This document shows, one piece after another, positions 1 to 64,000 of a stretch of 64,000 nucleotides of DNA. The notes below the pieces were generated by a model. The model was not told the origin of the DNA. It was given only the letters and a program-made list of their open reading frames with translations, and ran no database searches. Origin of the DNA: Pseudomonas mendocina (GTDB lineage Bacteria; Pseudomonadota; Gammaproteobacteria; Pseudomonadales; Pseudomonadaceae); NCBI RefSeq assembly GCF_900636545.1, contig NZ_LR134290.1:1984001-2048000 (forward strand), written 5' to 3'. Both the position numbers and the translations under genes were made by a program. Each line of letters begins with the position of its first letter. The stretch's first letter is position 1.

Positions 1-1
1 G

Positions 2-940
2 ACCAGCGAGCCGACCACGCCGTTCACCATCCAGAACTCGCAGCTCGACCAACAGATGACCGGTCTCTACAGCCAGCTCCAAAGCAAGTACGAGAACTGG
101 ATCTTCCTGCTCGGTGGTCGTTTCGATACTGTGGATAGTCAGTATCGCAACAAGTTCGATGCTACCAGCCCGGTCAGCAACGCTGCCTCCGACCTTGACT
201 ACACCGACCGCGACTTCACCTGGCAGACCGGCGTGATGTACCAGTTCGAGAATGGTCTGTCGCCTTACGTCAGCTATTCCACCTCGTTTGTGCCGGTGCA
301 GCAGACCAGCAGCGCCAGTGGCCCTCTGGACCCGATCACCGCCGAGCAGTACGAAGTGGGTCTGAAGTACGAGCCCAAGGGCTGGAACACCATGCTCACT
401 GCAGCTGTATTCGATCTGCGTAAGGAAAATGACGTCTATTTCGAGGCGGGCATCAATGACTACCGCCAGGTCGGTGAGAGCCGTTCCAAGGGCGTAGAGC
501 TGGAAGTCAGCAGTGATGTCAGTGCCAATCTGAATATCACCGCCGCCTACACCTACACCGATGCACGCATTACCAAGGACGCACCGGGATCTTTGCTTGA
601 GGGCCATCAGATGACCGGTGTGCCCCGTAACCAGGCATCGATCTGGGCCAACTACCGCTTCCTCGATGGTGCGCTGCGCGGCCTGCGTCTGGGCGGTGGC
701 TTGCGTCACTTCGACAGTACCTTTGCTTATACCGCCGAAACTCTCTACGGCAAGTTGGACACTGGCGACGTGACCTTGGTCGATGCCGCCATCGGCTATG
801 ACATCGACGAGAACTGGTCGGTCGATCTCAATGCCAAGAATGTCTTCGATCAGGAGTACGTGGCAGGCTGCAACAATGCCGGTCGCTGCTACTGGGGCGA
901 TGAACGCACCTTCCTCGGTACCGTGTCGCTGCGCTGGTAA
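2..940 (+). CDS. TonB-dependent siderophore receptor, C-terminal part
   Basis: The reading frame is open from the left edge, so this is the C-terminal ~312 residues of an outer-membrane ferric-siderophore receptor. Repeated amphipathic strands with aromatic ends are visible, such as SPYVSYSTSF, DWTLxxxR-type turns and NVFDQEYVAGC, and the chain ends in VSLRW, the terminal-aromatic rule for outer-membrane beta barrels. The NxFDxxY motif near the end is typical of FhuA/FpvA-type receptors. The plug domain and TonB box lie outside the window. Downstream FhuB/FhuD-type genes suggest a hydroxamate or mixed-ligand ferric siderophore, but the ligand cannot be read from this part. Confidence 0.93.
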   Translation, partial: TSEPTTPFTIQNSQLDQQMTGLYSQLQSKYENWIFLLGGRFDTVDSQYRNKFDATSPVSNAASDLDYTDRDFTWQTGVMYQFENGLSPYVSYSTSFVPVQQTSSASGPLDPITAEQYEVGLKYEPKGWNTMLTAAVFDLRKENDVYFEAGINDYRQVGESRSKGVELEVSSDVSANLNITAAYTYTDARITKDAPGSLLEGHQMTGVPRNQASIWANYRFLDGALRGLRLGGGLRHFDSTFAYTAETLYGKLDTGDVTLVDAAIGYDIDENWSVDLNAKNVFDQEYVAGCNNAGRCYWGDERTFLGTVSLRW

Positions 941-962
941 GCGGCAACCGAGTGGGCAAACC

Positions 963-991
963 AAGGCGAGGGGGCAACCCTTCGCCTTTTT
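963..991 (+). terminator. Intrinsic terminator after the receptor gene
   Basis: An AAGGCGAGGG arm pairs with CCCTTCGCCTT across a 5-nt loop, with one bulged A, and is followed by TTTTT. It separates the receptor gene from the permease gene, which starts about 20 nt further on. Confidence 0.75.
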
Positions 992-1013
992 GCATAGGTA
1001 AGGACAACAACGG

Positions 1014-3050
1014 ATGACGAGTTTGAGCCGCCCCGGCCAGCCTGCCGCTGTACGTGGGTTCGGTCACGCGGGATTGGCGCTGCTGGGGCTCGCGCTGCTG
1101 CTGGCCATGCTGCTGTGGCAGGGTGTATTGCGCCATCCCTGGCCAACTGCCGAAGCCTGGTTGGCGCCACTGTCGTCGACACCTTCGCTCGAAGGCCTGC
1201 TGCTCTGGTGGACGCAACTGCCACGTGCCTTTGCCGGGGTACTGGTGGGCGCCTGCCTGGGTGTATCCGGGGCGATCATGCAGCTGATCACGCGCAACCC
1301 GCTGGTGTCGCCGGATCTGCTCGGCATTACCGCCGGGGCGCAACTGGGCGTGATCCTCGGCATGCTTCTGCCCGGCGCGCTGGGTTTGCCGCTGATCTTT
1401 GTGGGCGGCCTGCTGGCGGCCTTGTTCACCTTCCTTATGGCCGGCGGCTGGAACACCTCACCGCTGCGCCTGACGCTGGCCGGGGTGGCGGTGGCGCAGA
1501 CCTTCGCCGCGCTGATCGCGTTGTTTCTCAGCCTCAACGACCAGGCCGCGATGGTGGTGTCGCTGTGGAACACCGGGTCGCTGCAGCAGTTGGGCTGGGG
1601 CGCGATGCATCCGGCGCTGTATCTGTTGCCGCTGATTGCACTGGCTCTGCTGGTGCTGATGCAGCCGATGAACCTGGCCATGCTGGGCGACGGGCAGATG
1701 CGCTCGCTAGGGCTCTCGCCGGCCTGGCTGAAAGGGCTGAGCATCGTCCTCGGCAGCCTGCTGGCGGCGTTGGCCATTCATCTGGCCGGGCCGCTGGGCT
1801 TCATCGGGCTGATCACGCCGAACCTGTTGCGTTTTGCCTTCGCCGTGGTGCGACCTTCCCGGTTGATCCCCTTGTGCGCGATCTGGGGCGCACTGCTTAC
1901 GTTACTCGCCGATGCGCTGGTGGCGGCGGTAGAGCCCTGGTTCCAACTGCCGCTGGGGGTGCTGTCGGCTGTTCTCGGTTCGCTGGCGATCCTCCTGCTG
2001 CTGCGTTACGGGCGCAGCGCGCCGGTGGCGGCGGTCACGGCGAGTATGCCGGGCGAGAACCGGGCCATGCGCCTGCCGTTGTGGTCGTTCGTCGCGCTCG
2101 CGGTGCTGATCTGCCTAGCCCTGCTGGTAGCGGGCACGGCGGAGGGTGAGTCGGGTGTCTGGGCGTTCTGGCAACGGGTCTGGAGCGGCGAGCCCATGGC
2201 GATGACATTGCTCGATCTACGCCTGCCGCGCCTGCTGGTGGACATGGCCGCCGGGGCGCTGCTGGCGACTGCTGGGATGCTGTTGCAGGCGGTGACGCGC
2301 AACCCGCTGGCCGGCCCGGAAATTCTCGGGGTGAGCCAGATGGCAGCGCTGGTGGTGCTGCTGGCCCTAATCTTCATGCCCGAGCTGGCCGTTGCCTGGC
2401 GGTTCCCGCTGGCCTGGCTGGGCGCAGGCCTGGCGCTGCTGATCGTCATCGGCCTCAACCTGCGTCATGGCCTGGAGCCGCTACGCGTGACGCTCACCGG
2501 CTTTGCCATCAGCGGTGTGGTGCTGGCGGTGGTGAGCCTGCTGATGGCGCAGTTCACCAGCAATATCGCCCAGGCGCTGATATGGATGGTGGGCAGCAGC
2601 TACGGGCGTACCTGGGGCGATCTGCAGGCCATGCTGCCCTGGCTGGTGATCGGCCTGGGGCTGTGCGCGGCGACTACGCGCTGGATGGATCTGCTGCAGC
2701 TGGGCGACGGCGTGGCCGGCAGCCTCGGGCTGTCGGTGCCGAGCAGGCGGGTATTGCTGATCGTGCTGGCCAGTGCATTGATTGCATCGGCGGTTGCGGT
2801 GGTCGGCCCGGTGGCATTCATCGGTTTGCTGGTGCCGCATGGCGTGCGTTTGCTGGGCTTTCATCGTGCTCGCCAACGCTTGCTGGCGGCTCCGCTGCTG
2901 GGCGCGACCCTGCTGGCCTCGGCCGACTTGCTCGGACGCGTGCTGCTGGCGCCGCTGGACATCCCATTGGGAATCGCTACAGCCGCCATCGGTGCGCCTT
3001 TGTTCCTGCTGCTGCTCAGCCGTGTCTATTTCAGTGACAAAAGGAGCTAG
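1014..3050 (+). CDS. fhuB: FhuB-type fused ferric-siderophore ABC permease
   Basis: A 678-aa inner-membrane permease made of two tandem FecCD domains, the FhuB architecture (E. coli FhuB is about 660 aa). Each half carries the family hallmarks: ITRNPLVSPDLLGI and GPLGFIGLITPNLLRF in the N-half, and VTRNPLAGPEILGV and GPVAFIGLLVPHGVRLL in the C-half. About 18-20 hydrophobic segments are evident. It should form the membrane channel with the FhuC-type ATPase (7044-7811) and receive cargo from the binding protein encoded 4 nt downstream. Start ATG follows AAGGA. The gene symbol is by family; the transported siderophore is not known. Confidence 0.9.
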   Translation: MTSLSRPGQPAAVRGFGHAGLALLGLALLLAMLLWQGVLRHPWPTAEAWLAPLSSTPSLEGLLLWWTQLPRAFAGVLVGACLGVSGAIMQLITRNPLVSPDLLGITAGAQLGVILGMLLPGALGLPLIFVGGLLAALFTFLMAGGWNTSPLRLTLAGVAVAQTFAALIALFLSLNDQAAMVVSLWNTGSLQQLGWGAMHPALYLLPLIALALLVLMQPMNLAMLGDGQMRSLGLSPAWLKGLSIVLGSLLAALAIHLAGPLGFIGLITPNLLRFAFAVVRPSRLIPLCAIWGALLTLLADALVAAVEPWFQLPLGVLSAVLGSLAILLLLRYGRSAPVAAVTASMPGENRAMRLPLWSFVALAVLICLALLVAGTAEGESGVWAFWQRVWSGEPMAMTLLDLRLPRLLVDMAAGALLATAGMLLQAVTRNPLAGPEILGVSQMAALVVLLALIFMPELAVAWRFPLAWLGAGLALLIVIGLNLRHGLEPLRVTLTGFAISGVVLAVVSLLMAQFTSNIAQALIWMVGSSYGRTWGDLQAMLPWLVIGLGLCAATTRWMDLLQLGDGVAGSLGLSVPSRRVLLIVLASALIASAVAVVGPVAFIGLLVPHGVRLLGFHRARQRLLAAPLLGATLLASADLLGRVLLAPLDIPLGIATAAIGAPLFLLLLSRVYFSDKRS

Positions 3051-3054
3051 TACG

Positions 3055-3975
3055 GTGGCGATGCTGCGTCTTTTTTGTGGGGCATTGCTGCTCTGTCTGG
3101 CGCAGGGTGCGTGGGCGGCCGATGCGCAACTGGTGGCCCGGCAGTCGGCCGGCGTTGGAGGCACACCGCAGCGGATCGTCAGCCTCGATGAGCTGAGTAC
3201 CGAGCTGCTGGTGTCACTGGGGATCGAGCCGGTAGGGGTGGCCAACCTGGCCAGCTATCGTCGTTACATCGGTATCGGCAATGATCTGCTCGAGCGCAGT
3301 GTGCCGCTGGGCAGTGCGCAGCAACCTAATCTGGAGGCCATCGCCCGGCTCAAGCCGGATCTGATCGTCGGCGTGGCCTACCTGCATCTGCCGCTGTTCG
3401 AGCGGCTCGATGGCCTGGCGCCGACCCTGATATATCAGGTGTCTCTGGCGCATGACGGCTACGACGGCGTGGCGATCGGTGAGGCGATGCTCGATCACCT
3501 CGGGCGTCTGACAGGTCGGCAAGAGCAGGCCCAGGCGGTGATCCGTGAAGGGCAGCAGGCGTTGGCTGCAGCACGTCATTTGATCGATGCGAAGGGCTTG
3601 CAGGGCGAGCCTGTAGCCGTGCTCTATCCGCTGGTGCAGCAGGGCAGTTTCATCGCCCTCAACCAGCAGACGCTGATCGGCAGTCTGATGGCGCGACTGG
3701 GAGTGCGCTCGCCCTGGACCTTGCATTCCGCACACACCTTGCACAGGCGTATCGACATGCGCCGTTTCGCCAGCGAGCCGGGGTTGCGCGTGCTGTTCAT
3801 CGGTGGGCAGGGGCAGGCGCCATTCTTCTCCAGCCCCTTGTGGAAGGCGCTGCCAGTCGCTCAGCAGCAGCGTTACGCCTTTCTTCCTACGCCGTACTGG
3901 ACCTTTGGTGGGCCGCGTTCGACAGCGGCTATCGCGACCCAGGTGCGCGAGGCGATCGAGGCGATGAATCGTTGA
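3055..3975 (+). CDS. fhuD: FhuD-type periplasmic iron-siderophore binding protein
   Basis: About 306 aa. I take the GTG at 3055 as start because AAGGAG lies 8 nt upstream; an ATG two codons later is possible. The N-terminus is a Sec signal peptide (RLFCGALLLCLAQGAWA, cleavage after AWA). The mature part begins with PQRIVSLDELSTELLVSLGIEPVG, the start of a class-III (TroA/BtuF-like) fold, with LKPDLIVGVAYL marking the first lobe. Role by family: captures the ferric siderophore in the periplasm and hands it to the FhuB-type permease. It is only 4 nt from that gene and surely co-transcribed. FecB-like binding proteins share these features, so the substrate is open. Confidence 0.87.
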   Translation: MAMLRLFCGALLLCLAQGAWAADAQLVARQSAGVGGTPQRIVSLDELSTELLVSLGIEPVGVANLASYRRYIGIGNDLLERSVPLGSAQQPNLEAIARLKPDLIVGVAYLHLPLFERLDGLAPTLIYQVSLAHDGYDGVAIGEAMLDHLGRLTGRQEQAQAVIREGQQALAAARHLIDAKGLQGEPVAVLYPLVQQGSFIALNQQTLIGSLMARLGVRSPWTLHSAHTLHRRIDMRRFASEPGLRVLFIGGQGQAPFFSSPLWKALPVAQQQRYAFLPTPYWTFGGPRSTAAIATQVREAIEAMNR

Positions 3976-4072
3976 ATTTTGTCCCCGGCCATTCGTCCTT
4001 TAAGAGAATCCCGCAGAACGCCAGGCGTGCTGCATGGGCAACAGGTGCAAGCCATATTCATAGAGGTCATCG

Positions 4073-4273
4073 ATGAGCTTCGACAACGAGAACGCGCGCT
4101 TTCTGGTCGTGATCAATCATGAGCAGCAGTATTCCATCTGGCCCGAATACAAGGCCATTCCCGAAGGTTGGTCGGCCGTGGGCGTGTCCGGCGACAAGGC
4201 CACCTGCCTGGCCCACATCGAAGAGGTCTGGACCGACATGCGCCCTCTGAGCCTGCGCCAGGCTATGGCGTGA
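4073..4273 (+). CDS. MbtH-family NRPS accessory protein
   Basis: 66 aa, the usual MbtH size. Family signatures are present in order: [24 protein letters not shown] (residues ~31-34) and DMRPLSLRQ near the end. MbtH proteins bind and activate or stabilise adenylation domains of nonribosomal peptide synthetases, commonly in siderophore assembly. The gene opens a run of tailoring genes (hydroxylase, acyltransferase, FhuF), so a peptide siderophore synthetase is expected outside this window. I saw no convincing Fur or PvdS-type box in the 97-nt gap upstream. Confidence 0.92.
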
Positions 4274-4298
4274 ACAGAGGCCCGCGGGGAGCGCGACG

Positions 4299-5285
4299 AT
4301 GAATCAAGTGACCGATCTGGCGCAGGCCGCCCTGAGCATCGAAGCCGGCCTGCCCATGCGCGTCAGCCCGCTGCAGGCCGGGCAGGGCTTGCACCAACAT
4401 CTGCCGGCCCTGCAGCAACTGGTGGCCGAGCATCTGGAGGTGAGCGGTGGCCTGCTGTTCAGCGGTTTCGCCGATGTCGATGTGGCCAGCTTCCAGCAGT
4501 TTGCCGGCGCCTTTGGCCATCCGCTGTTGAGTTACGAATTCGGCTCCACGCCGCGTAGTCGGGTCAGTGCAGGCGGGGTGTACACCTCCACCGAATTTCC
4601 CGCTCATCGCCCGATTCCGCTGCACAACGAGCAGGCCTACACCACCGAATGGCCGCTGCGCATCTGGTTCTATTGCGCCCAGGCGGCGGAGCAGGGCGGC
4701 GAGACACCGATTGCCGACAGCCGTGAGGTGTTCCGGCGTATCGATCCGGCCATTCGCCAGCGCTTCGCCGAGCGCGGCCTGCTTTACGTGCGCAATTACG
4801 GCAATGGTCTGGATCTGCCCTGGCAGCAGGTCTTCAATACCGAAGATCGGCAGGTGGTCGAGCAATACTGCCGCGCCCGTCGTATCGACTTCGAATGGCT
4901 CGGCGATGACGAACTGCGTACGCGCCAGCTTTGCCAGGGTGTCGCCCAGCATCCGCGTACCGGTGACTGGGTCTGGTTCAACCAGGCGCACCTGTTTCAC
5001 CTGTCGGCCCTGGATGCCGATACCCAGGAGGTGCTGATCGATGCGGTCGGTCTCGAGGGGCTGCCGCGTAACGTCTACTTCGGCGACGGCACGCCCATCG
5101 AGGCCAGCCTGCTGGATGAGGTGCGCGGCGTGCTGGACGCCTGCATCATTCGTTTCCCCTGGCGCGATGGCGACATTCTGATGCTCGACAACATGCTCAC
5201 GGCCCACGCGCGCGATCCCTTCAAGGGGCCGCGCAAGGTAGTGGTGGCGATGGCCGAGGCCTATGGCCAGGAGGGCTTCCAATGA
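4299..5285 (+). CDS. TauD/SyrP-like Fe(II)/2-oxoglutarate dioxygenase, probable siderophore amino-acid beta-hydroxylase
   Basis: 328 aa. The iron-binding facial triad is visible as His109-x-Glu111 in HNEQAY (HxE rather than HxD, as in SyrP-type enzymes) and His303 in TAHARDPF. Arg312 in KGPRKV is the expected 2-oxoglutarate contact. Family role: oxygen-dependent hydroxylation at the beta carbon of Asp, His or Orn, on the free or carrier-bound amino acid, creating an alpha-hydroxycarboxylate iron ligand. It overlaps the next gene by 4 nt (ATGA), so coupled translation is likely. The MbtH, acyltransferase and FhuF neighbours support siderophore tailoring; the substrate is not determinable here. 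Confidence 0.85.
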   Translation: MNQVTDLAQAALSIEAGLPMRVSPLQAGQGLHQHLPALQQLVAEHLEVSGGLLFSGFADVDVASFQQFAGAFGHPLLSYEFGSTPRSRVSAGGVYTSTEFPAHRPIPLHNEQAYTTEWPLRIWFYCAQAAEQGGETPIADSREVFRRIDPAIRQRFAERGLLYVRNYGNGLDLPWQQVFNTEDRQVVEQYCRARRIDFEWLGDDELRTRQLCQGVAQHPRTGDWVWFNQAHLFHLSALDADTQEVLIDAVGLEGLPRNVYFGDGTPIEASLLDEVRGVLDACIIRFPWRDGDILMLDNMLTAHARDPFKGPRKVVVAMAEAYGQEGFQ

Positions 5286-6268
5286 ATGCATTGCCGCTGC
5301 CTGACGGCCGCGTGCTGCAAGGCGAGTTGCGTGATTCGACGATCTGGCTGACCTGCGACGGCCAGCCGCTGATGCAGCTACGCACGCTCGACGCCAATAC
5401 TGTGCAACTGCTGGAAGTGGCCACGGACGATCTGGCCGATGTGTTGTGGTGCGCCAGTTACTGGTGGTTTGCCGCTCATCCACAAGCGCCGCGCATAGTG
5501 TGGCGGGGGCTGGATCAGCAGGCGCTGCAGCTCTGTGACGACTGGCTGCGTGGCGATGCGGGTGGTGCCAGTGCGCAGGTCGAGCGCAGCGTGTTCTGGC
5601 AGTTGCCGCAGCCATGGCTGCGCCAGGCCCTGCCGCCTTATCCGCAGCAGATGGTGATGAGTGAAGGCAAGCGTCACCCACGGCGTAGAGCCCAGCCCGA
5701 GGGCGAAGTATACCGGCGCTTCGATGCGCGTCTGGGCGCCTGGATATCCCTGCGCACGTTGGACATCGATCAGGATCTGCAGCGCTTCAATCGCTGGCAG
5801 AACACGCCACGCGTCCTGCATTTCTGGCAGGAGGGCGGCGATCTGGAACAGCACCGCAAGTACCTGGAGACCATCGCTGCCGATCCGCATGTCTACAGCC
5901 TGATCGGTTGTTTCGACGACCAGCCCTTCGCCTACTTCGAGCTTTATTGGGCCAAGGAAGACCGCATTGCGCCTTTTTATGTCGCGGACGACTATGATCG
6001 CGGCATCCACATGCTGGTGGGGGAGCAGGCCCATCGCGGGCCGCACAAGGTCGCCAGCTGGCTGGCGGCGCTGACCCATTACGCCCTTCTCGACGACCCG
6101 CGTACAAACCTGGTGGTAGCCGAGCCGCGTGCCGACAACGCGAAGATGATTGGCTATATGCAAACGCTGGGCTACTACCGGGAAAAGGAGTTCGATTTCC
6201 CTCACAAGCGTGCGGCGCTAATGGCAATCGGCCGCGAGCGCTTTTTTGATAGCGGGGTGTTGTGTTGA
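5282..6268 (+). CDS. IucB/RhbD-like siderophore N-acyltransferase (GNAT)
   Basis: 328 aa. The C-terminal ~190 residues form an AlcB/IucB-type acetyltransferase domain (Acetyltransf_8): SLRTLDIDQDLQRFNRW, VLHFWQEGGDLEQHRKYL, PFAYFELYWAKEDRI, GIHMLVGE and the terminal NAKMIGYMQTLGYYREKEFDFPHKRA. Family members acylate N-hydroxylysine or N-hydroxyornithine to make hydroxamate ligands. The N-terminal ~130 residues are the less conserved portion found in IucB-like enzymes. The start overlaps the dioxygenase stop. A hydroxamate fits the FhuA/B/D-like uptake genes, but no N-hydroxylase gene is present in this window. Confidence 0.85.
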   Translation: MNALPLPDGRVLQGELRDSTIWLTCDGQPLMQLRTLDANTVQLLEVATDDLADVLWCASYWWFAAHPQAPRIVWRGLDQQALQLCDDWLRGDAGGASAQVERSVFWQLPQPWLRQALPPYPQQMVMSEGKRHPRRRAQPEGEVYRRFDARLGAWISLRTLDIDQDLQRFNRWQNTPRVLHFWQEGGDLEQHRKYLETIAADPHVYSLIGCFDDQPFAYFELYWAKEDRIAPFYVADDYDRGIHMLVGEQAHRGPHKVASWLAALTHYALLDDPRTNLVVAEPRADNAKMIGYMQTLGYYREKEFDFPHKRAALMAIGRERFFDSGVLC

Positions 6269-6289
6269 ACGCATCGGGAATCGCGCAGG

Positions 6290-7033
6290 GTGATTGAGGC
6301 ACTGGCGCCCCTGTTCATCGGCGACTTCTCCTCTTATCGGGACACTCTGGTGCTGCACGATGACCCAAGGCCTTCGGTGCCGCTGCGCGAGCTGCTCAGC
6401 GCCGAGGGGCTGCCGGCGCTGCTGGTGCGCTTCGGCGAGGCGCACGCAGGCGGTGATCGACGCGCGCTGCTGTCGCAGTGGTCGAAGCATTATTTCGTAC
6501 GCCTGATTCCGCCGGTGGTAGCCGCCGCGTTGGTGCTGAACCGGCGCCTGCCGCTAGGCCTCGATGACATCGAGGTGGTACTTGATAGGGAGCACTTGCC
6601 ACAGGCTTTCAAGCTGCGCGATGCGGGGGAGCCGTTCGCCCCTGGCAATCCCTTCGAGCGTTTCACTCATCTCCAGCATGATCACTTGGCCCCCCTGATC
6701 CAGGCGTTCACCGCGCAGGTGAAGATCGCTCCGAAAGTGCTGTGGAGCAACGCCGGCAATTATTTCGAGTGGATTCTGACGGCGCTGGGCAAGGTCCTGC
6801 CGGCGCCGCTGCTAGCTGACGGATTCAGCCTCTTGCAGGCCGCCCAGCAGCCTGATGGGCGGCGCAATCCGCTGTATCAGCCGGTGCGTTATGTCGAGCT
6901 GCAGGGCGCTGCGTTGCCGTGGCGGCAGCGGCGGGTGTGCTGCATTCGCTATTTGCTGCCCGAACTGGAACTGTGCGAGAACTGCCCGCTACTCGACGAG
7001 CCCCCGGCGCAGGCAGCCGGTTCGGCCTCCTGA
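6290..7033 (+). CDS. fhuF: FhuF-like siderophore-iron reductase
   Basis: 247 aa from a GTG start, the first usable start after the preceding stop in the same frame. The C-terminus has the FhuF 2Fe-2S signature C-C-x10-C-x2-C within RRVCCIRYLLPELELCENC, together with the family fold (FVRLIPPVVAAALVLNRRLPL). FhuF-type proteins are cytoplasmic ferredoxin-like reductases that release iron from imported hydroxamate siderophores. The gene follows the acyltransferase by 21 nt and ends 10 nt from the convergent FhuC gene. The short RBS (CAGG) is weak. Confidence 0.87.
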   Translation: MIEALAPLFIGDFSSYRDTLVLHDDPRPSVPLRELLSAEGLPALLVRFGEAHAGGDRRALLSQWSKHYFVRLIPPVVAAALVLNRRLPLGLDDIEVVLDREHLPQAFKLRDAGEPFAPGNPFERFTHLQHDHLAPLIQAFTAQVKIAPKVLWSNAGNYFEWILTALGKVLPAPLLADGFSLLQAAQQPDGRRNPLYQPVRYVELQGAALPWRQRRVCCIRYLLPELELCENCPLLDEPPAQAAGSAS

Positions 7034-7043
7034 GGCGACCCGT

Positions 7044-7811
7044 TCAGTACAGGTAGCTGATCGGCGAGCCGTCCGCCGGATTGGCCATCACCCCCATGGG
7101 CACGCCGTAGATACGCTCCAGGGTCTCGCCGTGCATCAGCTCGGTCGGGCTGCCTTGCGCCAGCAGGCGCCCGCTGTGCAGGGCCAGCAGGTGATCACAA
7201 TAGCGCGCAGCCATGTTGATATCGTGCAGCACTACCAGTACGCCCAGGCCCAGCTCACGGCTGAGATCGCTGACACGCGACAGGACTTCCACCTGGTGGG
7301 CGATATCCAGCGCAGAGGTGGGTTCGTCGAGCAGCAGGTAGCGGGTGTTCTGTGCCAGCAGCATGGCCAGCCAGACACGCTGGCGCTCGCCACCGGACAG
7401 ATGATCGACCAGACGATCGGCAAACATGCCAGTGTCGGTCAGGTCCAAGGCGCGCTCGATGCGCGCGCGGTCTTCACTGCCCAGACGGCCAAGGGCGCCA
7501 TGCCAGGGATAGCGGCCAAAGCCCACCAGCTCGCGTACGGTAAGACCCTCGGTCTGGGGCAACTGCTGCGGCAGATAGGCTACCTGACGGGCGAAATCGC
7601 GCTGACCCCACGCCGGCAACGGTTTGCCGTCGAGCAGGATCTGGCCACCGCTGGGCGACTGCTGGCGGGCGAGCAATTTGATCAGAGTGGACTTGCCGGA
7701 GCCGTTGTGGCCGATCAGGCCGACCATACGGCCGGCATCGATGCGCAGGTCCAGGGGATGCAGCAGGGTGCGTTCAGGAATGCTGAAACTGACGCTTTGC
7801 AATTCGAACAT
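7044..7811 (-). CDS. fhuC: FhuC-type ferric-siderophore ABC ATPase
   Basis: 255 aa. Complete ABC ATPase: Walker A GHNGSGKST, Q-loop in VAYLPQQLPQ, signature LSGGERQRVWLAMLLAQ, Walker B LLLDEPTSALD and the switch His in VVLHDINMA. Length and sequence style match FhuC/FepC. It should power the FhuB-type permease encoded at 1014-3050, although it is transcribed separately and convergently to the siderophore genes. A Fur-box-like sequence lies 44 nt upstream of its start, suggesting iron repression. Confidence 0.9.
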   Translation of the reverse strand: MFELQSVSFSIPERTLLHPLDLRIDAGRMVGLIGHNGSGKSTLIKLLARQQSPSGGQILLDGKPLPAWGQRDFARQVAYLPQQLPQTEGLTVRELVGFGRYPWHGALGRLGSEDRARIERALDLTDTGMFADRLVDHLSGGERQRVWLAMLLAQNTRYLLLDEPTSALDIAHQVEVLSRVSDLSRELGLGVLVVLHDINMAARYCDHLLALHSGRLLAQGSPTELMHGETLERIYGVPMGVMANPADGSPISYLY

Positions 7812-7854
7812 GAAGCCGTCCGCTGTGGGGTGCGAGGGGCGTCAATCTAATTCA

Positions 7855-7870
7855 AACGCTAATCGTTATC
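7855..7870 (-). promoter_or_regulatory. Putative Fur box upstream of the fhuC-like gene
   Basis: On the minus strand the 16-mer GATAACGATTAGCGTT matches the Fur consensus (GATAATGATTATCATT) at 13 of 16 positions. It lies 44 nt upstream of the ATPase start, where a promoter is expected. Seen in sequence; Fur binding is inferred. Confidence 0.6.
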
Positions 7871-7906
7871 AATTTTCCGTTGATGTTGGATGGCATCGCT
7901 TGGAGG

Positions 7907-7936
7907 ACAGAAGGCTTGCACGTGCAAGCCCTCTGT
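7907..7936. terminator. Palindrome downstream of the sstT-like gene, possible terminator
   Basis: ACAGA-A-GGCTTGCAC is followed directly by GTGCAAGCC-C-TCTGT, a 15-position inverted repeat with one mismatch. It sits 8 nt beyond the sstT stop codon. There is no strong U tract, so it may be a Rho-assisted or stabilising hairpin that also shields the fhuC promoter. Confidence 0.5.
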
Positions 7937-7944
7937 CGTTGGCA

Positions 7945-9168
7945 TCAGGCCTTGCGCTGTTCTTCTGCCATGCAGGCAGCTGCAGTGAACAGGGCGTCGG
8001 TGGAGGAGTTCAGCGCGGTCTCCGCCGAGTCCTGAACGATGCCGATGATGAAACCGATAGCGACGATCTGCATGGCCACTTCGTTGGGAATGCCGAACAG
8101 GCTGCAAGCCAAGGGAATCAGCAGCAGCGAGCCACCGGCCACTCCCGAGGCGCCGCAGGCACTTATCGAGGCCAGGACGCTCAGTAGCAGGGCGGTGGGC
8201 AGATCGACAGCGATGCCCAGGGTGTGCACTGCGGCCATGGTCAGGACGGTGATGGTGATCGCCGCACCAGCCATGTTGATGGTGGCGCCGAGCGGGATCG
8301 ACACCGAGTAGGTTTCCTCGTGCAGGCCCAGGCGCTGGCACAGTTGCAGGTTGACTGGGATGTTGGCGGCCGAGCTACGAGTGAAGAAGGCGGTGATGCC
8401 GCTTTCACGCAGGCAGGTGAACACCAGGGGGTAAGGGTTGCGGCGGATCTTCCAGTAGACCAGTGCGGGGTTGATGATCAGTGCCACCAGCAGCATGCAG
8501 CCGACCAGCACTACCAGCAGATGCAGGTAACCGAGCAATGCGTCGAAACCGGATTCGGCCAGGGTCGCGGCGACCAGGCCGAAGATACCCAGCGGCGCCA
8601 GGCGAATCACCAACTTGACGATGGCGGTGACCCCGTTGGACAGGTCGCCCAGCAACTGCTTGCTGCCGGCGCTGGCATGGCGGAAGGCGAAACCGAGGCC
8701 GATGGCCCACGCCAGGATGCCAATGAAGTTGCCGCGCAGCAGCGCGTTGACCGGGTTGTCGACCACGTTCATCAGCAGCGTCTTCAGGACCTCACCGATA
8801 CCCCCGGGCGGCGTGAGCTCGGCAACCTGGCTGCTCAGTACCAGCGATGATGGAAAAGCGAAGCTGGCAACGACTGCTACCAGTGCGGCGCTGAAAGTGC
8901 CGATCAGGTACATCAGCAGAATCGGTCGGATGTGGGTCTGCTGGCCGTGCTGATGATTGGCGATGGATGACATCACCAGAATGAACACCAGGACCGGAGC
9001 GACCGCCTTGAGCGCAGAGACGAACACGTCACCGATGAAGCCTACGGACAGGGCTGCCTGCGGGGCGACGACGGCGAGGGCGATACCTGCGAGCAGACCG
9101 ATGATGATCTGCGTCACCAGACTGATACGGTTGAGGAACTGCAGGGCAGGGTGCATGGCTTGGGACAT
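7945..9168 (-). CDS. sstT: Na+/serine-threonine symporter, SstT-like
   Basis: 407 aa from the ATG at 9168 ([20 protein letters not shown]); this matches SstT length (E. coli 414 aa) and start better than the upstream in-frame ATG. It belongs to the dicarboxylate/amino-acid:cation symporter family. About 8-9 hydrophobic segments are visible, with the serine-rich re-entrant loop [15 protein letters not shown] and the cation-site helix [17 protein letters not shown]. Expected role: sodium-driven uptake of serine and threonine across the inner membrane. It stands alone between the siderophore and flagellar regions. Confidence 0.88.
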
Positions 9169-9663
9169 CGCGTGGTTCTCTGGTTGCTGGGCGCGTTGCG
9201 AATGGCGTCGTGCCTGGTTCGAGAGGCTTCTCAGCAAGGCCTGCAGAAGGCCCGCCGAAAAATAGCGCGCGACTCTAGCACAGGCTCGCCAGGCGTCGTG
9301 ATATGGATGGGCATCAGGGCGACAGGGTGCAATCCGGTGTCGCATCTCGATAAGCTTTGCCTGCTTGCAAGCCTCAGAGTTCGAGTCCGGCCCCTGCAGA
9401 GCTCTGCGTAGCGGTAGGTAGGGTGGGGTATAGGGCGAAGTGCTCGAGCGATGAGCGCATAACCTATATGCCGCCCGCGAGCGACGAAACCACGGCGATA
9501 TGCTGTCGAACTGTTCGCTGCAGAATTCATCGAAAGTTACATCGTAGGCACGAGCATGGAATTTAACCGCGCTGCGATGACATAACGTCCAGGAGCGTCC
9601 TATTCTGGCTGGCCAGGCCTGACGCCGTTTATCGACACTGCGTACGAGGAGCTTTACCCGCCA
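9169..9663. other. 495-bp intergenic region between divergent sstT-like and MFS genes
   Basis: This should hold the promoters of both divergent genes. Apart from a GAGGAG ribosome-binding site about 14 nt before the MFS start, I could not identify a confident promoter, operator or RNA gene. A stretch near 9371-9385 resembles a tRNA T-loop but lacks any surrounding tRNA structure. Confidence 0.5.
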
Positions 9664-10974
9664 ATGCGATTGATCTGGAAGTCATTCCGCTCGCTGTACT
9701 TCGCCACCCTGCTGATGTTGCTCGGCTCCGGTCTGCTCAGTACCTACCTGGCGCTGCGCCTGGCCGATACAGTGGACGGTCTGTGGGTCGGTGCACTGAT
9801 GGCGGCCAACTATTTTGGCCTGGTGCTGGGTGGCAAGTTGGGTCATCGCCTGATCGGTCGAGTGGGCCATATCCGTGCCTATGTGGCTTGCGCCGGGGTG
9901 GTTACCGCGGCAGTGCTGGGCCACGGCCTGGTGGAGTGGCTGCCGTTCTGGTTGTTCCTGCGCATGCTGGTGGGCCTGGGCATGATGTGCCAGTACATGG
10001 TGATCGAGAGCTGGCTAAACGAGCAGGCTGAGGCCAGGCAGCGCGGCCTGGTATTCAGTGGCTACATGGCAGCCTCCTATCTGGGGCTGATTCTCGGGCA
10101 GTTGGCCTTGGTGGTTCATCCCACGCTGGGGTTGGAGCTGCTGATGATGGTCGCCTTATGTTTCGCTCTGTGCCTGGTGCCAGTGGCGCTGACTCGCCGC
10201 CTGCACCCTGCTCCTTTACATCCCGCGCCATTGGAGTTGCGTTTCTTCCTCAGTCGGGTGCCGCTATCGCTGACTACTATTTCGGTTGCCGGTCTGCTCA
10301 TCGGCTCGTTCTATGGTCTGGCACCCCTGTATGCCACGCGCATGGGCCTTTCCACGGAGGAGGTGGGCCTGTTCATGGGTAGCTGTATTCTGGCCGGCTT
10401 GCTGGTGCAGTGGCCTCTGGGCTGGTTGTCGGATCGCCATGATCGCGTGCGTCTGATTCGCGGTTGCGCGGTGCTGTTGCTGCTGGCGGCCCTGCCTCTT
10501 GCGGTGCTGCAGGAGAGCTTTCTCGGCCTGCTGATCTGCATCGGTTTTCTGGTCAGCCTTATGCAGTTCAGCCTCTATCCGCTGGCGGTGGCCCTGGCCA
10601 ACGACCATGTGGAGCCGGAGCGGCGCGTGTCGCTCACGGCCATGCTGCTGGTCACCTTCGGCGTTGGCGCCTGTATCGGCCCCTTGCTGACGGGCGTGCT
10701 GATGCGTTTCTACGGGGCCAATATGCTGTACGTGTTCGTCTGCGTCTGCGCGCTCATCCTGATCTGGCGCATCCGCCCTGAAGTGGTGACGCATCTGCAT
10801 CAGGTCGATGATGCGCCGCTGCAGCATATGGCCATGCCCGGCAACGTCACCAGTTCGCCATTGGTCGCTGCGCTTGATCCGCGAGTGGACGAGCAGACCG
10901 TACAGGAGCAGATGCAGGAGCCCGCTGCGGCCGCGGCAGCTGAGGGCCAGGAGAAGGTGCAGGCAGCCCAGTAA
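9664..10974 (+). CDS. MFS transporter (YcaD-like)
   Basis: 436 aa, about 12 hydrophobic helices over residues 1-370, then a hydrophilic, Ala/Glu/Gln-rich cytoplasmic tail of ~65 residues. MFS loop motifs are seen ([16 protein letters not shown] between helices 2 and 3; [15 protein letters not shown] in the second half). The sequence resembles the YcaD group of putative permeases, with [14 protein letters not shown] after helix 4. Substrate and direction are unknown. It is convergent with ycgR, only 20 nt apart, and has no visible functional link to the flagellar genes. Confidence 0.82.
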
Positions 10975-10994
10975 GGCCAGCCTGCAAGCTAGGT

Positions 10995-11744
10995 CTAGAA
11001 GGGGGCGTCGTTCTCGGTGCGGCGCGCCTCGCGCTGGAGCTGATAGACGAAGCGCTCAACCTGGCGTTGCTCCAGACCACTGATGCGATGGAAACGAGCG
11101 CCGACGAAAGTCATGTCGACCTTGTCCTCGTATTGCACATGGCGTATTTCCACTGCGCAGGTCAGGTTGCCGAAGGGTAGATAAGCCGTGAGACGCTCAT
11201 GTACCTGGCCCCCACTCAACTGTTGGGTGACGTCGCCGGCAAAACGCAGCTTGCAGCCGCCGGCCGAGATATCCAGCAAGTGGCCGGGTAGCGGTTCACG
11301 CAGCTTGTCGCCATTGAGAACCACCTTGACCAGATCACTCAACTTTAACTGTGCGCGAAAGGCACTGCGGCGCTGGTGATAGATCGCTTCGGTGGGGAGA
11401 GGGGTCCAATAGCAGGGGGCGCCATCGAGCTCGCCAAGTTGCACATCATGATCACAGGTCCACGCCACGCGCACGCCATCGCGAAAGGCCTCGACGTTGA
11501 ACGTCTCGCCCTGCTTGAGAAAACGCTCACCGTCGGTGGGGATGATCTCATCCAGGGCGATGCGTGCACGGTCCTTGTCAATTTCGACAAGGTAACTCTG
11601 AAAACGCTGAGCACGGCCCTTGAACTGGATAAGCAGAGGATCGTGGTTTTGTTGCAATTGACGCAGGGTGGCAATGATCTCGACGGATGTCTTGAGCACC
11701 TTGGGCGGTTGAGGACCGCTCTCGTCGTTGAACGCGCTGGACAC
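10995..11744 (-). CDS. ycgR: YcgR-family PilZ flagellar brake protein
   Basis: 249 aa. The N-terminal YcgR domain (residues ~15-120) is followed by a PilZ domain with both c-di-GMP-binding motifs: RxxxR in RRSAFR and DxSxxG in DISAGG. In the family, c-di-GMP-loaded YcgR binds the flagellar motor or stator and slows or biases rotation. It is the last gene of the flgM-flgN-ycgR block, an arrangement known from other pseudomonads, so it is probably co-expressed from the sigma-28 promoter upstream of flgM. Confidence 0.9.
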   Translation of the reverse strand: MSSAFNDESGPQPPKVLKTSVEIIATLRQLQQNHDPLLIQFKGRAQRFQSYLVEIDKDRARIALDEIIPTDGERFLKQGETFNVEAFRDGVRVAWTCDHDVQLGELDGAPCYWTPLPTEAIYHQRRSAFRAQLKLSDLVKVVLNGDKLREPLPGHLLDISAGGCKLRFAGDVTQQLSGGQVHERLTAYLPFGNLTCAVEIRHVQYEDKVDMTFVGARFHRISGLEQRQVERFVYQLQREARRTENDAPF

Positions 11745-11833
11745 AGTTCGGAACTCTCCGAGTTATGGACTACAACGGCACCAGCATACTGGCGAAGTGC
11801 CTGCATGTCCCTGTGCTTTTTATGATGAGGGGC

Positions 11834-12301
11834 TCAGGCCTGGCTGAGCGGCCTTTGCTGCGCGATTCTAGCGGCACTGCCGCGGCTGTCATAGAGCCCT
11901 GGCGTCTCACCGCCACGGAGGATGCCGAGGACGCTACCAACCGAGGCCTGGTTGGCGCGGATCAAACGGCCATTGCGCAGATTGGCTTCCTGGCAGCGCT
12001 GTAGCAAAGTGGACAGTTGCTCGCTGCGAGCGAGCAACTGATCGCCTACGGAAGACTTGCCTGCCAATGCTGTCAGGCCCTCACGGTCAGCGTTCAGCCC
12101 GGCATCTAGCAGTAGGCGGCTGCGCTCGGTGCCATGCTGTTGGAGCAGGGCAAGCAGAGGTTGCTTTTCGTTGAGCAGACTATCGAGGCGAGGTAGATCG
12201 CGTTCGGTAAGTGCCTGGAATTCGTTATCGATCAGCTCAAGCAGTTGCTCGGCGGTGCCGATATCGGAGGTGAACAGGTCAAGCAGGGCTGTGTCGTGCA
12301 T
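11834..12301 (-). CDS. flgN: FlgN-family flagellar export chaperone
   Basis: 155 aa, predicted almost entirely helical, with the FlgN pattern LLELIDNEFQALTERDLPRLDSLLNEKQPLLALLQQHG. FlgN escorts the hook-filament junction proteins FlgK and FlgL to the export gate. Position immediately after flgM is the standard arrangement. The C-terminal residues after ~130 are variable. Both client genes (flgK 23820-25865, flgL 25928-27616) are in this window. Confidence 0.87.
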   Translation of the reverse strand: MHDTALLDLFTSDIGTAEQLLELIDNEFQALTERDLPRLDSLLNEKQPLLALLQQHGTERSRLLLDAGLNADREGLTALAGKSSVGDQLLARSEQLSTLLQRCQEANLRNGRLIRANQASVGSVLGILRGGETPGLYDSRGSAARIAQQRPLSQA

Positions 12302-12351
12302 GGCGGGCTCTTGGGGGTCGGGCGTCCAACACCCCCAGCGCAGCCCTGGGA

Positions 12352-12687
12352 CTAGCGCTGGGATTCGAAGTCGAGCAGTTTCTGGGCGACGCGTTTGCTG
12401 TCGACCTGATAGCTACCGTCGGCGATGGCCTGTTTCAGCTGGGCCACACGCTCCTTGTTGACGATAGGCTGATCACGCAGCTTCTCGCCGATTGTTTGCA
12501 ACTGTTGTGCCTCGCGGCTCAGTTGCACGGATTCGCCGCTTTTGGCGTTGCTTTGTTCATCGGTACCGGTGACAGGCGCCTTGTTCGGCTGTGCCGACTC
12601 ACTGCGATTGCCAGCCTGAGTCGCGCCGGTACGCCCCGCATTGGCGGGCGTGTTGGCATTGTTCAGCCGGTTGAAGTCGATGACCAT
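12352..12687 (-). CDS. flgM: FlgM, anti-sigma-28 factor
   Basis: 111 aa. The N-terminus ([10 protein letters not shown]) and the C-terminal helical segment ([17 protein letters not shown], then [28 protein letters not shown]) are characteristic of FlgM. It holds FliA (sigma-28) inactive until the hook-basal body is complete and FlgM is exported. GAGG lies 9 nt before the ATG. A sigma-28-type promoter lies just upstream, which gives the classic negative feedback loop. The HsbA-like STAS protein encoded at 57701-58006 belongs to a family reported to bind FlgM in P. aeruginosa. Confidence 0.93.
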
Positions 12688-12727
12688 GATGCAGAACCTC
12701 GGACGATATGGTGGACGCTTGCCATGC

Positions 12728-12754
12728 TTTTCGGCCGCTGCCCGGAAAACTTTA
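12728..12754 (-). promoter_or_regulatory. Sigma-28 (FliA) promoter of flgM-flgN-ycgR
   Basis: On the minus strand the sequence reads TAAA-N15-GCCGAAAA, one base away from the FliA consensus TAAA-N15-GCCGATAA with exact spacing. The predicted transcription start is about 35 nt upstream of the flgM ATG. Confidence 0.8.
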
Positions 12755-12822
12755 GGACTAATTTCACTGCGTCGCTCAACAGTGTAGAAAATCGCCAGGC
12801 CTTTGCGCTACAAGAAACATGC

Positions 12823-13581
12823 CTACATGGCTACTTCCACTTGGCCAGGACCGACAACGCGGGCCCTGACCACTCGTTGCGAACGCAAGTTGCGAACATT
12901 GATCTGTTCACCCGGAGCGCCATCCGTCAGGGCTTCGCCCGGCATTCGTACGTTCACTGTGGTGCCCCGCGCGCTGATGACGACCTGATCGCCACGGCGT
13001 ATAACTTCCGCGATCTGCAGATGGCTGGGAGCCAGAACCTGATCTCCACCTAGCTGTCGCGTCAATTTTTTGCCGATTGCTTGCGTCGTGTCTGTCAGGA
13101 AGTTTTGACCCAGTGGCCCGACGTCCCGTTCCATCATGCTCAGATCCGAAGCCTTGACGACGCTCATACGCTTGAGAGGGCGGGTCAATACGACGACTGG
13201 GCGATACAAGCGTATTTCAGCCGGCACGAAGACCGTCCAAGGTGCGCTGCCGTCGCAGCGCACGCGCGTGGTCACACGTCCCAGTGGCTGCGCCGGGCTT
13301 TCCAGGGTGGTGGTCAGCGGTTGGTCACACAGGGGCAGACGTAACCGTGGGTCGAGACGATTGACGCGAACCTCATGGCGGCCCTGAATTTCGCTACGCT
13401 GTAGATATTCAGTGGTGGCCTGCTCAAGAAAGGACTCGGTAGCGCCGATAAGTTGATCGGTACTGGTGAAAGTCGCAGCCGCAGTAGCGCTGTAGCCGAG
13501 TGTCGGCAAAGCGAGTAAAACGGACAAAGGGGCGAGGCACTTTGCCAGTAGCTGACGGAATGATGACGTTCTAGGCTTCAT
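12823..13581 (-). CDS. flgA: FlgA, P-ring assembly chaperone
   Basis: 252 aa with a Sec signal peptide (residues ~1-30: KPRTSSFRQLL then a hydrophobic core and GYSATA). The mature part has the SAF/FlgA C-terminal domain (PVVVLTRPLKRMSVVKASDLSMMERDVG, then QVLAPSHLQIAEVIRRGDQVVI and RVVGPGQVEVAM). FlgA works in the periplasm to polymerise FlgI into the P ring around the rod. It diverges from cheV. The ATG has no good ribosome-binding site, and the best promoter match would begin the transcript almost at the ATG (see findings). Confidence 0.9.
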   Translation of the reverse strand: MKPRTSSFRQLLAKCLAPLSVLLALPTLGYSATAAATFTSTDQLIGATESFLEQATTEYLQRSEIQGRHEVRVNRLDPRLRLPLCDQPLTTTLESPAQPLGRVTTRVRCDGSAPWTVFVPAEIRLYRPVVVLTRPLKRMSVVKASDLSMMERDVGPLGQNFLTDTTQAIGKKLTRQLGGDQVLAPSHLQIAEVIRRGDQVVISARGTTVNVRMPGEALTDGAPGEQINVRNLRSQRVVRARVVGPGQVEVAM

Positions 13582-13592
13582 GAATGATGTAA

Positions 13593-13608
13593 AGCAAGCC
13601 CCGTGCCG
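13593..13608 (-). promoter_or_regulatory. Putative sigma-54 promoter of flgA
   Basis: The minus strand reads CGGCAC-N5-TTGCT with the invariant GG and GC and correct spacing. Counting from the -12 element, the start point falls at about 13582, next to the flgA start codon. Confidence 0.6.
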
Positions 13609-13609
13609 C

Positions 13610-13632
13610 CTGCTAGGCTGCTAGGCTGCTAG
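13610..13632. repeat. 8-bp tandem repeat between flgA and cheV
   Basis: CTGCTAGG occurs almost three times in a row (two full copies plus CTGCTAG). It sits in the 86-bp divergent intergenic region, between the flgA promoter and the cheV ribosome-binding site. Confidence 0.85.
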
Positions 13633-13667
13633 AGGCAGGCGTTACCAATACGATAAGGAGTCCGGGC

Positions 13668-14600
13668 ATGGCCGGGTTGATGGATTCGGTTAACCAGCGC
13701 ACGCAGCTGGTAGGGCAGAACCGTTTGGAGTTGTTGTTGTTCCGCCTGGAAGGCCCACAGCTTTACGGCATCAACGTATTCAAGGTGAAGGAGGTGCTGC
13801 AGTGCCCCAATCTCACCATCATGCCCAAATCCAGCCGGGTGGTGCGGGGGGTGGCCAACATTCGTGGCGGCACCATCCCCATTCTTGACCTTTCCATCGC
13901 CACCGGACGGGCACCGCTGGAAGACCTCAAGACCAGCTTCGTCATCATTACCGAGTACAACACCAAGGTTCAGGGGTTTCTGGTGCGCTCGGTGGAACGT
14001 ATCGTCAACATGAACTGGGAAGAGATCCATCCGCCACCCAAGGGCACCGGGCGCGATCACTACCTGACCGCTGTTACGCGGCTCGATCAGCAACTGGTCG
14101 AGATCATCGATGTCGAGAAGATTCTTGCCGAGGTTGCGCCGACCTCCGAAGTGATCTCTGCCGGCGTCATCGATGATCAGGTGCAGAGTCAGGCGGTGAC
14201 CAAGCATGTGTTGATCGTCGATGACTCTTCGGTGGCGCGTAAGCAGGTTTCGCGCTGCCTGCAAACCGTAGGAGTCGAGGTGACCGCGCTGAATGATGGC
14301 CGTGAGGCACTCAATTATCTGAAGAAAATGGCAGACGAGGGGCGCTTCCCCGACAAGGAACTGTTGATGCTGATTTCCGATATCGAGATGCCCGAGATGG
14401 ACGGATATACACTGACGACTGAGATTCGTAGCGATCCGCGCATGCAGAAGCTGCATATCCTCCTGCATACTTCACTTTCTGGTGTATTCAACCAGGCGAT
14501 GGTGAAGAAGGTCGGGGCTGACGACTTCCTGGCCAAATTCAAGCCGGATGATCTGGCGGCGCGTGTTGTCGATCGCATTCGTGTATCGGATGGGGGCTGA
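13668..14600 (+). CDS. cheV: CheV, CheW-receiver chemotaxis coupling protein
   Basis: 310 aa: an N-terminal CheW-like domain (residues ~20-165, LLLFRLEGPQLYGINVFKVKEVL) and a C-terminal response-regulator receiver (residues ~180-305) with the phosphoacceptor Asp in LISDIEMPEMDGY. CheV couples chemoreceptors to CheA and is modulated by phosphorylation, probably for adaptation. AAGGAG is well placed before the ATG. It forms a pair with cheR downstream, as in P. aeruginosa (flgM-flgA-cheV-cheR region). Confidence 0.94.
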   Translation: MAGLMDSVNQRTQLVGQNRLELLLFRLEGPQLYGINVFKVKEVLQCPNLTIMPKSSRVVRGVANIRGGTIPILDLSIATGRAPLEDLKTSFVIITEYNTKVQGFLVRSVERIVNMNWEEIHPPPKGTGRDHYLTAVTRLDQQLVEIIDVEKILAEVAPTSEVISAGVIDDQVQSQAVTKHVLIVDDSSVARKQVSRCLQTVGVEVTALNDGREALNYLKKMADEGRFPDKELLMLISDIEMPEMDGYTLTTEIRSDPRMQKLHILLHTSLSGVFNQAMVKKVGADDFLAKFKPDDLAARVVDRIRVSDGG

Positions 14601-14644
14601 AGGGGCAACCTTCAGCGAATGTAATGGTAGGTGAGGCGGCACTA

Positions 14645-15472
14645 GTGTCTTCAGGTAATTTGGATTTTGAGCAGTTCCGGACTTTCCTGGAAAAGGCCTG
14701 CGGTATTCTGCTTGGCAGCAACAAGCAGTACCTGGTTTCCAGCCGTCTGAACAAGCTGATGGAACAGAACGGCATCAAAACCCTGGGCGAGCTGGTGCAG
14801 CGCATGCAAAGCCAGCCGCGTGGGGGGCTGCGCGAGCAGGTGGTAGATGCCATGACCACCAACGAGACCTTGTGGTTTCGCGACACCTACCCCTTCGAGG
14901 TGCTCAAGAATCGTGTGCTGCCTGAGCTGATCAAGGCCTATCCGGCCCAGCGCCTGCGTATATGGTCCGCGGCCTGCTCTTCCGGCCAGGAGCCGTACTC
15001 GCTGTCGATGTCCATCGATGAGTTCGAGCGCAGTAATCTCGGTCAGCTCAAGGCTGGCGTGCAGATCGTTGCCACCGATCTTTCGCCTTCGATGCTGGCC
15101 AACTGCAAGTCCGGCGAGTACGACAGCCTTGCCATGGGGCGCGGCCTTTCTCAGGAGCGCCTGCAGCGTTATTTCGACCCCAAGGGGCCGGGACGCTGGC
15201 AGGTCAAGGCGCCGGTCAAGAGTCGTGTTGAGTTTCGCCCGCTCAATTTGCTGGACAGCTATGCTGCGTTGGGCAAGTTCGACATCGTGTTCTGCCGAAA
15301 TGTCCTCATCTATTTTTCGGCTGAGGTGAAGAAGGACATTCTTACGCGTATCCATGCCACCCTGAAACCGGGCGGCTACCTGTTCCTTGGCGCCTCTGAG
15401 GCCCTCAACGGCCTGCCGGACAAATACCAGATGGTGCAGTGCAGCCCTGGGATCATCTACAAGGCGAAGTAG
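14645..15472 (+). CDS. cheR: CheR, chemoreceptor glutamate methyltransferase
   Basis: 275 aa from the GTG at 14645, chosen because GTGAGG lies 8 nt upstream; an in-frame ATG seven codons earlier lacks an RBS. The N-terminal helical domain includes ACGILLGSNKQYLVSSRLNKLMEQ; the Rossmann methyltransferase domain has TNETLWFRD, IWSAACSSGQEPYSL (SAM site) and FDIVFCRNVLIYF. It methylates Glu residues of MCP chemoreceptors. A strong hairpin terminator follows 24 nt after the stop. Confidence 0.94.
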   Translation: MSSGNLDFEQFRTFLEKACGILLGSNKQYLVSSRLNKLMEQNGIKTLGELVQRMQSQPRGGLREQVVDAMTTNETLWFRDTYPFEVLKNRVLPELIKAYPAQRLRIWSAACSSGQEPYSLSMSIDEFERSNLGQLKAGVQIVATDLSPSMLANCKSGEYDSLAMGRGLSQERLQRYFDPKGPGRWQVKAPVKSRVEFRPLNLLDSYAALGKFDIVFCRNVLIYFSAEVKKDILTRIHATLKPGGYLFLGASEALNGLPDKYQMVQCSPGIIYKAK

Positions 15473-15495
15473 TGCTAGGCGCGTTCGCAATCAGC

Positions 15496-15525
15496 AACGG
15501 GAGGCCATATGGCCTCCCGTTTGCG
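15496..15525 (+). terminator. Intrinsic terminator after cheR
   Basis: A perfect inverted repeat, AACGGGAGGCC and GGCCTCCCGTT around an ATAT loop, followed by a T-rich stretch. Confidence 0.85.
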
Positions 15526-15799
15526 TTTCTGAGGTCTGAAAACGGTAGGCGCGCGTGTACACCAGCCGTTTGGCGTGTTGCTTACAGGCCGGCACCCTGC
15601 GGTTCGGCGGGGCGGCAATCTGTCCGATTGGCTTTGCCGTTTACTTGCCCGTAGGCGGAAAGGCCTTGCCGCTTTGCCGCTTTTTATCGCTTTGCATGCT
15701 CTTAATGCTTTGATTTTATTGGGATAAATAAATTGGCACAGCCTTTGCTGAATAGCTCGCAACAGTGACCACATCGCCTCAGCGGCAAAGGTTCAGAAT
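15526..15799 (+). other. Upstream region of flgB, AT-rich towards the gene
   Basis: Between the cheR terminator and flgB lie about 270 bp without a gene. The first part has short GCCGCTTT-type repeats. The last ~100 bp become AT-rich and carry the sigma-54 promoter at 15734-15749, as expected for a FleQ-activated operon. No other signal recognised. Confidence 0.6.
15734..15749 (+). promoter_or_regulatory. Sigma-54 promoter of flgBCDE
   Basis: TGGCAC-N5-TTGCT, an exact RpoN consensus with correct spacing. Predicted start near 15760, about 40 nt before the flgB ATG. Confidence 0.9.
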
Positions 15800-16207
15800 A
15801 TGAGCATCAACTTCGGCAAAGCACTCGGCATCCATGAACAGGCCCTAGGTTTCCGCGCCCAGCGCGCAGAGGTGCTGTCCAATAACATCGCCAACGCCGA
15901 TACGCCGAACTACAAGGCGCGCGACCTGGACTTCGCCAGCGTGCTGGCCGAGCAGAATAGTCGCATGCAGCGCGGCGGTGTCGCCCTGAACCGTACCGAC
16001 AGTCGGCATATCCCAGCAGAGGGCCTGAATAGCGGTGAAGCCGAGCTGCCTTATCGCACGCCGTTTCATGCCTCGCTCGATCAGAACACCGTCGACCTGC
16101 AGATCGAACAGGCGAGCTACGCCGAGAACGCTGTGCAGTTTCAGGCCAGCTTCACCTTCCTCAATAGCAAATTCAAAGGGCTGACTAGCGCCCTGCGCGG
16201 CGAATAA
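15800..16207 (+). CDS. flgB: FlgB, proximal rod protein
   Basis: 135 aa, typical FlgB size. The N-terminal axial-protein motif is modified from the usual form: RAQRAEVLSNNIANADTPNYKARDLDF. The C-terminus (FLNSKFKGLTSALRG) matches FlgB. It forms part of the rod crossing the periplasm and is exported by the flagellar type III apparatus. First gene of the flgBCDE operon, directly behind the sigma-54 promoter. Confidence 0.95.
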   Translation: MSINFGKALGIHEQALGFRAQRAEVLSNNIANADTPNYKARDLDFASVLAEQNSRMQRGGVALNRTDSRHIPAEGLNSGEAELPYRTPFHASLDQNTVDLQIEQASYAENAVQFQASFTFLNSKFKGLTSALRGE

Positions 16208-16218
16208 GGAGCGCGACC

Positions 16219-16662
16219 ATGTCCCTTGCCAGTGTCTTCAATATCGCCGGAACCGGGATGAGTGCCCAGAGCACTCGCCTGAACACCATCTCCAGCAACA
16301 TCGCCAACGCCGAGACTGTGTCCTCGAGCCTGGATCAGACTTACCGTGCGCGCCACCCGGTCTTTGCCACCGTGTTCCAGCAGGCGCAGGGCGGTGATCG
16401 TGGTTCGCTGTTCGCCGAGCAGGACGAGGCCGGTCGTGGCGTTCAGGTGCTGGGCGTGATCGAGGATCAGAGCAGCCTGATGCCGCGTTACGAGCCGGAT
16501 CATCCGATGGCCAACGCCGACGGTTACGTCTACTACCCGAATGTCAACGTGGTCGAGGAAATGGCCGACATGATCTCTGCCAGTCGTGCCTTCCAGACCA
16601 ACGTGGAAATGATGAACACCGCCAAACAGATGCTGCAGCGTGTGCTGACCCTGGGTCAGTAA
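16219..16662 (+). CDS. flgC: FlgC, proximal rod protein
   Basis: 147 aa. Begins SLASVFNIAGTGMSAQSTRLNTISSNIANAET, the flagellar rod N-terminal domain, and ends with the paired C-terminal helix (NVVEEMADMISASRAFQTNVEMMNTAKQM). Rod component next to FlgB. AAGGAG 8 nt upstream; 11 nt after flgB. Confidence 0.96.
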   Translation: MSLASVFNIAGTGMSAQSTRLNTISSNIANAETVSSSLDQTYRARHPVFATVFQQAQGGDRGSLFAEQDEAGRGVQVLGVIEDQSSLMPRYEPDHPMANADGYVYYPNVNVVEEMADMISASRAFQTNVEMMNTAKQMLQRVLTLGQ

Positions 16663-16681
16663 GGTATCGAGGAGACTAGGG

Positions 16682-17347
16682 ATGAGCACAGTAAGCGGCA
16701 CTAGTTCGGTATTGGATCAATACCAGATCAAGCAAGACACTAAGCAGAACAAGGATCTTGGCAAGAACGAGTTCCTTAACCTGCTGGTGGCACAGTTGAA
16801 CAACCAGAATCCGCTGGAGCCGCAGGGCAACGGTGAGTTCATCGCCCAGTTGGCCCAGTTCAGCCAGGTCGAAGGTATCGAGAAGCTAAACACCAGCATG
16901 GGCTCCATGCTGTCCAGCTTCCAATCGTCGCAGGCCTTGCAGGCGTCGTCACTGGTCGGGCGCAAGGTGATCGTCCCGAGCGAAAAAGCGGTGGTTGATA
17001 CCAGCGAAAGCCTCAAGGCCAGCACTGTACTGCCTGTGAGCAGTAGCAACGTTTACGTCAATGTCTACGACAACTCTGGGTCGCTGGTTAATCGTATCAA
17101 CCTGGGGGAGCAAGCTGCCGGCAATGTCAGCTTCATTTGGGATGGCAAGGACTCCAGTGGAAACGTTGCACCGCCAGGTACCTACAAATTCGAAGCGCAG
17201 GCGACCTACGGCAGCGAAACCAAGGGGCTCTACACCTTGCTTCCGGCCAACGTCGACAGCGTTACCCTGGGCGGCAATGAGCTGATGCTCAACCTTGCCG
17301 GTCTGGGCAGTGTTCCGCTTTCACAAGTGCAGGTCATCGGCCAGTAA
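16682..17347 (+). CDS. flgD: FlgD, hook scaffolding (cap) protein
   Basis: 221 aa. The conserved N-terminal region LGKNEFLNLLVAQLNNQNPLEP is followed by a Tudor-like and FlgD Ig-like domain (VYVNVYDNSGSLVNRINLG, FIWDGKDSSGN, PPGTYKFEA). It caps the growing hook and directs FlgE polymerisation. Not retained in the finished flagellum. Confidence 0.95.
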   Translation: MSTVSGTSSVLDQYQIKQDTKQNKDLGKNEFLNLLVAQLNNQNPLEPQGNGEFIAQLAQFSQVEGIEKLNTSMGSMLSSFQSSQALQASSLVGRKVIVPSEKAVVDTSESLKASTVLPVSSSNVYVNVYDNSGSLVNRINLGEQAAGNVSFIWDGKDSSGNVAPPGTYKFEAQATYGSETKGLYTLLPANVDSVTLGGNELMLNLAGLGSVPLSQVQVIGQ

Positions 17348-17383
17348 TTATTGACGCCGGTCGTTCCGGCAAAGGAGTCTTCC

Positions 17384-18754
17384 ATGTCGTTCAATATCGG
17401 TCTCAGTGGTCTGCGTGCTGCGACCAGCGACCTCAATGTCACTGGCAACAACATCGCCAATGCCGGCACAGCGGGCTTCAAGCAGTCGCGCGCCGAATTC
17501 GCCGATCTTTACGCTTCATCGATGCTCGGAACCGGCAAGAACCCGCAGGGCAGTGGTGTGCTGCTGGCTGATGTCGCCCAGTTGTTCAATCAGGGCAATA
17601 TCAATTACACGCAGAATGCGCTGGACATGGCGATCAACGGAAACGGCTTCTTCATGACCAGCAACAATGGTGAGATGAGCTATACACGTTCCGGTTACTT
17701 CGGTACTGACCGTGATGGCTACATCGTCAATAACTTCGGCTATCGCCTTCAGGGTTACGCCGCTGACGATAGCGGCAACATCTTGCCGGTGCAGTCCGAT
17801 CTGCGCGTCAGTGCTGGTCAGCAGGAGCCCAAGGCCACCACTACTGTCACTCAGCGGATCAACCTGAACTCAAATGCTGTGCGTCCAGCCAATGCCGGAA
17901 CCATGGCGGCGCCAACCTTCGATCCGAGCGATTCGAAGTCTTTCAACTGGTCCACATCGACCAATATCTATGACTCGCAAGGCAATGCCCACGTTATGAG
18001 CCAGTACTTCGTCAAGAATGAAGCGCCGGCCAACAATGGCTGGGTCATGCATGTACTGATCGACGGCGTCAATCCGCGGGACCCGAGCAGCACTCAGCCC
18101 TTCAGCTATGCAGTGAACTACGATGCAGCTGGCCAGCTGGCAGATCCGGCGCTGACCCCTCTAGCCAGTACGCCGCCCAACCCGGCTCTGGATGCTCCTG
18201 CCATTCCAACCGGTACGCCCAATGGCATTTTTGCCCTGGCTGAGGCCGACTGGGTGCCGGCCGAGAAGGACCCGGTCAACCCGGGAACCATGGTGGCCAA
18301 TGGGGCCGATAGCGAGGCTTTCACCTTCGACATGCGTGGCTCGACGCAGTACGCCGCGTCCTTCGGTGTCAATGCGGTCAGTCAGGACGGTTACACCACA
18401 GGTCAGCTTGCCGGGATCGAGGTCGACGATACCGGCATTATCTTCGCCCGTTACACCAATGGTCAGTCCAAGGTACAGGGGCAGGTTCTACTGGCCAACT
18501 TCGCCAATGTGCAGGGTTTGAGCCCCGTGGGCAAGACCGCTTGGGTGCAGTCGTTCGAATCAGGCGAGCCGGTGATCGGTACGCCGCGCAGCAGCACCTT
18601 GGGTGCTCTGCAGGCCGGCGCGCTGGAAGACTCAAACGTTGAGCTGTCCGATCAACTGGTTAATCTGATCGTGGCTCAGCGTAACTACCAGGCCAACGCC
18701 AAGACCATCGAAACCGAGAGTGCAATCACTCAGACCATCATCAACCTTCGTTGA
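17384..18754 (+). CDS. flgE: FlgE, flagellar hook protein
   Basis: 456 aa from the ATG at 17384 (AAAGGAG 7 nt upstream). N-terminal SFNIGLSGLRAATSDLNVTGNNIANAGTAGFKQSRAEFADLY is diagnostic; the variable central region is hook-specific; the C-terminal LEDSNVELSDQLVNLIVAQRNYQANAKTI is the axial C-domain. Polymerises to form the universal joint between rod and filament. Last gene of its transcription unit: a strong terminator follows. Confidence 0.96.
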   Translation: MSFNIGLSGLRAATSDLNVTGNNIANAGTAGFKQSRAEFADLYASSMLGTGKNPQGSGVLLADVAQLFNQGNINYTQNALDMAINGNGFFMTSNNGEMSYTRSGYFGTDRDGYIVNNFGYRLQGYAADDSGNILPVQSDLRVSAGQQEPKATTTVTQRINLNSNAVRPANAGTMAAPTFDPSDSKSFNWSTSTNIYDSQGNAHVMSQYFVKNEAPANNGWVMHVLIDGVNPRDPSSTQPFSYAVNYDAAGQLADPALTPLASTPPNPALDAPAIPTGTPNGIFALAEADWVPAEKDPVNPGTMVANGADSEAFTFDMRGSTQYAASFGVNAVSQDGYTTGQLAGIEVDDTGIIFARYTNGQSKVQGQVLLANFANVQGLSPVGKTAWVQSFESGEPVIGTPRSSTLGALQAGALEDSNVELSDQLVNLIVAQRNYQANAKTIETESAITQTIINLR

Positions 18755-18771
18755 TGATTCCAAGGTGAGAT

Positions 18772-18798
18772 AAAGCGGCAAGCCAGGCTTGCCGCTTT
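18772..18798 (+). terminator. Intrinsic terminator after flgE
   Basis: AAAGCGGCAAGCC and GGCTTGCCGCTTT form a perfect 13-bp inverted repeat around a single A, giving a long stem ending in TTT. Confidence 0.85.
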
Positions 18799-18901
18799 GC
18801 CGTTCCAGGGCCGGCAAAACCTCGCCGCCGGCCTGTCTCCATTTGCATCTTTCTCTTTTAAATTCCTTTTAAATCAGTGTTTTGAGGTTATTTTTCGAAG
18901 T

Positions 18902-18917
18902 TGGCACAGCGCTTGCT
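18902..18917 (+). promoter_or_regulatory. Sigma-54 promoter of flgFGHIJKL
   Basis: Exact TGGCAC-N5-TTGCT. AT-rich DNA lies upstream. Predicted start near 18928, about 40 nt before flgF. Confidence 0.9.
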
Positions 18918-18966
18918 TTTTTGCTTGCAAAGAGCCAAGGGCACGTCGCCCACTCGGAGAGTTACC

Positions 18967-19707
18967 ATGGACAAGATGCTGTACGTCTCCATGACCGGAG
19001 CGCAGAACAACACAATGGGTCTGCGCGCCCACGCCAACAACCTGGCGAACGTTTCCACCTCGGGGTTTCGTCGCGATTTCGAGCAGGCGCGCTCCATGCC
19101 TCTGTTCGGTGAAAGCTATCCGGCGCGAGTGTTCGCCATGAGCGAGCGGCCAGCCACAGACTTTCGCCCCGGTTCACTGCAGGAAACCGGCCGCGACCTT
19201 GATGTCGCCGTTGGTGGTAAGGGCTGGATTGCGGTGCAGGCGCCTGATGGCAGCGAAGCCTATGTGCGTACTGCCAGCCTGAATATCGACGCGCTGGGTA
19301 TGTTGCGCACCGGCAACGGTTTGCCGGTGATGGGCAATGCCGGGCCAATTGCCGTGCCGCCAGAGCAGAAGGTGGAAATCGGCCAGGACGGCACCATCAG
19401 TATTCGTGCCCTTGGTGAAAATCCCAATGTGCTGGCCGAAGTAGACCGCATCAAACTGGTCAACCCTGATCCGAAAAGCATGGAGAAGGGTACCGATGGC
19501 CTGATCCGGGTCAAGGGGCAGCCCGAGGTCGAGGCCGACGCTACGGTTCAGGTGACTTCCGGCTTTCTCGAGGCGAGCAACGTCAATGCCGTCGAGGAGA
19601 TGACCGCAATCCTTTCCCTGTCCCGTCAGTTCGAGCTGTCGGTAAAGATGATGCGTACCGCCGAAGACAACTCGTCAGCGATGGCGCGGGTTTTGCAGAT
19701 TAGCTAA
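18967..19707 (+). CDS. flgF: FlgF, proximal rod protein
   Basis: 246 aa from the ATG at 18967, preceded by GGAGAG. It starts DKMLYVSMTGAQNNTMGLRAHANNLANVSTSGFRRDFEQAR and has the C-terminal GFLEASNVNAVEEMTAILSLSRQFELSVKMM. Rod subunit; first gene of the second basal-body operon. Confidence 0.95.
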   Translation: MDKMLYVSMTGAQNNTMGLRAHANNLANVSTSGFRRDFEQARSMPLFGESYPARVFAMSERPATDFRPGSLQETGRDLDVAVGGKGWIAVQAPDGSEAYVRTASLNIDALGMLRTGNGLPVMGNAGPIAVPPEQKVEIGQDGTISIRALGENPNVLAEVDRIKLVNPDPKSMEKGTDGLIRVKGQPEVEADATVQVTSGFLEASNVNAVEEMTAILSLSRQFELSVKMMRTAEDNSSAMARVLQIS

Positions 19708-19753
19708 TTACCAGCACGCAGCGTCGTAAAAACGGCGCTCGAGGAGAAACGAT

Positions 19754-20539
19754 ATGCTTCCGGCACTGTGGGTCAGCAAGACCGGTTTGTCCGCCCAGGA
19801 CATGAACCTGACCACCATTTCCAACAACCTGGCCAACGTCGCGACCACGGGCTTCAAGCGTGATCGCGCCGAGTTCGAGGATTTGCTTTACCAAATCCGC
19901 CGTCAGCCGGGTGGTCAGACTAGCCAGGACAGTGAGCTGCCTTCCGGCCTGCAGTTGGGGACCGGTGTCCGTGTTGTGGGAACGCAGAAAATCTTCACCG
20001 CCGGCAGTTTGCAGACTACTGAGCAGCCGCTCGACCTTGCCGTCAATGGCCGTGGTTTCTTCCAGATCCTCCAGCCCGATGGCACCGTTTCCTATACCCG
20101 TGACGGTAGCTTCCATCTGAATTCCGACGGCCAGATCGTCACCTCCCAGGGGTTCGCTCTGGAGCCGGCCATCGTTCTCCCGGCAGAAGTACGCACCTTC
20201 ACCGTTGGTGAAGACGGGACCGTATCGGTGACAACCGCAGGTAACGCGCAGGCGCAGGTGATTGGCAACATCCAGCTGGCTGACTTCGTCAACCCGGCAG
20301 GCCTTGAGGCGATCGGCAACAACCTGTTCCTCGAGACCGGCTCAAGCGGTGCTCCACAGGTCGGCAACCCGGGCCTCAATGGTTTGGGCACCACGCTGCA
20401 GAACACCCTGGAGAACTCTAACGTCAGCGTGGTGGAAGAGCTGGTCAACATGATCACCACCCAGCGCGCCTATGAAATGAACTCCAAGGTGATTTCCACC
20501 GCCGATCAGATGCTTTCCTTCGTGACGCAGAACCTCTGA
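19754..20539 (+). CDS. flgG: FlgG, distal rod protein
   Basis: 261 aa. N-terminal LWVSKTGLSAQDMNLTTISNNLANVATTGFKRDRAEFEDLLYQ and C-terminal LENSNVSVVEELVNMITTQRAYEMNSKVISTADQML are textbook FlgG. It forms the distal rod through the P and L rings. 46 nt after flgF with a GAGGAG site. Confidence 0.97.
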   Translation: MLPALWVSKTGLSAQDMNLTTISNNLANVATTGFKRDRAEFEDLLYQIRRQPGGQTSQDSELPSGLQLGTGVRVVGTQKIFTAGSLQTTEQPLDLAVNGRGFFQILQPDGTVSYTRDGSFHLNSDGQIVTSQGFALEPAIVLPAEVRTFTVGEDGTVSVTTAGNAQAQVIGNIQLADFVNPAGLEAIGNNLFLETGSSGAPQVGNPGLNGLGTTLQNTLENSNVSVVEELVNMITTQRAYEMNSKVISTADQMLSFVTQNL

Positions 20540-20578
20540 TCCTTTTGACTTTGTTGTGAACGCCGCGAGGTAGTGGTT

Positions 20579-21277
20579 ATGAACCGGCATATGATCTTTT
20601 CCCCCCTGTTGGCTGGCGTGCTGCTCAGCAGCGGCTGTGTGGCGCCGACAGCCAAGCCGGATGATCCCTATTACGCCCCCGTATTGCCGCGCACACCGCT
20701 GCCGGCGGCGCAGAACAACGGCTCTATCTATCAGGCAGGGTTTGAAAATGGCCTGTATGACGATCGCAAGGCATTCCGCATCGGTGACGTCATCACCATC
20801 ACCCTCAACGAGCGTACTCAAGCCAGCAAGAACGCCAACAGCAATATTAAGAAAGACAGCAGTGCCAATCTGGGAGTGACCTCTTTGTTCGGCTCCACGC
20901 CTTCGGCTACCAACCCGCTTACGGGTGGCAACATGAGCCTAGGTGCGCAGTTTGATGGCCAGCGTGAGGCCAGTGGTTCCGGCCAGACCGGGCAAAGCAA
21001 CAGTCTTTCGGGTTCGATCACCGTCACCGTCGCTGAGGTGCTGCCCAACGGTATTCTCGCTGTTCGCGGTGAGAAGTGGATGACGCTCAATACCGGCGAT
21101 GAACTTGTTCGTATCTCGGGCTTGGTACGTGCTGACGATATCGCTACCGACAATACCGTGGCCTCCACTCGTATTGCCGATGCGCGCATCACGTATTCGG
21201 GGACCGGCGCCTTCGCTGATGCGAGTCAGCCCGGTTGGTTGAGTCGCTTCTTCGTCAGCCCGCTGTGGCCGTTCTGA
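20579..21277 (+). CDS. flgH: FlgH, L-ring lipoprotein
   Basis: 232 aa from the ATG at 20579, chosen because GAGG is 8 nt upstream; the GTG two codons earlier is too close to it. The signal peptide ends in lipobox LSSGC, so the mature protein is lipid-anchored in the outer membrane. FlgH hallmarks: [37 protein letters not shown] and the C-terminal [14 protein letters not shown]. Forms the L ring. Confidence 0.95.
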
Positions 21278-21291
21278 TCGGGGTGTTAGAG

Positions 21292-22608
21292 ATGAAATCC
21301 TGGCTGACTCATTCTTCGTCCGCGCTGCACGGTCGTCTCTCTCAATGGTGCGCGCGAGCCACGGCAAACGGGGCTGCACGCAAGGCGTTCGCAGTGACGT
21401 CGGCTTCCGCCGGAACTCGAGCTCAGGGTCTCGAGTCCGCGCGTGCCGGTGCGTGCCGCCGTCAGTTCGCTGTCGCCCATCGCGGCTATCGTCATCGCGG
21501 CGCCAACGATTGGCTGCTGTTGGCCACTATGCTCGCCTGCATGCTGTTGAGCTTGCCGACGCAGGCCGAGCGCCTTAAGGATCTGGCCTCGATCCAGGGC
21601 GTGCGCAGCAACCAGTTGATCGGTTACGGTCTGGTGGTCGGCCTCAATGGCAGTGGTGACCAGACCACCCAGACGCCTTTCACCGTGCAAACCTTCAACA
21701 ATATGTTGGCGCAGTTCGGCATCAAGGTCCCGCCAGGCGGCAACGTGCAGTTGAAGAACGTCGCTGCGGTTTCGGTGCATGCCGACCTGCCGGCTTTCGC
21801 CAAGCCGGGGCAGACCATCGATATCACGATTTCGTCCATCGGTAACGCCAAGAGCCTTCGCGGTGGCAGCCTGTTGATGACCCCGCTGAAGGGCATCGAT
21901 GGCAACGTTTACGCCATCGCCCAGGGCAACCTGGTGGTGGGTGGCTTCGATGCCAGTGGCGCCGACGGCTCGCGCATCACCGTCAACGTACCGTCTGCCG
22001 GCCGTATCCCCGGTGGTGCCACTGTGGAACGTCCGGTGCCGAGCGGTTTCGATCAGGGCAACTACCTGACCCTGAATCTCAATCGTCCCGACTTCACCAC
22101 GGCGAAGAACATCGTCGACCAGATCAACGATCTGCTTGGCCCCGGTGTGGCTCAGGCCATCGATGGAGGGTCGATCCGCGTCAGCGCACCGCTCGATCCC
22201 AACCAACGAGTCGACTACCTGTCGATTCTGGAGAACCTGCAGGTCGAGGCCGGCAAGGCAGTGGCCAAGGTGATCATCAATTCGCGCACTGGCACCATCG
22301 TCATCGGCCAGGACGTCAAGGTGCAACCGGCCGCCGTTACCCACGGCAGCCTGACCGTGACGATCACCGAAGACCCTATCGTGAGCCAGCCCGAAGCATT
22401 GTCCGGTGGGCAGACTGCCGTGGTGCCACGTTCTCGAGTGGGCGCCGAGCAAGAGGCCAAGCCAATGTTCAAGTTTGGCCCTGGCACCAGCCTCGACGAG
22501 ATCGTCCGTGCAGTTAACCAGGTGGGTGCGGCACCTTCCGACCTGATGGCCATCCTGGAGGCGCTCAAGCAAGCCGGCGCCTTACAGGCTGACCTGATCG
22601 TGATCTGA
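21292..22608 (+). CDS. flgI: FlgI, P-ring protein, with unusual N-terminal extension
   Basis: 438 aa from the ATG at 21292. The mature FlgI sequence begins at [26 protein letters not shown] (about 21568) and continues to the standard C-terminus [10 protein letters not shown]. FlgI in other pseudomonads is about 369 aa with a ~20-residue signal peptide. Here ~75 extra Ala/Arg/Ser-rich residues precede the hydrophobic core [19 protein letters not shown]. The only other in-frame starts close to it (TTG 21520, ATG 21529) would leave a signal peptide with no basic residue, so the long form is preferred. GGGG at 21280-21283 is a weak RBS. FlgI forms the periplasmic P ring with FlgA help. Confidence 0.88.
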
Positions 22609-22622
22609 GGAGGATCGCCAGC

Positions 22623-23810
22623 ATGGATTCTCGACTCTCAGCCGGTCTGCTCGGCAACGGCAAAAGCCCGATCGACAGTGGTGCTTTTACCGACTTGAAC
22701 CGCCTCAACCAGTTCAAGGTCGGCGGCGACACCGAGCAGAACATCCGCAAGGTCGCTCAGGAGTTCGAGTCGCTGTTCATGAACGAGATGCTCAAGGCCA
22801 TGCGTTCGGCCAACGCTGCGTTCGGCGAGGGCAACTTCATGAACAGCAACGAGAGCAAGACCTATCAGGACATGCATGACCAGCAGTTGGCAGTGACGCT
22901 CTCCAAGGAAGGGCGCGGTATCGGTCTGGCTGACGTACTGGTGCGGCAGATGTCGAAGATCAAGCAGCCGTCGAGCCGGCCCAATCCCTTTGCGCAAATC
23001 GAGAAACCGGTTGCTGCGTCGAGCGAAACCAAAGCCGATAAGGTGGCCAGCAGCGAAGGCTTCCGTGACGACGTGGCGCTGCTCAACCGCCGCCGCCTGG
23101 CTGTGCCTGGCAAGCTGGCTGATCGTCTGCTGGCGGGCATCGTGCCGTCGACCGGAGAGGGCGAGGGCAAGGCTTTGGCGGGCAATGACTGGATTCCTGC
23201 ACAGATCGCAAGTACTGCCTCCAAGGGCCAGGGGCTTAGTCTTGGCAACAGCGATGCATTGACCGGGCGTCGTATCGCCCAGCCGCCACTGGCACCTGGC
23301 AAGGCCGCCTTCAGTTCGCCGCAGGAGTTCGTTGCCACCATGTTGCCTATGGCGGAAGCGGCTGCCGAGAAGATCGGTGTCGATCCGCGTTATCTGGTGG
23401 CCCAGGCCGCGCTGGAAACTGGCTGGGGCAAGTCGATCATTCGTACTGGCGATGGCCAGAGCAGTCACAACCTGTTCGGTATCAAATCCCACAACAGCTG
23501 GGACGGCGAGTCTGCCCGCGTGCTCACGACTGAATACAAGGGTGGCAAGGCCGTAAGGGAAGCGGCCAACTTCCGTGCCTACGACTCTTATGCGCAGAGC
23601 TTCGACGATTACGTCAGCTTCCTGCAGAACAACGGCCGCTATGAGAAGGCGCTGAACGTCACCGAGAACCCGGAGCGATTCGTCAAGGAACTGCAGCAGG
23701 CCGGCTACGCCACCGACCCGAACTATGCACGCAAGATTTCGCAGATCGCCCGCAAGATGCAGACCTATCAGGCCATCGCCGCTGCCGATAGCGCCACCAC
23801 AAGGACTTGA
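22623..23810 (+). CDS. flgJ: FlgJ, rod cap and peptidoglycan hydrolase
   Basis: 395 aa. The N-terminal rod-cap domain (residues ~15-110: ESLFMNEMLKAMRSAN) is joined by a variable linker to a C-terminal glucosaminidase domain (residues ~235-390), with the catalytic Glu in AQAALETGWGKS, and SHNLFGIKSHNSWDG and FRAYDSYAQSFDDYV following. It assembles the rod and opens a hole in the peptidoglycan. GAGGA precedes the ATG. Confidence 0.95.
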   Translation: MDSRLSAGLLGNGKSPIDSGAFTDLNRLNQFKVGGDTEQNIRKVAQEFESLFMNEMLKAMRSANAAFGEGNFMNSNESKTYQDMHDQQLAVTLSKEGRGIGLADVLVRQMSKIKQPSSRPNPFAQIEKPVAASSETKADKVASSEGFRDDVALLNRRRLAVPGKLADRLLAGIVPSTGEGEGKALAGNDWIPAQIASTASKGQGLSLGNSDALTGRRIAQPPLAPGKAAFSSPQEFVATMLPMAEAAAEKIGVDPRYLVAQAALETGWGKSIIRTGDGQSSHNLFGIKSHNSWDGESARVLTTEYKGGKAVREAANFRAYDSYAQSFDDYVSFLQNNGRYEKALNVTENPERFVKELQQAGYATDPNYARKISQIARKMQTYQAIAAADSATTRT

Positions 23811-23819
23811 GGTTGAACC

Positions 23820-25865
23820 ATGGCTGACCTATTGAACATAGGCCTCTCGGGCCTGGCGGCGAATAAGACCTCGCTGGCCGTTACCGGTCACAATATCGTC
23901 AACGTCAATACACCTGGCTTCTCCCGTCAGGAGACGATCCAGGCCACTCGCACGCCGCAGTTCAGCGGGGCCGGTTACATCGGTTCGGGTACCACCCTGA
24001 CCGACGTAAGGCGCATCTATAACGACTTCCTCAATACCCAGGTGCGCAGCAGCACTGCACTCAACAGCGATACCAAGGCGTACCTGAGTCAGATCAACCA
24101 GCTCGATTCGTTGCTGGCCGGTAGTAATACGGGGGTTACTCCTGCTATGCAGAAGCTGTTCGCAGCGCTGCAGACCGCAGCGGAAGACCCAGCCAACGTG
24201 CCAGCCCGGCAACTGGTGCTGTCCGAAGCGGAAGGCCTGGCCAAGCGTTTCAACAACATCTACGACCGCCTGTACGAGCAAAACGCGTTCATCAACAAGC
24301 AGCTCTCGGCGGTGACCGATCAGGTGAACCAACTGGCTACGTCCATTGCTGGCTACAACGATGCGATCGCCGTAGCGTCCTCCAATGGCCAGGCCCCCAA
24401 CGACCTGCTCGATGCTCGTGAAGAGGCGGTGCGTAAGCTCTCCGAGTTCGTCGGCGTCACCGTGGTGCCGCAGGACGACAACTCCTATAACCTCTTTATC
24501 GGTTCTGGCCAGCCCCTGGTGGTGGGAAAGAATGCGGCGCGTCTGGAGGTGACACCGGGGCTGTCTGACCCGCTGCGCAGCGAGATCCAGTTTGTAAGCG
24601 GCAACTCGAAGCAGAATGTCAGTTCGCTGATCACTGGCGGAGAAATGGGCGGCCTGTTGCGCTATCGGCAGGACGTGCTGGATACATCGATGAATTCCAT
24701 CGGTCGACTGTCCTTGTCCATCGCCGACCAGATGAATCGCCAGCTGGGGCAAGGGCTCGATCTCAATGGTGAGTTCGGCAAGGAGCTGTTCCGTCCGATC
24801 AACGACCCCTTGTTGCTGGCTCAGCGTAGCCTCGCGCGCATCGGCAACAGCGATCCGATGGCAAACCTCAACGTCAGCATCACCGACACCACGCGTCTGA
24901 CCACCAGCGATTATGAAGTCGAGTTCACCAGCGCTACTGAATATGTGGTGCGCCGCTCTTCCGATGGCGCGATGTTCCCGGCCAGCCCGGCGACCTTCGA
25001 TATCAACACGGTGCCCGCGCCGGAAGTCGACGGATTTTCCCTGAGCGTGGCGCAGGGCACCTTCGCTGCCGGCGACCGCTTCACCGTGATGCCGACCCGC
25101 AATGCGGCGCGCGACACCCGTGCCGATATGAAAAATCCGGAAGAACTGGCCTTCGCTGCTCCGCTGAAGACCGAGTCGAGCCCGGGCAATACCGGCACCG
25201 GTACCGTGAGCCAGCCCAGGCTCAGTACCGAGATCGACATCTACGATCCGGCAGCCCAGGCCGACATGGAGACCAGCCTGCGCAATGCCCCACCGATGCG
25301 CATTGTCATGGGCGCTGCCGGTGGTGCTACCCAGTCTTATGAAGTACTGGACATCAACGGCAACGTGATCAACAGCGGCAGCATTACGCCGGGGCAGAGC
25401 AACAAGATCACCATCAACGTGCCGGCTAATCCGCCGAACGTACCCAGCGCATTTGCCTACGAAGTAAGTATCGGCGGGCGCCCCTCGCAGGGCGACAATT
25501 TTTCGGTGTCGTTCAACACCAACGGCGTTTCGGATAACCGCAATGCGCTGAATCTGGTCGATTTGCAGAAGAAATCGGTGATCGGCATTAACCCGGCAGC
25601 GCCCGATACTACCGGAGCGAGCTTCTCCGATGCCTATGGAGATTTGGTCGAGCGAGTTGGCACCCTGACCAGCCAGGCAAGGGTCGATGGTGAGGCGACT
25701 GGCGCGATTCTCAAGCAGGCCACCGACAACCGTGATTCTGTTTCCGGGGTAAACCTCGATGAAGAGGCTGCCAAGCTGATTCAGTTCGAGCAGTACTACC
25801 AGGCATCGGCACAGATCATTCAAGTTGCGCGCAACCTGTTCGATACTCTGATCAATTCATTCTGA
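23820..25865 (+). CDS. flgK: FlgK, hook-filament junction protein 1 (HAP1)
   Basis: 681 aa. N-terminal ADLLNIGLSGLAANKTSLAVTGHNIVNVNTPGFSRQET and C-terminal GVNLDEEAAKLIQFEQYYQASAQIIQVARNLFDTLINSF are diagnostic. The central region is variable. It joins hook and filament together with FlgL and is an export client of FlgN. It starts 9 nt after flgJ. Confidence 0.96.
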   Translation: MADLLNIGLSGLAANKTSLAVTGHNIVNVNTPGFSRQETIQATRTPQFSGAGYIGSGTTLTDVRRIYNDFLNTQVRSSTALNSDTKAYLSQINQLDSLLAGSNTGVTPAMQKLFAALQTAAEDPANVPARQLVLSEAEGLAKRFNNIYDRLYEQNAFINKQLSAVTDQVNQLATSIAGYNDAIAVASSNGQAPNDLLDAREEAVRKLSEFVGVTVVPQDDNSYNLFIGSGQPLVVGKNAARLEVTPGLSDPLRSEIQFVSGNSKQNVSSLITGGEMGGLLRYRQDVLDTSMNSIGRLSLSIADQMNRQLGQGLDLNGEFGKELFRPINDPLLLAQRSLARIGNSDPMANLNVSITDTTRLTTSDYEVEFTSATEYVVRRSSDGAMFPASPATFDINTVPAPEVDGFSLSVAQGTFAAGDRFTVMPTRNAARDTRADMKNPEELAFAAPLKTESSPGNTGTGTVSQPRLSTEIDIYDPAAQADMETSLRNAPPMRIVMGAAGGATQSYEVLDINGNVINSGSITPGQSNKITINVPANPPNVPSAFAYEVSIGGRPSQGDNFSVSFNTNGVSDNRNALNLVDLQKKSVIGINPAAPDTTGASFSDAYGDLVERVGTLTSQARVDGEATGAILKQATDNRDSVSGVNLDEEAAKLIQFEQYYQASAQIIQVARNLFDTLINSF

Positions 25866-25927
25866 TAGTTGCCCTTCCCCCGGGAAGAGGTAGCCTGTGA
25901 AAGCAGGCTCGGCAAGAGGCACGCCAC

Positions 25928-27616
25928 ATGGTCATGCGCATTTCCTCCATCCAGGCCTTCAATAACGGCGTCTCCGGCCTGGGGCGCAACTATTCCAACC
26001 TGATCCGCACCCAGGAGCAGATCAGCAGCGGCAACCGCATCCTCACACCCGCTGACGACCCGGTCGCTTCGGTTCGTCTGCTGCAGCTAGAACAGCAGCA
26101 GGCCATGCTCACCCAGTACAAGAACAACCTGGTCGCTGCAGACAACAGCCTGGTCCAGGAAGAGACCACCCTCAACTCGATCAATACCGTTATGCAGCGC
26201 GTTCGCGAGCTGGCTGTGCGTGCGGGTGGCGGGGCATTGTCGGCCGACGACCGGAAATCAATCGCCAAGGAACTGGAGGAGCGTGAGGCCGAACTGCTCA
26301 ACCTTATGAACAGCCAGAACGCCCGTGGCGAGTACCTGTTCAGCGGTAACCTGGGCAAGACTGCACCCTTCGTACGCAACCCCGATGGCACCTACTCCTA
26401 CATGGGCGACGAAGGTCAACGCAGCCTGCAGGTCGCCAGTTCCACCAATGTGGCGATCAACGACAACGGCAAGCGTCTGTTCGAGAACGTGACCAACGCC
26501 AACCGCACGGTCAGCGACAGCGGTGTCAACAATCCGGCGCTGCCTTCGCCGCCGCTGCCGAGTACTACCATCGCACCAGTGCCTGCCGATGAGCAGCGGG
26601 TGTTCATGTCCCCTGGCGTGGTTGAAGATGGCCGTGCGTTCAGCGCCGACTTCCGCAATGGCGAGCCATACTCGCTCGCCTTTGTCAGTGGCAGCGAATT
26701 TCGTATCTATGATGCTTCCGGTGCCGACGTGACCTCGGAGATTCCGGGGGGCGGCAAGATCGACCCGCTGACCAGTAGCGGCAATACCATCAACTTCCGC
26801 GGTTTGCGCTTCCAGCTCGACGTGGTGCTCAAGGAAGGGGATAACCCGCAGGACCTGGATAACCTCCTGGCAGATATCCAGCCACCGGCTACGGCCGGCA
26901 CGCCTGGTGTCGGCACCCACAGTTTCACCTTGCAATCGGCGCCCACGGAATTTGCCGTGACTCGCTCGTCCACCAACACCTCGGCCGCCGTTATATCGGG
27001 GGGAGCCATCGTCAATCAGGGCGTTTTCGATGGCCAGTTCCCCACGTCAGGCGTCGTGGTGCGTTTCACCAACGCTAACGACTATGAGGTTTACGCTCAG
27101 CCTATGGGGCCGAACAGTACCGTGCTCACGACGGGCACGGTGACGGCCCCCTATCCTGCAACCTTCGACGTCTATGGCGCGCAGTTCACTATGTCCGGCC
27201 CGGCCGCTGCTGCCGGGGGCGACGAGTTCGGCGTGCAACCGCAGTTCCAAGAACAGCGCAGTATTCTCGACAGCATCGCTCGCCTGCGCCAAACGCTGGA
27301 ATCCTCGCCTACCTCACCAGCCGGTAACCTGGCTATTCGCGATGAGGTGGCCATCGCCCTGAAGAATTTCGACAACGGGGTGGCTAACGTCGATGAGGTC
27401 CGCACCGAGATCGGAGCTCGGCGCAATCTGATCGATACCACTCAGATTGATAATGAGGATGTCACCCTGGTTAACAAGTCCGTGCAGGCCGAGTTGCGCG
27501 AGCTGGATTACGCCGAGGCATTGTCGCGCCTGTCGTTCCAGACCATCATTCTCGAAGCGGCGCAGCAGAGCTACGTGAAGATCGCAGGGTTGAATCTGTT
27601 CAATCAGTTGCGTTGA
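25928..27616 (+). CDS. flgL: FlgL, hook-filament junction protein 3 (HAP3), long form
   Basis: 562 aa; the P. aeruginosa protein is about 440 aa, so this one has a longer central domain. The conserved ends are intact: MRISSIQAFNNGVSGLGRNYSNLIRTQEQISSGNRILTPADDP-type N-terminus, and EALSRLSFQTIILEAAQQSYVKIAGLNLFNQLR at the C-terminus. The central part (residues ~195-430) contains the extra sequence, including a Pro-rich segment. AAGAGG is about 9 nt before the ATG. It is the last structural gene before the glycosylation island. Confidence 0.94.
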   Translation: MVMRISSIQAFNNGVSGLGRNYSNLIRTQEQISSGNRILTPADDPVASVRLLQLEQQQAMLTQYKNNLVAADNSLVQEETTLNSINTVMQRVRELAVRAGGGALSADDRKSIAKELEEREAELLNLMNSQNARGEYLFSGNLGKTAPFVRNPDGTYSYMGDEGQRSLQVASSTNVAINDNGKRLFENVTNANRTVSDSGVNNPALPSPPLPSTTIAPVPADEQRVFMSPGVVEDGRAFSADFRNGEPYSLAFVSGSEFRIYDASGADVTSEIPGGGKIDPLTSSGNTINFRGLRFQLDVVLKEGDNPQDLDNLLADIQPPATAGTPGVGTHSFTLQSAPTEFAVTRSSTNTSAAVISGGAIVNQGVFDGQFPTSGVVVRFTNANDYEVYAQPMGPNSTVLTTGTVTAPYPATFDVYGAQFTMSGPAAAAGGDEFGVQPQFQEQRSILDSIARLRQTLESSPTSPAGNLAIRDEVAIALKNFDNGVANVDEVRTEIGARRNLIDTTQIDNEDVTLVNKSVQAELRELDYAEALSRLSFQTIILEAAQQSYVKIAGLNLFNQLR

Positions 27617-27684
27617 GCCGCAGTCGCCTGGCTGCTCGCAGTGGCGGCAAGGTACGTTCTACTCATCAGGGATATGGCAGCGGC

Positions 27685-30012
27685 ATGATCGAACAGATTC
27701 TGGCTTTTTCCACCAAGGCGGGTTCGCTCGCGCTGCTCGACGGTCGTCTGCACAGTGCCTGCGTATTGCCGCAAGTGATCTTCAGCGTCGCGCAGTGGCG
27801 CGAGAGCGCTGAAGCCTGTCTGGTCGAGGTACGCGCCAAGGGCTGGGCCAGCATGGCCGTGCGCAGCAGCAGTAGCCGTGAGGATGGCGAACAGTCGTCG
27901 GCTGCCGGGGCGTTCGATTCCTGCCTCAACGTCGCCCCCGACGGCTTGTCGGCCGCTATCGGGCAGGTGCTCGAGTCTATGGGCGGGCAGGGCGCCAGTG
28001 CGCACGATCAGGTCTTCGTCCAGCCCATGGTCGGTGATGTGCGCATGGCCGGGGTCGGTTTTGGCCTCGATCCGGCCACGCTGGCGCCGTACTTCGTGAT
28101 CAACTACGACGAGAGCAGTGGGCGCACCGATGCCGTGACCTCCGGGCGCTCCAACGAACTGCGTACTTTCTATGCCCATCATGCCGCCTGTGAGCTGCCA
28201 CCCTCGCTGGCTCCCGTGGTAGCGCTGCTGCGCGAGTTGCAGGCGTTGTTCGGGCGCCAGGCCATCGATATCGAATTCGCCATGGACGCGCAGGCGCGAC
28301 TGTACCTGCTGCAGGTGCGACCGCTGGTGCTCGGCGCCGAACCGGTCGATGCCCAGGCGCATGGCAAGCTGGTTCGCCTGATTCACGACCGCATCGCCCA
28401 GGGCATTCGCCCGCAGCCCTTCCTGCATGGCGAGCGCACCGTGTTCGGGGTGATGCCGGACTGGAATCCGGCCGAGATCATCGGTGTGCGACCACGGCCA
28501 CTGGCTCTGTCGCTGTACCGTGAGTTGGTGACCGACATGATCTGGGCCTACCAACGCAACAACTACGGCTACCGCAACCTGCGCAGCTTCCCGCTGATGC
28601 TGCATTTTCACGGGCTGCCCTACATCGACGTGCGCGTCAGCTTCAACTCCTTCATCCCGCGCGACATCGACGGAGCCCTGGCTGACAAGCTGGTCAACTA
28701 CTACATCGAGCGCCTGTTGTCCGCGCCCAATCTGCATGACAAAGTCGAGTTCGAGATCGTTTTCTCCTGCTACACGCTGGATCTGCCGCAACGCCTGCAG
28801 GCCCTGCAGGATGCGGGGTTCACTGAGGCCGAGTGCCGACGCCTGGCCGACAGCCTGCGCGAGCTGACCAACCGTATCGTCCACAACGAAACCGGCCTGT
28901 GGCGCACCGATCGGCAGAAGCTCGACGTGCTGCTGGCCAGACGCGACGAGATCCTCGGTGCCGATACCGATCCGGTGACGCGCATCTACTGGCTGCTGGA
29001 AGACTGCCGTCGCTACGGTACGCTGCCGTTTGCCGGGCTGGCGCGGGCTGGCTTCATCGCCGTACAACTGCTGCGTTCGTTGGTCACCGTGGGCGTGCTC
29101 GACCAGAGCGAGTACGACGCGTTTCTCAACGGTCTATCCACAGTCAGTGGGCAGATGACTCAGGATCTTGCGCAACTGGATCGCACCACCTTCCTGGCGC
29201 GCTACGGCCACCTGCGGCCGGGCACTTACGACATCCTTTCGCCGCGCTACGACGAGGCGCCCGATCTGTATTTCGACTGGCACAACCTGGCGGTCGAGGC
29301 TCGCCACGACAGTGGCCGTTTCGCCCTGTCGCTGGCGCAGATGCGCGAGATCAGCCGCCTGCTCAGTGAGCACGGGTTGTCCCATGACGTGGTGGGGTTG
29401 TTCGATTTCCTCCAGGCCGGCATCGAATTGCGCGAATACGCCAAGTTCGTGTTCACGCGCAACCTGTCCGATGCGCTGTCGCTGTTCCGTGAACTGGGCC
29501 ATGACCTGGGCTTCAGCGCCGAGGACATGTCCTACGCCAACATTCAGGTGATCAAGGAGCTGCATGCCGCCAGCGCCGACCCCAGGGAGCTGATCGCTGC
29601 CAGCATCGAGGAAGGGCGCCGGCGCTACGGCGAAACCTGTCAGATCGTCTTGCCGCCGCTGATCACTCGTGCCGAAGACGCCTTCTGTTTTCACCTGCCG
29701 CAGGCCGAGCCGAACTTCATCACCCAGCGCCAGGTGACGGGTTCGGTGATGGACTACCACCAGCGCGACCAGTTGCACGGGGCCATCGTCATGATTCCCA
29801 GCGCCGACCCCGGGTTCGACTGGATCTTCTCGCACCGCATCGCTGGCTTCATCACCGCCTATGGCGGTACCAACTCGCACATGGCGATCCGCGCCAACGA
29901 ACTCGGCCTGCCTGCCGTGATCGGTGCAGGAGAGGTGCTTTATCGCAAGTGGGCTGCCGCACAGATGCTCAACATCGACTGCGCCAACCGACGCGTCGAG
30001 GTGTTGCGGTGA
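27685..30012 (+). CDS. L-glutamine kinase-like protein (Cj1418 family; PEP-synthase/PPDK-like)
   Basis: 775 aa from the ATG at 27685. Residues ~25-215 are an ATP-grasp domain of PEP-synthase type (MAVRSSSSREDGEQSSAAGAF at ~57-77; LYLLQVRPLV near 207-215). The C-terminus is the swivelling phosphohistidine domain with GGTNSHMAIRANELGLPAVIG, catalytic His732. The ~400-residue middle lacks the pyruvate/PEP-binding TIM barrel. This ATP-grasp/swivel arrangement is that of the C. jejuni capsule enzyme Cj1418, which phosphorylates the amide of L-glutamine using ATP. The assignment rests on the next two genes and the CysC-like gene also matching that pathway. Plain PEP synthase is unlikely. It ends in a 4-nt overlap with the next gene. 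Confidence 0.8.
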   Translation: MIEQILAFSTKAGSLALLDGRLHSACVLPQVIFSVAQWRESAEACLVEVRAKGWASMAVRSSSSREDGEQSSAAGAFDSCLNVAPDGLSAAIGQVLESMGGQGASAHDQVFVQPMVGDVRMAGVGFGLDPATLAPYFVINYDESSGRTDAVTSGRSNELRTFYAHHAACELPPSLAPVVALLRELQALFGRQAIDIEFAMDAQARLYLLQVRPLVLGAEPVDAQAHGKLVRLIHDRIAQGIRPQPFLHGERTVFGVMPDWNPAEIIGVRPRPLALSLYRELVTDMIWAYQRNNYGYRNLRSFPLMLHFHGLPYIDVRVSFNSFIPRDIDGALADKLVNYYIERLLSAPNLHDKVEFEIVFSCYTLDLPQRLQALQDAGFTEAECRRLADSLRELTNRIVHNETGLWRTDRQKLDVLLARRDEILGADTDPVTRIYWLLEDCRRYGTLPFAGLARAGFIAVQLLRSLVTVGVLDQSEYDAFLNGLSTVSGQMTQDLAQLDRTTFLARYGHLRPGTYDILSPRYDEAPDLYFDWHNLAVEARHDSGRFALSLAQMREISRLLSEHGLSHDVVGLFDFLQAGIELREYAKFVFTRNLSDALSLFRELGHDLGFSAEDMSYANIQVIKELHAASADPRELIAASIEEGRRRYGETCQIVLPPLITRAEDAFCFHLPQAEPNFITQRQVTGSVMDYHQRDQLHGAIVMIPSADPGFDWIFSHRIAGFITAYGGTNSHMAIRANELGLPAVIGAGEVLYRKWAAAQMLNIDCANRRVEVLR

Positions 30013-30611
30013 GGGTGGTGCTGGTCAGCCAGCGCGTTGATGTGCTGGCTGACCGCGGCGAGCGCCGCGATGCGCTGGATCAGCGCCTGGCGGACTGGCT
30101 GGCGAGCCACGGGCTTTTGCCGGTGCCGGTGCCCAATCGGGCCGAGCGCCTGGACGCCCTGTGGGCGCAAGTAAACCCCACCGCTGTGGTGCTCAGCGGC
30201 GGCAATGACCTGGCTGAGTACGGTGGCGATGCCCCGGAGCGTGACGCTGTCGAACGCGCGCTGCTGGCGCGGGCCATGGCCGAGCAGGTGCCGCTGTTTG
30301 CCCTGTGCCGTGGCGCGCAACTGCTGCTCGATGCCTTCGGCAATCGCCTGGAGCGGGTGGCCGGGCATGTTGGTACACGCCACCGTCTGCTGATCGACGG
30401 GCGTGAGACCGAGGTCAACAGCTACCACCAATGGGGTTGCCGTTCGCTGGCTGCGCCCCTGGAAGTCCTGGCACGCAGTGAAGATGGCGTGATCGAGGCC
30501 TTCTTTCACCCGCAGCTGCCGCTGCTGGGCGTGATGTGGCACCCCGAGCGGGAAGCGCCTTTCGCCGAGTTGGACGGCCTGCTCCTGAATCGCTGTTTGA
30601 ACAAGGAATGA
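30009..30611 (+). CDS. Class-I glutamine-amidotransferase-fold hydrolase, Cj1417-like (gamma-glutamyl-CDP-amidate hydrolase)
   Basis: 200 aa from the GTG at 30009, which overlaps the kinase stop (GTGA), so translation is coupled. The triad is Cys100 in ALCRGAQLL, His178 and Glu180 in MWHPERE. LSGGNDLAEYGGDAPERDAVE matches the PuuD-like subgroup. In C. jejuni, Cj1417 cleaves gamma-glutamyl-CDP-amidate (made by the cytidylyltransferase) to glutamate plus CDP-amidate. Routine annotation would say gamma-glutamyl-GABA hydrolase, but no putrescine genes are present and both neighbours belong to the phosphoramidate pathway. Confidence 0.8.
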   Translation: MRVVLVSQRVDVLADRGERRDALDQRLADWLASHGLLPVPVPNRAERLDALWAQVNPTAVVLSGGNDLAEYGGDAPERDAVERALLARAMAEQVPLFALCRGAQLLLDAFGNRLERVAGHVGTRHRLLIDGRETEVNSYHQWGCRSLAAPLEVLARSEDGVIEAFFHPQLPLLGVMWHPEREAPFAELDGLLLNRCLNKE

Positions 30612-30617
30612 GCTTCC

Positions 30618-31358
30618 ATGACACGTGCCATCATCCTCGCTGCCGGGCGCGGCAGCCGCATGGGCGAGCTGACCGCCGAGCAGCCCAAGTGCTTCGCTCG
30701 TCTGCACGGGCGTCGCCTGCTGGACTGGCAACTGCAGGCGCTACGGGGCGCCGGTATCGAGCGCCTGGCCCTGGTGCGGGGGTATCGCGGCGAGTGCTTT
30801 GACGAGCCGCTGACCTACTTCGAAAACCCCCGCTGGCAACAGAGCAACATGGTGCGCACCCTGCTGGCCGCAGATGCCTGGCTGGCGGCGGAGGCTTGCA
30901 TCGTCAGCTACAGCGATATCTTCTACAGTGCCGCCACCGTGGCGACCCTGAGCCGGGTCAAGGCCGACCTGGCGATTGCCTACGATCCGCACTGGCATGC
31001 GCTGTGGTCACAACGTTTTGCCGACCCGCTGGCCGATGCCGAGAGCTTCCGCCTAGATGCCAGCGGCAATCTGGCCACCATTGGCGAGCGTTGTCAGAGC
31101 GTCGCCGAGATCGAGGGGCAGTACATGGGCCTGCTCAAGTTCACCCCGTCCGGCTGGGGGCAGGTGCGCGAGTTGTTGCTGCAGCGAGGCGACGAGGCGA
31201 TAGACCGTCTGGACATGACCAGCCTGCTGCGCTTGCTGCTGCAGGCCGGTCTGCCAATCGCCGTGTCGCCGGTACAAGGCCCTTGGGGAGAGGTGGACGC
31301 TGCCGATGACCTGGCGCTCTATCACCGGCTGTTCACCCCAGAGGCGCTACACGCCTGA
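30618..31358 (+). CDS. Nucleotidyltransferase, Cj1416-like (CTP:phosphoglutamine cytidylyltransferase)
   Basis: 246 aa. It starts TRAIILAAGRGSRMGELTAEQPKCF, the NTP-transferase nucleotide loop, with a metal-binding Asp in SYSDIFY (residues ~96-102) and a second acidic motif GEVDAADDL near the C-terminus. It belongs to the sugar-phosphate or phosphocholine cytidylyltransferase family. In the C. jejuni pathway the corresponding enzyme couples L-glutamine phosphate to CTP. It is the third gene of a tight operon (6-nt gap) and ends 12 nt from a convergent operon. A sugar-1-phosphate substrate is the alternative. Confidence 0.78.
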   Translation: MTRAIILAAGRGSRMGELTAEQPKCFARLHGRRLLDWQLQALRGAGIERLALVRGYRGECFDEPLTYFENPRWQQSNMVRTLLAADAWLAAEACIVSYSDIFYSAATVATLSRVKADLAIAYDPHWHALWSQRFADPLADAESFRLDASGNLATIGERCQSVAEIEGQYMGLLKFTPSGWGQVRELLLQRGDEAIDRLDMTSLLRLLLQAGLPIAVSPVQGPWGEVDAADDLALYHRLFTPEALHA

Positions 31359-31370
31359 ACGACTGCGTGT

Positions 31371-32096
31371 TCAGTCTGTCGCGCCGGGCAGGCTGAGTAG
31401 CGCCAGGTGCTTGAGCACCGGGTGAATGACGTAGTAGGTGTTGCCCTGTTCGGCGTCCTGTTGCAACACCACGTCCAGTTCGCCGCTGGCCTGATAGCGG
31501 CGCAGCACCTCCAGCAGCAGGTCGGCGCGGATCGCCGTGTCGTAGCGGCGGTCGATGTCGGTGCCCAGTGGAGGTGCCGGGTAGCGTTTGCGGGCCAGTA
31601 CCGGGCCGGTGTCGATTTGAGTGTCGAGCAGAATGGCGCTGGCGGCGCAGACGCCTTCTTCCAGCAAGCTGTAGTAGACGGTCGTACTGCCACGGTAGTC
31701 GGGCAGCCAGCCGCTGTGTACATGCAGCAGCGGGATGCCCAGTTCGATCAGGGGCGGCTTGACGATCTGCCCGCCATACCCGGAGAAGATCACCAGACGC
31801 GGTGCCCGCTCACGCACGGCATTGATGACCTGCTGATCGTTTATGTCGCGTGTCGCCAGGCAGGTGATGGGTACATCGCAGTCGGCCAGGGTGCGGCTGA
31901 GGGGGATGCCCAGATCCGGCAGCAGAACCCCCATCAGCTCTCGGGCCGGCTCGCTCGGCGTCGTGGGGGATTGCGGCGCCTCGCCGAGCAGCAAGGCGTG
32001 GGAGGGCATCAGGCCATGGGCAGCCAGGGTCTGCACGTAAGCCTGGCTGCGCGCACTGTGCGCTGCGATCAGCAGAACGTCGTCGAGGTGGGTCAT
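31371..32096 (-). CDS. Formyltransferase-fold protein with altered catalytic triad
   Basis: 241 aa from the ATG at 32096, which overlaps the upstream gene (ATGA). The N-terminal Rossmann-like formyltransferase fold carries HVHSGWLPDYRGSTTVYYSLLEEG and ILLDTQIDTGPVL. In canonical N-formyltransferases the triad is Asn-His-Asp; here the Asn position is His125, with His127 and Asp162 conserved. Possible roles are N-formylation of the 3-amino sugar made by the adjacent Fdt-like genes (a WlaRD/QdtF-type activity), modification of the phosphoramidate, or a non-formyl reaction. It is the last gene of a four-gene minus-strand operon with the CysC-like kinase. Function uncertain. Confidence 0.7.
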   Translation of the reverse strand: MTHLDDVLLIAAHSARSQAYVQTLAAHGLMPSHALLLGEAPQSPTTPSEPARELMGVLLPDLGIPLSRTLADCDVPITCLATRDINDQQVINAVRERAPRLVIFSGYGGQIVKPPLIELGIPLLHVHSGWLPDYRGSTTVYYSLLEEGVCAASAILLDTQIDTGPVLARKRYPAPPLGTDIDRRYDTAIRADLLLEVLRRYQASGELDVVLQQDAEQGNTYYVIHPVLKHLALLSLPGATD

Positions 32097-32668
32097 GGGG
32101 CGAGCTCCACGTTGGCCTGTGATGCAATGCGAGCGACCCAATCCTGTTCGGCCGCGATCAGCCAGGCGAGCTGAGCGCCCTGGGGCGGGCTCAGGCGCGG
32201 GAGAATCGAGATCAGGCTGTCGATGACCTTGAGCAGGCCATTGAGAAAGGGCAGGGCGCCAGGCTGCTCGGCTTGATGTAGGCACAGCACGGCGAATTGC
32301 AGGTAGATATTCAGGTCATCGTAGCCGTTATCGGCGACCGCCTTGAAGTTCACGTCATAGCGGCGGTGCAGGCGCTTGCTGACCTCGAAGCGTTGCAGCA
32401 AACGTTCGGCCAGGCGCCGCTTGCCCGGTGCATCCGCGGCCGCGTGCAACAGGTCGGCCAGCAGTGCAGCTGTATTCGCAGGGTGTTCGTGGTGTTCGGC
32501 GGCTACGGGTAACGGCACGGCCTGCGCTGGAGGCAGTTGCGCCAGCGCCGTCTGACGGCTCGCACGCCACGCCGGGAAGAAGGCCGTGCCGTGGTACTGA
32601 CTGTAGAAGTAGGTGTTGCGCTCCTCGAGCCGATCACCCTGGCTGTAGGGGTAGTCGATGTCGCTCAT
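32093..32668 (-). CDS. Conserved-context hypothetical protein, 191 aa
   Basis: I do not recognise this protein. It starts MSDIDYPYSQGDRLEERNTYFYSQYHG; the rest is largely helical, with a hydrophobic segment (NIYLQFAVLCLHQAE) and another (GLLKVIDSLISIL), but no signal peptide or clear transmembrane helix. Its start overlaps the CysC-like stop and its stop overlaps the formyltransferase start, both by 4 nt, so it is translated in strict step with them. The context points to a role in making or transferring the phosphoramidate or the sugar, for example as a partner subunit. Confidence 0.75.
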   Translation of the reverse strand: MSDIDYPYSQGDRLEERNTYFYSQYHGTAFFPAWRASRQTALAQLPPAQAVPLPVAAEHHEHPANTAALLADLLHAAADAPGKRRLAERLLQRFEVSKRLHRRYDVNFKAVADNGYDDLNIYLQFAVLCLHQAEQPGALPFLNGLLKVIDSLISILPRLSPPQGAQLAWLIAAEQDWVARIASQANVELAP

Positions 32669-33186
32669 GCCATCGACCCCTGTGCTCGTTGCAGGATGTC
32701 ACGGGCCAATTCGGCTATGTCGGTCGGTTGGCTGGTGTCGATTTCCAGATCCGCTGCGCTGGGTGGCGGGAAGGGTATGTCCACGCCCACCATGTCGCTC
32801 ATCTCGCCGGCCAGCGCCTGGCGGTAGAGCCCCTTGGTGTCGCGCTCGACCAGCGTCTGCATCGGCGGGTTGAGGTAGACCTCGTAGTAGTGGCGAAAGC
32901 GTGTGCGGTTGAGCGCGCGCAGATCGGGGAAGATCGACAGGATGCTGCATACCACGTTGATCTCCTGCGCATCGAGCCAGGCGCACAGCTCGAAGATGCG
33001 CTCGGCGTTGAGACGCCGCCCTGCCAGGCTGTAGTCCGCGGCCTGGGTATCCTGGCGGAAGATGCGCCGAACCTCGTCGCCATCCACCAGCAGGGTATTG
33101 GCTGCCTGCTGCTTCCACTGGCGGGTGATTTCGCGACCGAGTGTTGTCTTGCCCGAGCCGGACAGGCCGATCAACCAGATGACCAT
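32665..33186 (-). CDS. CysC-like P-loop kinase, probable CDP-amidate kinase (Cj1415-like)
   Basis: 173 aa from the ATG at 33186. APS-kinase fold: P-loop GLSGSGKTT (residues 7-15), VDGDEVR (34-40) and ERDTKGLY (114-121). Genuine APS kinases normally sit with cysD/cysN; none is nearby. In C. jejuni the CysC-like Cj1415 phosphorylates the 3'-hydroxyl of the cytidine in CDP-amidate, the last known activation step. Three other pathway homologues lie 1.3-5 kb away. Overlaps the phosphotransferase-like gene upstream by 1 nt and the unknown gene downstream by 4 nt. Confidence 0.78.
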   Translation of the reverse strand: MVIWLIGLSGSGKTTLGREITRQWKQQAANTLLVDGDEVRRIFRQDTQAADYSLAGRRLNAERIFELCAWLDAQEINVVCSILSIFPDLRALNRTRFRHYYEVYLNPPMQTLVERDTKGLYRQALAGEMSDMVGVDIPFPPPSAADLEIDTSQPTDIAELARDILQRAQGSMA

Positions 33187-34250
33187 CAGCCTCTCCCTGC
33201 CAGGGAGCGGGCACTGTTGGCGATCGCCACGGCGGCTACCTGACCAGCGTAACCGTAGAACGGCGCGAAGTAGTAATGGCTGAGGGTCTTGCGGATCGGT
33301 CGCTGGGCCTCCCACAGGCTGGCATCCTCCAACAACTCTTCGAGGCGACCGCTGTGCTGGTTACCAAGGTGAGGCAGGTACTTGCGCAGCCAGATGTCCG
33401 AGGAGTCCTCGCCCATCAGCGGATCGGCTTCGGCCTTGGGCAGGTCGAGCAGCAGCACATTGCGATCGGTGTAGATGCCGCCGAAGGCGGAGCCACCGTA
33501 GTCGCACAGCAGGAAGTCGGCGAGCTGGAACAGCACGACGTTGTCGATATGTTCGCGGATCACGCAGGTGAAACGCTCCAGCTCGCGCATGCGCGCCGGC
33601 TCGTCGGTGATGGTGATCGGGTGGGGTTTGACGATGACGTTGTAGCGCGCCTGCAAACGTGCGACGGCGGCAGCGAACAGGTCGATCGAGCTGAGCGTGC
33701 TCCAGGTCGGCAGCCACACCACGGTCTGCCGATTGGGGGCGAGTTTCAGCTCGGTCAGGCGCGCTGTGCGATCCAGCGGCTGGTTGAAGAAACGGTCGAA
33801 GCGGGGGTAGCCCATCTGGATCTTCAGCGTGTCCTGGCAGAATTCCAGGTGCTCAGCCTGATAAGGGCCGAAGCAGAGGATGCTGTCGTACACCTGGTTC
33901 CAGGACTGGAAGTTCCAGCCAGCCTTGCCGTTGGCGTACATGAACCGCAGGTTGTAGCGGCCGATGGACTTGGGCAGGTAGGGCGAGTCTGCGCCACGCA
34001 GGTAATGCTGGGGGAAGTTCGACACCAGGGTGGTGTAGCGCTCCTTGCGGGCGAGCATTTCGCGTGCGTCGCGCCATGGCAACTGATGCCGCTGGCAGCC
34101 GGCGACCACGGCGTCGATGTCCTGCTGCGTCTTGCCGGTAACGGCGATCTCCACGCTGCCTGTCGGCAGGTGCTGCCAGACCGCGTGGTAGTGATTGAAC
34201 ATCTCAGGGTTGTGAATCAGAAAACCGAAGCGTTCGAGTTCGCTGGCCAT
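33186..34250 (-). CDS. CDP-glycerol glycerophosphotransferase-like protein, candidate phosphoramidate transferase
   Basis: 354 aa, GT-B-like fold. CDP-glycerol:glycerophosphotransferase family marks are present: VVWLPTWSTLSS, NVIVKPHPITI and ADFLLCDYGGSAFGGIYTDRNVLLLDLP. Family members transfer a phospho-group from a CDP-activated donor to a glycan hydroxyl. It is first in the operon and overlaps the CDP-amidate-kinase-like gene, so the cytidine-activated phosphoramidate is an attractive donor. No membrane segment, consistent with a cytosolic enzyme acting on flagellin or a nucleotide sugar. A true glycerol-phosphate or sugar transferase remains possible. Confidence 0.72.
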   Translation of the reverse strand: MASELERFGFLIHNPEMFNHYHAVWQHLPTGSVEIAVTGKTQQDIDAVVAGCQRHQLPWRDAREMLARKERYTTLVSNFPQHYLRGADSPYLPKSIGRYNLRFMYANGKAGWNFQSWNQVYDSILCFGPYQAEHLEFCQDTLKIQMGYPRFDRFFNQPLDRTARLTELKLAPNRQTVVWLPTWSTLSSIDLFAAAVARLQARYNVIVKPHPITITDEPARMRELERFTCVIREHIDNVVLFQLADFLLCDYGGSAFGGIYTDRNVLLLDLPKAEADPLMGEDSSDIWLRKYLPHLGNQHSGRLEELLEDASLWEAQRPIRKTLSHYYFAPFYGYAGQVAAVAIANSARSLAGRG

Positions 34251-34378
34251 GCCGTCCCGTCCTGGCGATTACCGATGCGCCATGTTACTGGAAATTAACC
34301 GGCGGTTGAGGCGCTTCTTCCGTGACGCTTCAGGCTAGGCTTGCTACGCTCGAAACTTCTCTCAAGGGCAGTCCATAC

Positions 34379-34843
34379 ATGGCATCGATCCATCCGTCCG
34401 CGGACGTCAAAAGCCACTCGATTGGTGAGGGCACCTCGGTCTGGCAGTTCGTGGTGATCCTCGCGCAGGCGCGCATCGGTCGCGACTGCAACATCAACGC
34501 CCACTGCTTCATCGAGAACGACGTGGTGCTCGGTGATCGGGTTACGGTGAAATGCGGCGTATACCTGTGGGACGGCCTGCGTATCGCCGACGATGTTTTC
34601 ATCGGTCCCAACGCCACCTTCACCAATGATCGATTGCCGCGTTCCAAGCGATATCCCGACAGCTTCCCGCAGACCGTGATCGAACGTGGCGCCTCCATTG
34701 GTGCCGCGGCGGTCATCCTGCCAGGCCTGACCATCGGCGCCGGTGCCATGGTCGGCGCCGGCGCGGTGGTGACCCGCGATGTTCCTGCCCGCGCGCTGGT
34801 CGTTGGCAACCCTGCACGTATCGTGCGTTACCTGGATGAGTGA
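34379..34843 (+). CDS. Hexapeptide-repeat N-acyltransferase, FdtC/QdtC/WlbB-like
   Basis: 154 aa from the ATG at 34379. Left-handed beta-helix repeats run throughout ([59 protein letters not shown]), ending [12 protein letters not shown]. WlbB/QdtC-type enzymes acetylate the 3-amino group of nucleotide sugars with acetyl-CoA. The aminotransferase gene follows after 1 nt, so the two act in sequence. It is divergent from the phosphotransferase-like gene across a 128-bp region that must hold both promoters. Confidence 0.83.
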
Positions 34844-34844
34844 C

Positions 34845-35954
34845 ATGTTTCCTTTTCTCGATCTGGCCGGGATCAACCGGCGCGATGAAGCAGCACTGAC
34901 CGAGGCGTTTCAGCGGGTGCTGCGTTCCGGCTGGTATGTACTGGGTACCGAAGTCGCCGCGTTCGAGGCCGAGTACGCGGCTGCCTGTGGAGTGGCGCAT
35001 GCCATCGGCGTGGGCAACGGCCTGGATGCACTGACCCTGATTTTGCGTGGCTATCGGCAGTTGGGGCGTCTGGCCGAGGGTGACGAGGTGATCCTGCCCG
35101 ACAACAGCTTTGTCGCCACCGCGCTGGCCGTCAGTGAGGCTGGGCTGACGCCGGTCTTGGTCGAGCCCGAGGCGGACACGTTCAACATCGATCCGGCTGC
35201 CGTCGAGACCGCAATCAGCCCGCGCACACGGGCAATCATCGCCGTGCACCTGTACGGGCGTCTGGCTGACATGCGGCGTCTGCGCACACTCGCCGATCAG
35301 CACGGGCTGTTGCTGATCGAGGATGCGGCTCAGGCACATGGCGCAGTGGATGCCCGCGGGCACGCTGCGGGTGCCCTCGGCGATGCGGCAGGCTTCAGCT
35401 TTTTTCCGGTAAAGAACCTTGGCGCACTTGGCGATGCCGGTGCTCTGACCACCAACGACGATGATCTGGCCGAGCAGGTGCGCAAGCTGCGTAACTACGG
35501 CTCCAGCCGCAAGTACGTGCACGAGTTGCAGGGCATCAATTCGCGCCTTGACGAGTTGCAGGCTGCGCTTTTGCGGGTAAAGCTGGCGCGTCTGGTTGAT
35601 GATGCCCTGGCCCGACGCGACCTGGCGGCGCGTTATCTGGCCGGCATAGACAACCCGCATCTGCAACTGCCCCAGGCTCCGCACGTGTCCGGAAGCCACG
35701 TCTGGCACCAGTTCGTCATACGCTGCGAGGCACGAGAGGCCTTGCAGGCGCATCTCGAGCGTCACGGCGTACCGAGCCTGATCCACTACCCGATTCCCAT
35801 CCATCGCCAGGCCGCTTACCCCGAGTTTGCCGACCGGCACCTGCCGCTCTCGCAACGCCTGGCTGGCGAGGTGCTCAGCTTGCCGCTATACCCGGGAATG
35901 GCAAATGAATGGGTCGAGCAGACCATTGAAGCGTGCAACGCTTTCCGCGTCTGA
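34845..35954 (+). CDS. DegT/DnrJ/EryC1 PLP aminotransferase, FdtB/QdtB-like
   Basis: 369 aa from the ATG at 34845 (MFPFLDLAGI, the usual start of this family); another ATG nine nt earlier is possible. PLP Lys190 lies in FFPVKNLGALGDAGAL, where most relatives have GKNLGALGDGGA. DNSFVATALAVSEAGLTPVLVE and IEDAAQAHGA are family blocks. It should transfer an amino group to C3 of the dTDP-3-keto-6-deoxyhexose produced by the FdtA-like isomerase (36102-36512). C4 transamination is the alternative. Confidence 0.85.
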   Translation: MFPFLDLAGINRRDEAALTEAFQRVLRSGWYVLGTEVAAFEAEYAAACGVAHAIGVGNGLDALTLILRGYRQLGRLAEGDEVILPDNSFVATALAVSEAGLTPVLVEPEADTFNIDPAAVETAISPRTRAIIAVHLYGRLADMRRLRTLADQHGLLLIEDAAQAHGAVDARGHAAGALGDAAGFSFFPVKNLGALGDAGALTTNDDDLAEQVRKLRNYGSSRKYVHELQGINSRLDELQAALLRVKLARLVDDALARRDLAARYLAGIDNPHLQLPQAPHVSGSHVWHQFVIRCEAREALQAHLERHGVPSLIHYPIPIHRQAAYPEFADRHLPLSQRLAGEVLSLPLYPGMANEWVEQTIEACNAFRV

Positions 35955-36101
35955 TAGGGAAGGTGGTTCGAGTTTTGCTTTGGAGCATAACGACCCTGTC
36001 TATCATGTTTTCTTGACGCAGCGACTGCATGGGCTCGGTCACCTGGAAGGTGATCGGGAGGCAGACGGGAATGGGTTACACCAGCGTATTTGGAGCGTTC
36101 T

Positions 36102-36512
36102 ATGTCTCTTCAGCACTGCAAGATCATCGATCTGCCAATCGTCGAGGATCGGCGTGGCAACCTCACTTTCATCGAGGGAGGGCGACACATTCCCTTCGAT
36201 ATCCAGCGTGTCTACTACCTCTATGACGTTCCCGGCGGCTCTCACCGCGGCGGCCATGCTCACAAGGGGCTGCACCAGCTGTTGATCGCCATGTCGGGCA
36301 GTTTCGACATCCTGCTGGATGATGGGCGAACCAAGTTCAAGTACCACCTCAACCGTTCCTATTACGGTCTTTATATTCCGCCGATGATCTGGCGCGAGAT
36401 CGACAACTTCTCCAGCGGCTCGGTGTGCATGGTGCTGGCGTCCGAGCACTACAGCGAAGACGATTACTACCGCGACTACGACCAGTTCTCCCTGGCTGCC
36501 AACGGCAAGTAA
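36102..36512 (+). CDS. FdtA/QdtA-like dTDP-4-keto-6-deoxyglucose 3,4-ketoisomerase
   Basis: 136 aa single cupin domain, the size of FdtA/QdtA. RRGNLTFIEG, IPFDIQRVYYLYDVPGG, RGGHAHKGLHQ with the catalytic His pair, IPPMIWREI and SEDDYYRDYDQF are family blocks. It moves the keto group from C4 to C3 of dTDP-4-keto-6-deoxyglucose (made by RmlA/RmlB, not in this window). Whether the product is galacto (to Fuc3N) or gluco (to Qui3N) depends on few residues and cannot be called here. A TTG four codons upstream is a less likely start. Confidence 0.85.
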   Translation: MSLQHCKIIDLPIVEDRRGNLTFIEGGRHIPFDIQRVYYLYDVPGGSHRGGHAHKGLHQLLIAMSGSFDILLDDGRTKFKYHLNRSYYGLYIPPMIWREIDNFSSGSVCMVLASEHYSEDDYYRDYDQFSLAANGK

Positions 36513-36583
36513 TCCGCCATTGCGGCCTGTGGCCGCCATAACCCGGCTGGCTGTTTTCACTTTTTTCAATCGGAGTTTTCTGC

Positions 36584-39500
36584 ATGCCCCAGGGAAGTCA
36601 TCTGCCAGACGCAGTGGTCAGCGCCAGGGTCGTTTCCGCCCGAAGCGCCAAGGGCTGTGTCGATCTGACCGAGCTGGCTGCCGCCGAGAGCTGGTCGCCG
36701 GCACCGCTGGAGATGGTGGGATTCTCTCTGCCGGAAAGCGTGCGGCAGGCCCGGCAGCGCATGTTGGTTCAGTACCGCGGACGCTTTCACGATGTGCGCC
36801 TGGTCGCCGGCATGGCCGGTATTGGCGATATCGCCAATGGTGAGTATGTCTGCGACGGCGTTTACGACAACCTTGGGCGAGTGAATAACGCCTGGTATGA
36901 AAAACACGGGTTGCGCGTCGATGACAACGGCACGTGCGCGTTTTTCGCCGGCAAGGGCGAGTCGTTGCAGGTGGCCAATGCCATCAGCTTCTTCGGCTGG
37001 GAAAACGGCAACTATGCGCACTGGTTGAGCGAGAAGCTCGGGCGCTTCTACTGGATCGAGCAGGCCGACCTGCCACACGATACCGTGGTGCTGGTCGAGG
37101 CTGGCTTGCCGGCTTCTATCATGGATGCCCTGGCTTTGTTCTGGCCGCGTGAGCGTACGCTTTGCGTGCCGCCGGGAAGTGCTTGCCAGGTGGCTGTGCT
37201 GCACCATTTCTCCGACACCGCCGATATCTGGGAGCCGCGTGCCGGCTACGTCTATCGCGGTGACGAATACCATCTCTATCCGCCGGCCATTGCCTGGATG
37301 GCCAGCCAGGTCAAGGCCCGCTGCGCTGCGGTCGAGGGCCAGGACAAGGCCTACCTGATTCGGCCGCCGGGCGGCAATGGCCGTACTATCGTCAACCAGC
37401 AGGAGCTGATCCGCGAGCTCAGTCGCGATGGCTTTCAGGCCTTTCAGCCGGAGGTGCGCGACTTTGCCTCGCAGGTGCGTGCGCTAGCCGGTTGCGAACT
37501 GGCGATCCTCGGTTCTGGCGCGGCTGCCGCCAATCTTCTGTGGATGCCCCGTGGCGGCACCCTGGTGATGCTGATCCAGGATAATCCGCAGATGTGGTAC
37601 TGGTTCTTCCATGCCCTGGCTGCTGCGGTGGGCGTGCGTTTGGTCTATCACCCGGTCAAGGGCTTGCCTGGCACCCACAGCGTTGTCTACCACTGGAACG
37701 TAGAAATTCCCATCGAGGCCCTGCTCCAATGGCTGGCCCAGGATGCACAGCGCGCCAGCCAGGCGCTGCCTGAGCAGCCGCTGGGCGTCGCGACTTTGCA
37801 GAGCGAGCTCGCCGGGCGGCGCCGCAGAACGCTGCCCGAGCCGCTTTCTGTCGAGCCACAGGAGGAGGGCGTAGATGTCACCGTTGCGGTGATGTCCTAC
37901 AACAATGCCGCATTCCTGGCTCAGACCCTCGATTCGATCCTGGCTCAGGAGGGTGTACGGCTCGAGGTGGTGGTCTACGACGACTGCTCGAAAGACGACA
38001 GCCTGGAGGTTCTGAAACGCTATGCCGGCGAGCCGCGCCTGCATTTCGAGGTCAACCCCCAGAACCTGGGCATGACCGGCAACTACAACAAGTGCGTGGC
38101 GGCCGGGCGCGGTCGTTACGTGGTGGTACTGGGTTCCGATGACGTGCTCTACCCGGGCCACCTGGCCTCGTTGGTCGAGGCCATGGATGCCAGTCCGCAG
38201 GCTGCGCTGGGCTATACCCAGTGCTACTGGATCGACGAGCAGGGGGTACGCCAGCAGTACGCGGATCACCCAGGGCACCGGCGCGCATCGTATTGCGGTG
38301 GGCGCGACGAAGTAATCGACCTGCTGTGTTTCGACAACTACATCACGCCTTCCGCCGCCATGTTGCGCCGTAGTGCACTGCATCTCGTCGCACTGCCGGA
38401 AGGCGGCATCCACCGCCACGACATGCTCGCTGGCGATTGGGAACTATGGATTCGCCTGGCCCGTGTGGCGCCCGATTTCGTATTCCTGCGCCAACCCAGC
38501 GTCGGCTATCGGGTGCACGGCGGACAGATCTCCAAGAGTTTCTATGGCAGTGACCGTCCGCTGCGCGAGCACACCGAGATTCTCGAGATGTGCCTGGATG
38601 ACGCGCCGACCCGTGTGCGCATGCGAGGCGCTGCGCAACCGATCTGGCAGCTCTACCGCCAGCGTTTCGAGGCCTATCCGGCCGAGGTTCGGGCGCCGTT
38701 GCAGGTGCGCATCGATGCCGTCCGTCGTGCGCTGCTGGAGCAGAACAGCCATGATGAGGTTGCGACGTGCCTGTTCTCCATCATCCTCACCACCTACAAC
38801 CGCGCCGATTTGTTGAAGGATGCTCTGGCCAGCGTCGGCAACCAGACCTTGCGCGATTTCGAAGTCATTCTGATCAACGATAACGGCGAGCCGGTTGAAC
38901 ACCTGCTGGCCGATTACGCGTTTCCCATCACCTATATCCGCCAGGGCCGCAACCAGGGCTTGTCAGCCGCGCGTAACGCCGGCCTCAAGCTGGCGCGTGG
39001 GCGCTACATCGTCTACCTCGACGATGACGACATCTATCTGCCCAACCACCTTGCCGTGCTGGCCGAGGCCTTCGAGCAGCATCCAGATAGCGTCATTTAT
39101 ACCGGCGTCGAGTACGTCAATGAAAAGCTGGAGGATGGCCAGCGTATCGAGCTTGGTCGTGACCAGCCGTTCAAGCACGAGGTGTTCGACCGCGATCGCC
39201 TGTTCGTGCAGAACTACATCCCGGTCAACACCTGGGCACATCCGCGCCAGATGCTGGCCACTGTCGGTGAGTTCGACACCGGGCTGGCGGCCTTCGAAGA
39301 CTGGGACATGCTCCTGCGTATGGCCACGCGCTACCCGTTCGTGCACGTACCGACGGTGACCAGCGAAGTCCACACCCGTGCCCCGGGCGCCGGCGGCGAC
39401 CACATGCTCGGTCGTGAGCGCAAGAACTTCCCGGCGCTGTACCGCGAGCTCTACGAGCGCTACGGCGGTTCCGCCAGCGAGGGGCTGCAGCGTGGTCGTC

Positions 39501-42142
39501 AGCAGATGCTCGAAAGCCTGGGGGAACGACCCAAGGATGGGCTTGCGCAGTGGCTGGCCAAACGCTTGCCGACCGCAGCTGAAAACCGCCTGATCTTCGA
39601 CTATCTGCAGGGGCACCAGGGCGGGCCGCTGATTGGTGTGGTGGTAGTCGATACCGAGGGGCAGTCCGAGGCGCTGATGGCCACGCTCAAGAGCCTGCTC
39701 GGCGAGCGCTGCCTCTATGCGACGCTGCGTATTCTGGTGATCACCCCGGCCGACGCGCCCGCCACCTCGGCGGCGGACAAGCTGCATTTCCTGAAAATGG
39801 CCGACGAGCCTCTGGTTGCGCAGATCAACCGCGCGGTCGAGGCCTGCGATTGCCAGTGGTTCATGTTGGCGCGTGCCGGCGATGAGTTTACCCAGAGCGG
39901 TCTGATGGTCGCCGGGCTCGAACTGGCTGGTAACCCCGAATGCCGCGCGGTGTATGGCGATCAACTTCAACGCCTGCCGGACGGCAGCTTGGGCGGGGCC
40001 TTCCTGCCGGGCTTCAACCTGGATCTGCTGCTCAGCTTCCCGATGGTGATGGCGCGTCATTGGTTGTATCGCCGCGATCTGTTCCTCGCTGTCGGTGGCT
40101 TCGACTCGGCGTTCCCCGATGCTTTTGAGTTCGAACTGCTGACCCGCTTCATCGAACAGGAAGGTCTGGCTGGCCTGGGTCATATCGATGAGCCGCTGTT
40201 GATCACCGAAGCGCCTACGCTGCGTGACAATCCTGACGAGCGCCGGGTGATCGAGCGTCACCTGGGTAATCGAGGCTATCAGGCTCAGGTGCTGCCCGGC
40301 TTGCCGGGACGTTATCGGGTGCACTACGGCCATGGCGCTGCTCCCCTGGTGTCGATCATTCTCGCCACGGATGTGCCGTTGGCCGCTTTGCAGCGCTGTA
40401 CCGACAGCTTGCTGGAAAAGACGGCCTACGGTCATTACGAGCTGTTGCTGGCCGATAGCGGCACGCGGGCTGACGTCAGCGCTTGGTTGCGTGAGGTGGC
40501 GTTACTCGGTGACGACAAGGTTCGCGTGTTTCCCTCAGAAGCTGGGCTCGCGCAGAATCGCGCTGCCGAGCAGGCACGTGGCGAATACCTGCTGCTGCTT
40601 TCTGGCGAAGCGGCCATCGTCAATGCTGACTGGCTGGATGAGTTGCTCAACCACGCTCAGAGGCCGGAGGTCGGTGTGGTCGGCGGCAAGCTGCTGACGC
40701 CGGACGGACGTATCGCCCAGGCTGGGCTGCTGCTGGGTGTCAACGGCCCGGCGACGGCCGCCTTCGCCGGTGAGGCGTTGGATGCGGCGGGCTATATGCA
40801 ACGTCTGCAGGTGGATCAGAACTACAGCGCCGTCGGTGAGCAATGCCTGATGGTGCGTGCCGAAGTGTTCCGCCAGGTTGGTGGGATGGATGCCGGGCTG
40901 AATGCCTTCCGCGATGTGGATCTCTGCTTGCGCGTGCGCGATGCCGGGTATCTGACGGTCTGGGCGGCAAACGCGATCATCCTGCATGAGGCGGAGCAGG
41001 TACGGGCCAGTACCGCGGCAGAAGATCAGCTCTACGAGCGTTACCTGCCGCAGCTGGCAAACGATCGTGCATACAACCGTAATCTGGCATTGAGCGGGCG
41101 GGGCTTCGATCTGGAAAGCGATGTGTCCCTGACCTGGCGTCCTCTGAGTTGGCGTCCTTTACCGGTGGTATTGGCCCACCCGGCCGACCCCTGGGGATGT
41201 GGTCATTACCGCGTCATCCAGCCGCTAACGGCGCTGAAGTCTCAGGGGTTGGCCGATGGCACTCTGTCCATGGGGTTGTTGCAGGTAACAGACCTGGAGC
41301 GCTACGACCCGGACGTGGTCGTGTTGCAGCGCCAGATTGGCGATGATCGCCTGGAGGCCATGCGCCGTATCAAGCGTTTCTCGCGGGCGTTCAAGGTCTA
41401 CGAGCTGGACGACTATTTACCCAATCTGCCGCTGAAAAGCGTGCATCGGGATCAGATGCCCCGCGATATCCTCAAGTCTCTGCGTCGCGGTCTGGAGTTT
41501 GTCGACCGCTTCGTAGTCTCCACTCAGCCATTGGCAGAGGCGTTCGCCGGTTTGCATGGTGATATCCGTGTAATCGAGAACCGTCTGCCAGTGAAATGGT
41601 GGAAGGGGCTGCAAAGCCAGCGTCGGCGAGGGCGTAAGCCTCGGGTCGGCTGGGCTGGTGGGGTCAGCCATACCGGCGATCTGGATCTGATCGTCGATGT
41701 CGTCCGCGAGTTGGCGGGAGAGGTCGAGTGGGTATTTATGGGCATGTGTCCGGATGCTATCCGGCCCTTCATTAATGAATTTCACGGCGGTGTCGATATC
41801 GAGTCTTACCCGGTTGCGCTCGCGAATCTGGATCTCGATCTGGCGCTGGCGCCGGTGGAGGCCAATCTGTTCAACGAGTGCAAGAGCAACTTGCGCCTGC
41901 TGGAGTATGGCGCCTGCGGCTTTCCGGTGATCTGCAGTGACTTGGTGTGTTATCGCGGAGATCTTCCTGTGACGCGGGTGAAAAATCGCTTCCGCGATTG
42001 GGTCGACGCCATCCGCATGCATATCAGCGATCTGGATGCCACTGCTCAGGCGGGTGATCGCCTGCGCGAAGCGGTTTATCGCGACTGGATGCTGGACGGT
42101 GAGAACCTGGAACGCTGGCGCAAGGCCTGGATGCCTGACTGA
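36584..42142 (+). CDS. Giant multi-domain glycosyltransferase, probable flagellin glycosyltransferase
   Basis: 1852 aa. In order: a GT61/DUF563 domain (~90-390, NYAHWLSEKLGRFYWI); GT2 domain 1 (~430-690, VTVAVMSYNNAAFL, acidic motif GSDD near 516); GT2 domain 2 (~728-960, FSIILTTYNRADLL, YLDDDD near 812); a degenerate GT2 (~1015-1230) with ARAGDE at the acidic-motif position; a fourth GT2-like domain (~1255-1500, VSIILATDVPL) with LSGE at that position; and a GT-B/GT4-like C-terminal domain (~1526-1850, WGCGHYRV, RVGWAGGVSHTGDLDLI, RLLEYGACGFPVIC). It lies between flgL and fliC, where P. aeruginosa keeps the flagellin glycosyltransferase gene fgtA, so sequential assembly of a flagellin glycan is inferred. 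CGGAG precedes the ATG. Confidence 0.85.
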   Translation: MPQGSHLPDAVVSARVVSARSAKGCVDLTELAAAESWSPAPLEMVGFSLPESVRQARQRMLVQYRGRFHDVRLVAGMAGIGDIANGEYVCDGVYDNLGRVNNAWYEKHGLRVDDNGTCAFFAGKGESLQVANAISFFGWENGNYAHWLSEKLGRFYWIEQADLPHDTVVLVEAGLPASIMDALALFWPRERTLCVPPGSACQVAVLHHFSDTADIWEPRAGYVYRGDEYHLYPPAIAWMASQVKARCAAVEGQDKAYLIRPPGGNGRTIVNQQELIRELSRDGFQAFQPEVRDFASQVRALAGCELAILGSGAAAANLLWMPRGGTLVMLIQDNPQMWYWFFHALAAAVGVRLVYHPVKGLPGTHSVVYHWNVEIPIEALLQWLAQDAQRASQALPEQPLGVATLQSELAGRRRRTLPEPLSVEPQEEGVDVTVAVMSYNNAAFLAQTLDSILAQEGVRLEVVVYDDCSKDDSLEVLKRYAGEPRLHFEVNPQNLGMTGNYNKCVAAGRGRYVVVLGSDDVLYPGHLASLVEAMDASPQAALGYTQCYWIDEQGVRQQYADHPGHRRASYCGGRDEVIDLLCFDNYITPSAAMLRRSALHLVALPEGGIHRHDMLAGDWELWIRLARVAPDFVFLRQPSVGYRVHGGQISKSFYGSDRPLREHTEILEMCLDDAPTRVRMRGAAQPIWQLYRQRFEAYPAEVRAPLQVRIDAVRRALLEQNSHDEVATCLFSIILTTYNRADLLKDALASVGNQTLRDFEVILINDNGEPVEHLLADYAFPITYIRQGRNQGLSAARNAGLKLARGRYIVYLDDDDIYLPNHLAVLAEAFEQHPDSVIYTGVEYVNEKLEDGQRIELGRDQPFKHEVFDRDRLFVQNYIPVNTWAHPRQMLATVGEFDTGLAAFEDWDMLLRMATRYPFVHVPTVTSEVHTRAPGAGGDHMLGRERKNFPALYRELYERYGGSASEGLQRGRQQMLESLGERPKDGLAQWLAKRLPTAAENRLIFDYLQGHQGGPLIGVVVVDTEGQSEALMATLKSLLGERCLYATLRILVITPADAPATSAADKLHFLKMADEPLVAQINRAVEACDCQWFMLARAGDEFTQSGLMVAGLELAGNPECRAVYGDQLQRLPDGSLGGAFLPGFNLDLLLSFPMVMARHWLYRRDLFLAVGGFDSAFPDAFEFELLTRFIEQEGLAGLGHIDEPLLITEAPTLRDNPDERRVIERHLGNRGYQAQVLPGLPGRYRVHYGHGAAPLVSIILATDVPLAALQRCTDSLLEKTAYGHYELLLADSGTRADVSAWLREVALLGDDKVRVFPSEAGLAQNRAAEQARGEYLLLLSGEAAIVNADWLDELLNHAQRPEVGVVGGKLLTPDGRIAQAGLLLGVNGPATAAFAGEALDAAGYMQRLQVDQNYSAVGEQCLMVRAEVFRQVGGMDAGLNAFRDVDLCLRVRDAGYLTVWAANAIILHEAEQVRASTAAEDQLYERYLPQLANDRAYNRNLALSGRGFDLESDVSLTWRPLSWRPLPVVLAHPADPWGCGHYRVIQPLTALKSQGLADGTLSMGLLQVTDLERYDPDVVVLQRQIGDDRLEAMRRIKRFSRAFKVYELDDYLPNLPLKSVHRDQMPRDILKSLRRGLEFVDRFVVSTQPLAEAFAGLHGDIRVIENRLPVKWWKGLQSQRRRGRKPRVGWAGGVSHTGDLDLIVDVVRELAGEVEWVFMGMCPDAIRPFINEFHGGVDIESYPVALANLDLDLALAPVEANLFNECKSNLRLLEYGACGFPVICSDLVCYRGDLPVTRVKNRFRDWVDAIRMHISDLDATAQAGDRLREAVYRDWMLDGENLERWRKAWMPD

Positions 42143-42156
42143 ATGTGCCGCAAAAA

Positions 42157-42190
42157 CCGTCGAGTGCTGCAATAGTGCTCGACGGATTTC
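42157..42190 (+). terminator. Probable terminator after the giant glycosyltransferase gene
   Basis: CCGTCGAG and CTCGACGG pair across a 13-nt loop, followed by ATTTC. It separates the glycosylation genes from the fliC promoter. Confidence 0.6.
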
Positions 42191-42269
42191 AGTCAAAGGC
42201 GTCCATAAAGCGTGAGTGACTGGTTAAGTGGTTGACTGTAAAGAATAAAAAAAAGCTGAAAATTGTCTC

Positions 42270-42296
42270 TAAAGCTCCTTAGGCAAGCGCCGATAA
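42270..42296 (+). promoter_or_regulatory. Sigma-28 (FliA) promoter of fliC
   Basis: TAAA-N15-GCCGATAA, an exact FliA consensus. The predicted start near 42303 leaves an ~88-nt leader before the fliC ATG. Confidence 0.93.
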
Positions 42297-42390
42297 AGAG
42301 ATCGAATGCGAACTCTCTGGGCGTCTGAGCATGCAGGCCCGAGCTCGCAAGCTCAGACAAACGGTTCTAAGGTCATCTGGAGGCAATACC

Positions 42391-43875
42391 ATGGCCCTTA
42401 CAGTCAACACTAACGTTGCGTCCCTCAACACTCAGCGTAACCTGAACACCTCGTCCAAAGGCCTGGATACTTCCCTCCAGCGCCTGTCCACTGGCTACCG
42501 TATCAACAGCGCCAAAGACGACGCTGCAGGCCTGCAGATCGCCAACCGCCTGACCAGCCAGATCACTGGCCTGGGCGTAGCGACCCGTAACGCCAACGAC
42601 GGTATCTCCTTGGCGCAAACCGCTGAAGGTGCCCTGCAGCAGTCCACCGGCATTCTGCAGCGTATGCGTGACCTGGCCCTGCAATCGGCCAACGGTTCCA
42701 ACGGTGCCATCGAGCGTTCCGCCCTTCAGGGGGAAGTCGCTCAGCTGCAACAAGAACTGAACCGTATCTCTGATACCACCAGCTTTGGCGGTCGCAAGAT
42801 TCTTGACGGCAGCTTCGGTTCGCAGAGCTTCCAGGTCGGCTCCAACGCCTACGAAACCATCAGCGTTTCCATCGGCTCCGCTGCCACTGATCGTATCGGT
42901 ATCAACCGCGTCACCACTTCCGGTGGGGCCGCTCAGGCCATCGCTTCCGGTGCAGCTTTCAGCGCCACCTCGGGCAGTGCTTACAGCAGCACTTCCTTCA
43001 ACATCAACTCCAAGCTGTCCGACGGCGATGTTGCCATCTCCGGTGCGGCTAGTGGATCTGCCAGTGAAGTGGCTCGTGCAGTAAACGCCAAGAGCGACGA
43101 GACTGGTGTAACAGCCAACTCCCGTACTGTGGCGACGCTCGGTGGCATCACTGCCTCGGGTACGGTGTCGTTCAACCTGTCCGGTGTTACCAGCAAGTCC
43201 AAGGACTCTGATGCTGCAACCGTCTCGGCTGTTGTCACCGACACTACCGATCTGAAGTCGCTGGCGGATGCGATCAACCGTGAAACCGGCAAAACCGGTA
43301 TCTCGGCAGTCTCCAAGGGTGACACCATCGAGCTGGTCAGCTCGCGCGGTGATGCGATCCAGATCACTAACTACGCTGGTTCGGGTGGCGCGTCTTTGCA
43401 GGCTAAGAGCTTTGACGGTGCAGATGATGTCGGTACTGCCGCCACTATTGCCGAAGGCGGTGGTGCTCGCGCTGACGGTCAGGTACAACTCGAAGCAGCC
43501 GATGCCTTCCAGGTTACCGGGATGACTGGCGGTCTGGGTTCCGATGGCTTCAGTGAGCTGGATGCGGTGAACACCATCGACATCAGCACGGCGACGGGGG
43601 CTCAGGATGCACTGGGTATCATCAACGGCGCGATCTCCAACATCGACAGCCAGCGTGCTCAGCTCGGTGCCGTGCAGAACCGTTTCGAGAACACCATCTC
43701 GAACCTGCAGAACATCGCTGAGAACTCTTCTGCTGCTCGTAGCCGGATTCGTGACACTGACTTCGCTGCCGAAACCTCGGAACTGACCAAGAATCAGATC
43801 CTGCAGCAGGCCGGTACCGCGATCCTGGCCCAGGCCAACCAGCTGCCGCAGGCTGTCCTCAGTCTGCTGGGCTAA
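42391..43875 (+). CDS. fliC: FliC, flagellin
   Basis: 494 aa from the ATG at 42391, with TGGAGG 9 nt upstream. The D0/D1 ends are strongly conserved: [21 protein letters not shown] and the [18 protein letters not shown] region at the N-terminus; [51 protein letters not shown] at the C-terminus. The middle (~170-400) is Ser/Thr-rich and variable, the usual surface domain and site of O-glycosylation. Length and ends resemble b-type P. aeruginosa flagellin (488 aa). It forms the filament and is the probable acceptor for the upstream glycosylation system. Confidence 0.97.
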
Positions 43876-43893
43876 GCTCGAAGGCGCTAGACT

Positions 43894-43924
43894 ACGGGGG
43901 GAAGGGCCTGGCTCTTCTCCCCGT
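43894..43924 (+). terminator. Hairpin between fliC and flaG, likely terminator or processing site
   Basis: ACGGGGGGAAG and CTTCTCCCCGT pair (one G-U) around a 9-nt loop, 19 nt after the fliC stop. The following bases are not U-rich, so partial read-through into flaG is plausible. Confidence 0.6.
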
Positions 43925-43947
43925 TACCTCATTCTGAGGAGTAATTT

Positions 43948-44340
43948 ATGGACGTCGGTTCGATAAAGTCCCCTGTTAACCCCCCACTGGTTCGTGATGG
44001 CGGTGTCTCCACAGCTGTGGATTCGCGTCAGAAGCAGAGCCTGACGCAGATCGCCTCGGCCCAGTCGGCCGATGAGCAGTCCACTGCTCGCCCAGTCGCT
44101 CCGACTCAGGATGTGAGTCGGGAACAGGTCGAGGATGCAGTAGCCACCATCCAGGAATTCGTCCAGTCTGTGCGTCGCAGTATCAACTTTGCGGTGGATG
44201 ACGGCTCTGGGCGCGTTGTGGTCAAGGTGACGGATGCTGGGTCGGGCGACGTGATCCGACAGATTCCATCGGAGGAGGCGCTCAAGCTGGCAGAGAATCT
44301 GTCGGAGGTGCGCAGCCTGCTGTTCAAGGCCGAGGCATAG
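43948..44340 (+). CDS. flaG: FlaG family protein
   Basis: 130 aa. The variable N-terminus is followed by the FlaG domain (VEDAVATIQEFVQSVRRSINFAVDDGSGRVVVKVTDAGSGDVIRQIPSEEALKLAENL, residues ~55-120). FlaG affects filament length and is usually next to fliC and fliD, as here. GAGGAG lies upstream of the ATG. Confidence 0.92.
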   Translation: MDVGSIKSPVNPPLVRDGGVSTAVDSRQKQSLTQIASAQSADEQSTARPVAPTQDVSREQVEDAVATIQEFVQSVRRSINFAVDDGSGRVVVKVTDAGSGDVIRQIPSEEALKLAENLSEVRSLLFKAEA

Positions 44341-44351
44341 TTCTACTGTCT

Positions 44352-44367
44352 TGGCACGAGTTTTGAC
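44352..44367 (+). promoter_or_regulatory. Putative sigma-54 promoter of fliD
   Basis: TGGCAC-N5-TTGAC. The -24 box is perfect, while the -12 box has A in place of the usual C, so strength is uncertain. Position, 54 nt before fliD, is right, and fliD is RpoN-dependent in P. aeruginosa. Confidence 0.55.
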
Positions 44368-44420
44368 TGTAAACCCACTATCTACAGGGCGCAGTCGAAT
44401 TTTTGACGAGGTACGAGATC

Positions 44421-45890
44421 ATGGCGGGTATCACGGGAATCGGTTCGGGCATCAAGATCGACGAGATCGTTACAGCGTTGGTCAATGCTGAGCGAGCGCC
44501 CAAGACCAATCAGCTCGATCGCCTGGAAAAGCAGACTACCACTCGTATTTCGGCGATCGGTACGCTCACCGGGGCGATGAACTCGTTCAAGACCGCTCTC
44601 GATGCGCTCAACAAACCTGCGCTTTTCGAGTCTCGCACTGCCAGTACTTCCAACAGCAGCGTGCTCAAGGCTACCGCGGCCACCACGGCCCCTGCCGGCA
44701 CCTACAGCATTCAGGTCCAGCAGCTGGCAGCCAGCAGTAAGGTAGCCCTGCAGTCCGTCTCGCGTGTAGGTGATGCTCCGGCTACTTTCAACAGCGGTAC
44801 GCTGGAAATTTCCGCTGGCAACACCAGCATCAGTGTCGATGTCACCGCGGCCAACAACACGCTTGCCGGTATGCGTGACGCGATAAACGAAGCCGGCAAA
44901 AGCAGTGGTATAAGCGCAACCATCATTACCGATGATTCTGGTTCCCGCCTAGTATTGAGTTCGACCAAGACTGGCGAAGGCAATGACATCAAGGTAGCGG
45001 TTACCGAAGATGGTGAAACGACCGGCGGCAATGCCCTGACGACTCAGGCGTTCACGCCAGAGGCTGATCCTGACAATGCTGGCGCTTTCCTCAAGCCAAG
45101 CTCGGACAGTGGCGCGGGGGGAGTAATTAGCCAGGCCAAGTCTGCGAAACTGACCATCGATGGTTTGCAGCTGGTGCGTAGCAGTAACAAGATCGAGGAT
45201 GCGCTCGAGGGCGTTACGCTCGATTTGGTCGCCGTACAGAGCGCCGCTGATCTGACGGATGGCAAGACCGTCAACCTGACTGTCGGCGTCGACAGGTCTA
45301 GTGTGAAGAGCAACCTGCAGAAATTCGTCGATGCCTATAACGCCCTGATCACGTCCTCGGCCCAACTGACGGCCGTCGTGGAAGTGGAAGGCTCCAAGCC
45401 CGTGGCTGGCCCGCTGGTTGGCGACTCTACGGTACGCAGCGTACTGGCGGGGCTGCGCAATGAAATCGTTAAGATGACCGGAGGTGGTGAGACTGGCGTA
45501 CGTGCGTTGGCTGATCTAGGTATCACTACTGGTAAAGATGGCAAGCTGGCTCTCGATGACGCCACGCTGACCAAGGCGCTGGATAGCAATTTTGAGCAGG
45601 TCGGTGCCTACCTCACCGGCAGCGATGGCTTGATGGGGCGTCTTTCGGGTTTCGTTTCCGATTATGTGGCTACCGACGGTGTGCTGAAACAGCGCGATAG
45701 TGCCTTGCGAGGCACACTGAAGAACATTGACAAGCAGCGGGAGAGCTTGGACAAGCGCGTCGAAAGTCTGCAAACACGTCTTTATGCCCAGTACAACGCA
45801 ATGGACTCCCTGGTGGCGCAGCTCTCCCGTACCAGCGATAGCTTGAGCGGTATGCTGGCCAACCTCCCCGGTTTCGTGAAAAAGGATTAA
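44421..45890 (+). CDS. fliD: FliD, filament cap protein (HAP2)
   Basis: 489 aa from the ATG at 44421, with GAGG 9 nt upstream. The N-terminal block ITGIGSGIKIDEIVTALVNAERAPKTNQLDRLEKQTTTRISAIGTLTGAMNSFKTAL and the C-terminal coiled-coil QRESLDKRVESLQTRLYAQYNAMDSLVAQLSRTSDSLSGMLANLPG are FliD hallmarks. It caps the filament and folds incoming flagellin; in Pseudomonas it is also an adhesin for mucin. Followed after 3 nt by fliS. Confidence 0.95.
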   Translation: MAGITGIGSGIKIDEIVTALVNAERAPKTNQLDRLEKQTTTRISAIGTLTGAMNSFKTALDALNKPALFESRTASTSNSSVLKATAATTAPAGTYSIQVQQLAASSKVALQSVSRVGDAPATFNSGTLEISAGNTSISVDVTAANNTLAGMRDAINEAGKSSGISATIITDDSGSRLVLSSTKTGEGNDIKVAVTEDGETTGGNALTTQAFTPEADPDNAGAFLKPSSDSGAGGVISQAKSAKLTIDGLQLVRSSNKIEDALEGVTLDLVAVQSAADLTDGKTVNLTVGVDRSSVKSNLQKFVDAYNALITSSAQLTAVVEVEGSKPVAGPLVGDSTVRSVLAGLRNEIVKMTGGGETGVRALADLGITTGKDGKLALDDATLTKALDSNFEQVGAYLTGSDGLMGRLSGFVSDYVATDGVLKQRDSALRGTLKNIDKQRESLDKRVESLQTRLYAQYNAMDSLVAQLSRTSDSLSGMLANLPGFVKKD

Positions 45891-45893
45891 GCA

Positions 45894-46286
45894 ATGGGCA
45901 AGAACCCTATCGATGCCTACAAGCAGGTCAAGACCAGCCAAGAGGTTTCTCCCTATCGCACCGTGCAGTTGCTGCTTGAAGGGGCACTTCAGCGTGTAAT
46001 GCTTGCCAAGCACGCGCAGGCTGAGGGCGACACCGAGATTCGTGGTATGGCAGTGGGCAGTACGATCACCATCCTGGGCGTATTGCAGGCCGCTCTGGAC
46101 AAGGAGCTGGGTGGCGAAATCGCCGAGAACCTTGATGCGCTCTACGACTATATGACCCGTCGCCTGGCGGGCGTGGCCCTGGACGATACACCGCGCACTC
46201 TGGAAGAGGTCCAGGCGCTGCTGGGCGATATCAAGAGCGCCTGGGATGCTATAGGTCCTGAGGTTGAGCCAGCGCCTGCTGTCTGA
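45894..46286 (+). CDS. fliS: FliS-family flagellin chaperone, first copy
   Basis: 130 aa, helical. [39 protein letters not shown] and [22 protein letters not shown] are FliS blocks. It starts 3 nt after fliD and must be co-transcribed with it. FliS binds the disordered C-terminus of flagellin and prevents early polymerisation. It is divergent from the second copy (46400-46780), so the two may serve different clients or phases. Confidence 0.9.
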
Positions 46287-46336
46287 TTGATCTTACGAAG
46301 CCGGATTCCTAGGCCGTCTTGAGCCACAAAAAACGC

Positions 46337-46363
46337 TAAAGCTTTAAGCGCTGGAGCCGATAC
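46337..46363 (+). promoter_or_regulatory. Sigma-28 (FliA) promoter of the second fliS
   Basis: TAAA-N15-GCCGATAC, matching the FliA consensus at all but the last base. It lies in the 113-bp gap between the two fliS genes, 36 nt before the second ATG. Confidence 0.88.
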
Positions 46364-46399
46364 CCAGAGTATCAGCCCACCTGTAGAGCGAGAGCGACT

Positions 46400-46780
46400 A
46401 TGAACGCAATGGCGGCCCTCAAGCAGTATCAGACCGTCAACAACCAAGCGCAGGCTGCAGAGGCCAGCCCTCATCGTCTGATTCAGATGTTGATGGAGGG
46501 TGGACTGTCTCGCATCGCCCAGGCACGTGGTGCGATGGAGCGTGGACAGACTGCGTTGAAAGGCGAGCTGATCGGCAAGAGTATTGCCATCGTCGCGGGA
46601 CTGCGCGAGAGTCTCGATCACCAGCAAGGTGGCGAACTGGCCGGCAATCTCGATAGCTTGTACGAATACATGATTGCCCGTTTGACTGAAGCCAATGTCA
46701 GCAACGAGCCGGAGCTTCTGGAAGAGGTGTCGGTTTTGCTGCGCAACGTCAAGCAGGGTTGGGATGCCATCGCTCAGTAG
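46400..46780 (+). CDS. fliS: FliS-family flagellin chaperone, second copy
   Basis: 126 aa, the length of P. aeruginosa FliS. ALKQYQTVNNQAQAAEASPHRLIQMLMEGGLSRIAQARGAM and GGELAGNLDSLYEYMIARLTEANV match the family at least as well as the first copy. It has its own sigma-28 promoter, the class that also drives fliC, so it is likely the main flagellin chaperone made at filament time. Confidence 0.92.
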   Translation: MNAMAALKQYQTVNNQAQAAEASPHRLIQMLMEGGLSRIAQARGAMERGQTALKGELIGKSIAIVAGLRESLDHQQGGELAGNLDSLYEYMIARLTEANVSNEPELLEEVSVLLRNVKQGWDAIAQ

Positions 46781-46805
46781 TGAGCGAGCATCGGAGGAGA
46801 AGCAA

Positions 46806-47099
46806 ATGAGTTCATCTGTCCAGCGTTTGCAAGCGACCGGTTCTGCCCTGCGTGATGCTTTGGCAAAGCAGGACTGGACCGCGATTGGCGAACTCGACCT
46901 GCAGTGCCGCATGGCAGTCGAAGCGGCAATGGTCGATAGCGGTGACGAAGAAGACCTGCGCAGCGGCCTGGAAAACCTCCTCTCACTCTACCGTGAGTTA
47001 GTCACCGTTTGTCAGGCTGAGCAGCAGCGTCTGGCCAGTGAGCTGGTGCAGCTCAACCAGTCCCACCAGGGCGCTAAGGTCTATCAGCTTTTCGGCTAG
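46806..47099 (+). CDS. fliT: FliT-like flagellar protein
   Basis: 97 aa, helical (LQATGSALRDALAKQDWTAIGELDLQCRMAVEAA). A small protein of the same length lies between fliS and fleQ in P. aeruginosa and is treated as FliT-like, a chaperone for FliD. GGAGGAG is 5 nt before the ATG. Sequence similarity to enteric FliT is weak, so the symbol rests largely on position. A terminator follows. Confidence 0.75.
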   Translation: MSSSVQRLQATGSALRDALAKQDWTAIGELDLQCRMAVEAAMVDSGDEEDLRSGLENLLSLYRELVTVCQAEQQRLASELVQLNQSHQGAKVYQLFG

Positions 47100-47111
47100 T
47101 TCTCTGTATCT

Positions 47112-47145
47112 ACCGAGGCTAACCAGCTAGTTAGCCTCGGTTTCC
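47112..47145 (+). terminator. Intrinsic terminator before fleQ
   Basis: ACCGAGGCTAAC and GTTAGCCTCGGT form a perfect 12-bp stem around CAGCTA, followed by TTTCC. It ends the fliS-fliT unit. Confidence 0.85.
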
Positions 47146-47245
47146 TCTCGCTGTGCTTTCTCCTTTTATCCTTTTTTATCTGTGGCAATTCCCCAGCTAT
47201 GCGAGCGACTGCTTGGATGCTGGCGCCGATTGGCTAAAAAATTAC

Positions 47246-47277
47246 GCCATAAAATTGACTGGCTTCAATTTTTTGAC
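47246..47277 (+). promoter_or_regulatory. Two FleQ-box-like sequences upstream of fleQ
   Basis: GCCATAAAATTGAC (47246-47259) and TTCAATTTTTTGAC (47264-47277) match the published FleQ-binding consensus GTCANTAAATTGAC at about 12/14 and 11/14 positions. They are in the same orientation, 18 bp apart, about 80-110 bp before the fleQ start, in an AT-rich gap. Confidence 0.5.
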
Positions 47278-47357
47278 TTTACTAGTGGCAAGTTGCCGGT
47301 GTGCGCCGAAGATCTGGCGTGCAATCCCCCTCACTTCTCTGGTCAGACAAGCACAAG

Positions 47358-48833
47358 ATGTGGCGTGAAACCAAAATCCTGTTGATCGATGACAATGCTA
47401 CGCGCCGCCACGAGTTGGCGATCATTCTGAGTTTTCTCGGGGAGGAGCATTTGGCCTGCACCAGCCAGAACTGGCGTAGTGCCGTGGCCAATCTAGGTTC
47501 CAGTCGGGAGGTCCTCAGCGTTTTGCTTGGCGATGTCGAGGCCAAGGGTGGTGCGCTTGAGTTGACCAAGCAGATCGCTGGCTGGGATGAGTTTCTGCCG
47601 CTGTTGACGGTCGGCGAATTCAGCTTCGCCGAGTGGCCGGAGGATTTGCGCCGGCGCGTACTGGCCAGTCTGGAGACCCCGCTCAGCTACAACAAGCTGC
47701 TCGACTCTCTTCATCGCGCCCAGGTCTATCGTGAAATGTACGATCAGGCCCGTGATCGTGGGCGACAGCGCGAGCCCAATCTGTTCCGCAGTCTGGTGGG
47801 TACCAGTCGTGCCATTCAACAGGTGCGGCAGATGATGCAGCAGGTCGCCGATACTGAGGCCAGCGTGTTGATCCTCGGTGAGTCCGGAACCGGCAAGGAA
47901 GTGGTGGCGCGTAACCTGCACTATCACTCCAAGCGTCGTGAGGCGCCGTTCGTGCCGGTCAACTGTGGTGCCATCCCGGCCGAGCTGTTGGAAAGCGAGC
48001 TGTTTGGGCATGAAAAAGGTGCTTTCACCGGTGCCATCACCAGCCGGGCGGGGCGCTTCGAGCTTGCCAATGGCGGCACGCTGTTCCTCGACGAGATTGG
48101 CGACATGCCATTGCCGATGCAGGTCAAGCTGCTGCGTGTGTTGCAGGAGCGCACCTTCGAGCGCGTCGGTAGCAACAAGACGCAGACCGCTGATGTACGC
48201 ATCATCGCTGCGACGCACAAGAACCTGGAGCGGATGATCGAGGACGGCAGTTTCCGCGAGGATCTGTACTATCGCCTCAATGTCTTCCCCATCGAGATGG
48301 CGCCGCTGCGCGAGCGTATCGAAGATATCCCGTTGCTGATGAATGAGCTGATTTCGCGCATGGAGCATGAGAAGCGAGGTTCCATCCGTTTCAACTCCGC
48401 AGCGATCATGTCACTGTGCCGTCATGACTGGGCGGGCAACGTACGTGAGCTGGCTAACCTGGTAGAGCGCATGGCGATCATGCATCCCTACGGCGTGATC
48501 GGTGTCGGCGAGCTGCCAAAGAAATTCCGCCATGTCGATGACGAAGACGAGCAGCTCGCCGCCAGCCTGCGTGACGAGATGGAAGAACGCGCGGCGATCA
48601 TGGCCGGCCTTCCGGGCCTCGATACGCCGGCCATGCTGCCGCCCGAAGGTCTGGATCTGAAGGACTACCTTGGTAATCTGGAGCAGGGCCTTATTCAGCA
48701 GGCGCTGGATGATGCCGGCGGCGTGGTGGCTCGTGCTGCCGAGCGTCTTCGTATTCGTCGAACCACGTTGGTGGAGAAGATGCGCAAATACGGGATGAGT
48801 CGCCGCGAAGAGGATGGCCAGGACGAGGATTGA
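47358..48833 (+). CDS. fleQ: FleQ, master flagellar activator and c-di-GMP sensor
   Basis: 491 aa from the ATG at 47358 ([13 protein letters not shown], same start as P. aeruginosa FleQ; RBS weak). The N-terminal receiver-like domain lacks a canonical phosphorylation site. The c-di-GMP/ATPase linker motif LFRS is at residues 142-145 (Arg144). The AAA+ domain has [14 protein letters not shown] and the downstream Walker B LFLDEIGD; a Fis-type HTH is at the C-terminus. With sigma-54 it activates class-II flagellar genes, whose promoters appear throughout this window, and without c-di-GMP represses exopolysaccharide genes. Confidence 0.96.
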
Positions 48834-48866
48834 TTCGTCAGCCTCACAGGCTAATGTCGTAAAGAA

Positions 48867-48900
48867 CGGAGCTTTGACGCAAGCTCCGGCTTCGTTTTTT
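48867..48900 (+). terminator. Intrinsic terminator after fleQ
   Basis: CGGAGCTT and AAGCTCCG form the stem around a 6-nt loop, followed by GCTTCG and six T. The T tract continues into an inverted repeat (TTTTTCAA/TTGAAAAA) whose role is unclear. Confidence 0.88.
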
Positions 48901-48930
48901 CAAGCTATTGAAAAATAAGAACAAAAAAGT

Positions 48931-48946
48931 AGGCACGGGGATTGCT
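48931..48946 (+). promoter_or_regulatory. Sigma-54 promoter of fleSR
   Basis: AGGCAC-N5-TTGCT; only the first base differs from consensus. Predicted start near 48957, about 40 nt before fleS. FleQ-dependent sigma-54 expression of fleSR is known in P. aeruginosa. Confidence 0.85.
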
Positions 48947-48998
48947 AAGGCTCTTGTATCCGACCGTCTTCTGACGGTGCGCCGTACGAGAGAAGCAG

Positions 48999-50213
48999 AT
49001 GGAAGCCAATCGTCGTCCTACCGAGTCAGCCGAGCCAAGCGTCCCAGCGCCACTTGAGCAAGCCAGTCGTGCGGGACTGGAGCAGGCCTTTGCCCTGTTC
49101 AACCAGATGTCCAACCAGCTCAGCGAGTCCTACAGCCTGCTCGAAGCACGAGTCAACGAGCTGAAGGGGCAACTGGCTCTCGTCAGCGCTCAGCGTATGC
49201 AGGAGCTGGCAGAGAAGGAACGCCTGGCGCATCGTCTGCAGAGCCTGCTCGACCTGCTGCCTGGTGGGGTGATCGTCATCGACGGACAGGGTGTCGTGCG
49301 TGAAGCGAATCCCGTGGCGCGCGCATTGCTTGGCCAGCCGCTGGTGGGCATGCTCTGGCGCCAGGTGATTGCCCGCAACTTCGCTCCGCGCGAAGACGAT
49401 GGCCACGAGATCTCCATGCGTGACGGTCGTCGCCTATCCATTGCCACCCGTTCCCTGCATGGGGAGCCCGGGCAGCTTGTGCTCCTGACTGACCTGACGG
49501 AAACCCGTCGCCTGCAGGATCAGCTATCGCGGCATGAGCGTCTTTCGGCACTGGGGCGTATGGTGGCTTCGCTTGCGCATCAGATCCGCACGCCGCTCTC
49601 CGCCGCGCTGCTTTATGCCAGTCATCTGAATGAGCAGGTGCTACCCGCCGAACAGCAGCAACGCTTCGCCGGGCGCTTGAAGGAGCGCCTGCACGAATTG
49701 GAGAACCAGGTTCGGGACATGCTGATCTTCGCTCGTGGCGAACTGCCGCTGCCGGATCGCCTGTCGCCATCGATCTTGTTCGATGCGCTGCGCGCGGCCG
49801 CTGACGCGCATGTGGGCGATATGGCCGTGCGCTGGCAGTGCGATGTCCGCGATGGCGAACTGCTGTGCAATCGCGACACGCTGGTCGGCACCGTGCTCAA
49901 CCTGATCGATAATGCGATCCAGGCTGCTGGTCGCGATGCCCGTCTGAAGATTCATCTGTATCGCCGCGATGGCCAGTTACGCCTATGCGTCAGCGATAAC
50001 GGACCGGGTATGAGCCAGGAAACCCTGGCGCGTCTGGGCGAACCCTTCTTTACCACCAAGACCACTGGCACCGGCCTCGGCCTCGCGGTGGTCAAGGCGG
50101 TGGCGCGTGCTCATCAGGGCCAGTTGCTGCTGCAATCACGTGCAGGTCGTGGCACCTGCGCCATTGTTTCTTTGCCGCTGCTTGATGCAGCGCCTCACTC
50201 GAATCGGGAGTAA
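48999..50213 (+). CDS. fleS: FleS, flagellar sensor histidine kinase
   Basis: 404 aa, no membrane segment, so cytosolic. A PAS domain (~65-170, LLPGGVIVIDGQGVVREANPVARALLG) precedes the HisKA with the phospho-His in LASLAHQIRTPLSAALLYASHL, and the HATPase domain (NLIDNAIQAAG, VSDNGPGM, GTGLGLAVV). It phosphorylates FleR, giving the class-III flagellar switch. It stops 4 nt before fleR. Confidence 0.95.
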   Translation: MEANRRPTESAEPSVPAPLEQASRAGLEQAFALFNQMSNQLSESYSLLEARVNELKGQLALVSAQRMQELAEKERLAHRLQSLLDLLPGGVIVIDGQGVVREANPVARALLGQPLVGMLWRQVIARNFAPREDDGHEISMRDGRRLSIATRSLHGEPGQLVLLTDLTETRRLQDQLSRHERLSALGRMVASLAHQIRTPLSAALLYASHLNEQVLPAEQQQRFAGRLKERLHELENQVRDMLIFARGELPLPDRLSPSILFDALRAAADAHVGDMAVRWQCDVRDGELLCNRDTLVGTVLNLIDNAIQAAGRDARLKIHLYRRDGQLRLCVSDNGPGMSQETLARLGEPFFTTKTTGTGLGLAVVKAVARAHQGQLLLQSRAGRGTCAIVSLPLLDAAPHSNRE

Positions 50214-50216
50214 TCC

Positions 50217-51632
50217 ATGGCTGCCAAAGTCCTGTTGGTTGAAGACGATCGCGCCCTGCGCGAAGCCCTGGCCGATACCCTGTGCCTGGGCGGGCATGAT
50301 TATCGTGCGGTCGATTGTGCCGAGGCGGCTCTGGTCGCCTTGACCGAGGAGCCGTTCGGGCTGGTGGTCAGCGATGTCAATATGCCGGGTATGGATGGGC
50401 ACCAACTGCTGGCGCAGATTCGCGGTCGCTATCCGCAATTGCCGGTGTTGCTGATGACGGCCTTCGGTGCCGTGGAGCGCGCGGTGGATGCCATTCGCCA
50501 GGGGGCGGCCGATTATCTCGTCAAGCCGTTCGAACCACGCACGCTGCTGGAACTCGTTGCCATGCATGCGCTCGGAAAATTGACGGCGGGTGATCGTGAT
50601 GGGCCGGTCGCGCTCGAGCCCGCCAGCGTGCAGCTGCTGGAGCTGGCATCCCGCGTGGCGCAGAGTGATTCGACGGTGATGATTACCGGTGAGTCCGGTA
50701 CCGGCAAGGAGGTATTGGCACGCTATATCCATCAGCAGTCGCCACGTGCAGCTGGGCCATTCATCGCCATCAACTGCGCGGCAATTCCCGACAACATGCT
50801 CGAGGCCACGTTGTTCGGTCATGAGAAGGGGGCGTTTACGGGGGCGGTCAACGCACAGCCGGGCAAGTTCGAGTTAGCCGATGGCGGCACCATTTTACTC
50901 GACGAAATTTCCGAAATGCCGCTGGGTTTGCAGGCCAAGTTGCTGCGTGTGCTGCAGGAGCGTGAGGTGGAGCGGGTCGGAGCGCGCAAGCCGATCAATC
51001 TGGATATTCGCGTGCTGGCCACCAGCAACCGTGACCTTGCCAGCGAAGTCGCAGCGGGACGGTTTCGTGAAGATCTCTACTATCGCCTGTCGGTTTTCCC
51101 GCTGGCCTGGCGACCGCTGCGTGAACGACCTGCCGATATCCTGCCGCTAGCTGAGCGGCTGCTGGCCAAACACGTCAAAAAAATGAATCAGGCACCGGTG
51201 CGTCTGTCCGAGTCTGCTGCGCAAAGCCTGGTGCAGCATCAGTGGCCGGGTAACGTGCGCGAGTTGGATAATGCCATCCAGCGCGCATTGATCCTGCAGC
51301 AGGGCGGGGTGATCCAGGCGCAGGATCTCTGCCTGCACGCGCCGATCGGCCAAACGGTACAGATTGCCGCGCCGCGTCTGGCGGTCGTGCCGAGCGTCGC
51401 GCCACTTTTGCCGCAGCCGGGGGAAGCGACCGGTGCGGCGGATTCCAGCGCCCTGGGTGAGGATCTTCGCCGTCGCGAGTTCCAAGTGATCATCGATACC
51501 TTGCGCGCTGAGCGCGGCCGTCGCAAGGAGGCGGCCGAGAGACTGGGCATCAGCCCCCGTACGCTGCGCTACAAGCTGGCTCAGATGCGCGATGCCGGTA
51601 TGGATGTCGAGGCTTATCTGTACGCCAGTTAA
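50217..51632 (+). CDS. fleR: FleR, sigma-54-dependent response regulator
   Basis: 471 aa: receiver (~5-115, phospho-Asp in LVVSDVNMPGMDG), AAA+ domain (~135-370, [29 protein letters not shown]) and a Fis-type HTH (RRKEAAERLGISPRTLRYKLAQM). NtrC family. With phosphate from FleS and sigma-54 it activates hook and basal-body genes such as flgB and flgF units. A terminator follows. Confidence 0.96.
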   Translation: MAAKVLLVEDDRALREALADTLCLGGHDYRAVDCAEAALVALTEEPFGLVVSDVNMPGMDGHQLLAQIRGRYPQLPVLLMTAFGAVERAVDAIRQGAADYLVKPFEPRTLLELVAMHALGKLTAGDRDGPVALEPASVQLLELASRVAQSDSTVMITGESGTGKEVLARYIHQQSPRAAGPFIAINCAAIPDNMLEATLFGHEKGAFTGAVNAQPGKFELADGGTILLDEISEMPLGLQAKLLRVLQEREVERVGARKPINLDIRVLATSNRDLASEVAAGRFREDLYYRLSVFPLAWRPLRERPADILPLAERLLAKHVKKMNQAPVRLSESAAQSLVQHQWPGNVRELDNAIQRALILQQGGVIQAQDLCLHAPIGQTVQIAAPRLAVVPSVAPLLPQPGEATGAADSSALGEDLRRREFQVIIDTLRAERGRRKEAAERLGISPRTLRYKLAQMRDAGMDVEAYLYAS

Positions 51633-51665
51633 ACTGGCCTCGTCCAAATCCTGTCTTCAAGGGGG

Positions 51666-51697
51666 AACCAGGCGTTTTCTTTAGCGTCTGGTTTGCC
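51666..51697 (+). terminator. Probable terminator after fleR
   Basis: AACCAGGCG and CGTCTGGTT pair (one G-U) around a 10-nt loop, followed by a T-rich stretch. Confidence 0.65.
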
Positions 51698-51778
51698 TCT
51701 TCGCTTTTACCCTTCATTGGCCCGATTCCAGGGTGCTTCCCTCTGCCGTCTTAGCCTTGCCATCGCTGGCCGCTCTTT

Positions 51779-51794
51779 TGGCACCCTTGTTGCT
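51779..51794 (+). promoter_or_regulatory. Sigma-54 promoter of fliEFGHIJ
   Basis: Exact TGGCAC-N5-TTGCT. Predicted start near 51805, about 42 nt before fliE. Confidence 0.92.
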
Positions 51795-51846
51795 AATACC
51801 CCCATATAGCGCCGCTAGTGTCAAAAAGCGGGCAGTGGAGGATGTG

Positions 51847-52176
51847 ATGAGCCAGGGTGTCGAATTCAATCGCTTGATGCTGGAAATGCGTTCCATGCAG
51901 GCTGAGGCCATGGCGCGTCAGAAGCCTGCTGCGAGCGAGCCAGTGCAGGGTGCGCCGAGCTTCTCGGAAATGCTCGGCCAGGCGGTGAACAAGGTCAACG
52001 AGACCCAGCAGGCCTCCAACAAGCTCGCCACTGCCTTCGAGATGGGCCAGAGCGGGGTCGATCTGACCGACGTGATGATCGCCTCGCAGAAAGCCAGCGT
52101 ATCCTTTCAAGCCATGACCCAGGTGCGCAACAAGCTGGTCCAGGCTTATCAAGACATCATGCAGATGCCGGTCTGA
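51847..52176 (+). CDS. fliE: FliE, MS ring-rod junction protein
   Basis: 109 aa from the ATG at 51847, with GTGGAGG 5 nt upstream. The C-terminus matches the family: [29 protein letters not shown] and [41 protein letters not shown]. It links the MS ring to the rod and opens the fliEFGHIJ operon. Confidence 0.95.
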
Positions 52177-52186
52177 GGGTTGATTC

Positions 52187-53971
52187 ATGGCTGAAGCAGC
52201 AGTAGCAAACGTACCGGCCAAGGCCGAAGCAGGTGAGCCGAAGAAGCCCCTGCTGGGCCTTAGCTTCCTGGAGAATCTCGCCGAAATGTCGGTGCTGCGT
52301 CAGCTCGGCCTGCTGGTCGGTCTGGCTGCCAGCGTGGCCATCGGTTTTGCCGTGGTGCTCTGGTCGCAGCAGCCGGATTACCGTCCGCTCTACGGCAGCC
52401 TCAACGGTATGGATGCTACCCAGGTGGTCGAGACCCTGACAGCTTCCGGTATCGACTACACCATCGAACCCAACTCCGGTGCGCTGCTGGTCAAGGCAGA
52501 CGATCTGGCGCGTGCACGCATGCGTCTTGCCGCCGCTGGTGTGGCGCCGACCGACACCAGTGTCGGCTTCGAAATCCTCGATCGCGAACAGGGGCTTGGC
52601 ACCAGCCAGTTCATGGAGGCGACCCGTTATCGCCGTGGCCTCGAAGGTGAATTGGCGCGCACGGTCGCCAGCCTCAATAACGTCAAGGCTGCGCGTGTCC
52701 ACCTAGCCATGCCAAAGGCATCAGTCTTCGTGCGTGACGAGCGTAAGCCGTCCGCTTCGGTCCTGGTGGAGCTCTATCCGGGACGTGCGTTGGAGCCGAG
52801 CCAGGTGATGGCAATCGTCAATCTGGTGGCGACCAGCGTGCCCGAGTTGGACAAGGGGCAGGTCACCGTCGTCGATCAGAAGGGCAATTTGCTCTCCGAT
52901 CAGCAGGAGCTTTCCGAGCTGACCATGGCTGGCAAGCAGTTCGACTACACCCGGCGCATGGAGGGGCTGTTCACCCAGCGTGTACACAATATCCTGCAGC
53001 CAGTGCTGGGTACCGGGCGCTACAAGGCCGAAGTTTCGGCTGACGTGGATTTCAGCTCGGTAGAGTCCACCTCCGAAATGTTCAACCCGGACCAGCCGGC
53101 ACTGCGTAGCGAACAGCAGGTCAACGAGCAGCGCCAGAGCAGCCTACCGCCGCAGGGTGTGCCGGGGGCTCTGTCCAACCAACCGCCTGGCCCGGCTGCC
53201 GCTCCGCAACAGGCTGCAGGCGCTGCTGCTCCGGCAGGCCCGGTGGCAGCAGGTCAACCGCTGGTCGATGCCAACGGCCAGCAGATCATGGACCCGGCTA
53301 CCGGCCAGCCGATGCTGGCGCCGTATCCGGCGGACAAGCGTGAGCAGTCAACCCGCAACTTCGAGCTGGATCGCTCCATCAGTTACACCCGCCAGCAGCA
53401 AGGGCGCTTGCGTCGTTTGTCGGTCGCCGTGGTGGTGGACGATCAAGTCCGGGTCGACCCGGCTACCGGTGAGACCAGCCGAGTGCCGTGGACGGCCGAT
53501 GACCTGGCACGTTTCACTCGCCTGGTTCAGGACTCGGTGGGCTTCGATGCCAGTCGCGGTGACAGCGTCAGCGTGATCAACACTGCCTTCACAGCATCGC
53601 TGGGCGAGGAGATTCCCGATATTCCGTTCTACACCCAGCCCTGGTTCTGGGACATCGTCAAACAGGTGCTCGGCGTATTGTTCATTCTGGTGTTGGTGTT
53701 CGGTGTGCTGCGTCCGGTGCTCAACAACATCACTGGTGGCGGCAGGGGCAAGGACCTGGCTGGTTCCGGCGATGTCGAACTTGGTGAGATGGCCGGCCTG
53801 GATGGTGAGCTGTCCGATGATCGCGTCAGCCTTGGTGGGCCGCAGAGCATAATGCTGCCTAGCCCCAGTGAGGGGTATGATGCGCAACTGAACGCCATCA
53901 AGAGTCTGGTGGCGGAAGATCCTGGCCGTGTAGCCCAGGTCGTCAAAGAGTGGATCAACTCCGATGAGTGA
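52187..53971 (+). CDS. fliF: FliF, MS-ring protein
   Basis: 594 aa. The first transmembrane segment is at ~42-62 (LGLLVGLAASVAIGFAVVLW) and the second at ~490-510 (VLGVLFILVLVFGVL), with periplasmic RBM domains between (SVGFEILDREQGLGTSQFMEATRYRRGLEGELARTV). The C-terminal cytoplasmic tail binds FliG. There is a Pro/Ala/Gln-rich linker at ~320-365. Overlaps fliG by 8 nt. Confidence 0.96.
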   Translation: MAEAAVANVPAKAEAGEPKKPLLGLSFLENLAEMSVLRQLGLLVGLAASVAIGFAVVLWSQQPDYRPLYGSLNGMDATQVVETLTASGIDYTIEPNSGALLVKADDLARARMRLAAAGVAPTDTSVGFEILDREQGLGTSQFMEATRYRRGLEGELARTVASLNNVKAARVHLAMPKASVFVRDERKPSASVLVELYPGRALEPSQVMAIVNLVATSVPELDKGQVTVVDQKGNLLSDQQELSELTMAGKQFDYTRRMEGLFTQRVHNILQPVLGTGRYKAEVSADVDFSSVESTSEMFNPDQPALRSEQQVNEQRQSSLPPQGVPGALSNQPPGPAAAPQQAAGAAAPAGPVAAGQPLVDANGQQIMDPATGQPMLAPYPADKREQSTRNFELDRSISYTRQQQGRLRRLSVAVVVDDQVRVDPATGETSRVPWTADDLARFTRLVQDSVGFDASRGDSVSVINTAFTASLGEEIPDIPFYTQPWFWDIVKQVLGVLFILVLVFGVLRPVLNNITGGGRGKDLAGSGDVELGEMAGLDGELSDDRVSLGGPQSIMLPSPSEGYDAQLNAIKSLVAEDPGRVAQVVKEWINSDE

Positions 53972-54980
53972 TAATCGTACCGCTACCAAGCTGACCAAGG
54001 TCGACAAGGCCGCGATCCTGCTACTTTCGCTGGGCGAGACCGATGCCGCGCAGGTGCTGCGCCATCTCGGGCCCAAGGAAGTGCAGCGCGTTGGTGTCGC
54101 CATGGCCGGGATGCGCAACATCCATCGCGAGCAGGTCGAGCAGGTGATGAGCGAGTTCGTCGAGATCGTCGGCGACCAAACCAGCCTGGGCGTCGGTTCC
54201 GATGGCTACATCCGCAAGATGCTCACCGCAGCACTGGGTGAGGACAAGGCCGGCAACCTTATCGATCGCATTCTCCTGGGCGGCAGTACCAGCGGCCTGG
54301 ATAGCCTGAAGTGGATGGAGCCGCGCGCCGTTGCCGACGTGATTCGCTACGAGCACCCGCAGATCCAGGCCATCGTCGTCGCTTACCTCGACCCCGATCA
54401 GGCCGGTGAGGTGCTCAGCCATTTTGACCACAAGGTGCGTCTGGACATCATTCTGCGCGTGTCTTCGCTCAACACCGTGCAGCCGTCCGCGCTCAAGGAA
54501 CTCAATCAGATTCTCGAGAAGCAGTTCTCCGGCAGCGCCAACACCACACGTGCCACCATGGGCGGCGTCAAGCGTGCGGCGGACATCATGAACTTCCTCG
54601 ACAGTTCGGTGGAAGGTCAGCTGATGGACTCGATCCGCGAGGTGGACGAAGACCTGTCGACGCAGATCGAGGACCTCATGTTCGTCTTCGACAACCTGGC
54701 CGATGTCGACGACCGCGGTATCCAGGCGCTGATGCGCGAAGTCTCGTCCGAAGTGCTGGTGCTGGCGCTCAAGGGCGCCGACGATGCGATCAAGGACAAG
54801 GTGTTCAAGAACATGTCCAAACGCGCTGCCGAGCTGTTGCGCGATGATCTGGAAGCCAAGGGGCCGGTGCGCGTCAGCGACGTCGAAACCGCGCAGAAGG
54901 AAATTCTCACCATTGCCCGCCGCATGGCCGAGGCCGGAGAGATCGTACTTGGCGGCAAGGGTGGCGAGGAGATGGTTTAA
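53964..54980 (+). CDS. fliG: FliG, motor switch protein
   Basis: 338 aa, full length. N-domain TKVDKAAILLLSLGETDAAQVLRHLGPKEVQRVG; middle domain with the EHPQ motif (YEHPQIQAIVVAYLDPDQA); C-domain helix with the charged torque residues (DEDLSTQIEDLMFVFDNLADVDDRGIQALMREVSSEVLVLALKGAD). It transmits torque from the stators. Starts inside the fliF end. Confidence 0.97.
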   Translation: MSDNRTATKLTKVDKAAILLLSLGETDAAQVLRHLGPKEVQRVGVAMAGMRNIHREQVEQVMSEFVEIVGDQTSLGVGSDGYIRKMLTAALGEDKAGNLIDRILLGGSTSGLDSLKWMEPRAVADVIRYEHPQIQAIVVAYLDPDQAGEVLSHFDHKVRLDIILRVSSLNTVQPSALKELNQILEKQFSGSANTTRATMGGVKRAADIMNFLDSSVEGQLMDSIREVDEDLSTQIEDLMFVFDNLADVDDRGIQALMREVSSEVLVLALKGADDAIKDKVFKNMSKRAAELLRDDLEAKGPVRVSDVETAQKEILTIARRMAEAGEIVLGGKGGEEMV

Positions 54981-54983
54981 ACC

Positions 54984-55784
54984 ATGGCAGCCAAGGAGCC
55001 TGAGAGCGAGCTGATTCGTGCCAAGGATCTGGGGGCCGTCGACCGCTGGGCGTTGCCCAGCTTCGACGCGCCGGGTGAAGAATCGGCCGACACAGGCGTC
55101 ACCGCTGACGAACTTGCACCTTCTCCCGTTGAAGCCGAAGCTCAGGATACCGGGCAGGTAGAAGAGGTCGCTATCGAGGATGTCAAACCGCTGACGCTCG
55201 ATGAGCTCGAAGCCATCCGCCAGGATGCCTACAACGAAGGCTTCGCCACCGGCGAGAAGGATGGTTTTCATGCCGGCCAGATCAAGGCCAAGCAGGAAGC
55301 TGATGCCGCCTTGGCGCTGAAGATTGGTAGCCTGGAAAAACTCATGAGCCAACTGCTCGAGCCGATTGCCGAGCAGGACCAGCAGATGGAAGTGGCCATG
55401 GTGCGCCTGGTCAGCCATATGGTGCGCGAAGTGATTCAGCGCGAGCTGAGCACCGACTCCAACCAGATACGCCAGGTTCTGCGCGAGGCACTCAAGCTGT
55501 TGCCGATGGGTGCGGACAACGTACGCATCCAGGTCAATCCGCAGGACTTCGAGACGATCAAGGCGCTGCGCGAGCGCCATGAAGAGAGCTGGCGCATTCT
55601 TGAAGACGACAGCCTGTTGCCTGGCGGTTGCCGCATCGAGTCGGAGCACAGTCAGATCGACGCCAGCGTCGAGACGCGCATGGCGCAGGCCCTCAAGCAA
55701 CTGTTCGAGCAACAGCGCGCGCAGAGCACCCAGCCGCCGGATGCGGATATCAACCTGGATCTGGATAGCGACGATGCGTCTTGA
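54984..55784 (+). CDS. fliH: FliH, export ATPase regulator
   Basis: 266 aa. The acidic N-terminus is followed by the GxxxG-type helix ([24 protein letters not shown]) and a V-ATPase E-subunit-like C-domain ([59 protein letters not shown]). It regulates and localises FliI. Ends 11 nt inside fliI. Confidence 0.93.
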
Positions 55785-57120
55785 CCGCGTGAGCTTCGCC
55801 CGGCGTCTGGAGGGCTACAGCGATGCGATCAGCCTGCCCAGCCAGCCCATACTCGAAGGGCGTCTGCTGCGCATGGTCGGCCTTACCCTGGAGGCCGAAG
55901 GTCTGCGTGCTGCTGTTGGCAGTCGCTGTCTGGTGATCAACGACGACAGCTACCACCCGGTCCAGGTCGAGGCCGAGGTGATGGGGTTTTCCGCGGGCAA
56001 GATCTATCTCATGCCGGTGGGCAGTCTCGCCGGCATTGCACCCGGCGCGCGCGTGGTACCGCTGCCTGATGCCGGTCGTCTGCCCATGGGCATGACCATG
56101 CTTGGCCGTGTGCTCGATGGTGCCGGCCGCGCGCTGGATGGCAAGGGCGGGATGAAAGCCGAGGATTGGGTGCCGATGGATGGCCCGAGCATCAACCCCC
56201 TCAATCGCGATCCCATCAGCCAGCCACTGGACGTCGGCATTCGCTCGATCAACGGTCTGCTCACCGTTGGGCGTGGCCAGCGCCTGGGCCTGTTCGCCGG
56301 TACCGGTGTCGGCAAGTCGGTGTTGCTGGGCATGATGACGCGTTTTACCGAGGCCGAGATCATCGTCGTCGGCCTGATCGGTGAGCGTGGGCGGGAGGTC
56401 AAGGAGTTCATTGACGAGATCCTCGGTGAAGAGGGACTCAAGCGCTCCGTCGTTGTGGCCTCGCCGGCCGACGACGCACCTTTGATGCGACTGCGCGCTG
56501 CGCAGTACTGCACGCGCATCGCCGAATATTTCCGCGACAAGGGCAAGAATGTTCTGTTGCTGATGGATTCGCTGACGCGTTACGCCCAGGCACAGCGTGA
56601 AATCGCCCTGGCCATCGGTGAACCACCAGCCACCAAGGGCTATCCTCCCTCGGTGTTCGCCAAATTGCCCAAGTTGGTCGAACGTGCCGGTAATGCCGAG
56701 GCCGGCGGTGGTTCGATCACCGCGTTCTATACCGTACTGAGCGAGGGCGATGATCAGCAAGACCCCATTGCCGACGCCGCGCGCGGCGTGCTCGATGGCC
56801 ACTTCGTCCTGTCCCGCCGTCTGGCTGAGGAGGGGCACTATCCGGCGGTCGATATCGAGTCCTCGATCAGTCGGGTCATGCCGCAGGTGGTGCCGCCGGA
56901 GCAACTCAAGCAGGCGCAGCGTTTCAAGCAGCTTTGGTCGCGCTACCAGCAGAGTCGCGATCTGATCAGCGTCGGCGCCTATGTTCCAGGCGGCGATGCG
57001 GACACCGACCTGGCCATCGCACGTCAGCCGATCATGGCTCAGTACCTGCGTCAGGGTTTGGACGAAAGCGTCGGCATGCCGCAGAGCCGGGAGCAACTCG
57101 CTGCCGTTCTGGGGCAATGA
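55774..57120 (+). CDS. fliI: FliI, flagellar export ATPase
   Basis: 448 aa from the ATG at 55774, giving the normal family length (P. aeruginosa 451); longer in-frame starts would lie inside fliH. Walker A GTGVGKS in [34 protein letters not shown], the Walker [36 protein letters not shown] segment. Homologous to the F1-beta subunit. It energises flagellar type III export. Confidence 0.96.
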
Positions 57121-57166
57121 TGAGGCTGGTTAGTTATCTTTTCGCGGCAATCGAGGCTGTGACGCA

Positions 57167-57616
57167 ATGAGCCTCAGTCGTGCCAAGCGCCTGCAGCCGG
57201 TTGTCGAGATGGCAGAAAAAGCCGAGCGCGAGGCAGCTCGCCAGCTTGGGCATTGCCAGGGGCTGGTCGGCCAGGCCGAGGCCAAGCTGGGCGAGCTGGA
57301 GCGTTTTCGTGGCGACTACCAACAGCAGTGGATCAGCGAGGGCAGCAAGGGCGTTTCCGGCCAGTGGCTAATGAATTACCAGCGCTTTCTGTCGCAGCTA
57401 GAAACTGCGGTTGGCCAGCAGCAGCAAAGTCTGGAGTGGCACCGCGCCAACCTGGAAAAGGTGCGTGCAGTATGGCAGCAACGCTATGCCCGTCTCGAAG
57501 GGCTGCGCAAGCTGGTGCAGCGTTACATCGACGAAGCCCGTCTGGCTGAAGACAAGCGCGAGCAGAAACTGCTCGATGAGCTGGCGCAGCGGCTGGTCGA
57601 CCGGGGCGAACCCTGA
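57167..57616 (+). CDS. fliJ: FliJ, export apparatus stalk protein
   Basis: 149 aa, an antiparallel coiled coil over most of its length (VVEMAEKAEREAARQLGHCQGLVGQAEAKLGELERFRGDYQQQW). It sits in the FliI hexamer like the ATPase gamma subunit and couples to FlhA. 46 nt after fliI, last gene of the fliE unit. Confidence 0.93.
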   Translation: MSLSRAKRLQPVVEMAEKAEREAARQLGHCQGLVGQAEAKLGELERFRGDYQQQWISEGSKGVSGQWLMNYQRFLSQLETAVGQQQQSLEWHRANLEKVRAVWQQRYARLEGLRKLVQRYIDEARLAEDKREQKLLDELAQRLVDRGEP

Positions 57617-57700
57617 ATAGAAGTTGTTTCGTTGCCTGGCAGATGCTACACCTTCAATCGTGAACGCCCTATCCGGCAAAGTCTCGACAAAGGAGTAGAC

Positions 57701-58006
57701 ATGGCCATCACCTCGCAGCCGTCGGCGGACGGGCAAGAGCTGACCATCGTGATTAGAGGACGCTTCGACTTCGCCTCCCACCAGGAATTTCGTGACGCCT
57801 ACGAGCGCGTCAACGTGACGCCCAAGCGCTATCAGGTCGACCTGCGTGACACCAGTTACCTCGATAGTTCGGCGCTGGGCATGCTGCTGCTTTTGCGTGA
57901 TCACGCAGGCGGCGATTCGGCGCAGATTCGTCTGCTCAACTGCAGCAGTGACGTGCGTAAGATCCTCGCCATTTCCAACTTCGAGCAGCTGTTTCAGATC
58001 AGCTGA
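57701..58006 (+). CDS. hsbA: STAS-domain anti-sigma-factor antagonist, HsbA-like
   Basis: 101 aa from the ATG at 57701 (AAAGGAG 8 nt upstream). A single STAS domain with the phospho-Ser site in SYLDSSALGMLLLLRD (Ser56/57). In P. aeruginosa HsbA is dephosphorylated or phosphorylated by HsbR and in one state binds FlgM, freeing sigma-28; in the other it binds a diguanylate cyclase. The following two genes are the matching HsbR and HptB types. Stop and the next start overlap by 1 nt. Confidence 0.85.
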   Translation: MAITSQPSADGQELTIVIRGRFDFASHQEFRDAYERVNVTPKRYQVDLRDTSYLDSSALGMLLLLRDHAGGDSAQIRLLNCSSDVRKILAISNFEQLFQIS

Positions 58007-59694
58007 TGCCTGATCGTCTCGCGATCCTGATTGCCGAGGACAACGCTGCTGATCGCATGCTGTTGTCCACTATCGTCAGTCGCCAGGGACATCGTGTGCT
58101 CACGGCCAGCAACGGCCTGGAGGCGGTCGCGCTATTCGAGCAGGAGCGCCCGCACCTGGTGCTGATGGATGCGCTGATGCCAGTGATGGATGGCTTCGAA
58201 GCGGCGCGCCGGATCAAGGAGCAGGCCGGCGAAGCGCTGGTGCCGATCATCTTCCTCACCTCGCTGACCGAGGGCGAGGCGCTGGTGCAGTGTCTGGAGG
58301 CTGGTGGCGACGACTTTCTCGCCAAGCCCTATAACCGAGTGATACTCGAAGCCAAGATCGGCGCGATGGATCGACTGCGTCGTCTGCATGACACGGTATT
58401 GCAACAGCGTGACCTGATCGCCCGCCACAATGAGCACCTGCTGCGTGAGCAACGCGTGGCCAAGGCGGTGTTCGACAAGGTGGCGCATTCGGGGTGCCTG
58501 GACGCCCCGAATATCCGCTACATGCAGTCCCCCTATGCGCTGTTCAACGGCGACCTGCTGCTGGCAGCCTACAAGCCCTCTGGCGGCATGCACGTGATGC
58601 TTGGCGACTTCACCGGCCATGGCTTGCCTGCGGCGATTGGCGCCATGCCGCTGGCCGAAGTGTTCTACGGCATGACAGCCAAGGGGCACGCGCTGTCCGA
58701 GATCCTTCGTGAGATCAACGCCAAGCTAAAGCGCATCCTGCCGGTTGGCGTTTTCTGCTGCGCCACCTTGCTCAACATCAGCAGCAAGCGAGGGTTGCTC
58801 GAGGTGTGGAATGGCGGGCTGCCGGATGGTTACCTGCTGCATGCCGATGGCCGCCCACGTCAGCCTCTGGTATCCCGCCATCTGCCGCTGGGGATTCTGG
58901 AGCCTGCAGCGTTCAGTGATCGTTGCGAGGTCTATCCGCTGGCTCCGGGGGATCGCATCTTTCTGCTTAGCGACGGGGTGCTCGAGGCCAGCGACCAGCA
59001 TGGTCAGCTGTTTGGCGAGGAACGTCTGCTCCGGTTGCTGGAGGCCAATCGACAGCCTCAGGCCTTGTTCGAGGAAATCCAGCAGGCACTGGTGGCGTTC
59101 CGTGGTGAGCAACAGGACGATGTCAGCATGGTCCAGGTCGGACTCGCCGAAGACGATGAGCGCCCCCGGCCGCTGGCTTTTGCCGACAGTGGCCAGAGCA
59201 GCGTGATGGACTGGTCGGCCAGTTTCGAGTTTCGTGCGCAGAGCCTGCGTCATTTCAATCCGCTGCCATTCCTGTTGCAGTTGCTGCTGGACGTGCAGGC
59301 GCTGCGTCCGCGTGGCGGTGAGCTGTATACGGTACTAGCCGAGCTTTATTCCAATGCGCTGGAACATGGCGTGATGGGCCTCGATTCCTCGCTCAAGCAG
59401 GATGCCAGTGGTTTTGCCGAGTACTACCGGGAGCGGCGTCTGCGTCTTGCGTCATTGCGTGATGGCTATGTGCGCTTTCACCTGCAGATGCTCCCGGAGG
59501 GAAATGGCGGCCGCCTTATCGTCGGGATAGAGGACAGCGGGCCTGGTTTCGATCCAGCCAGGCTCATGGCGATGCGGGATGATGCGCTCTGCGGGCGCGG
59601 CCTGGCGCTGGTCCGTGAGCTGAGTGACGGCTTTGGCTGCGGCCCCGACGGACGGGGCGTCAGCGTGGAGTTTTGTTGGTCTGCTGAGGCATAA
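58006..59694 (+). CDS. hsbR: Response regulator with PP2C phosphatase and ATPase domains, HsbR-like
   Basis: 562 aa: receiver (~1-120, phospho-Asp55 in LVLMDALMPVMDGFEAA), a linker helix, PP2C/SpoIIE phosphatase (~170-385, GDLLLAAYKPSGGMHVMLGDFTGHGLPAAIGAMPLAEVFY and DRIFLLSDGVLEASD) and a C-terminal GHKL-ATPase-like part (LAELYSNALEHGVMG, VGIEDSGPGFD). HsbR sets the Ser-phosphorylation of HsbA under control of the HptB phosphorelay, linking surface or biofilm signals to motility. Confidence 0.88.
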   Translation: MPDRLAILIAEDNAADRMLLSTIVSRQGHRVLTASNGLEAVALFEQERPHLVLMDALMPVMDGFEAARRIKEQAGEALVPIIFLTSLTEGEALVQCLEAGGDDFLAKPYNRVILEAKIGAMDRLRRLHDTVLQQRDLIARHNEHLLREQRVAKAVFDKVAHSGCLDAPNIRYMQSPYALFNGDLLLAAYKPSGGMHVMLGDFTGHGLPAAIGAMPLAEVFYGMTAKGHALSEILREINAKLKRILPVGVFCCATLLNISSKRGLLEVWNGGLPDGYLLHADGRPRQPLVSRHLPLGILEPAAFSDRCEVYPLAPGDRIFLLSDGVLEASDQHGQLFGEERLLRLLEANRQPQALFEEIQQALVAFRGEQQDDVSMVQVGLAEDDERPRPLAFADSGQSSVMDWSASFEFRAQSLRHFNPLPFLLQLLLDVQALRPRGGELYTVLAELYSNALEHGVMGLDSSLKQDASGFAEYYRERRLRLASLRDGYVRFHLQMLPEGNGGRLIVGIEDSGPGFDPARLMAMRDDALCGRGLALVRELSDGFGCGPDGRGVSVEFCWSAEA

Positions 59695-59724
59695 TCCGGG
59701 CCTTGATGTTCAGGGAGTGACCCG

Positions 59725-60078
59725 GTGTCCGATATCCATCTCGACGATGCCGTTCTGGCGGCGCTGCAGGACGTCATGGAAGACGAGTACCCGATTCTGC
59801 TCGATACCTTCGTTGCCGATTCCGAGGAACGTTTGCGTCTGTTGCATCAGGCGCAGGCCGAGGGCGATGCGCAGGGGCTGCGATTGGCAGCGCATAGCTT
59901 CAAGGGCAGTTGCAGCAACATGGGCGCGGTACTGTTGGCCAGCCTGTGCAAGGAACTCGAGGATGCCGGTCGGCGTGAGGCGCTGGGGCTGGCTCCGGCG
60001 TTGATCGAGCAGATCGAGCGCGAGTTCGCCATCGTACGCATCCTGTTCAAGTCCGAGCGTCAACGCTATCGCGTCTGA
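59725..60078 (+). CDS. hptB: Hpt-domain phosphotransfer protein, HptB-like
   Basis: 117 aa from a GTG start, with GGGAG upstream. A single Hpt domain with the phospho-His57 in AAHSFKGSCSNMGA. HptB receives phosphate from hybrid sensor kinases (PA1611, RetS and others in P. aeruginosa) and passes it to HsbR. It is 30 nt after the HsbR-like gene and just upstream of the fliK promoter. Confidence 0.87.
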   Translation: MSDIHLDDAVLAALQDVMEDEYPILLDTFVADSEERLRLLHQAQAEGDAQGLRLAAHSFKGSCSNMGAVLLASLCKELEDAGRREALGLAPALIEQIEREFAIVRILFKSERQRYRV

Positions 60079-60093
60079 CCGCTTTTCAGAAGT

Positions 60094-60109
60094 TGGCCCG
60101 CCCTTTGCT
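60094..60109 (+). promoter_or_regulatory. Putative sigma-54 promoter of fliK
   Basis: TGGCCC-N5-TTGCT: the GG and GC dinucleotides and spacing are correct, with one change (C for A) in the -24 box. Predicted start near 60120. Confidence 0.7.
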
Positions 60110-60145
60110 CTGATCTCGTCACGACCCATCAGACGGAGAGCGTCC

Positions 60146-61378
60146 ATGTCCGCGTTGCCCGATATTCGCCTGCAGGCTACGCCTGAGGTGAAGAGCAAAG
60201 CGAAGCAGCCGGCCAAAGCGCCGGAGCCCAGCAAAAACGGTGCTTCCAGCTTTGCCGAGGTGTATGCCAAGGAGCGCCAGGCTAAGCCTGGTGAGCGCGC
60301 AGGCAGTGCCGATAAATCCAGCCAGGAGCAGGGTTCTGCGCCTACCGCTGGGGAGCCCGGTACCGCTTCGACTGCCGCCGAGCAGTCTGCGGTTGCCGCC
60401 TCCGGCAATTCCTTGCCGACCCAGGAGGGCACCGAAGAAGAGCTCGATCCGCTCCTGGCGATGGCGTTGGGCGGTATTCAGGCCCAGGTGGCGGAGGCTC
60501 CGGTCGTCGAGGAGTCTTCGGATGTGCCGGCCCTGGTGATTACCGGTGCTACCACTGGTGCCACTGAGCAGGCCGAGCCGGTGCTGGAGGACGACGCACT
60601 CGACTCGCTGGCGTTGCTGAAGCAGCCAGCGGAAGAGGCAGGCAAGGGCCAGGCCCCGCAGGATGCTGCGACCAAAAGTACCAAGGTCGCCACCAGTACC
60701 GATTTCGCCGCCGCCATGGCAGCGATGGGCAAGGGCGAGGAGTCCCTCGAAAGCAGCGAAGAGTCGACGCTCGACCTGCCACTGGAAAACCTGGCCAAGG
60801 ATGCTCTGGAGAGCCTCAAGGACAGTGTTCAACCCAATCGGCCGGATCAATTTGTCAGCAAGCTCAGCGCGCTGACCCAGGCACTCAATCATCAGGCCGG
60901 TGCCGCTCAACGCCCGCCATTGGTACCGGGACAACCGGTAACGATGCAGCAGGGCGGCTGGAGCGAGGCGGTGGTCGACCGCGTCATGTGGCTGTCCAGT
61001 CAGAACCTCAAGTCGGCGGAAATTCAGCTCGATCCGGCTGAGCTGGGGCGCCTCGAGGTGCGTGTGAACCTGTCTCAGGATCAGGCCCAGGTGACTTTCG
61101 CCAGCCCCAACGCGGGCGTGCGTGAGGCGCTGGAGGGGCAGATGCACCGGCTTCGTGAACTGTTTGCCCAGCAAGGCATGAACCTGGCCGATGCCAACGT
61201 TTCCGATCAGTCCCTCAGCCGCGGTTGGCAGGGGCAGGGGCAAGGCGAGGGTAGTCGCGGCGGTTCAGGTTCGCGTGATGGCCTGCTCGCAGGGGAGGAG
61301 CTGCAACCAGGCGTTCATCAGGAGGTGCGTAGCGAGCGCTTGACTTCCGGTCGTGGACTGGTCGACTACTACGCCTGA
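60146..61378 (+). CDS. fliK: FliK, hook-length control protein
   Basis: 410 aa. The long, low-complexity N-terminal two-thirds is rich in Ala, Glu and Ser; it is the molecular ruler. The conserved Flg_hook C-domain (~270-370) is SSQNLKSAEIQLDPAELGRLEVRVNLSQDQAQVTFASPNAGVREALE. It measures the hook and then switches FlhB export specificity. GGAGAG precedes the ATG. Confidence 0.93.
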   Translation: MSALPDIRLQATPEVKSKAKQPAKAPEPSKNGASSFAEVYAKERQAKPGERAGSADKSSQEQGSAPTAGEPGTASTAAEQSAVAASGNSLPTQEGTEEELDPLLAMALGGIQAQVAEAPVVEESSDVPALVITGATTGATEQAEPVLEDDALDSLALLKQPAEEAGKGQAPQDAATKSTKVATSTDFAAAMAAMGKGEESLESSEESTLDLPLENLAKDALESLKDSVQPNRPDQFVSKLSALTQALNHQAGAAQRPPLVPGQPVTMQQGGWSEAVVDRVMWLSSQNLKSAEIQLDPAELGRLEVRVNLSQDQAQVTFASPNAGVREALEGQMHRLRELFAQQGMNLADANVSDQSLSRGWQGQGQGEGSRGGSGSRDGLLAGEELQPGVHQEVRSERLTSGRGLVDYYA

Positions 61379-61477
61379 AAGATGCCTTGCCGAGTTTACC
61401 TGGAGGTGCGCTGAAGTAACGGACAGCGTTGCATCGTACTAGGTAATGCCCGGTGATCGGTATTCCTCCGCTAGACT

Positions 61478-61522
61478 TGCATTCGCCCGAGTTGCCGAAA
61501 GGTGCTCGGGCGAATGCATTTT
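61478..61522 (+). terminator. Intrinsic terminator after fliK
   Basis: TGCATTCGCCCGAG and CTCGGGCGAATGCA form a perfect 14-bp stem around a 13-nt loop, followed by TTTT. Strong. Confidence 0.88.
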
Positions 61523-61588
61523 GGGTGACAGCAAGCAGCTGGCGCTGTTAAATCCGCAGCCCAGAGTTAGACAAGCTTGCTCATATGC

Positions 61589-61604
61589 TGGCATAACACT
61601 TGCT
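61589..61604 (+). promoter_or_regulatory. Sigma-54 promoter of fliLMNO
   Basis: TGGCAT-N5-TTGCT, one mismatch to consensus, correct spacing. Predicted start near 61615, about 39 nt before fliL. Confidence 0.85.
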
Positions 61605-61653
61605 CTTAACCCCTTGAATGCGGAAAGAACCTAGGCACTGACGGATTATTGGC

Positions 61654-62172
61654 ATGGCTAAGAAAGAAGCGGCACCGGCTGCCGATGGACAACCCGCCGG
61701 CAAGAGCAAACTCAAACTCATCATGCTGATCGTGGTGGGTCTGCTCCTGGCCGTCGGCCTTTCCATTGGAGGTACCTGGTTCATTCTGAGCAAGGGCGAC
61801 AAGCACGAGGAGGCCAAGCCAGAAGAGGCTGCCGCTGCCGCTCCTGTTCGTCAGCCGGCCATTTACCAGGATTTGATGCCGGCCTTCGTGGTCAACTTCA
61901 ATTACCAGAACCGTACCCGCTACCTGCAGGTGAGCATGGCCCTGATGAGCCGCGATGCCGCGGGGATGGAGAAGCTCAAGGTGCATATGCCGGTGCTGCG
62001 CAATCGTCTGGTGATGTTGCTTTCCGGTCAGGATTTCGCCGCGCTGCAAACGCCGCTGGGCAAGGAGATGCTCCTGCAGCAGGCGCTGGCCAGCGTGCAG
62101 GAACTGGCGCAGAAGGAAACCGGCAGCACTGTGGTCGAGCAGGTGCTGTTCACCAATTTCGTGTTGCAGTAG
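61654..62172 (+). CDS. fliL: FliL, basal body-associated stator protein
   Basis: 172 aa. A short cytoplasmic lysine-rich N-terminus, one transmembrane helix (~22-46, LIMLIVVGLLLAVGLSIGGTWFI) and a periplasmic SPFH-like FliL domain (YQDLMPAFVVNFNYQNRTRYLQVSMALMSRD). It surrounds and stabilises the stators. Opens the fliLMNO operon. Confidence 0.94.
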   Translation: MAKKEAAPAADGQPAGKSKLKLIMLIVVGLLLAVGLSIGGTWFILSKGDKHEEAKPEEAAAAAPVRQPAIYQDLMPAFVVNFNYQNRTRYLQVSMALMSRDAAGMEKLKVHMPVLRNRLVMLLSGQDFAALQTPLGKEMLLQQALASVQELAQKETGSTVVEQVLFTNFVLQ

Positions 62173-62184
62173 CGGGAGCCGAAG

Positions 62185-63156
62185 ATGGCCGTGCAAGACC
62201 TGCTTTCCCAGGACGAGATCGATGCGCTGCTGCATGGTGTCGATGACGGCCTGGTAGAAACCGAGGACGCCGCGGAACCGGGTAGCGTCAAACAATATGA
62301 CCTGACCAGTCAGGATCGTATCGTCCGTGGGCGCATGCCCACCCTGGAGATGATCAACGAGCGTTTCGCTCGTTACACGCGCATCAGCATGTTCAACCTG
62401 CTGCGCCGCTCGGCCGATGTTGCCGTCGGTGGCGTGCAGGTGATGAAATTCGGCGAATACGTGCATTCGTTGTACGTGCCGACCAGCCTCAATCTGGTGA
62501 AGATGAAGCCGTTGCGCGGCACTGGCCTGTTCATCCTTGATGCCAAGCTGGTATTCAAGCTGGTCGACAATTTCTTTGGCGGTGACGGCCGTCACGCCAA
62601 GATCGAGGGCCGCGAGTTCACTCCCACCGAGCTGCGCGTGGTGCGCATGGTGCTCGACCAGGCCTTCGTCGACCTGCGCGAAGCCTGGCACGCGGTGATG
62701 GACATCAACTTCGAGTACGTCAACTCCGAGGTCAACCCGGCGCTGGCCAATATCGTCAGCCCGAGCGAGGTGGTGGTCGTGTCCACCTTCCATATCGAGC
62801 TGGACGGCGGTGGCGGCGACCTGCACATCACCATGCCGTATTCGATGATCGAGCCGATCCGCGAGATGCTCGATGCCGGCTTCCAATCCGATGTCGACGA
62901 TCAGGATGAGCGCTGGATCAAGGCCCTGCGCGAAGACATCCTCGATGTCAGCGTGCCGCTGGCCGCCACGGTGGCGCGCCGTCAGTTGAAACTGCGCGAC
63001 ATCCTGCACATGCAGCCGGGCGACGTGATTCCGGTGGAGCTGCCGGAGAACGTAGTCATGCGAGCCAATGGCGTGCCCACCTTCAAGGTCAAGCTGGGTG
63101 CCCACAAGGGCAACCTGGCCCTGCAGGTGCTGGAACCAATCGAACGTCAGCGCTGA
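62185..63156 (+). CDS. fliM: FliM, motor switch protein
   Basis: 323 aa. The N-terminal CheY-binding motif LLSQDEIDALLHGVDD, the CheC-like middle domain (SRDxxxx-type, RYTRISMFNLLRRSADVAVGGVQVMKFGEYVHSL) and the C-terminal SpoA domain (LDVSVPLAATVARRQLKLRDILHMQPGDVIPVELPENVVMRANGVPTF) are all intact. It is the CheY-P receptor of the C ring. Confidence 0.97.
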   Translation: MAVQDLLSQDEIDALLHGVDDGLVETEDAAEPGSVKQYDLTSQDRIVRGRMPTLEMINERFARYTRISMFNLLRRSADVAVGGVQVMKFGEYVHSLYVPTSLNLVKMKPLRGTGLFILDAKLVFKLVDNFFGGDGRHAKIEGREFTPTELRVVRMVLDQAFVDLREAWHAVMDINFEYVNSEVNPALANIVSPSEVVVVSTFHIELDGGGGDLHITMPYSMIEPIREMLDAGFQSDVDDQDERWIKALREDILDVSVPLAATVARRQLKLRDILHMQPGDVIPVELPENVVMRANGVPTFKVKLGAHKGNLALQVLEPIERQR

Positions 63157-63229
63157 GGCGCTGGAACTAACCCCCTAGGGTCGGCAGACCCGATGCAAAC
63201 GAATAGCTGAAGCCAGGCGAGGAAAGACG

Positions 63230-63697
63230 ATGGCAGACGAAGAAAATACCTCCCCAGAGGAACAGGCGCTGGCCGATGAGTGGGCTGCCGCGCTGGCAGA
63301 AGCCGGTGATGCGGGGCAGGACGATATCGATGCGATGCTGGCCGGGCAGGCCGCTGCACAACCGGCAGCCCCGCGTGCGCCGATGGAGGAGTTCGGTAGC
63401 GCGCCGCCACCCATCAACCTGCCGGCCAACCTGGATGGGCCGAATCTGGACGTGATTCTGGATATTCCGGTGTCCATCTCGATGGAGGTGGGCAATACCG
63501 ACATCACCATCCGTAACCTGCTGCAGCTCAATCAGGGGTCGGTGATCGAGTTGGATCGCCTGGCTGGTGAGCCTCTCGATGTGCTGGTCAACGGTACGCT
63601 GATCGCTCATGGCGAAGTGGTGGTGGTCAACGAGAAGTTCGGCATCCGCCTGACGGACGTGATCAGCCCCAGCGAACGTATCAAGAAGCTGCGCTGA
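63230..63697 (+). CDS. fliN: FliN, motor switch protein
   Basis: 155 aa. Acidic N-terminus, variable linker and C-terminal SpoA domain (LDVILDIPVSISMEVGNTDITIRNLLQLNQGSVIELDRLAGEPLDVLVNGTLIAHGEVVVVNEKFGIRLTDVIS). It forms the C-ring base with FliM and helps dock export substrates. GAGGAAAG upstream. Confidence 0.97.
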   Translation: MADEENTSPEEQALADEWAAALAEAGDAGQDDIDAMLAGQAAAQPAAPRAPMEEFGSAPPPINLPANLDGPNLDVILDIPVSISMEVGNTDITIRNLLQLNQGSVIELDRLAGEPLDVLVNGTLIAHGEVVVVNEKFGIRLTDVISPSERIKKLR

Positions 63698-63699
63698 TC

Positions 63700-64000
63700 A
63701 TGGCCCGACTCTTAGCGTTGTTGCTTGCTCTGCCGGCGCTCGCGTTGGCCGCCGAGCCTGCGGGCAAGGCTGCCACGCCCATGGCCGGTAGTGATGTCGC
63801 CGGCCAGCTGGGCCAGTTGCTGCTTGGGTTGTTGCTGGTCATCGGCCTGATCTTCGTCCTGGCCTGGCTGCTGCGCCGCGTGCAGCAGTTGGCACCTCGT
63901 GGCGGGCAAGTGATCAAGCTGCTGGCCACCCAGCCACTGGGGCCGCGTGATCGCTTGGTGCTGGTGCAGGTAGGCAACGAGCAGATTTTGCTGGGCCTGT
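63700..64000 (+). CDS. fliO: FliO, export gate assembly protein, partial at the right edge
   Basis: The first 100 residues are in the window; the stop lies beyond it. A cleavable-looking signal segment (RLLALLLALPALALAA), a transmembrane helix (LLLGLLLVIGLIFVLAWLLRRV, ~47-68) and the start of the cytoplasmic FliO domain (IKLLATQPLGPRDRLVLVQVGNEQILLG) are visible. FliO helps assemble the FliP ring. Starts 2 nt after the fliN stop. Confidence 0.9.
   Translation, partial: MARLLALLLALPALALAAEPAGKAATPMAGSDVAGQLGQLLLGLLLVIGLIFVLAWLLRRVQQLAPRGGQVIKLLATQPLGPRDRLVLVQVGNEQILLGL

Follow-up and report, generated by a model that had tools for sequence, protein, structure and literature searches.

A predicted phosphoramidate cassette in a flagellin-glycosylation island of Pseudomonas mendocina

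The 64,000-nucleotide stretch of the Pseudomonas mendocina genome analyzed here (herein referred to as the window) contains, between flgL and fliC, an island of glycosylation genes (G1–G11; table 1). An initial annotation had placed in this island four genes of the families that activate phosphoramidate in Campylobacter jejuni (Cj1415–Cj1418), and all four (G1, G2, G3, and G6) are present as open frames with the corresponding family matches; it overlooked three co-inherited genes, namely G4 and G5 (31371–32668) and the likely transferase gene G7 (33186–34250). The activation genes span two units, not one operon: G1, G2, and G3 lie on the forward strand, where the GTG start of G2 overlaps the kinase stop codon, and the CysC-like G6 lies on the reverse strand in a packed run of G7, G6, G5, and G4 with successive overlaps of 1, 4, and 4 bases. 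Every cassette frame is open and retains its catalytic motifs, and the kinase gene G1 between flgL and fliC is the single copy in the genome. The true start of fliC is probably near 42391 (the frame reads MALTVNTN from residue 21 onward).

Table 1. Features of the flagellin island, with positions in the window.
Feature	Description	Position	Strand	Match or basis
flgL	Hook-filament junction protein, left island border	25928..27616	+	Flagellin_N PF00669
G1	Glutamine-kinase-like, 775 aa, PPDK_N and PEP-utilizers mobile domain	27685..30012	+	NF004508
G2	Gamma-glutamyl-CDP-amidate-hydrolase-like class I amidotransferase, 200 aa	30009..30611	+	NF045546 (top match)
G3	Phosphoglutamine-cytidylyltransferase-like nucleotidyltransferase, 246 aa	30618..31358	+	NTP_transf_3 PF12804
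G4	Formyltransferase-fold protein, 241 aa, candidate cap-forming enzyme	31371..32096	-	Formyl_trans_N PF00551
G5	Helical protein of unnamed family, 191 aa, predicted G4 partner	32093..32668	-	Co-inheritance, G4 fusion, structure model
G6	CDP-amidate-kinase-like, CysC/APS kinase family, 173 aa	32665..33186	-	NF004041
G7	TagF-like transferase, 354 aa, candidate phosphoramidate transferase	33186..34250	-	PF04464
G8	Hexapeptide acetyltransferase, putatively FdtC-like (from neighbors)	34379..34843	+	Hexapep PF00132
G9	DegT/DnrJ aminotransferase, putatively FdtB-like (from neighbors)	34836..35954	+	PF01041, 352 bits
G10	FdtA, predicted sugar ketoisomerase	36102..36512	+	FdtA PF05523, 194 bits
G11	Multidomain glycosyltransferase, 1852 aa, GT61 and three GT2 stretches	36584..42142	+	
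fliC	Flagellin, right island border	42331..43875	+	Flagellin_N, Flagellin_C

The activation proteins were compared with the locus of C. jejuni strain GP013 (standing in for NCTC 11168), in which kinase, GATase, nucleotidyltransferase, and CysC genes are consecutive. G1, G2, G3, and G6 score 647, 78, 132, and 97 bits to this locus versus 27, 51, 25, and 76 bits to their host paralogues (PEP synthase, a PuuD-type protein, MurU, and the host's own APS kinase, respectively), with modest margins for G2 and G6; the refuting outcome named in the initial annotation, greater similarity of the genes to PEP synthase, PuuD, phosphocholine cytidylyltransferase, and true APS kinase than to Cj1415–Cj1418, was seen for none of the four. 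G1 shares 43.5% identity with the C. jejuni kinase across 765 aligned residues and scores 981 bits on NCBIfam NF004508 (cut-off 501; the C. jejuni kinase scores 1173), and the histidine of its GGxNSHMxIR motif is conserved in 43/43 loci. The top NCBIfam match of G2 is the gamma-glutamyl-CDP-amidate hydrolase model NF045546, at 115 bits against a cut-off of 250 (the PuuD model gives 56), and its Cys and His-x-Glu motifs are conserved. G3 has no specific family model and was assigned by homology alone (36% identity to the C. jejuni protein); it scores 32 bits to the solved phosphocholine cytidylyltransferase 1jyk. G6 passes NF004041 (154 bits, cut-off 127) and fails the apsK model TIGR00455 (105 bits, cut-off 138.7), a pattern also seen in the C. 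jejuni CysC protein and reversed in the host's two true APS kinases (117 and 109 bits on NF004041, 269 and 236 on apsK). NF004041 is itself titled adenylyl-sulfate kinase, so its title does not name the function of G6. In a tree with long branches, G6 clusters with 30 other CysC proteins from kinase loci and is split from three of the host's own APS-kinase-family proteins with 100/100 support. Taken at the level of sequence, these comparisons strongly support a predicted Campylobacter-type phosphoramidate activation pathway in the island. Singly, the genes are prone to mis-annotation, as had been foreseen: plasmid records name relatives as PEP-utilizing enzyme, gamma-glutamyl-gamma-aminobutyrate hydrolase family, phosphocholine cytidylyltransferase family, and adenylyl-sulfate kinase, although "glutamine kinase" is already used in some JGI records.

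A GATase and a nucleotidyltransferase accompany the kinase in 43/43 loci examined, and hence the grouping is not due to chance. G7-G6-G5-G4-G1-G2-G3 forms a single co-directional run in five genomes of the genus (L056–L059 and L078), indicating together with the distributions below that G7, G4, and G5 belong to one cassette with the four activation genes. G5 occurs in 10/398 genomes of the genus, all 10 of which are among the 35 that are kinase-positive (hypergeometric 7e-12, uncorrected for relatedness), and is fused to G4 in one locus (L086); G7 is detected (E<=1e-20) in 13/398 genomes, 10 of these 13 being kinase-positive. Ectopseudomonas oleovorans or E. toyotomiensis carry G5 or G7 in nearly identical form. 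With independent profiles, G5 is weak in 6/17 of its loci (20–31 bits) and G7 in 8/18 (14–47 bits).

G7 is the candidate transferase of the cassette. It matches PF04464 (Glyphos_transf, TagF family) at 33 bits (cut-off 22), and its structure model (pLDDT 94.6) retrieves TagF at Foldseek ranks 1–12 (E 1.8e-11). G7 shares with TagF, a CDP-glycerol glycerophosphotransferase, a predicted GT-B fold and the invariant His and KxHP (His20, K208-x-H210-P211, and a DYGG motif are invariant across 53 sequences); it differs in its predicted donor, CDP-amidate, and the resemblance is distant (~15% identity, TM-score 0.62–0.66, with other GT-B enzymes close behind). Each of the 43 loci carries at most one of three candidate transferase families: Glyphos in 18, c15 in 15, a CDP-alcohol transferase in 4, and none of these in 6. 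The O-methyl phosphoramidate transferase model NF058596 is absent among the matches listed for G1–G11 (the best 25 each for G3 and G8), which counts against the proposal below; on a neighbor of the C. jejuni kinase it scores 329 bits, below its own cut-off of 600.

G4 and G5 are candidates for a different chemical step. Canonical sugar N-formyltransferases of the Formyl_trans_N family use a catalytic Asn-x-His and an Asp. G4 matches this family (PF00551) and keeps the Asp, whereas its catalytic Asn is replaced by His (H-x-H for N-x-H) in 18/18 relatives. G5 has no Pfam or NCBIfam match and a structure model of pLDDT 88.8. Across the 43 loci, G4 is found in 18 and a Campylobacter-type methyltransferase in 19, both in 0 and neither in 6, an exclusivity that few lineages underlie. 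The methyltransferase of the kind beside the C. jejuni kinase (c14_MT) has no match in the island; because this gene is absent, O-methylation as in Campylobacter is not expected, and G4 and G5 may instead supply a new cap where Campylobacter has the O-methyl group.

We hypothesize that the seven-gene cassette makes an activated phosphoramidate, which would likely be attached to a flagellin sugar, and consider this the probable explanation of the locus. The reactions, the acceptor, and the cap are inferred from what is observed of gene families, active-site motifs, gene order, co-inheritance, and island position. G1 would phosphorylate the amide of glutamine at the expense of ATP, G3 would couple the resulting N-phosphoglutamine to CTP, G2 would remove glutamate to yield CDP-amidate, and G6 would phosphorylate its 3'-hydroxyl. 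The TagF-type GT-B enzyme G7 would then pass the phosphoramidate carried by the CDP donor on to a hydroxyl group on a flagellin sugar, itself predicted to be made with FdtA, G9, and G8 and placed by G11, and G4 and G5 would modify the phosphoramidate, replacing the Campylobacter O-methylation.

The closest known system is the C. jejuni O-methyl phosphoramidate (MeOPN) pathway, which has relatives of all four of its activation enzymes here and shares the kinase–GATase–nucleotidyltransferase order, and the active-site motifs; it differs in also having methyltransferases and Cj1421/1422-type transferases, whereas the island lies in a flagellin rather than a capsule locus, lacks a c14-type methyltransferase, has the TagF-like G7 for a CJJ1420-type transferase, and carries the extra G4 and G5. 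Of 13 Campylobacter strains with cj1416–1418 orthologues, 4 were reported to give no MeOPN signal (PMC3907429), which counts against our preferred explanation. There is flagellar precedent for the transferase: the TagF-like CD0244 of Clostridioides difficile has been proposed to transfer phosphothreonine from CDP-threonine to flagellin GlcNAc (PMC10714395), and PA1091 of P. aeruginosa PAO1 has likewise been proposed as a TagF-like phosphotransferase for flagellin (PMC11833859). The C. difficile Type A (CD0240–0244) and PAO1 b-type (PA1088–1091) loci thus share with our proposal a CDP-linked phospho-donor and a TagF-like enzyme acting on a flagellin sugar, the latter present here as G7; however, the donor proposed there is CDP-threonine or an N-methylated form, whereas here it is predicted to be CDP-amidate, made by the glutamine-kinase branch.

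The alternative that fares best, though we consider it unlikely, is that the phosphoramidate is made for another surface polymer (LPS or another glycan) and that adjacency to fliC reflects shared storage of sugar genes. Neither the type A cassettes (L047–L051 and L067–L076) nor the seven-gene type B cassettes named above have a flgL or fliC match, the latter in ~19 kb of sequence, and the seven-gene examples show that the cassette does not depend on a flagellar setting. C. jejuni, moreover, places its phosphoramidate on capsule, and published reports describe a phosphoramide on the LOS of Xanthomonas campestris and on a Shewanella LPS, precedents for a P–N group on a non-Campylobacter surface glycan, albeit on core lipo-oligosaccharide and not on flagellin. 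On the other hand, this genome has its sole kinase gene in the interval from flgL to fliC, a position kept in its five closest relatives, including one with a different island gene set (L046). In line with the flagellin-island setting claimed initially, the cassette is flanked by both genes in 6/35 kinase-positive genomes of the genus.

Two further alternatives accept the activation pathway and question its end product. It is improbable that the P–N compound is a mere intermediate consumed by G4 and G5, leaving a final flagellin glycan devoid of phosphoramidate (for example, with a plain phosphodiester or after an N-donor reaction): the departure of G4 from formyltransferases at the catalytic position would suit such a role, but a TagF-type gene accompanies G4 in 17/18 loci, a pairing consistent with the phosphorus group itself being transferred. 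We give still less credence to the idea that intact-looking genes no longer form the complete product in this strain. A methyltransferase-domain gene (c16) sits between G3 and G4 in four relatives (L042–L045), leaves no trace in the 64-kb window, and might have been lost. Yet c16 is found in none of the free-standing cassettes, and the frames and motifs here are intact. Finally, it is highly improbable that the four proteins are ordinary relatives of PEP synthase, PuuD, phosphocholine cytidylyltransferase, and APS kinase serving phosphocholine or sulfate decoration, as public record names and Pfam, which assigns them to broad families only, would have it, given that all four score higher to the C. 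jejuni locus than to host family members and G3 scores 32 bits to 1jyk.

The enzymes of phosphoramidate synthesis were worked out for the Campylobacter capsule, and one review terms glutamine kinase C. jejuni-specific (PMC9561416). The island described here, in which attachment to flagellin is the predicted outcome, would place the whole activation branch in flagellin islands of other bacteria, together with a transferase that has direct flagellar precedent; given the four-enzyme set and an adjoining TagF-type transferase predicted to act on a flagellar sugar, a tag known from capsule would likely decorate flagella too. The proposal predicts a new flagellin modification that can be checked by mass spectrometry, puts forward a family that may move phosphoramidate off a CDP donor, brings to light two uncharacterized cassette proteins, and corrects the names of a widespread gene set currently recorded as PEP-utilizing enzyme, PuuD-type hydrolase, phosphocholine cytidylyltransferase, and APS kinase. 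More speculatively, Pseudomonas flagella might carry a new P–N chemotype, its N or O capped by the His-x-His G4 and the helical G5, with CDP-amidate or its 3'-phosphate as the donor from which the TagF-like enzyme transfers it onto a flagellin sugar. It would be one product of a modular cassette whose swappable caps (methyl or G4/G5) and CDP-dependent transferases could, across Proteobacteria, serve small molecules as well as flagella and other surfaces.

When the four genes that the initial annotation had likened to Campylobacter jejuni Cj1415-Cj1418 were located in the window, all four frames were found open at the positions claimed (see table; coordinates without a locus prefix are window positions). 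In the reference locus, that of C. jejuni strain GP013, the kinase, GATase, NTase, and CysC genes are consecutive, the GATase lies over the gamma-glutamyl-CDP-amidate hydrolase cut-off (331 vs. 250), and the sole match of an adjoining frame is to the model for O-methyl phosphoramidate transferase (329 bits, under its cut-off of 600). Asked whether they lie nearer to ordinary families, with one program used for all score comparisons, the four window proteins all scored higher to the GP013 locus: the glutamine-kinase-like G1 at 647 bits (vs. 27 to host PEP synthase; 43.5% identity), the GATase G2 at 78 (vs. 51 to the host PuuD-type protein; 31.4%), the NTase G3 at 132 (vs. 25 to host MurU; 36.3%), and the CysC-like G6 at 97 (vs. 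76 to host APS kinase; 35.8%), the sequence margins of G2 and G6 being modest. The NF004041 and apsK model pair sets G6, along with its C. jejuni counterpart, apart from two true host APS kinases, and a tree separates 31 kinase-locus CysC proteins, including that of C. jejuni, from three host APS-kinase-family proteins (support 100/100, long branches). The histidine of the kinase motif GGxNSHMxIR is kept in 43 of 43 relatives, and A replaces N in one. Judged by homology, the predicted activation pathway is complete; G1, G2, G3, and G6 would perform the activation steps as in the C. jejuni pathway, on which, as outlined in review excerpts, the predicted steps are modelled.

Features of the island, cassette types, and related loci
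Feature	Position or loci	Strand	Composition or remark
G1-G2-G3	27685-31358	+	packed; G2 GTG start overlaps G1 stop
G6, CysC-like	32665-33186	opposite to G1-G2-G3	in run G7-G6-G5-G4
G7-G6-G5-G4 run	34250 down to 31371	opposite to G1-G2-G3	adjacent genes overlap 1 to 4 bases
Type A	15 loci: L047-L051, L067-L076		c15-CysC-methyltransferase-kinase-GATase-NTase
Type B, one direction	5 loci		G7-CysC-G5-G4-kinase-GATase-NTase
Type B, two runs	window and L042-L045
Type C	L052-L055, L077, L083		kinase fused to second NTase-like domain; TagF-like gene; G4 relative
Beside type C	L084		kinase/NTase-like fusion alone
Type D	4 loci		kinase with MFS, CDP-alcohol transferase, ATP-grasp genes
Outside types A-D	L046, L062, L081, L082, L085-L087
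Fused glutamine kinases	L052:8187-11354; L053, L054, L055, L077, L083, L084		stop-to-stop frames, 1022-1081 residues
Type C protein	L052:3664-5256; cluster members in L053-L055		~530-560 residues, between TagF-like gene and G4 relative
Exporter clusters	L060:6853-13771; equivalents in L061, L079, L080		kinase-GATase-NTase, MFS exporter, CDP-alcohol transferase, ATP-grasp ligase

The two runs are convergent and, as originally described, sit in a flagellin island, with flgL left of both and fliC on the right side; the right flank holds acetyltransferase, aminotransferase, FdtA, and 1852-residue multidomain glycosyltransferase genes, then fliC. The flagellin frame (42331-42391 stretch) opens 20 codons ahead of the usual MALTVNTN start, and translation probably begins at 42391. 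Near-identical proteins occur in records named Pseudomonas and Ectopseudomonas. The window lacks a ~1.28 kb segment (31327-31383 aligned to L042 9108-10383) with c16, a 401-residue methyltransferase-domain gene lying between G3 and G4 in L042-L045.

Of 7996 candidates scored in a protein search, 6727 were G1 relatives (E<=1e-20), and JGI already calls some of them glutamine kinase. Among sampled genomes, 35 of 398 in the genus carry the kinase (E<=1e-50), as do 8 of 369 in the class (E<=1e-100, the window's genome counted). Across 43 loci (the window, 34 others of the genus, 7 others of the class, and C. jejuni), which are related to one another, with presence/absence events fewer than counts, profile scans bore out co-conservation with the kinase in full for the GATase and NTase (43/43) and in part for CysC (31/43). 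Among 72,556 plasmid records, 14 carry kinase homologues (E<=1e-60) under other names, L098-L101 included; the source organisms include Azospirillum, Vibrio alfacsensis, Cupriavidus, and Agrobacterium. On the V. alfacsensis plasmid a CDP-glycerol glycerophosphotransferase gene directly follows the NTase.

Because the locus-scan profiles had been built up iteratively from the loci themselves, three were repeated with independent profiles: G5, a helical protein of an unnamed family, scored strongly, at 145-294 bits, in 11 loci and weakly, at 20-31, in 6; the TagF-like G7 scored strongly, at 460-543, in 10 and weakly, at 14-47, in 8; and the NTase fusion was upheld in 7 (76-92), with L087 a doubtful eighth (26). 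In the fused kinases the NTase-like domain is N-terminal and its usual N-terminal signature is degenerate. The type C protein of L052 has a YidC-type 60KD_IMP domain (Pfam, L052 only). Profile scans found no CysC in the L060, L061, L079, and L080 cassettes, each from a different genome of the genus; these look like phosphoramidate small-molecule clusters.

The canonical formyltransferase motif is Asn-x-His. G4 keeps the fold signature, with His-x-His at that place in 18 of 18 proteins. G4 and the Campylobacter-type methyltransferase occur in 18 vs. 19 of the 43 loci, both in none and neither in six; L046, whose island likewise lies between flgL and fliC, pairs the methyltransferase with a TagF-like gene (Pfam 35 bits; independent profile 14 bits), and G4 and G5 are absent from it. 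We therefore read G4/G5 as a plausible replacement for the methyl cap; a formyl cap would be a guess from the fold. In L086, which comes from a different family within the class, a single open frame encodes G4 and G5 as a fusion. G5 (E<=1e-5) was found in at least 10 of 398 genus genomes, all ten kinase-positive, by a search that scored the best eight or fewer candidates per genome and that weak type C relatives escape.

Thirteen of the 398 genus genomes have G7 (E<=1e-20): the ten G5-positive ones and three kinase-negative (31-32% identity). In Chitinilyticum litopenaei the contigs with the kinase, G5, and G7 are of equal length (165,811 bases), which suggests that all three genes lie on the same one. 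The predicted structure of G7 (pLDDT 94.6) retrieves TagF at ranks 1 to 12 (TM-score 0.62-0.66), other GT-B enzymes following. None of the 43 loci carries more than one of the three candidate transferase families (Glyphos 18, c15 15, CDP-alcohol transferase 4; none 6). The c15 protein (~390-420 residues) precedes CysC in all 15 methyltransferase-type cassettes and is weakly collinear with G7; one member run gave no Pfam or NCBIfam match. Excerpts of PMC10714395 propose that TagF-like CD0244 transfers phosphothreonine from CDP-threonine to flagellin GlcNAc, describe peptides bearing GlcNAc alone in an insertion mutant, and recount a conflicting older result; those of PMC11833859 report the same kind of domain in Pseudomonas aeruginosa PA1091 and a phospho-group on the PAO1 flagellin glycan. 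On this flagellar precedent, the nearest for transfer, we propose that G7 would transfer phosphoramidate from a CDP donor to a flagellin sugar, a credible role by analogy.

Type B cassettes without flagellar neighbours confine the flagellin reading to this setting rather than the cassette generally; in the window's island flagellin is the likely acceptor. Phosphoramide is reported on LOS or LPS in other bacteria. In Campylobacter, 4 of 13 strains with cj1416-1418 orthologues gave no MeOPN (PMC3907429), so the genes alone are no proof of product. An activation pathway and a candidate transferase in a flagellin island join two known things; the possible G4/G5 cap would be new. Homology and gene context uphold and enlarge the phosphoramidate-activation finding, adding a credible transferase, G7, and a possible new cap: the three genes overlooked by the initial annotation, G4, G5, and G7, extend it to predicted transfer and cap steps.
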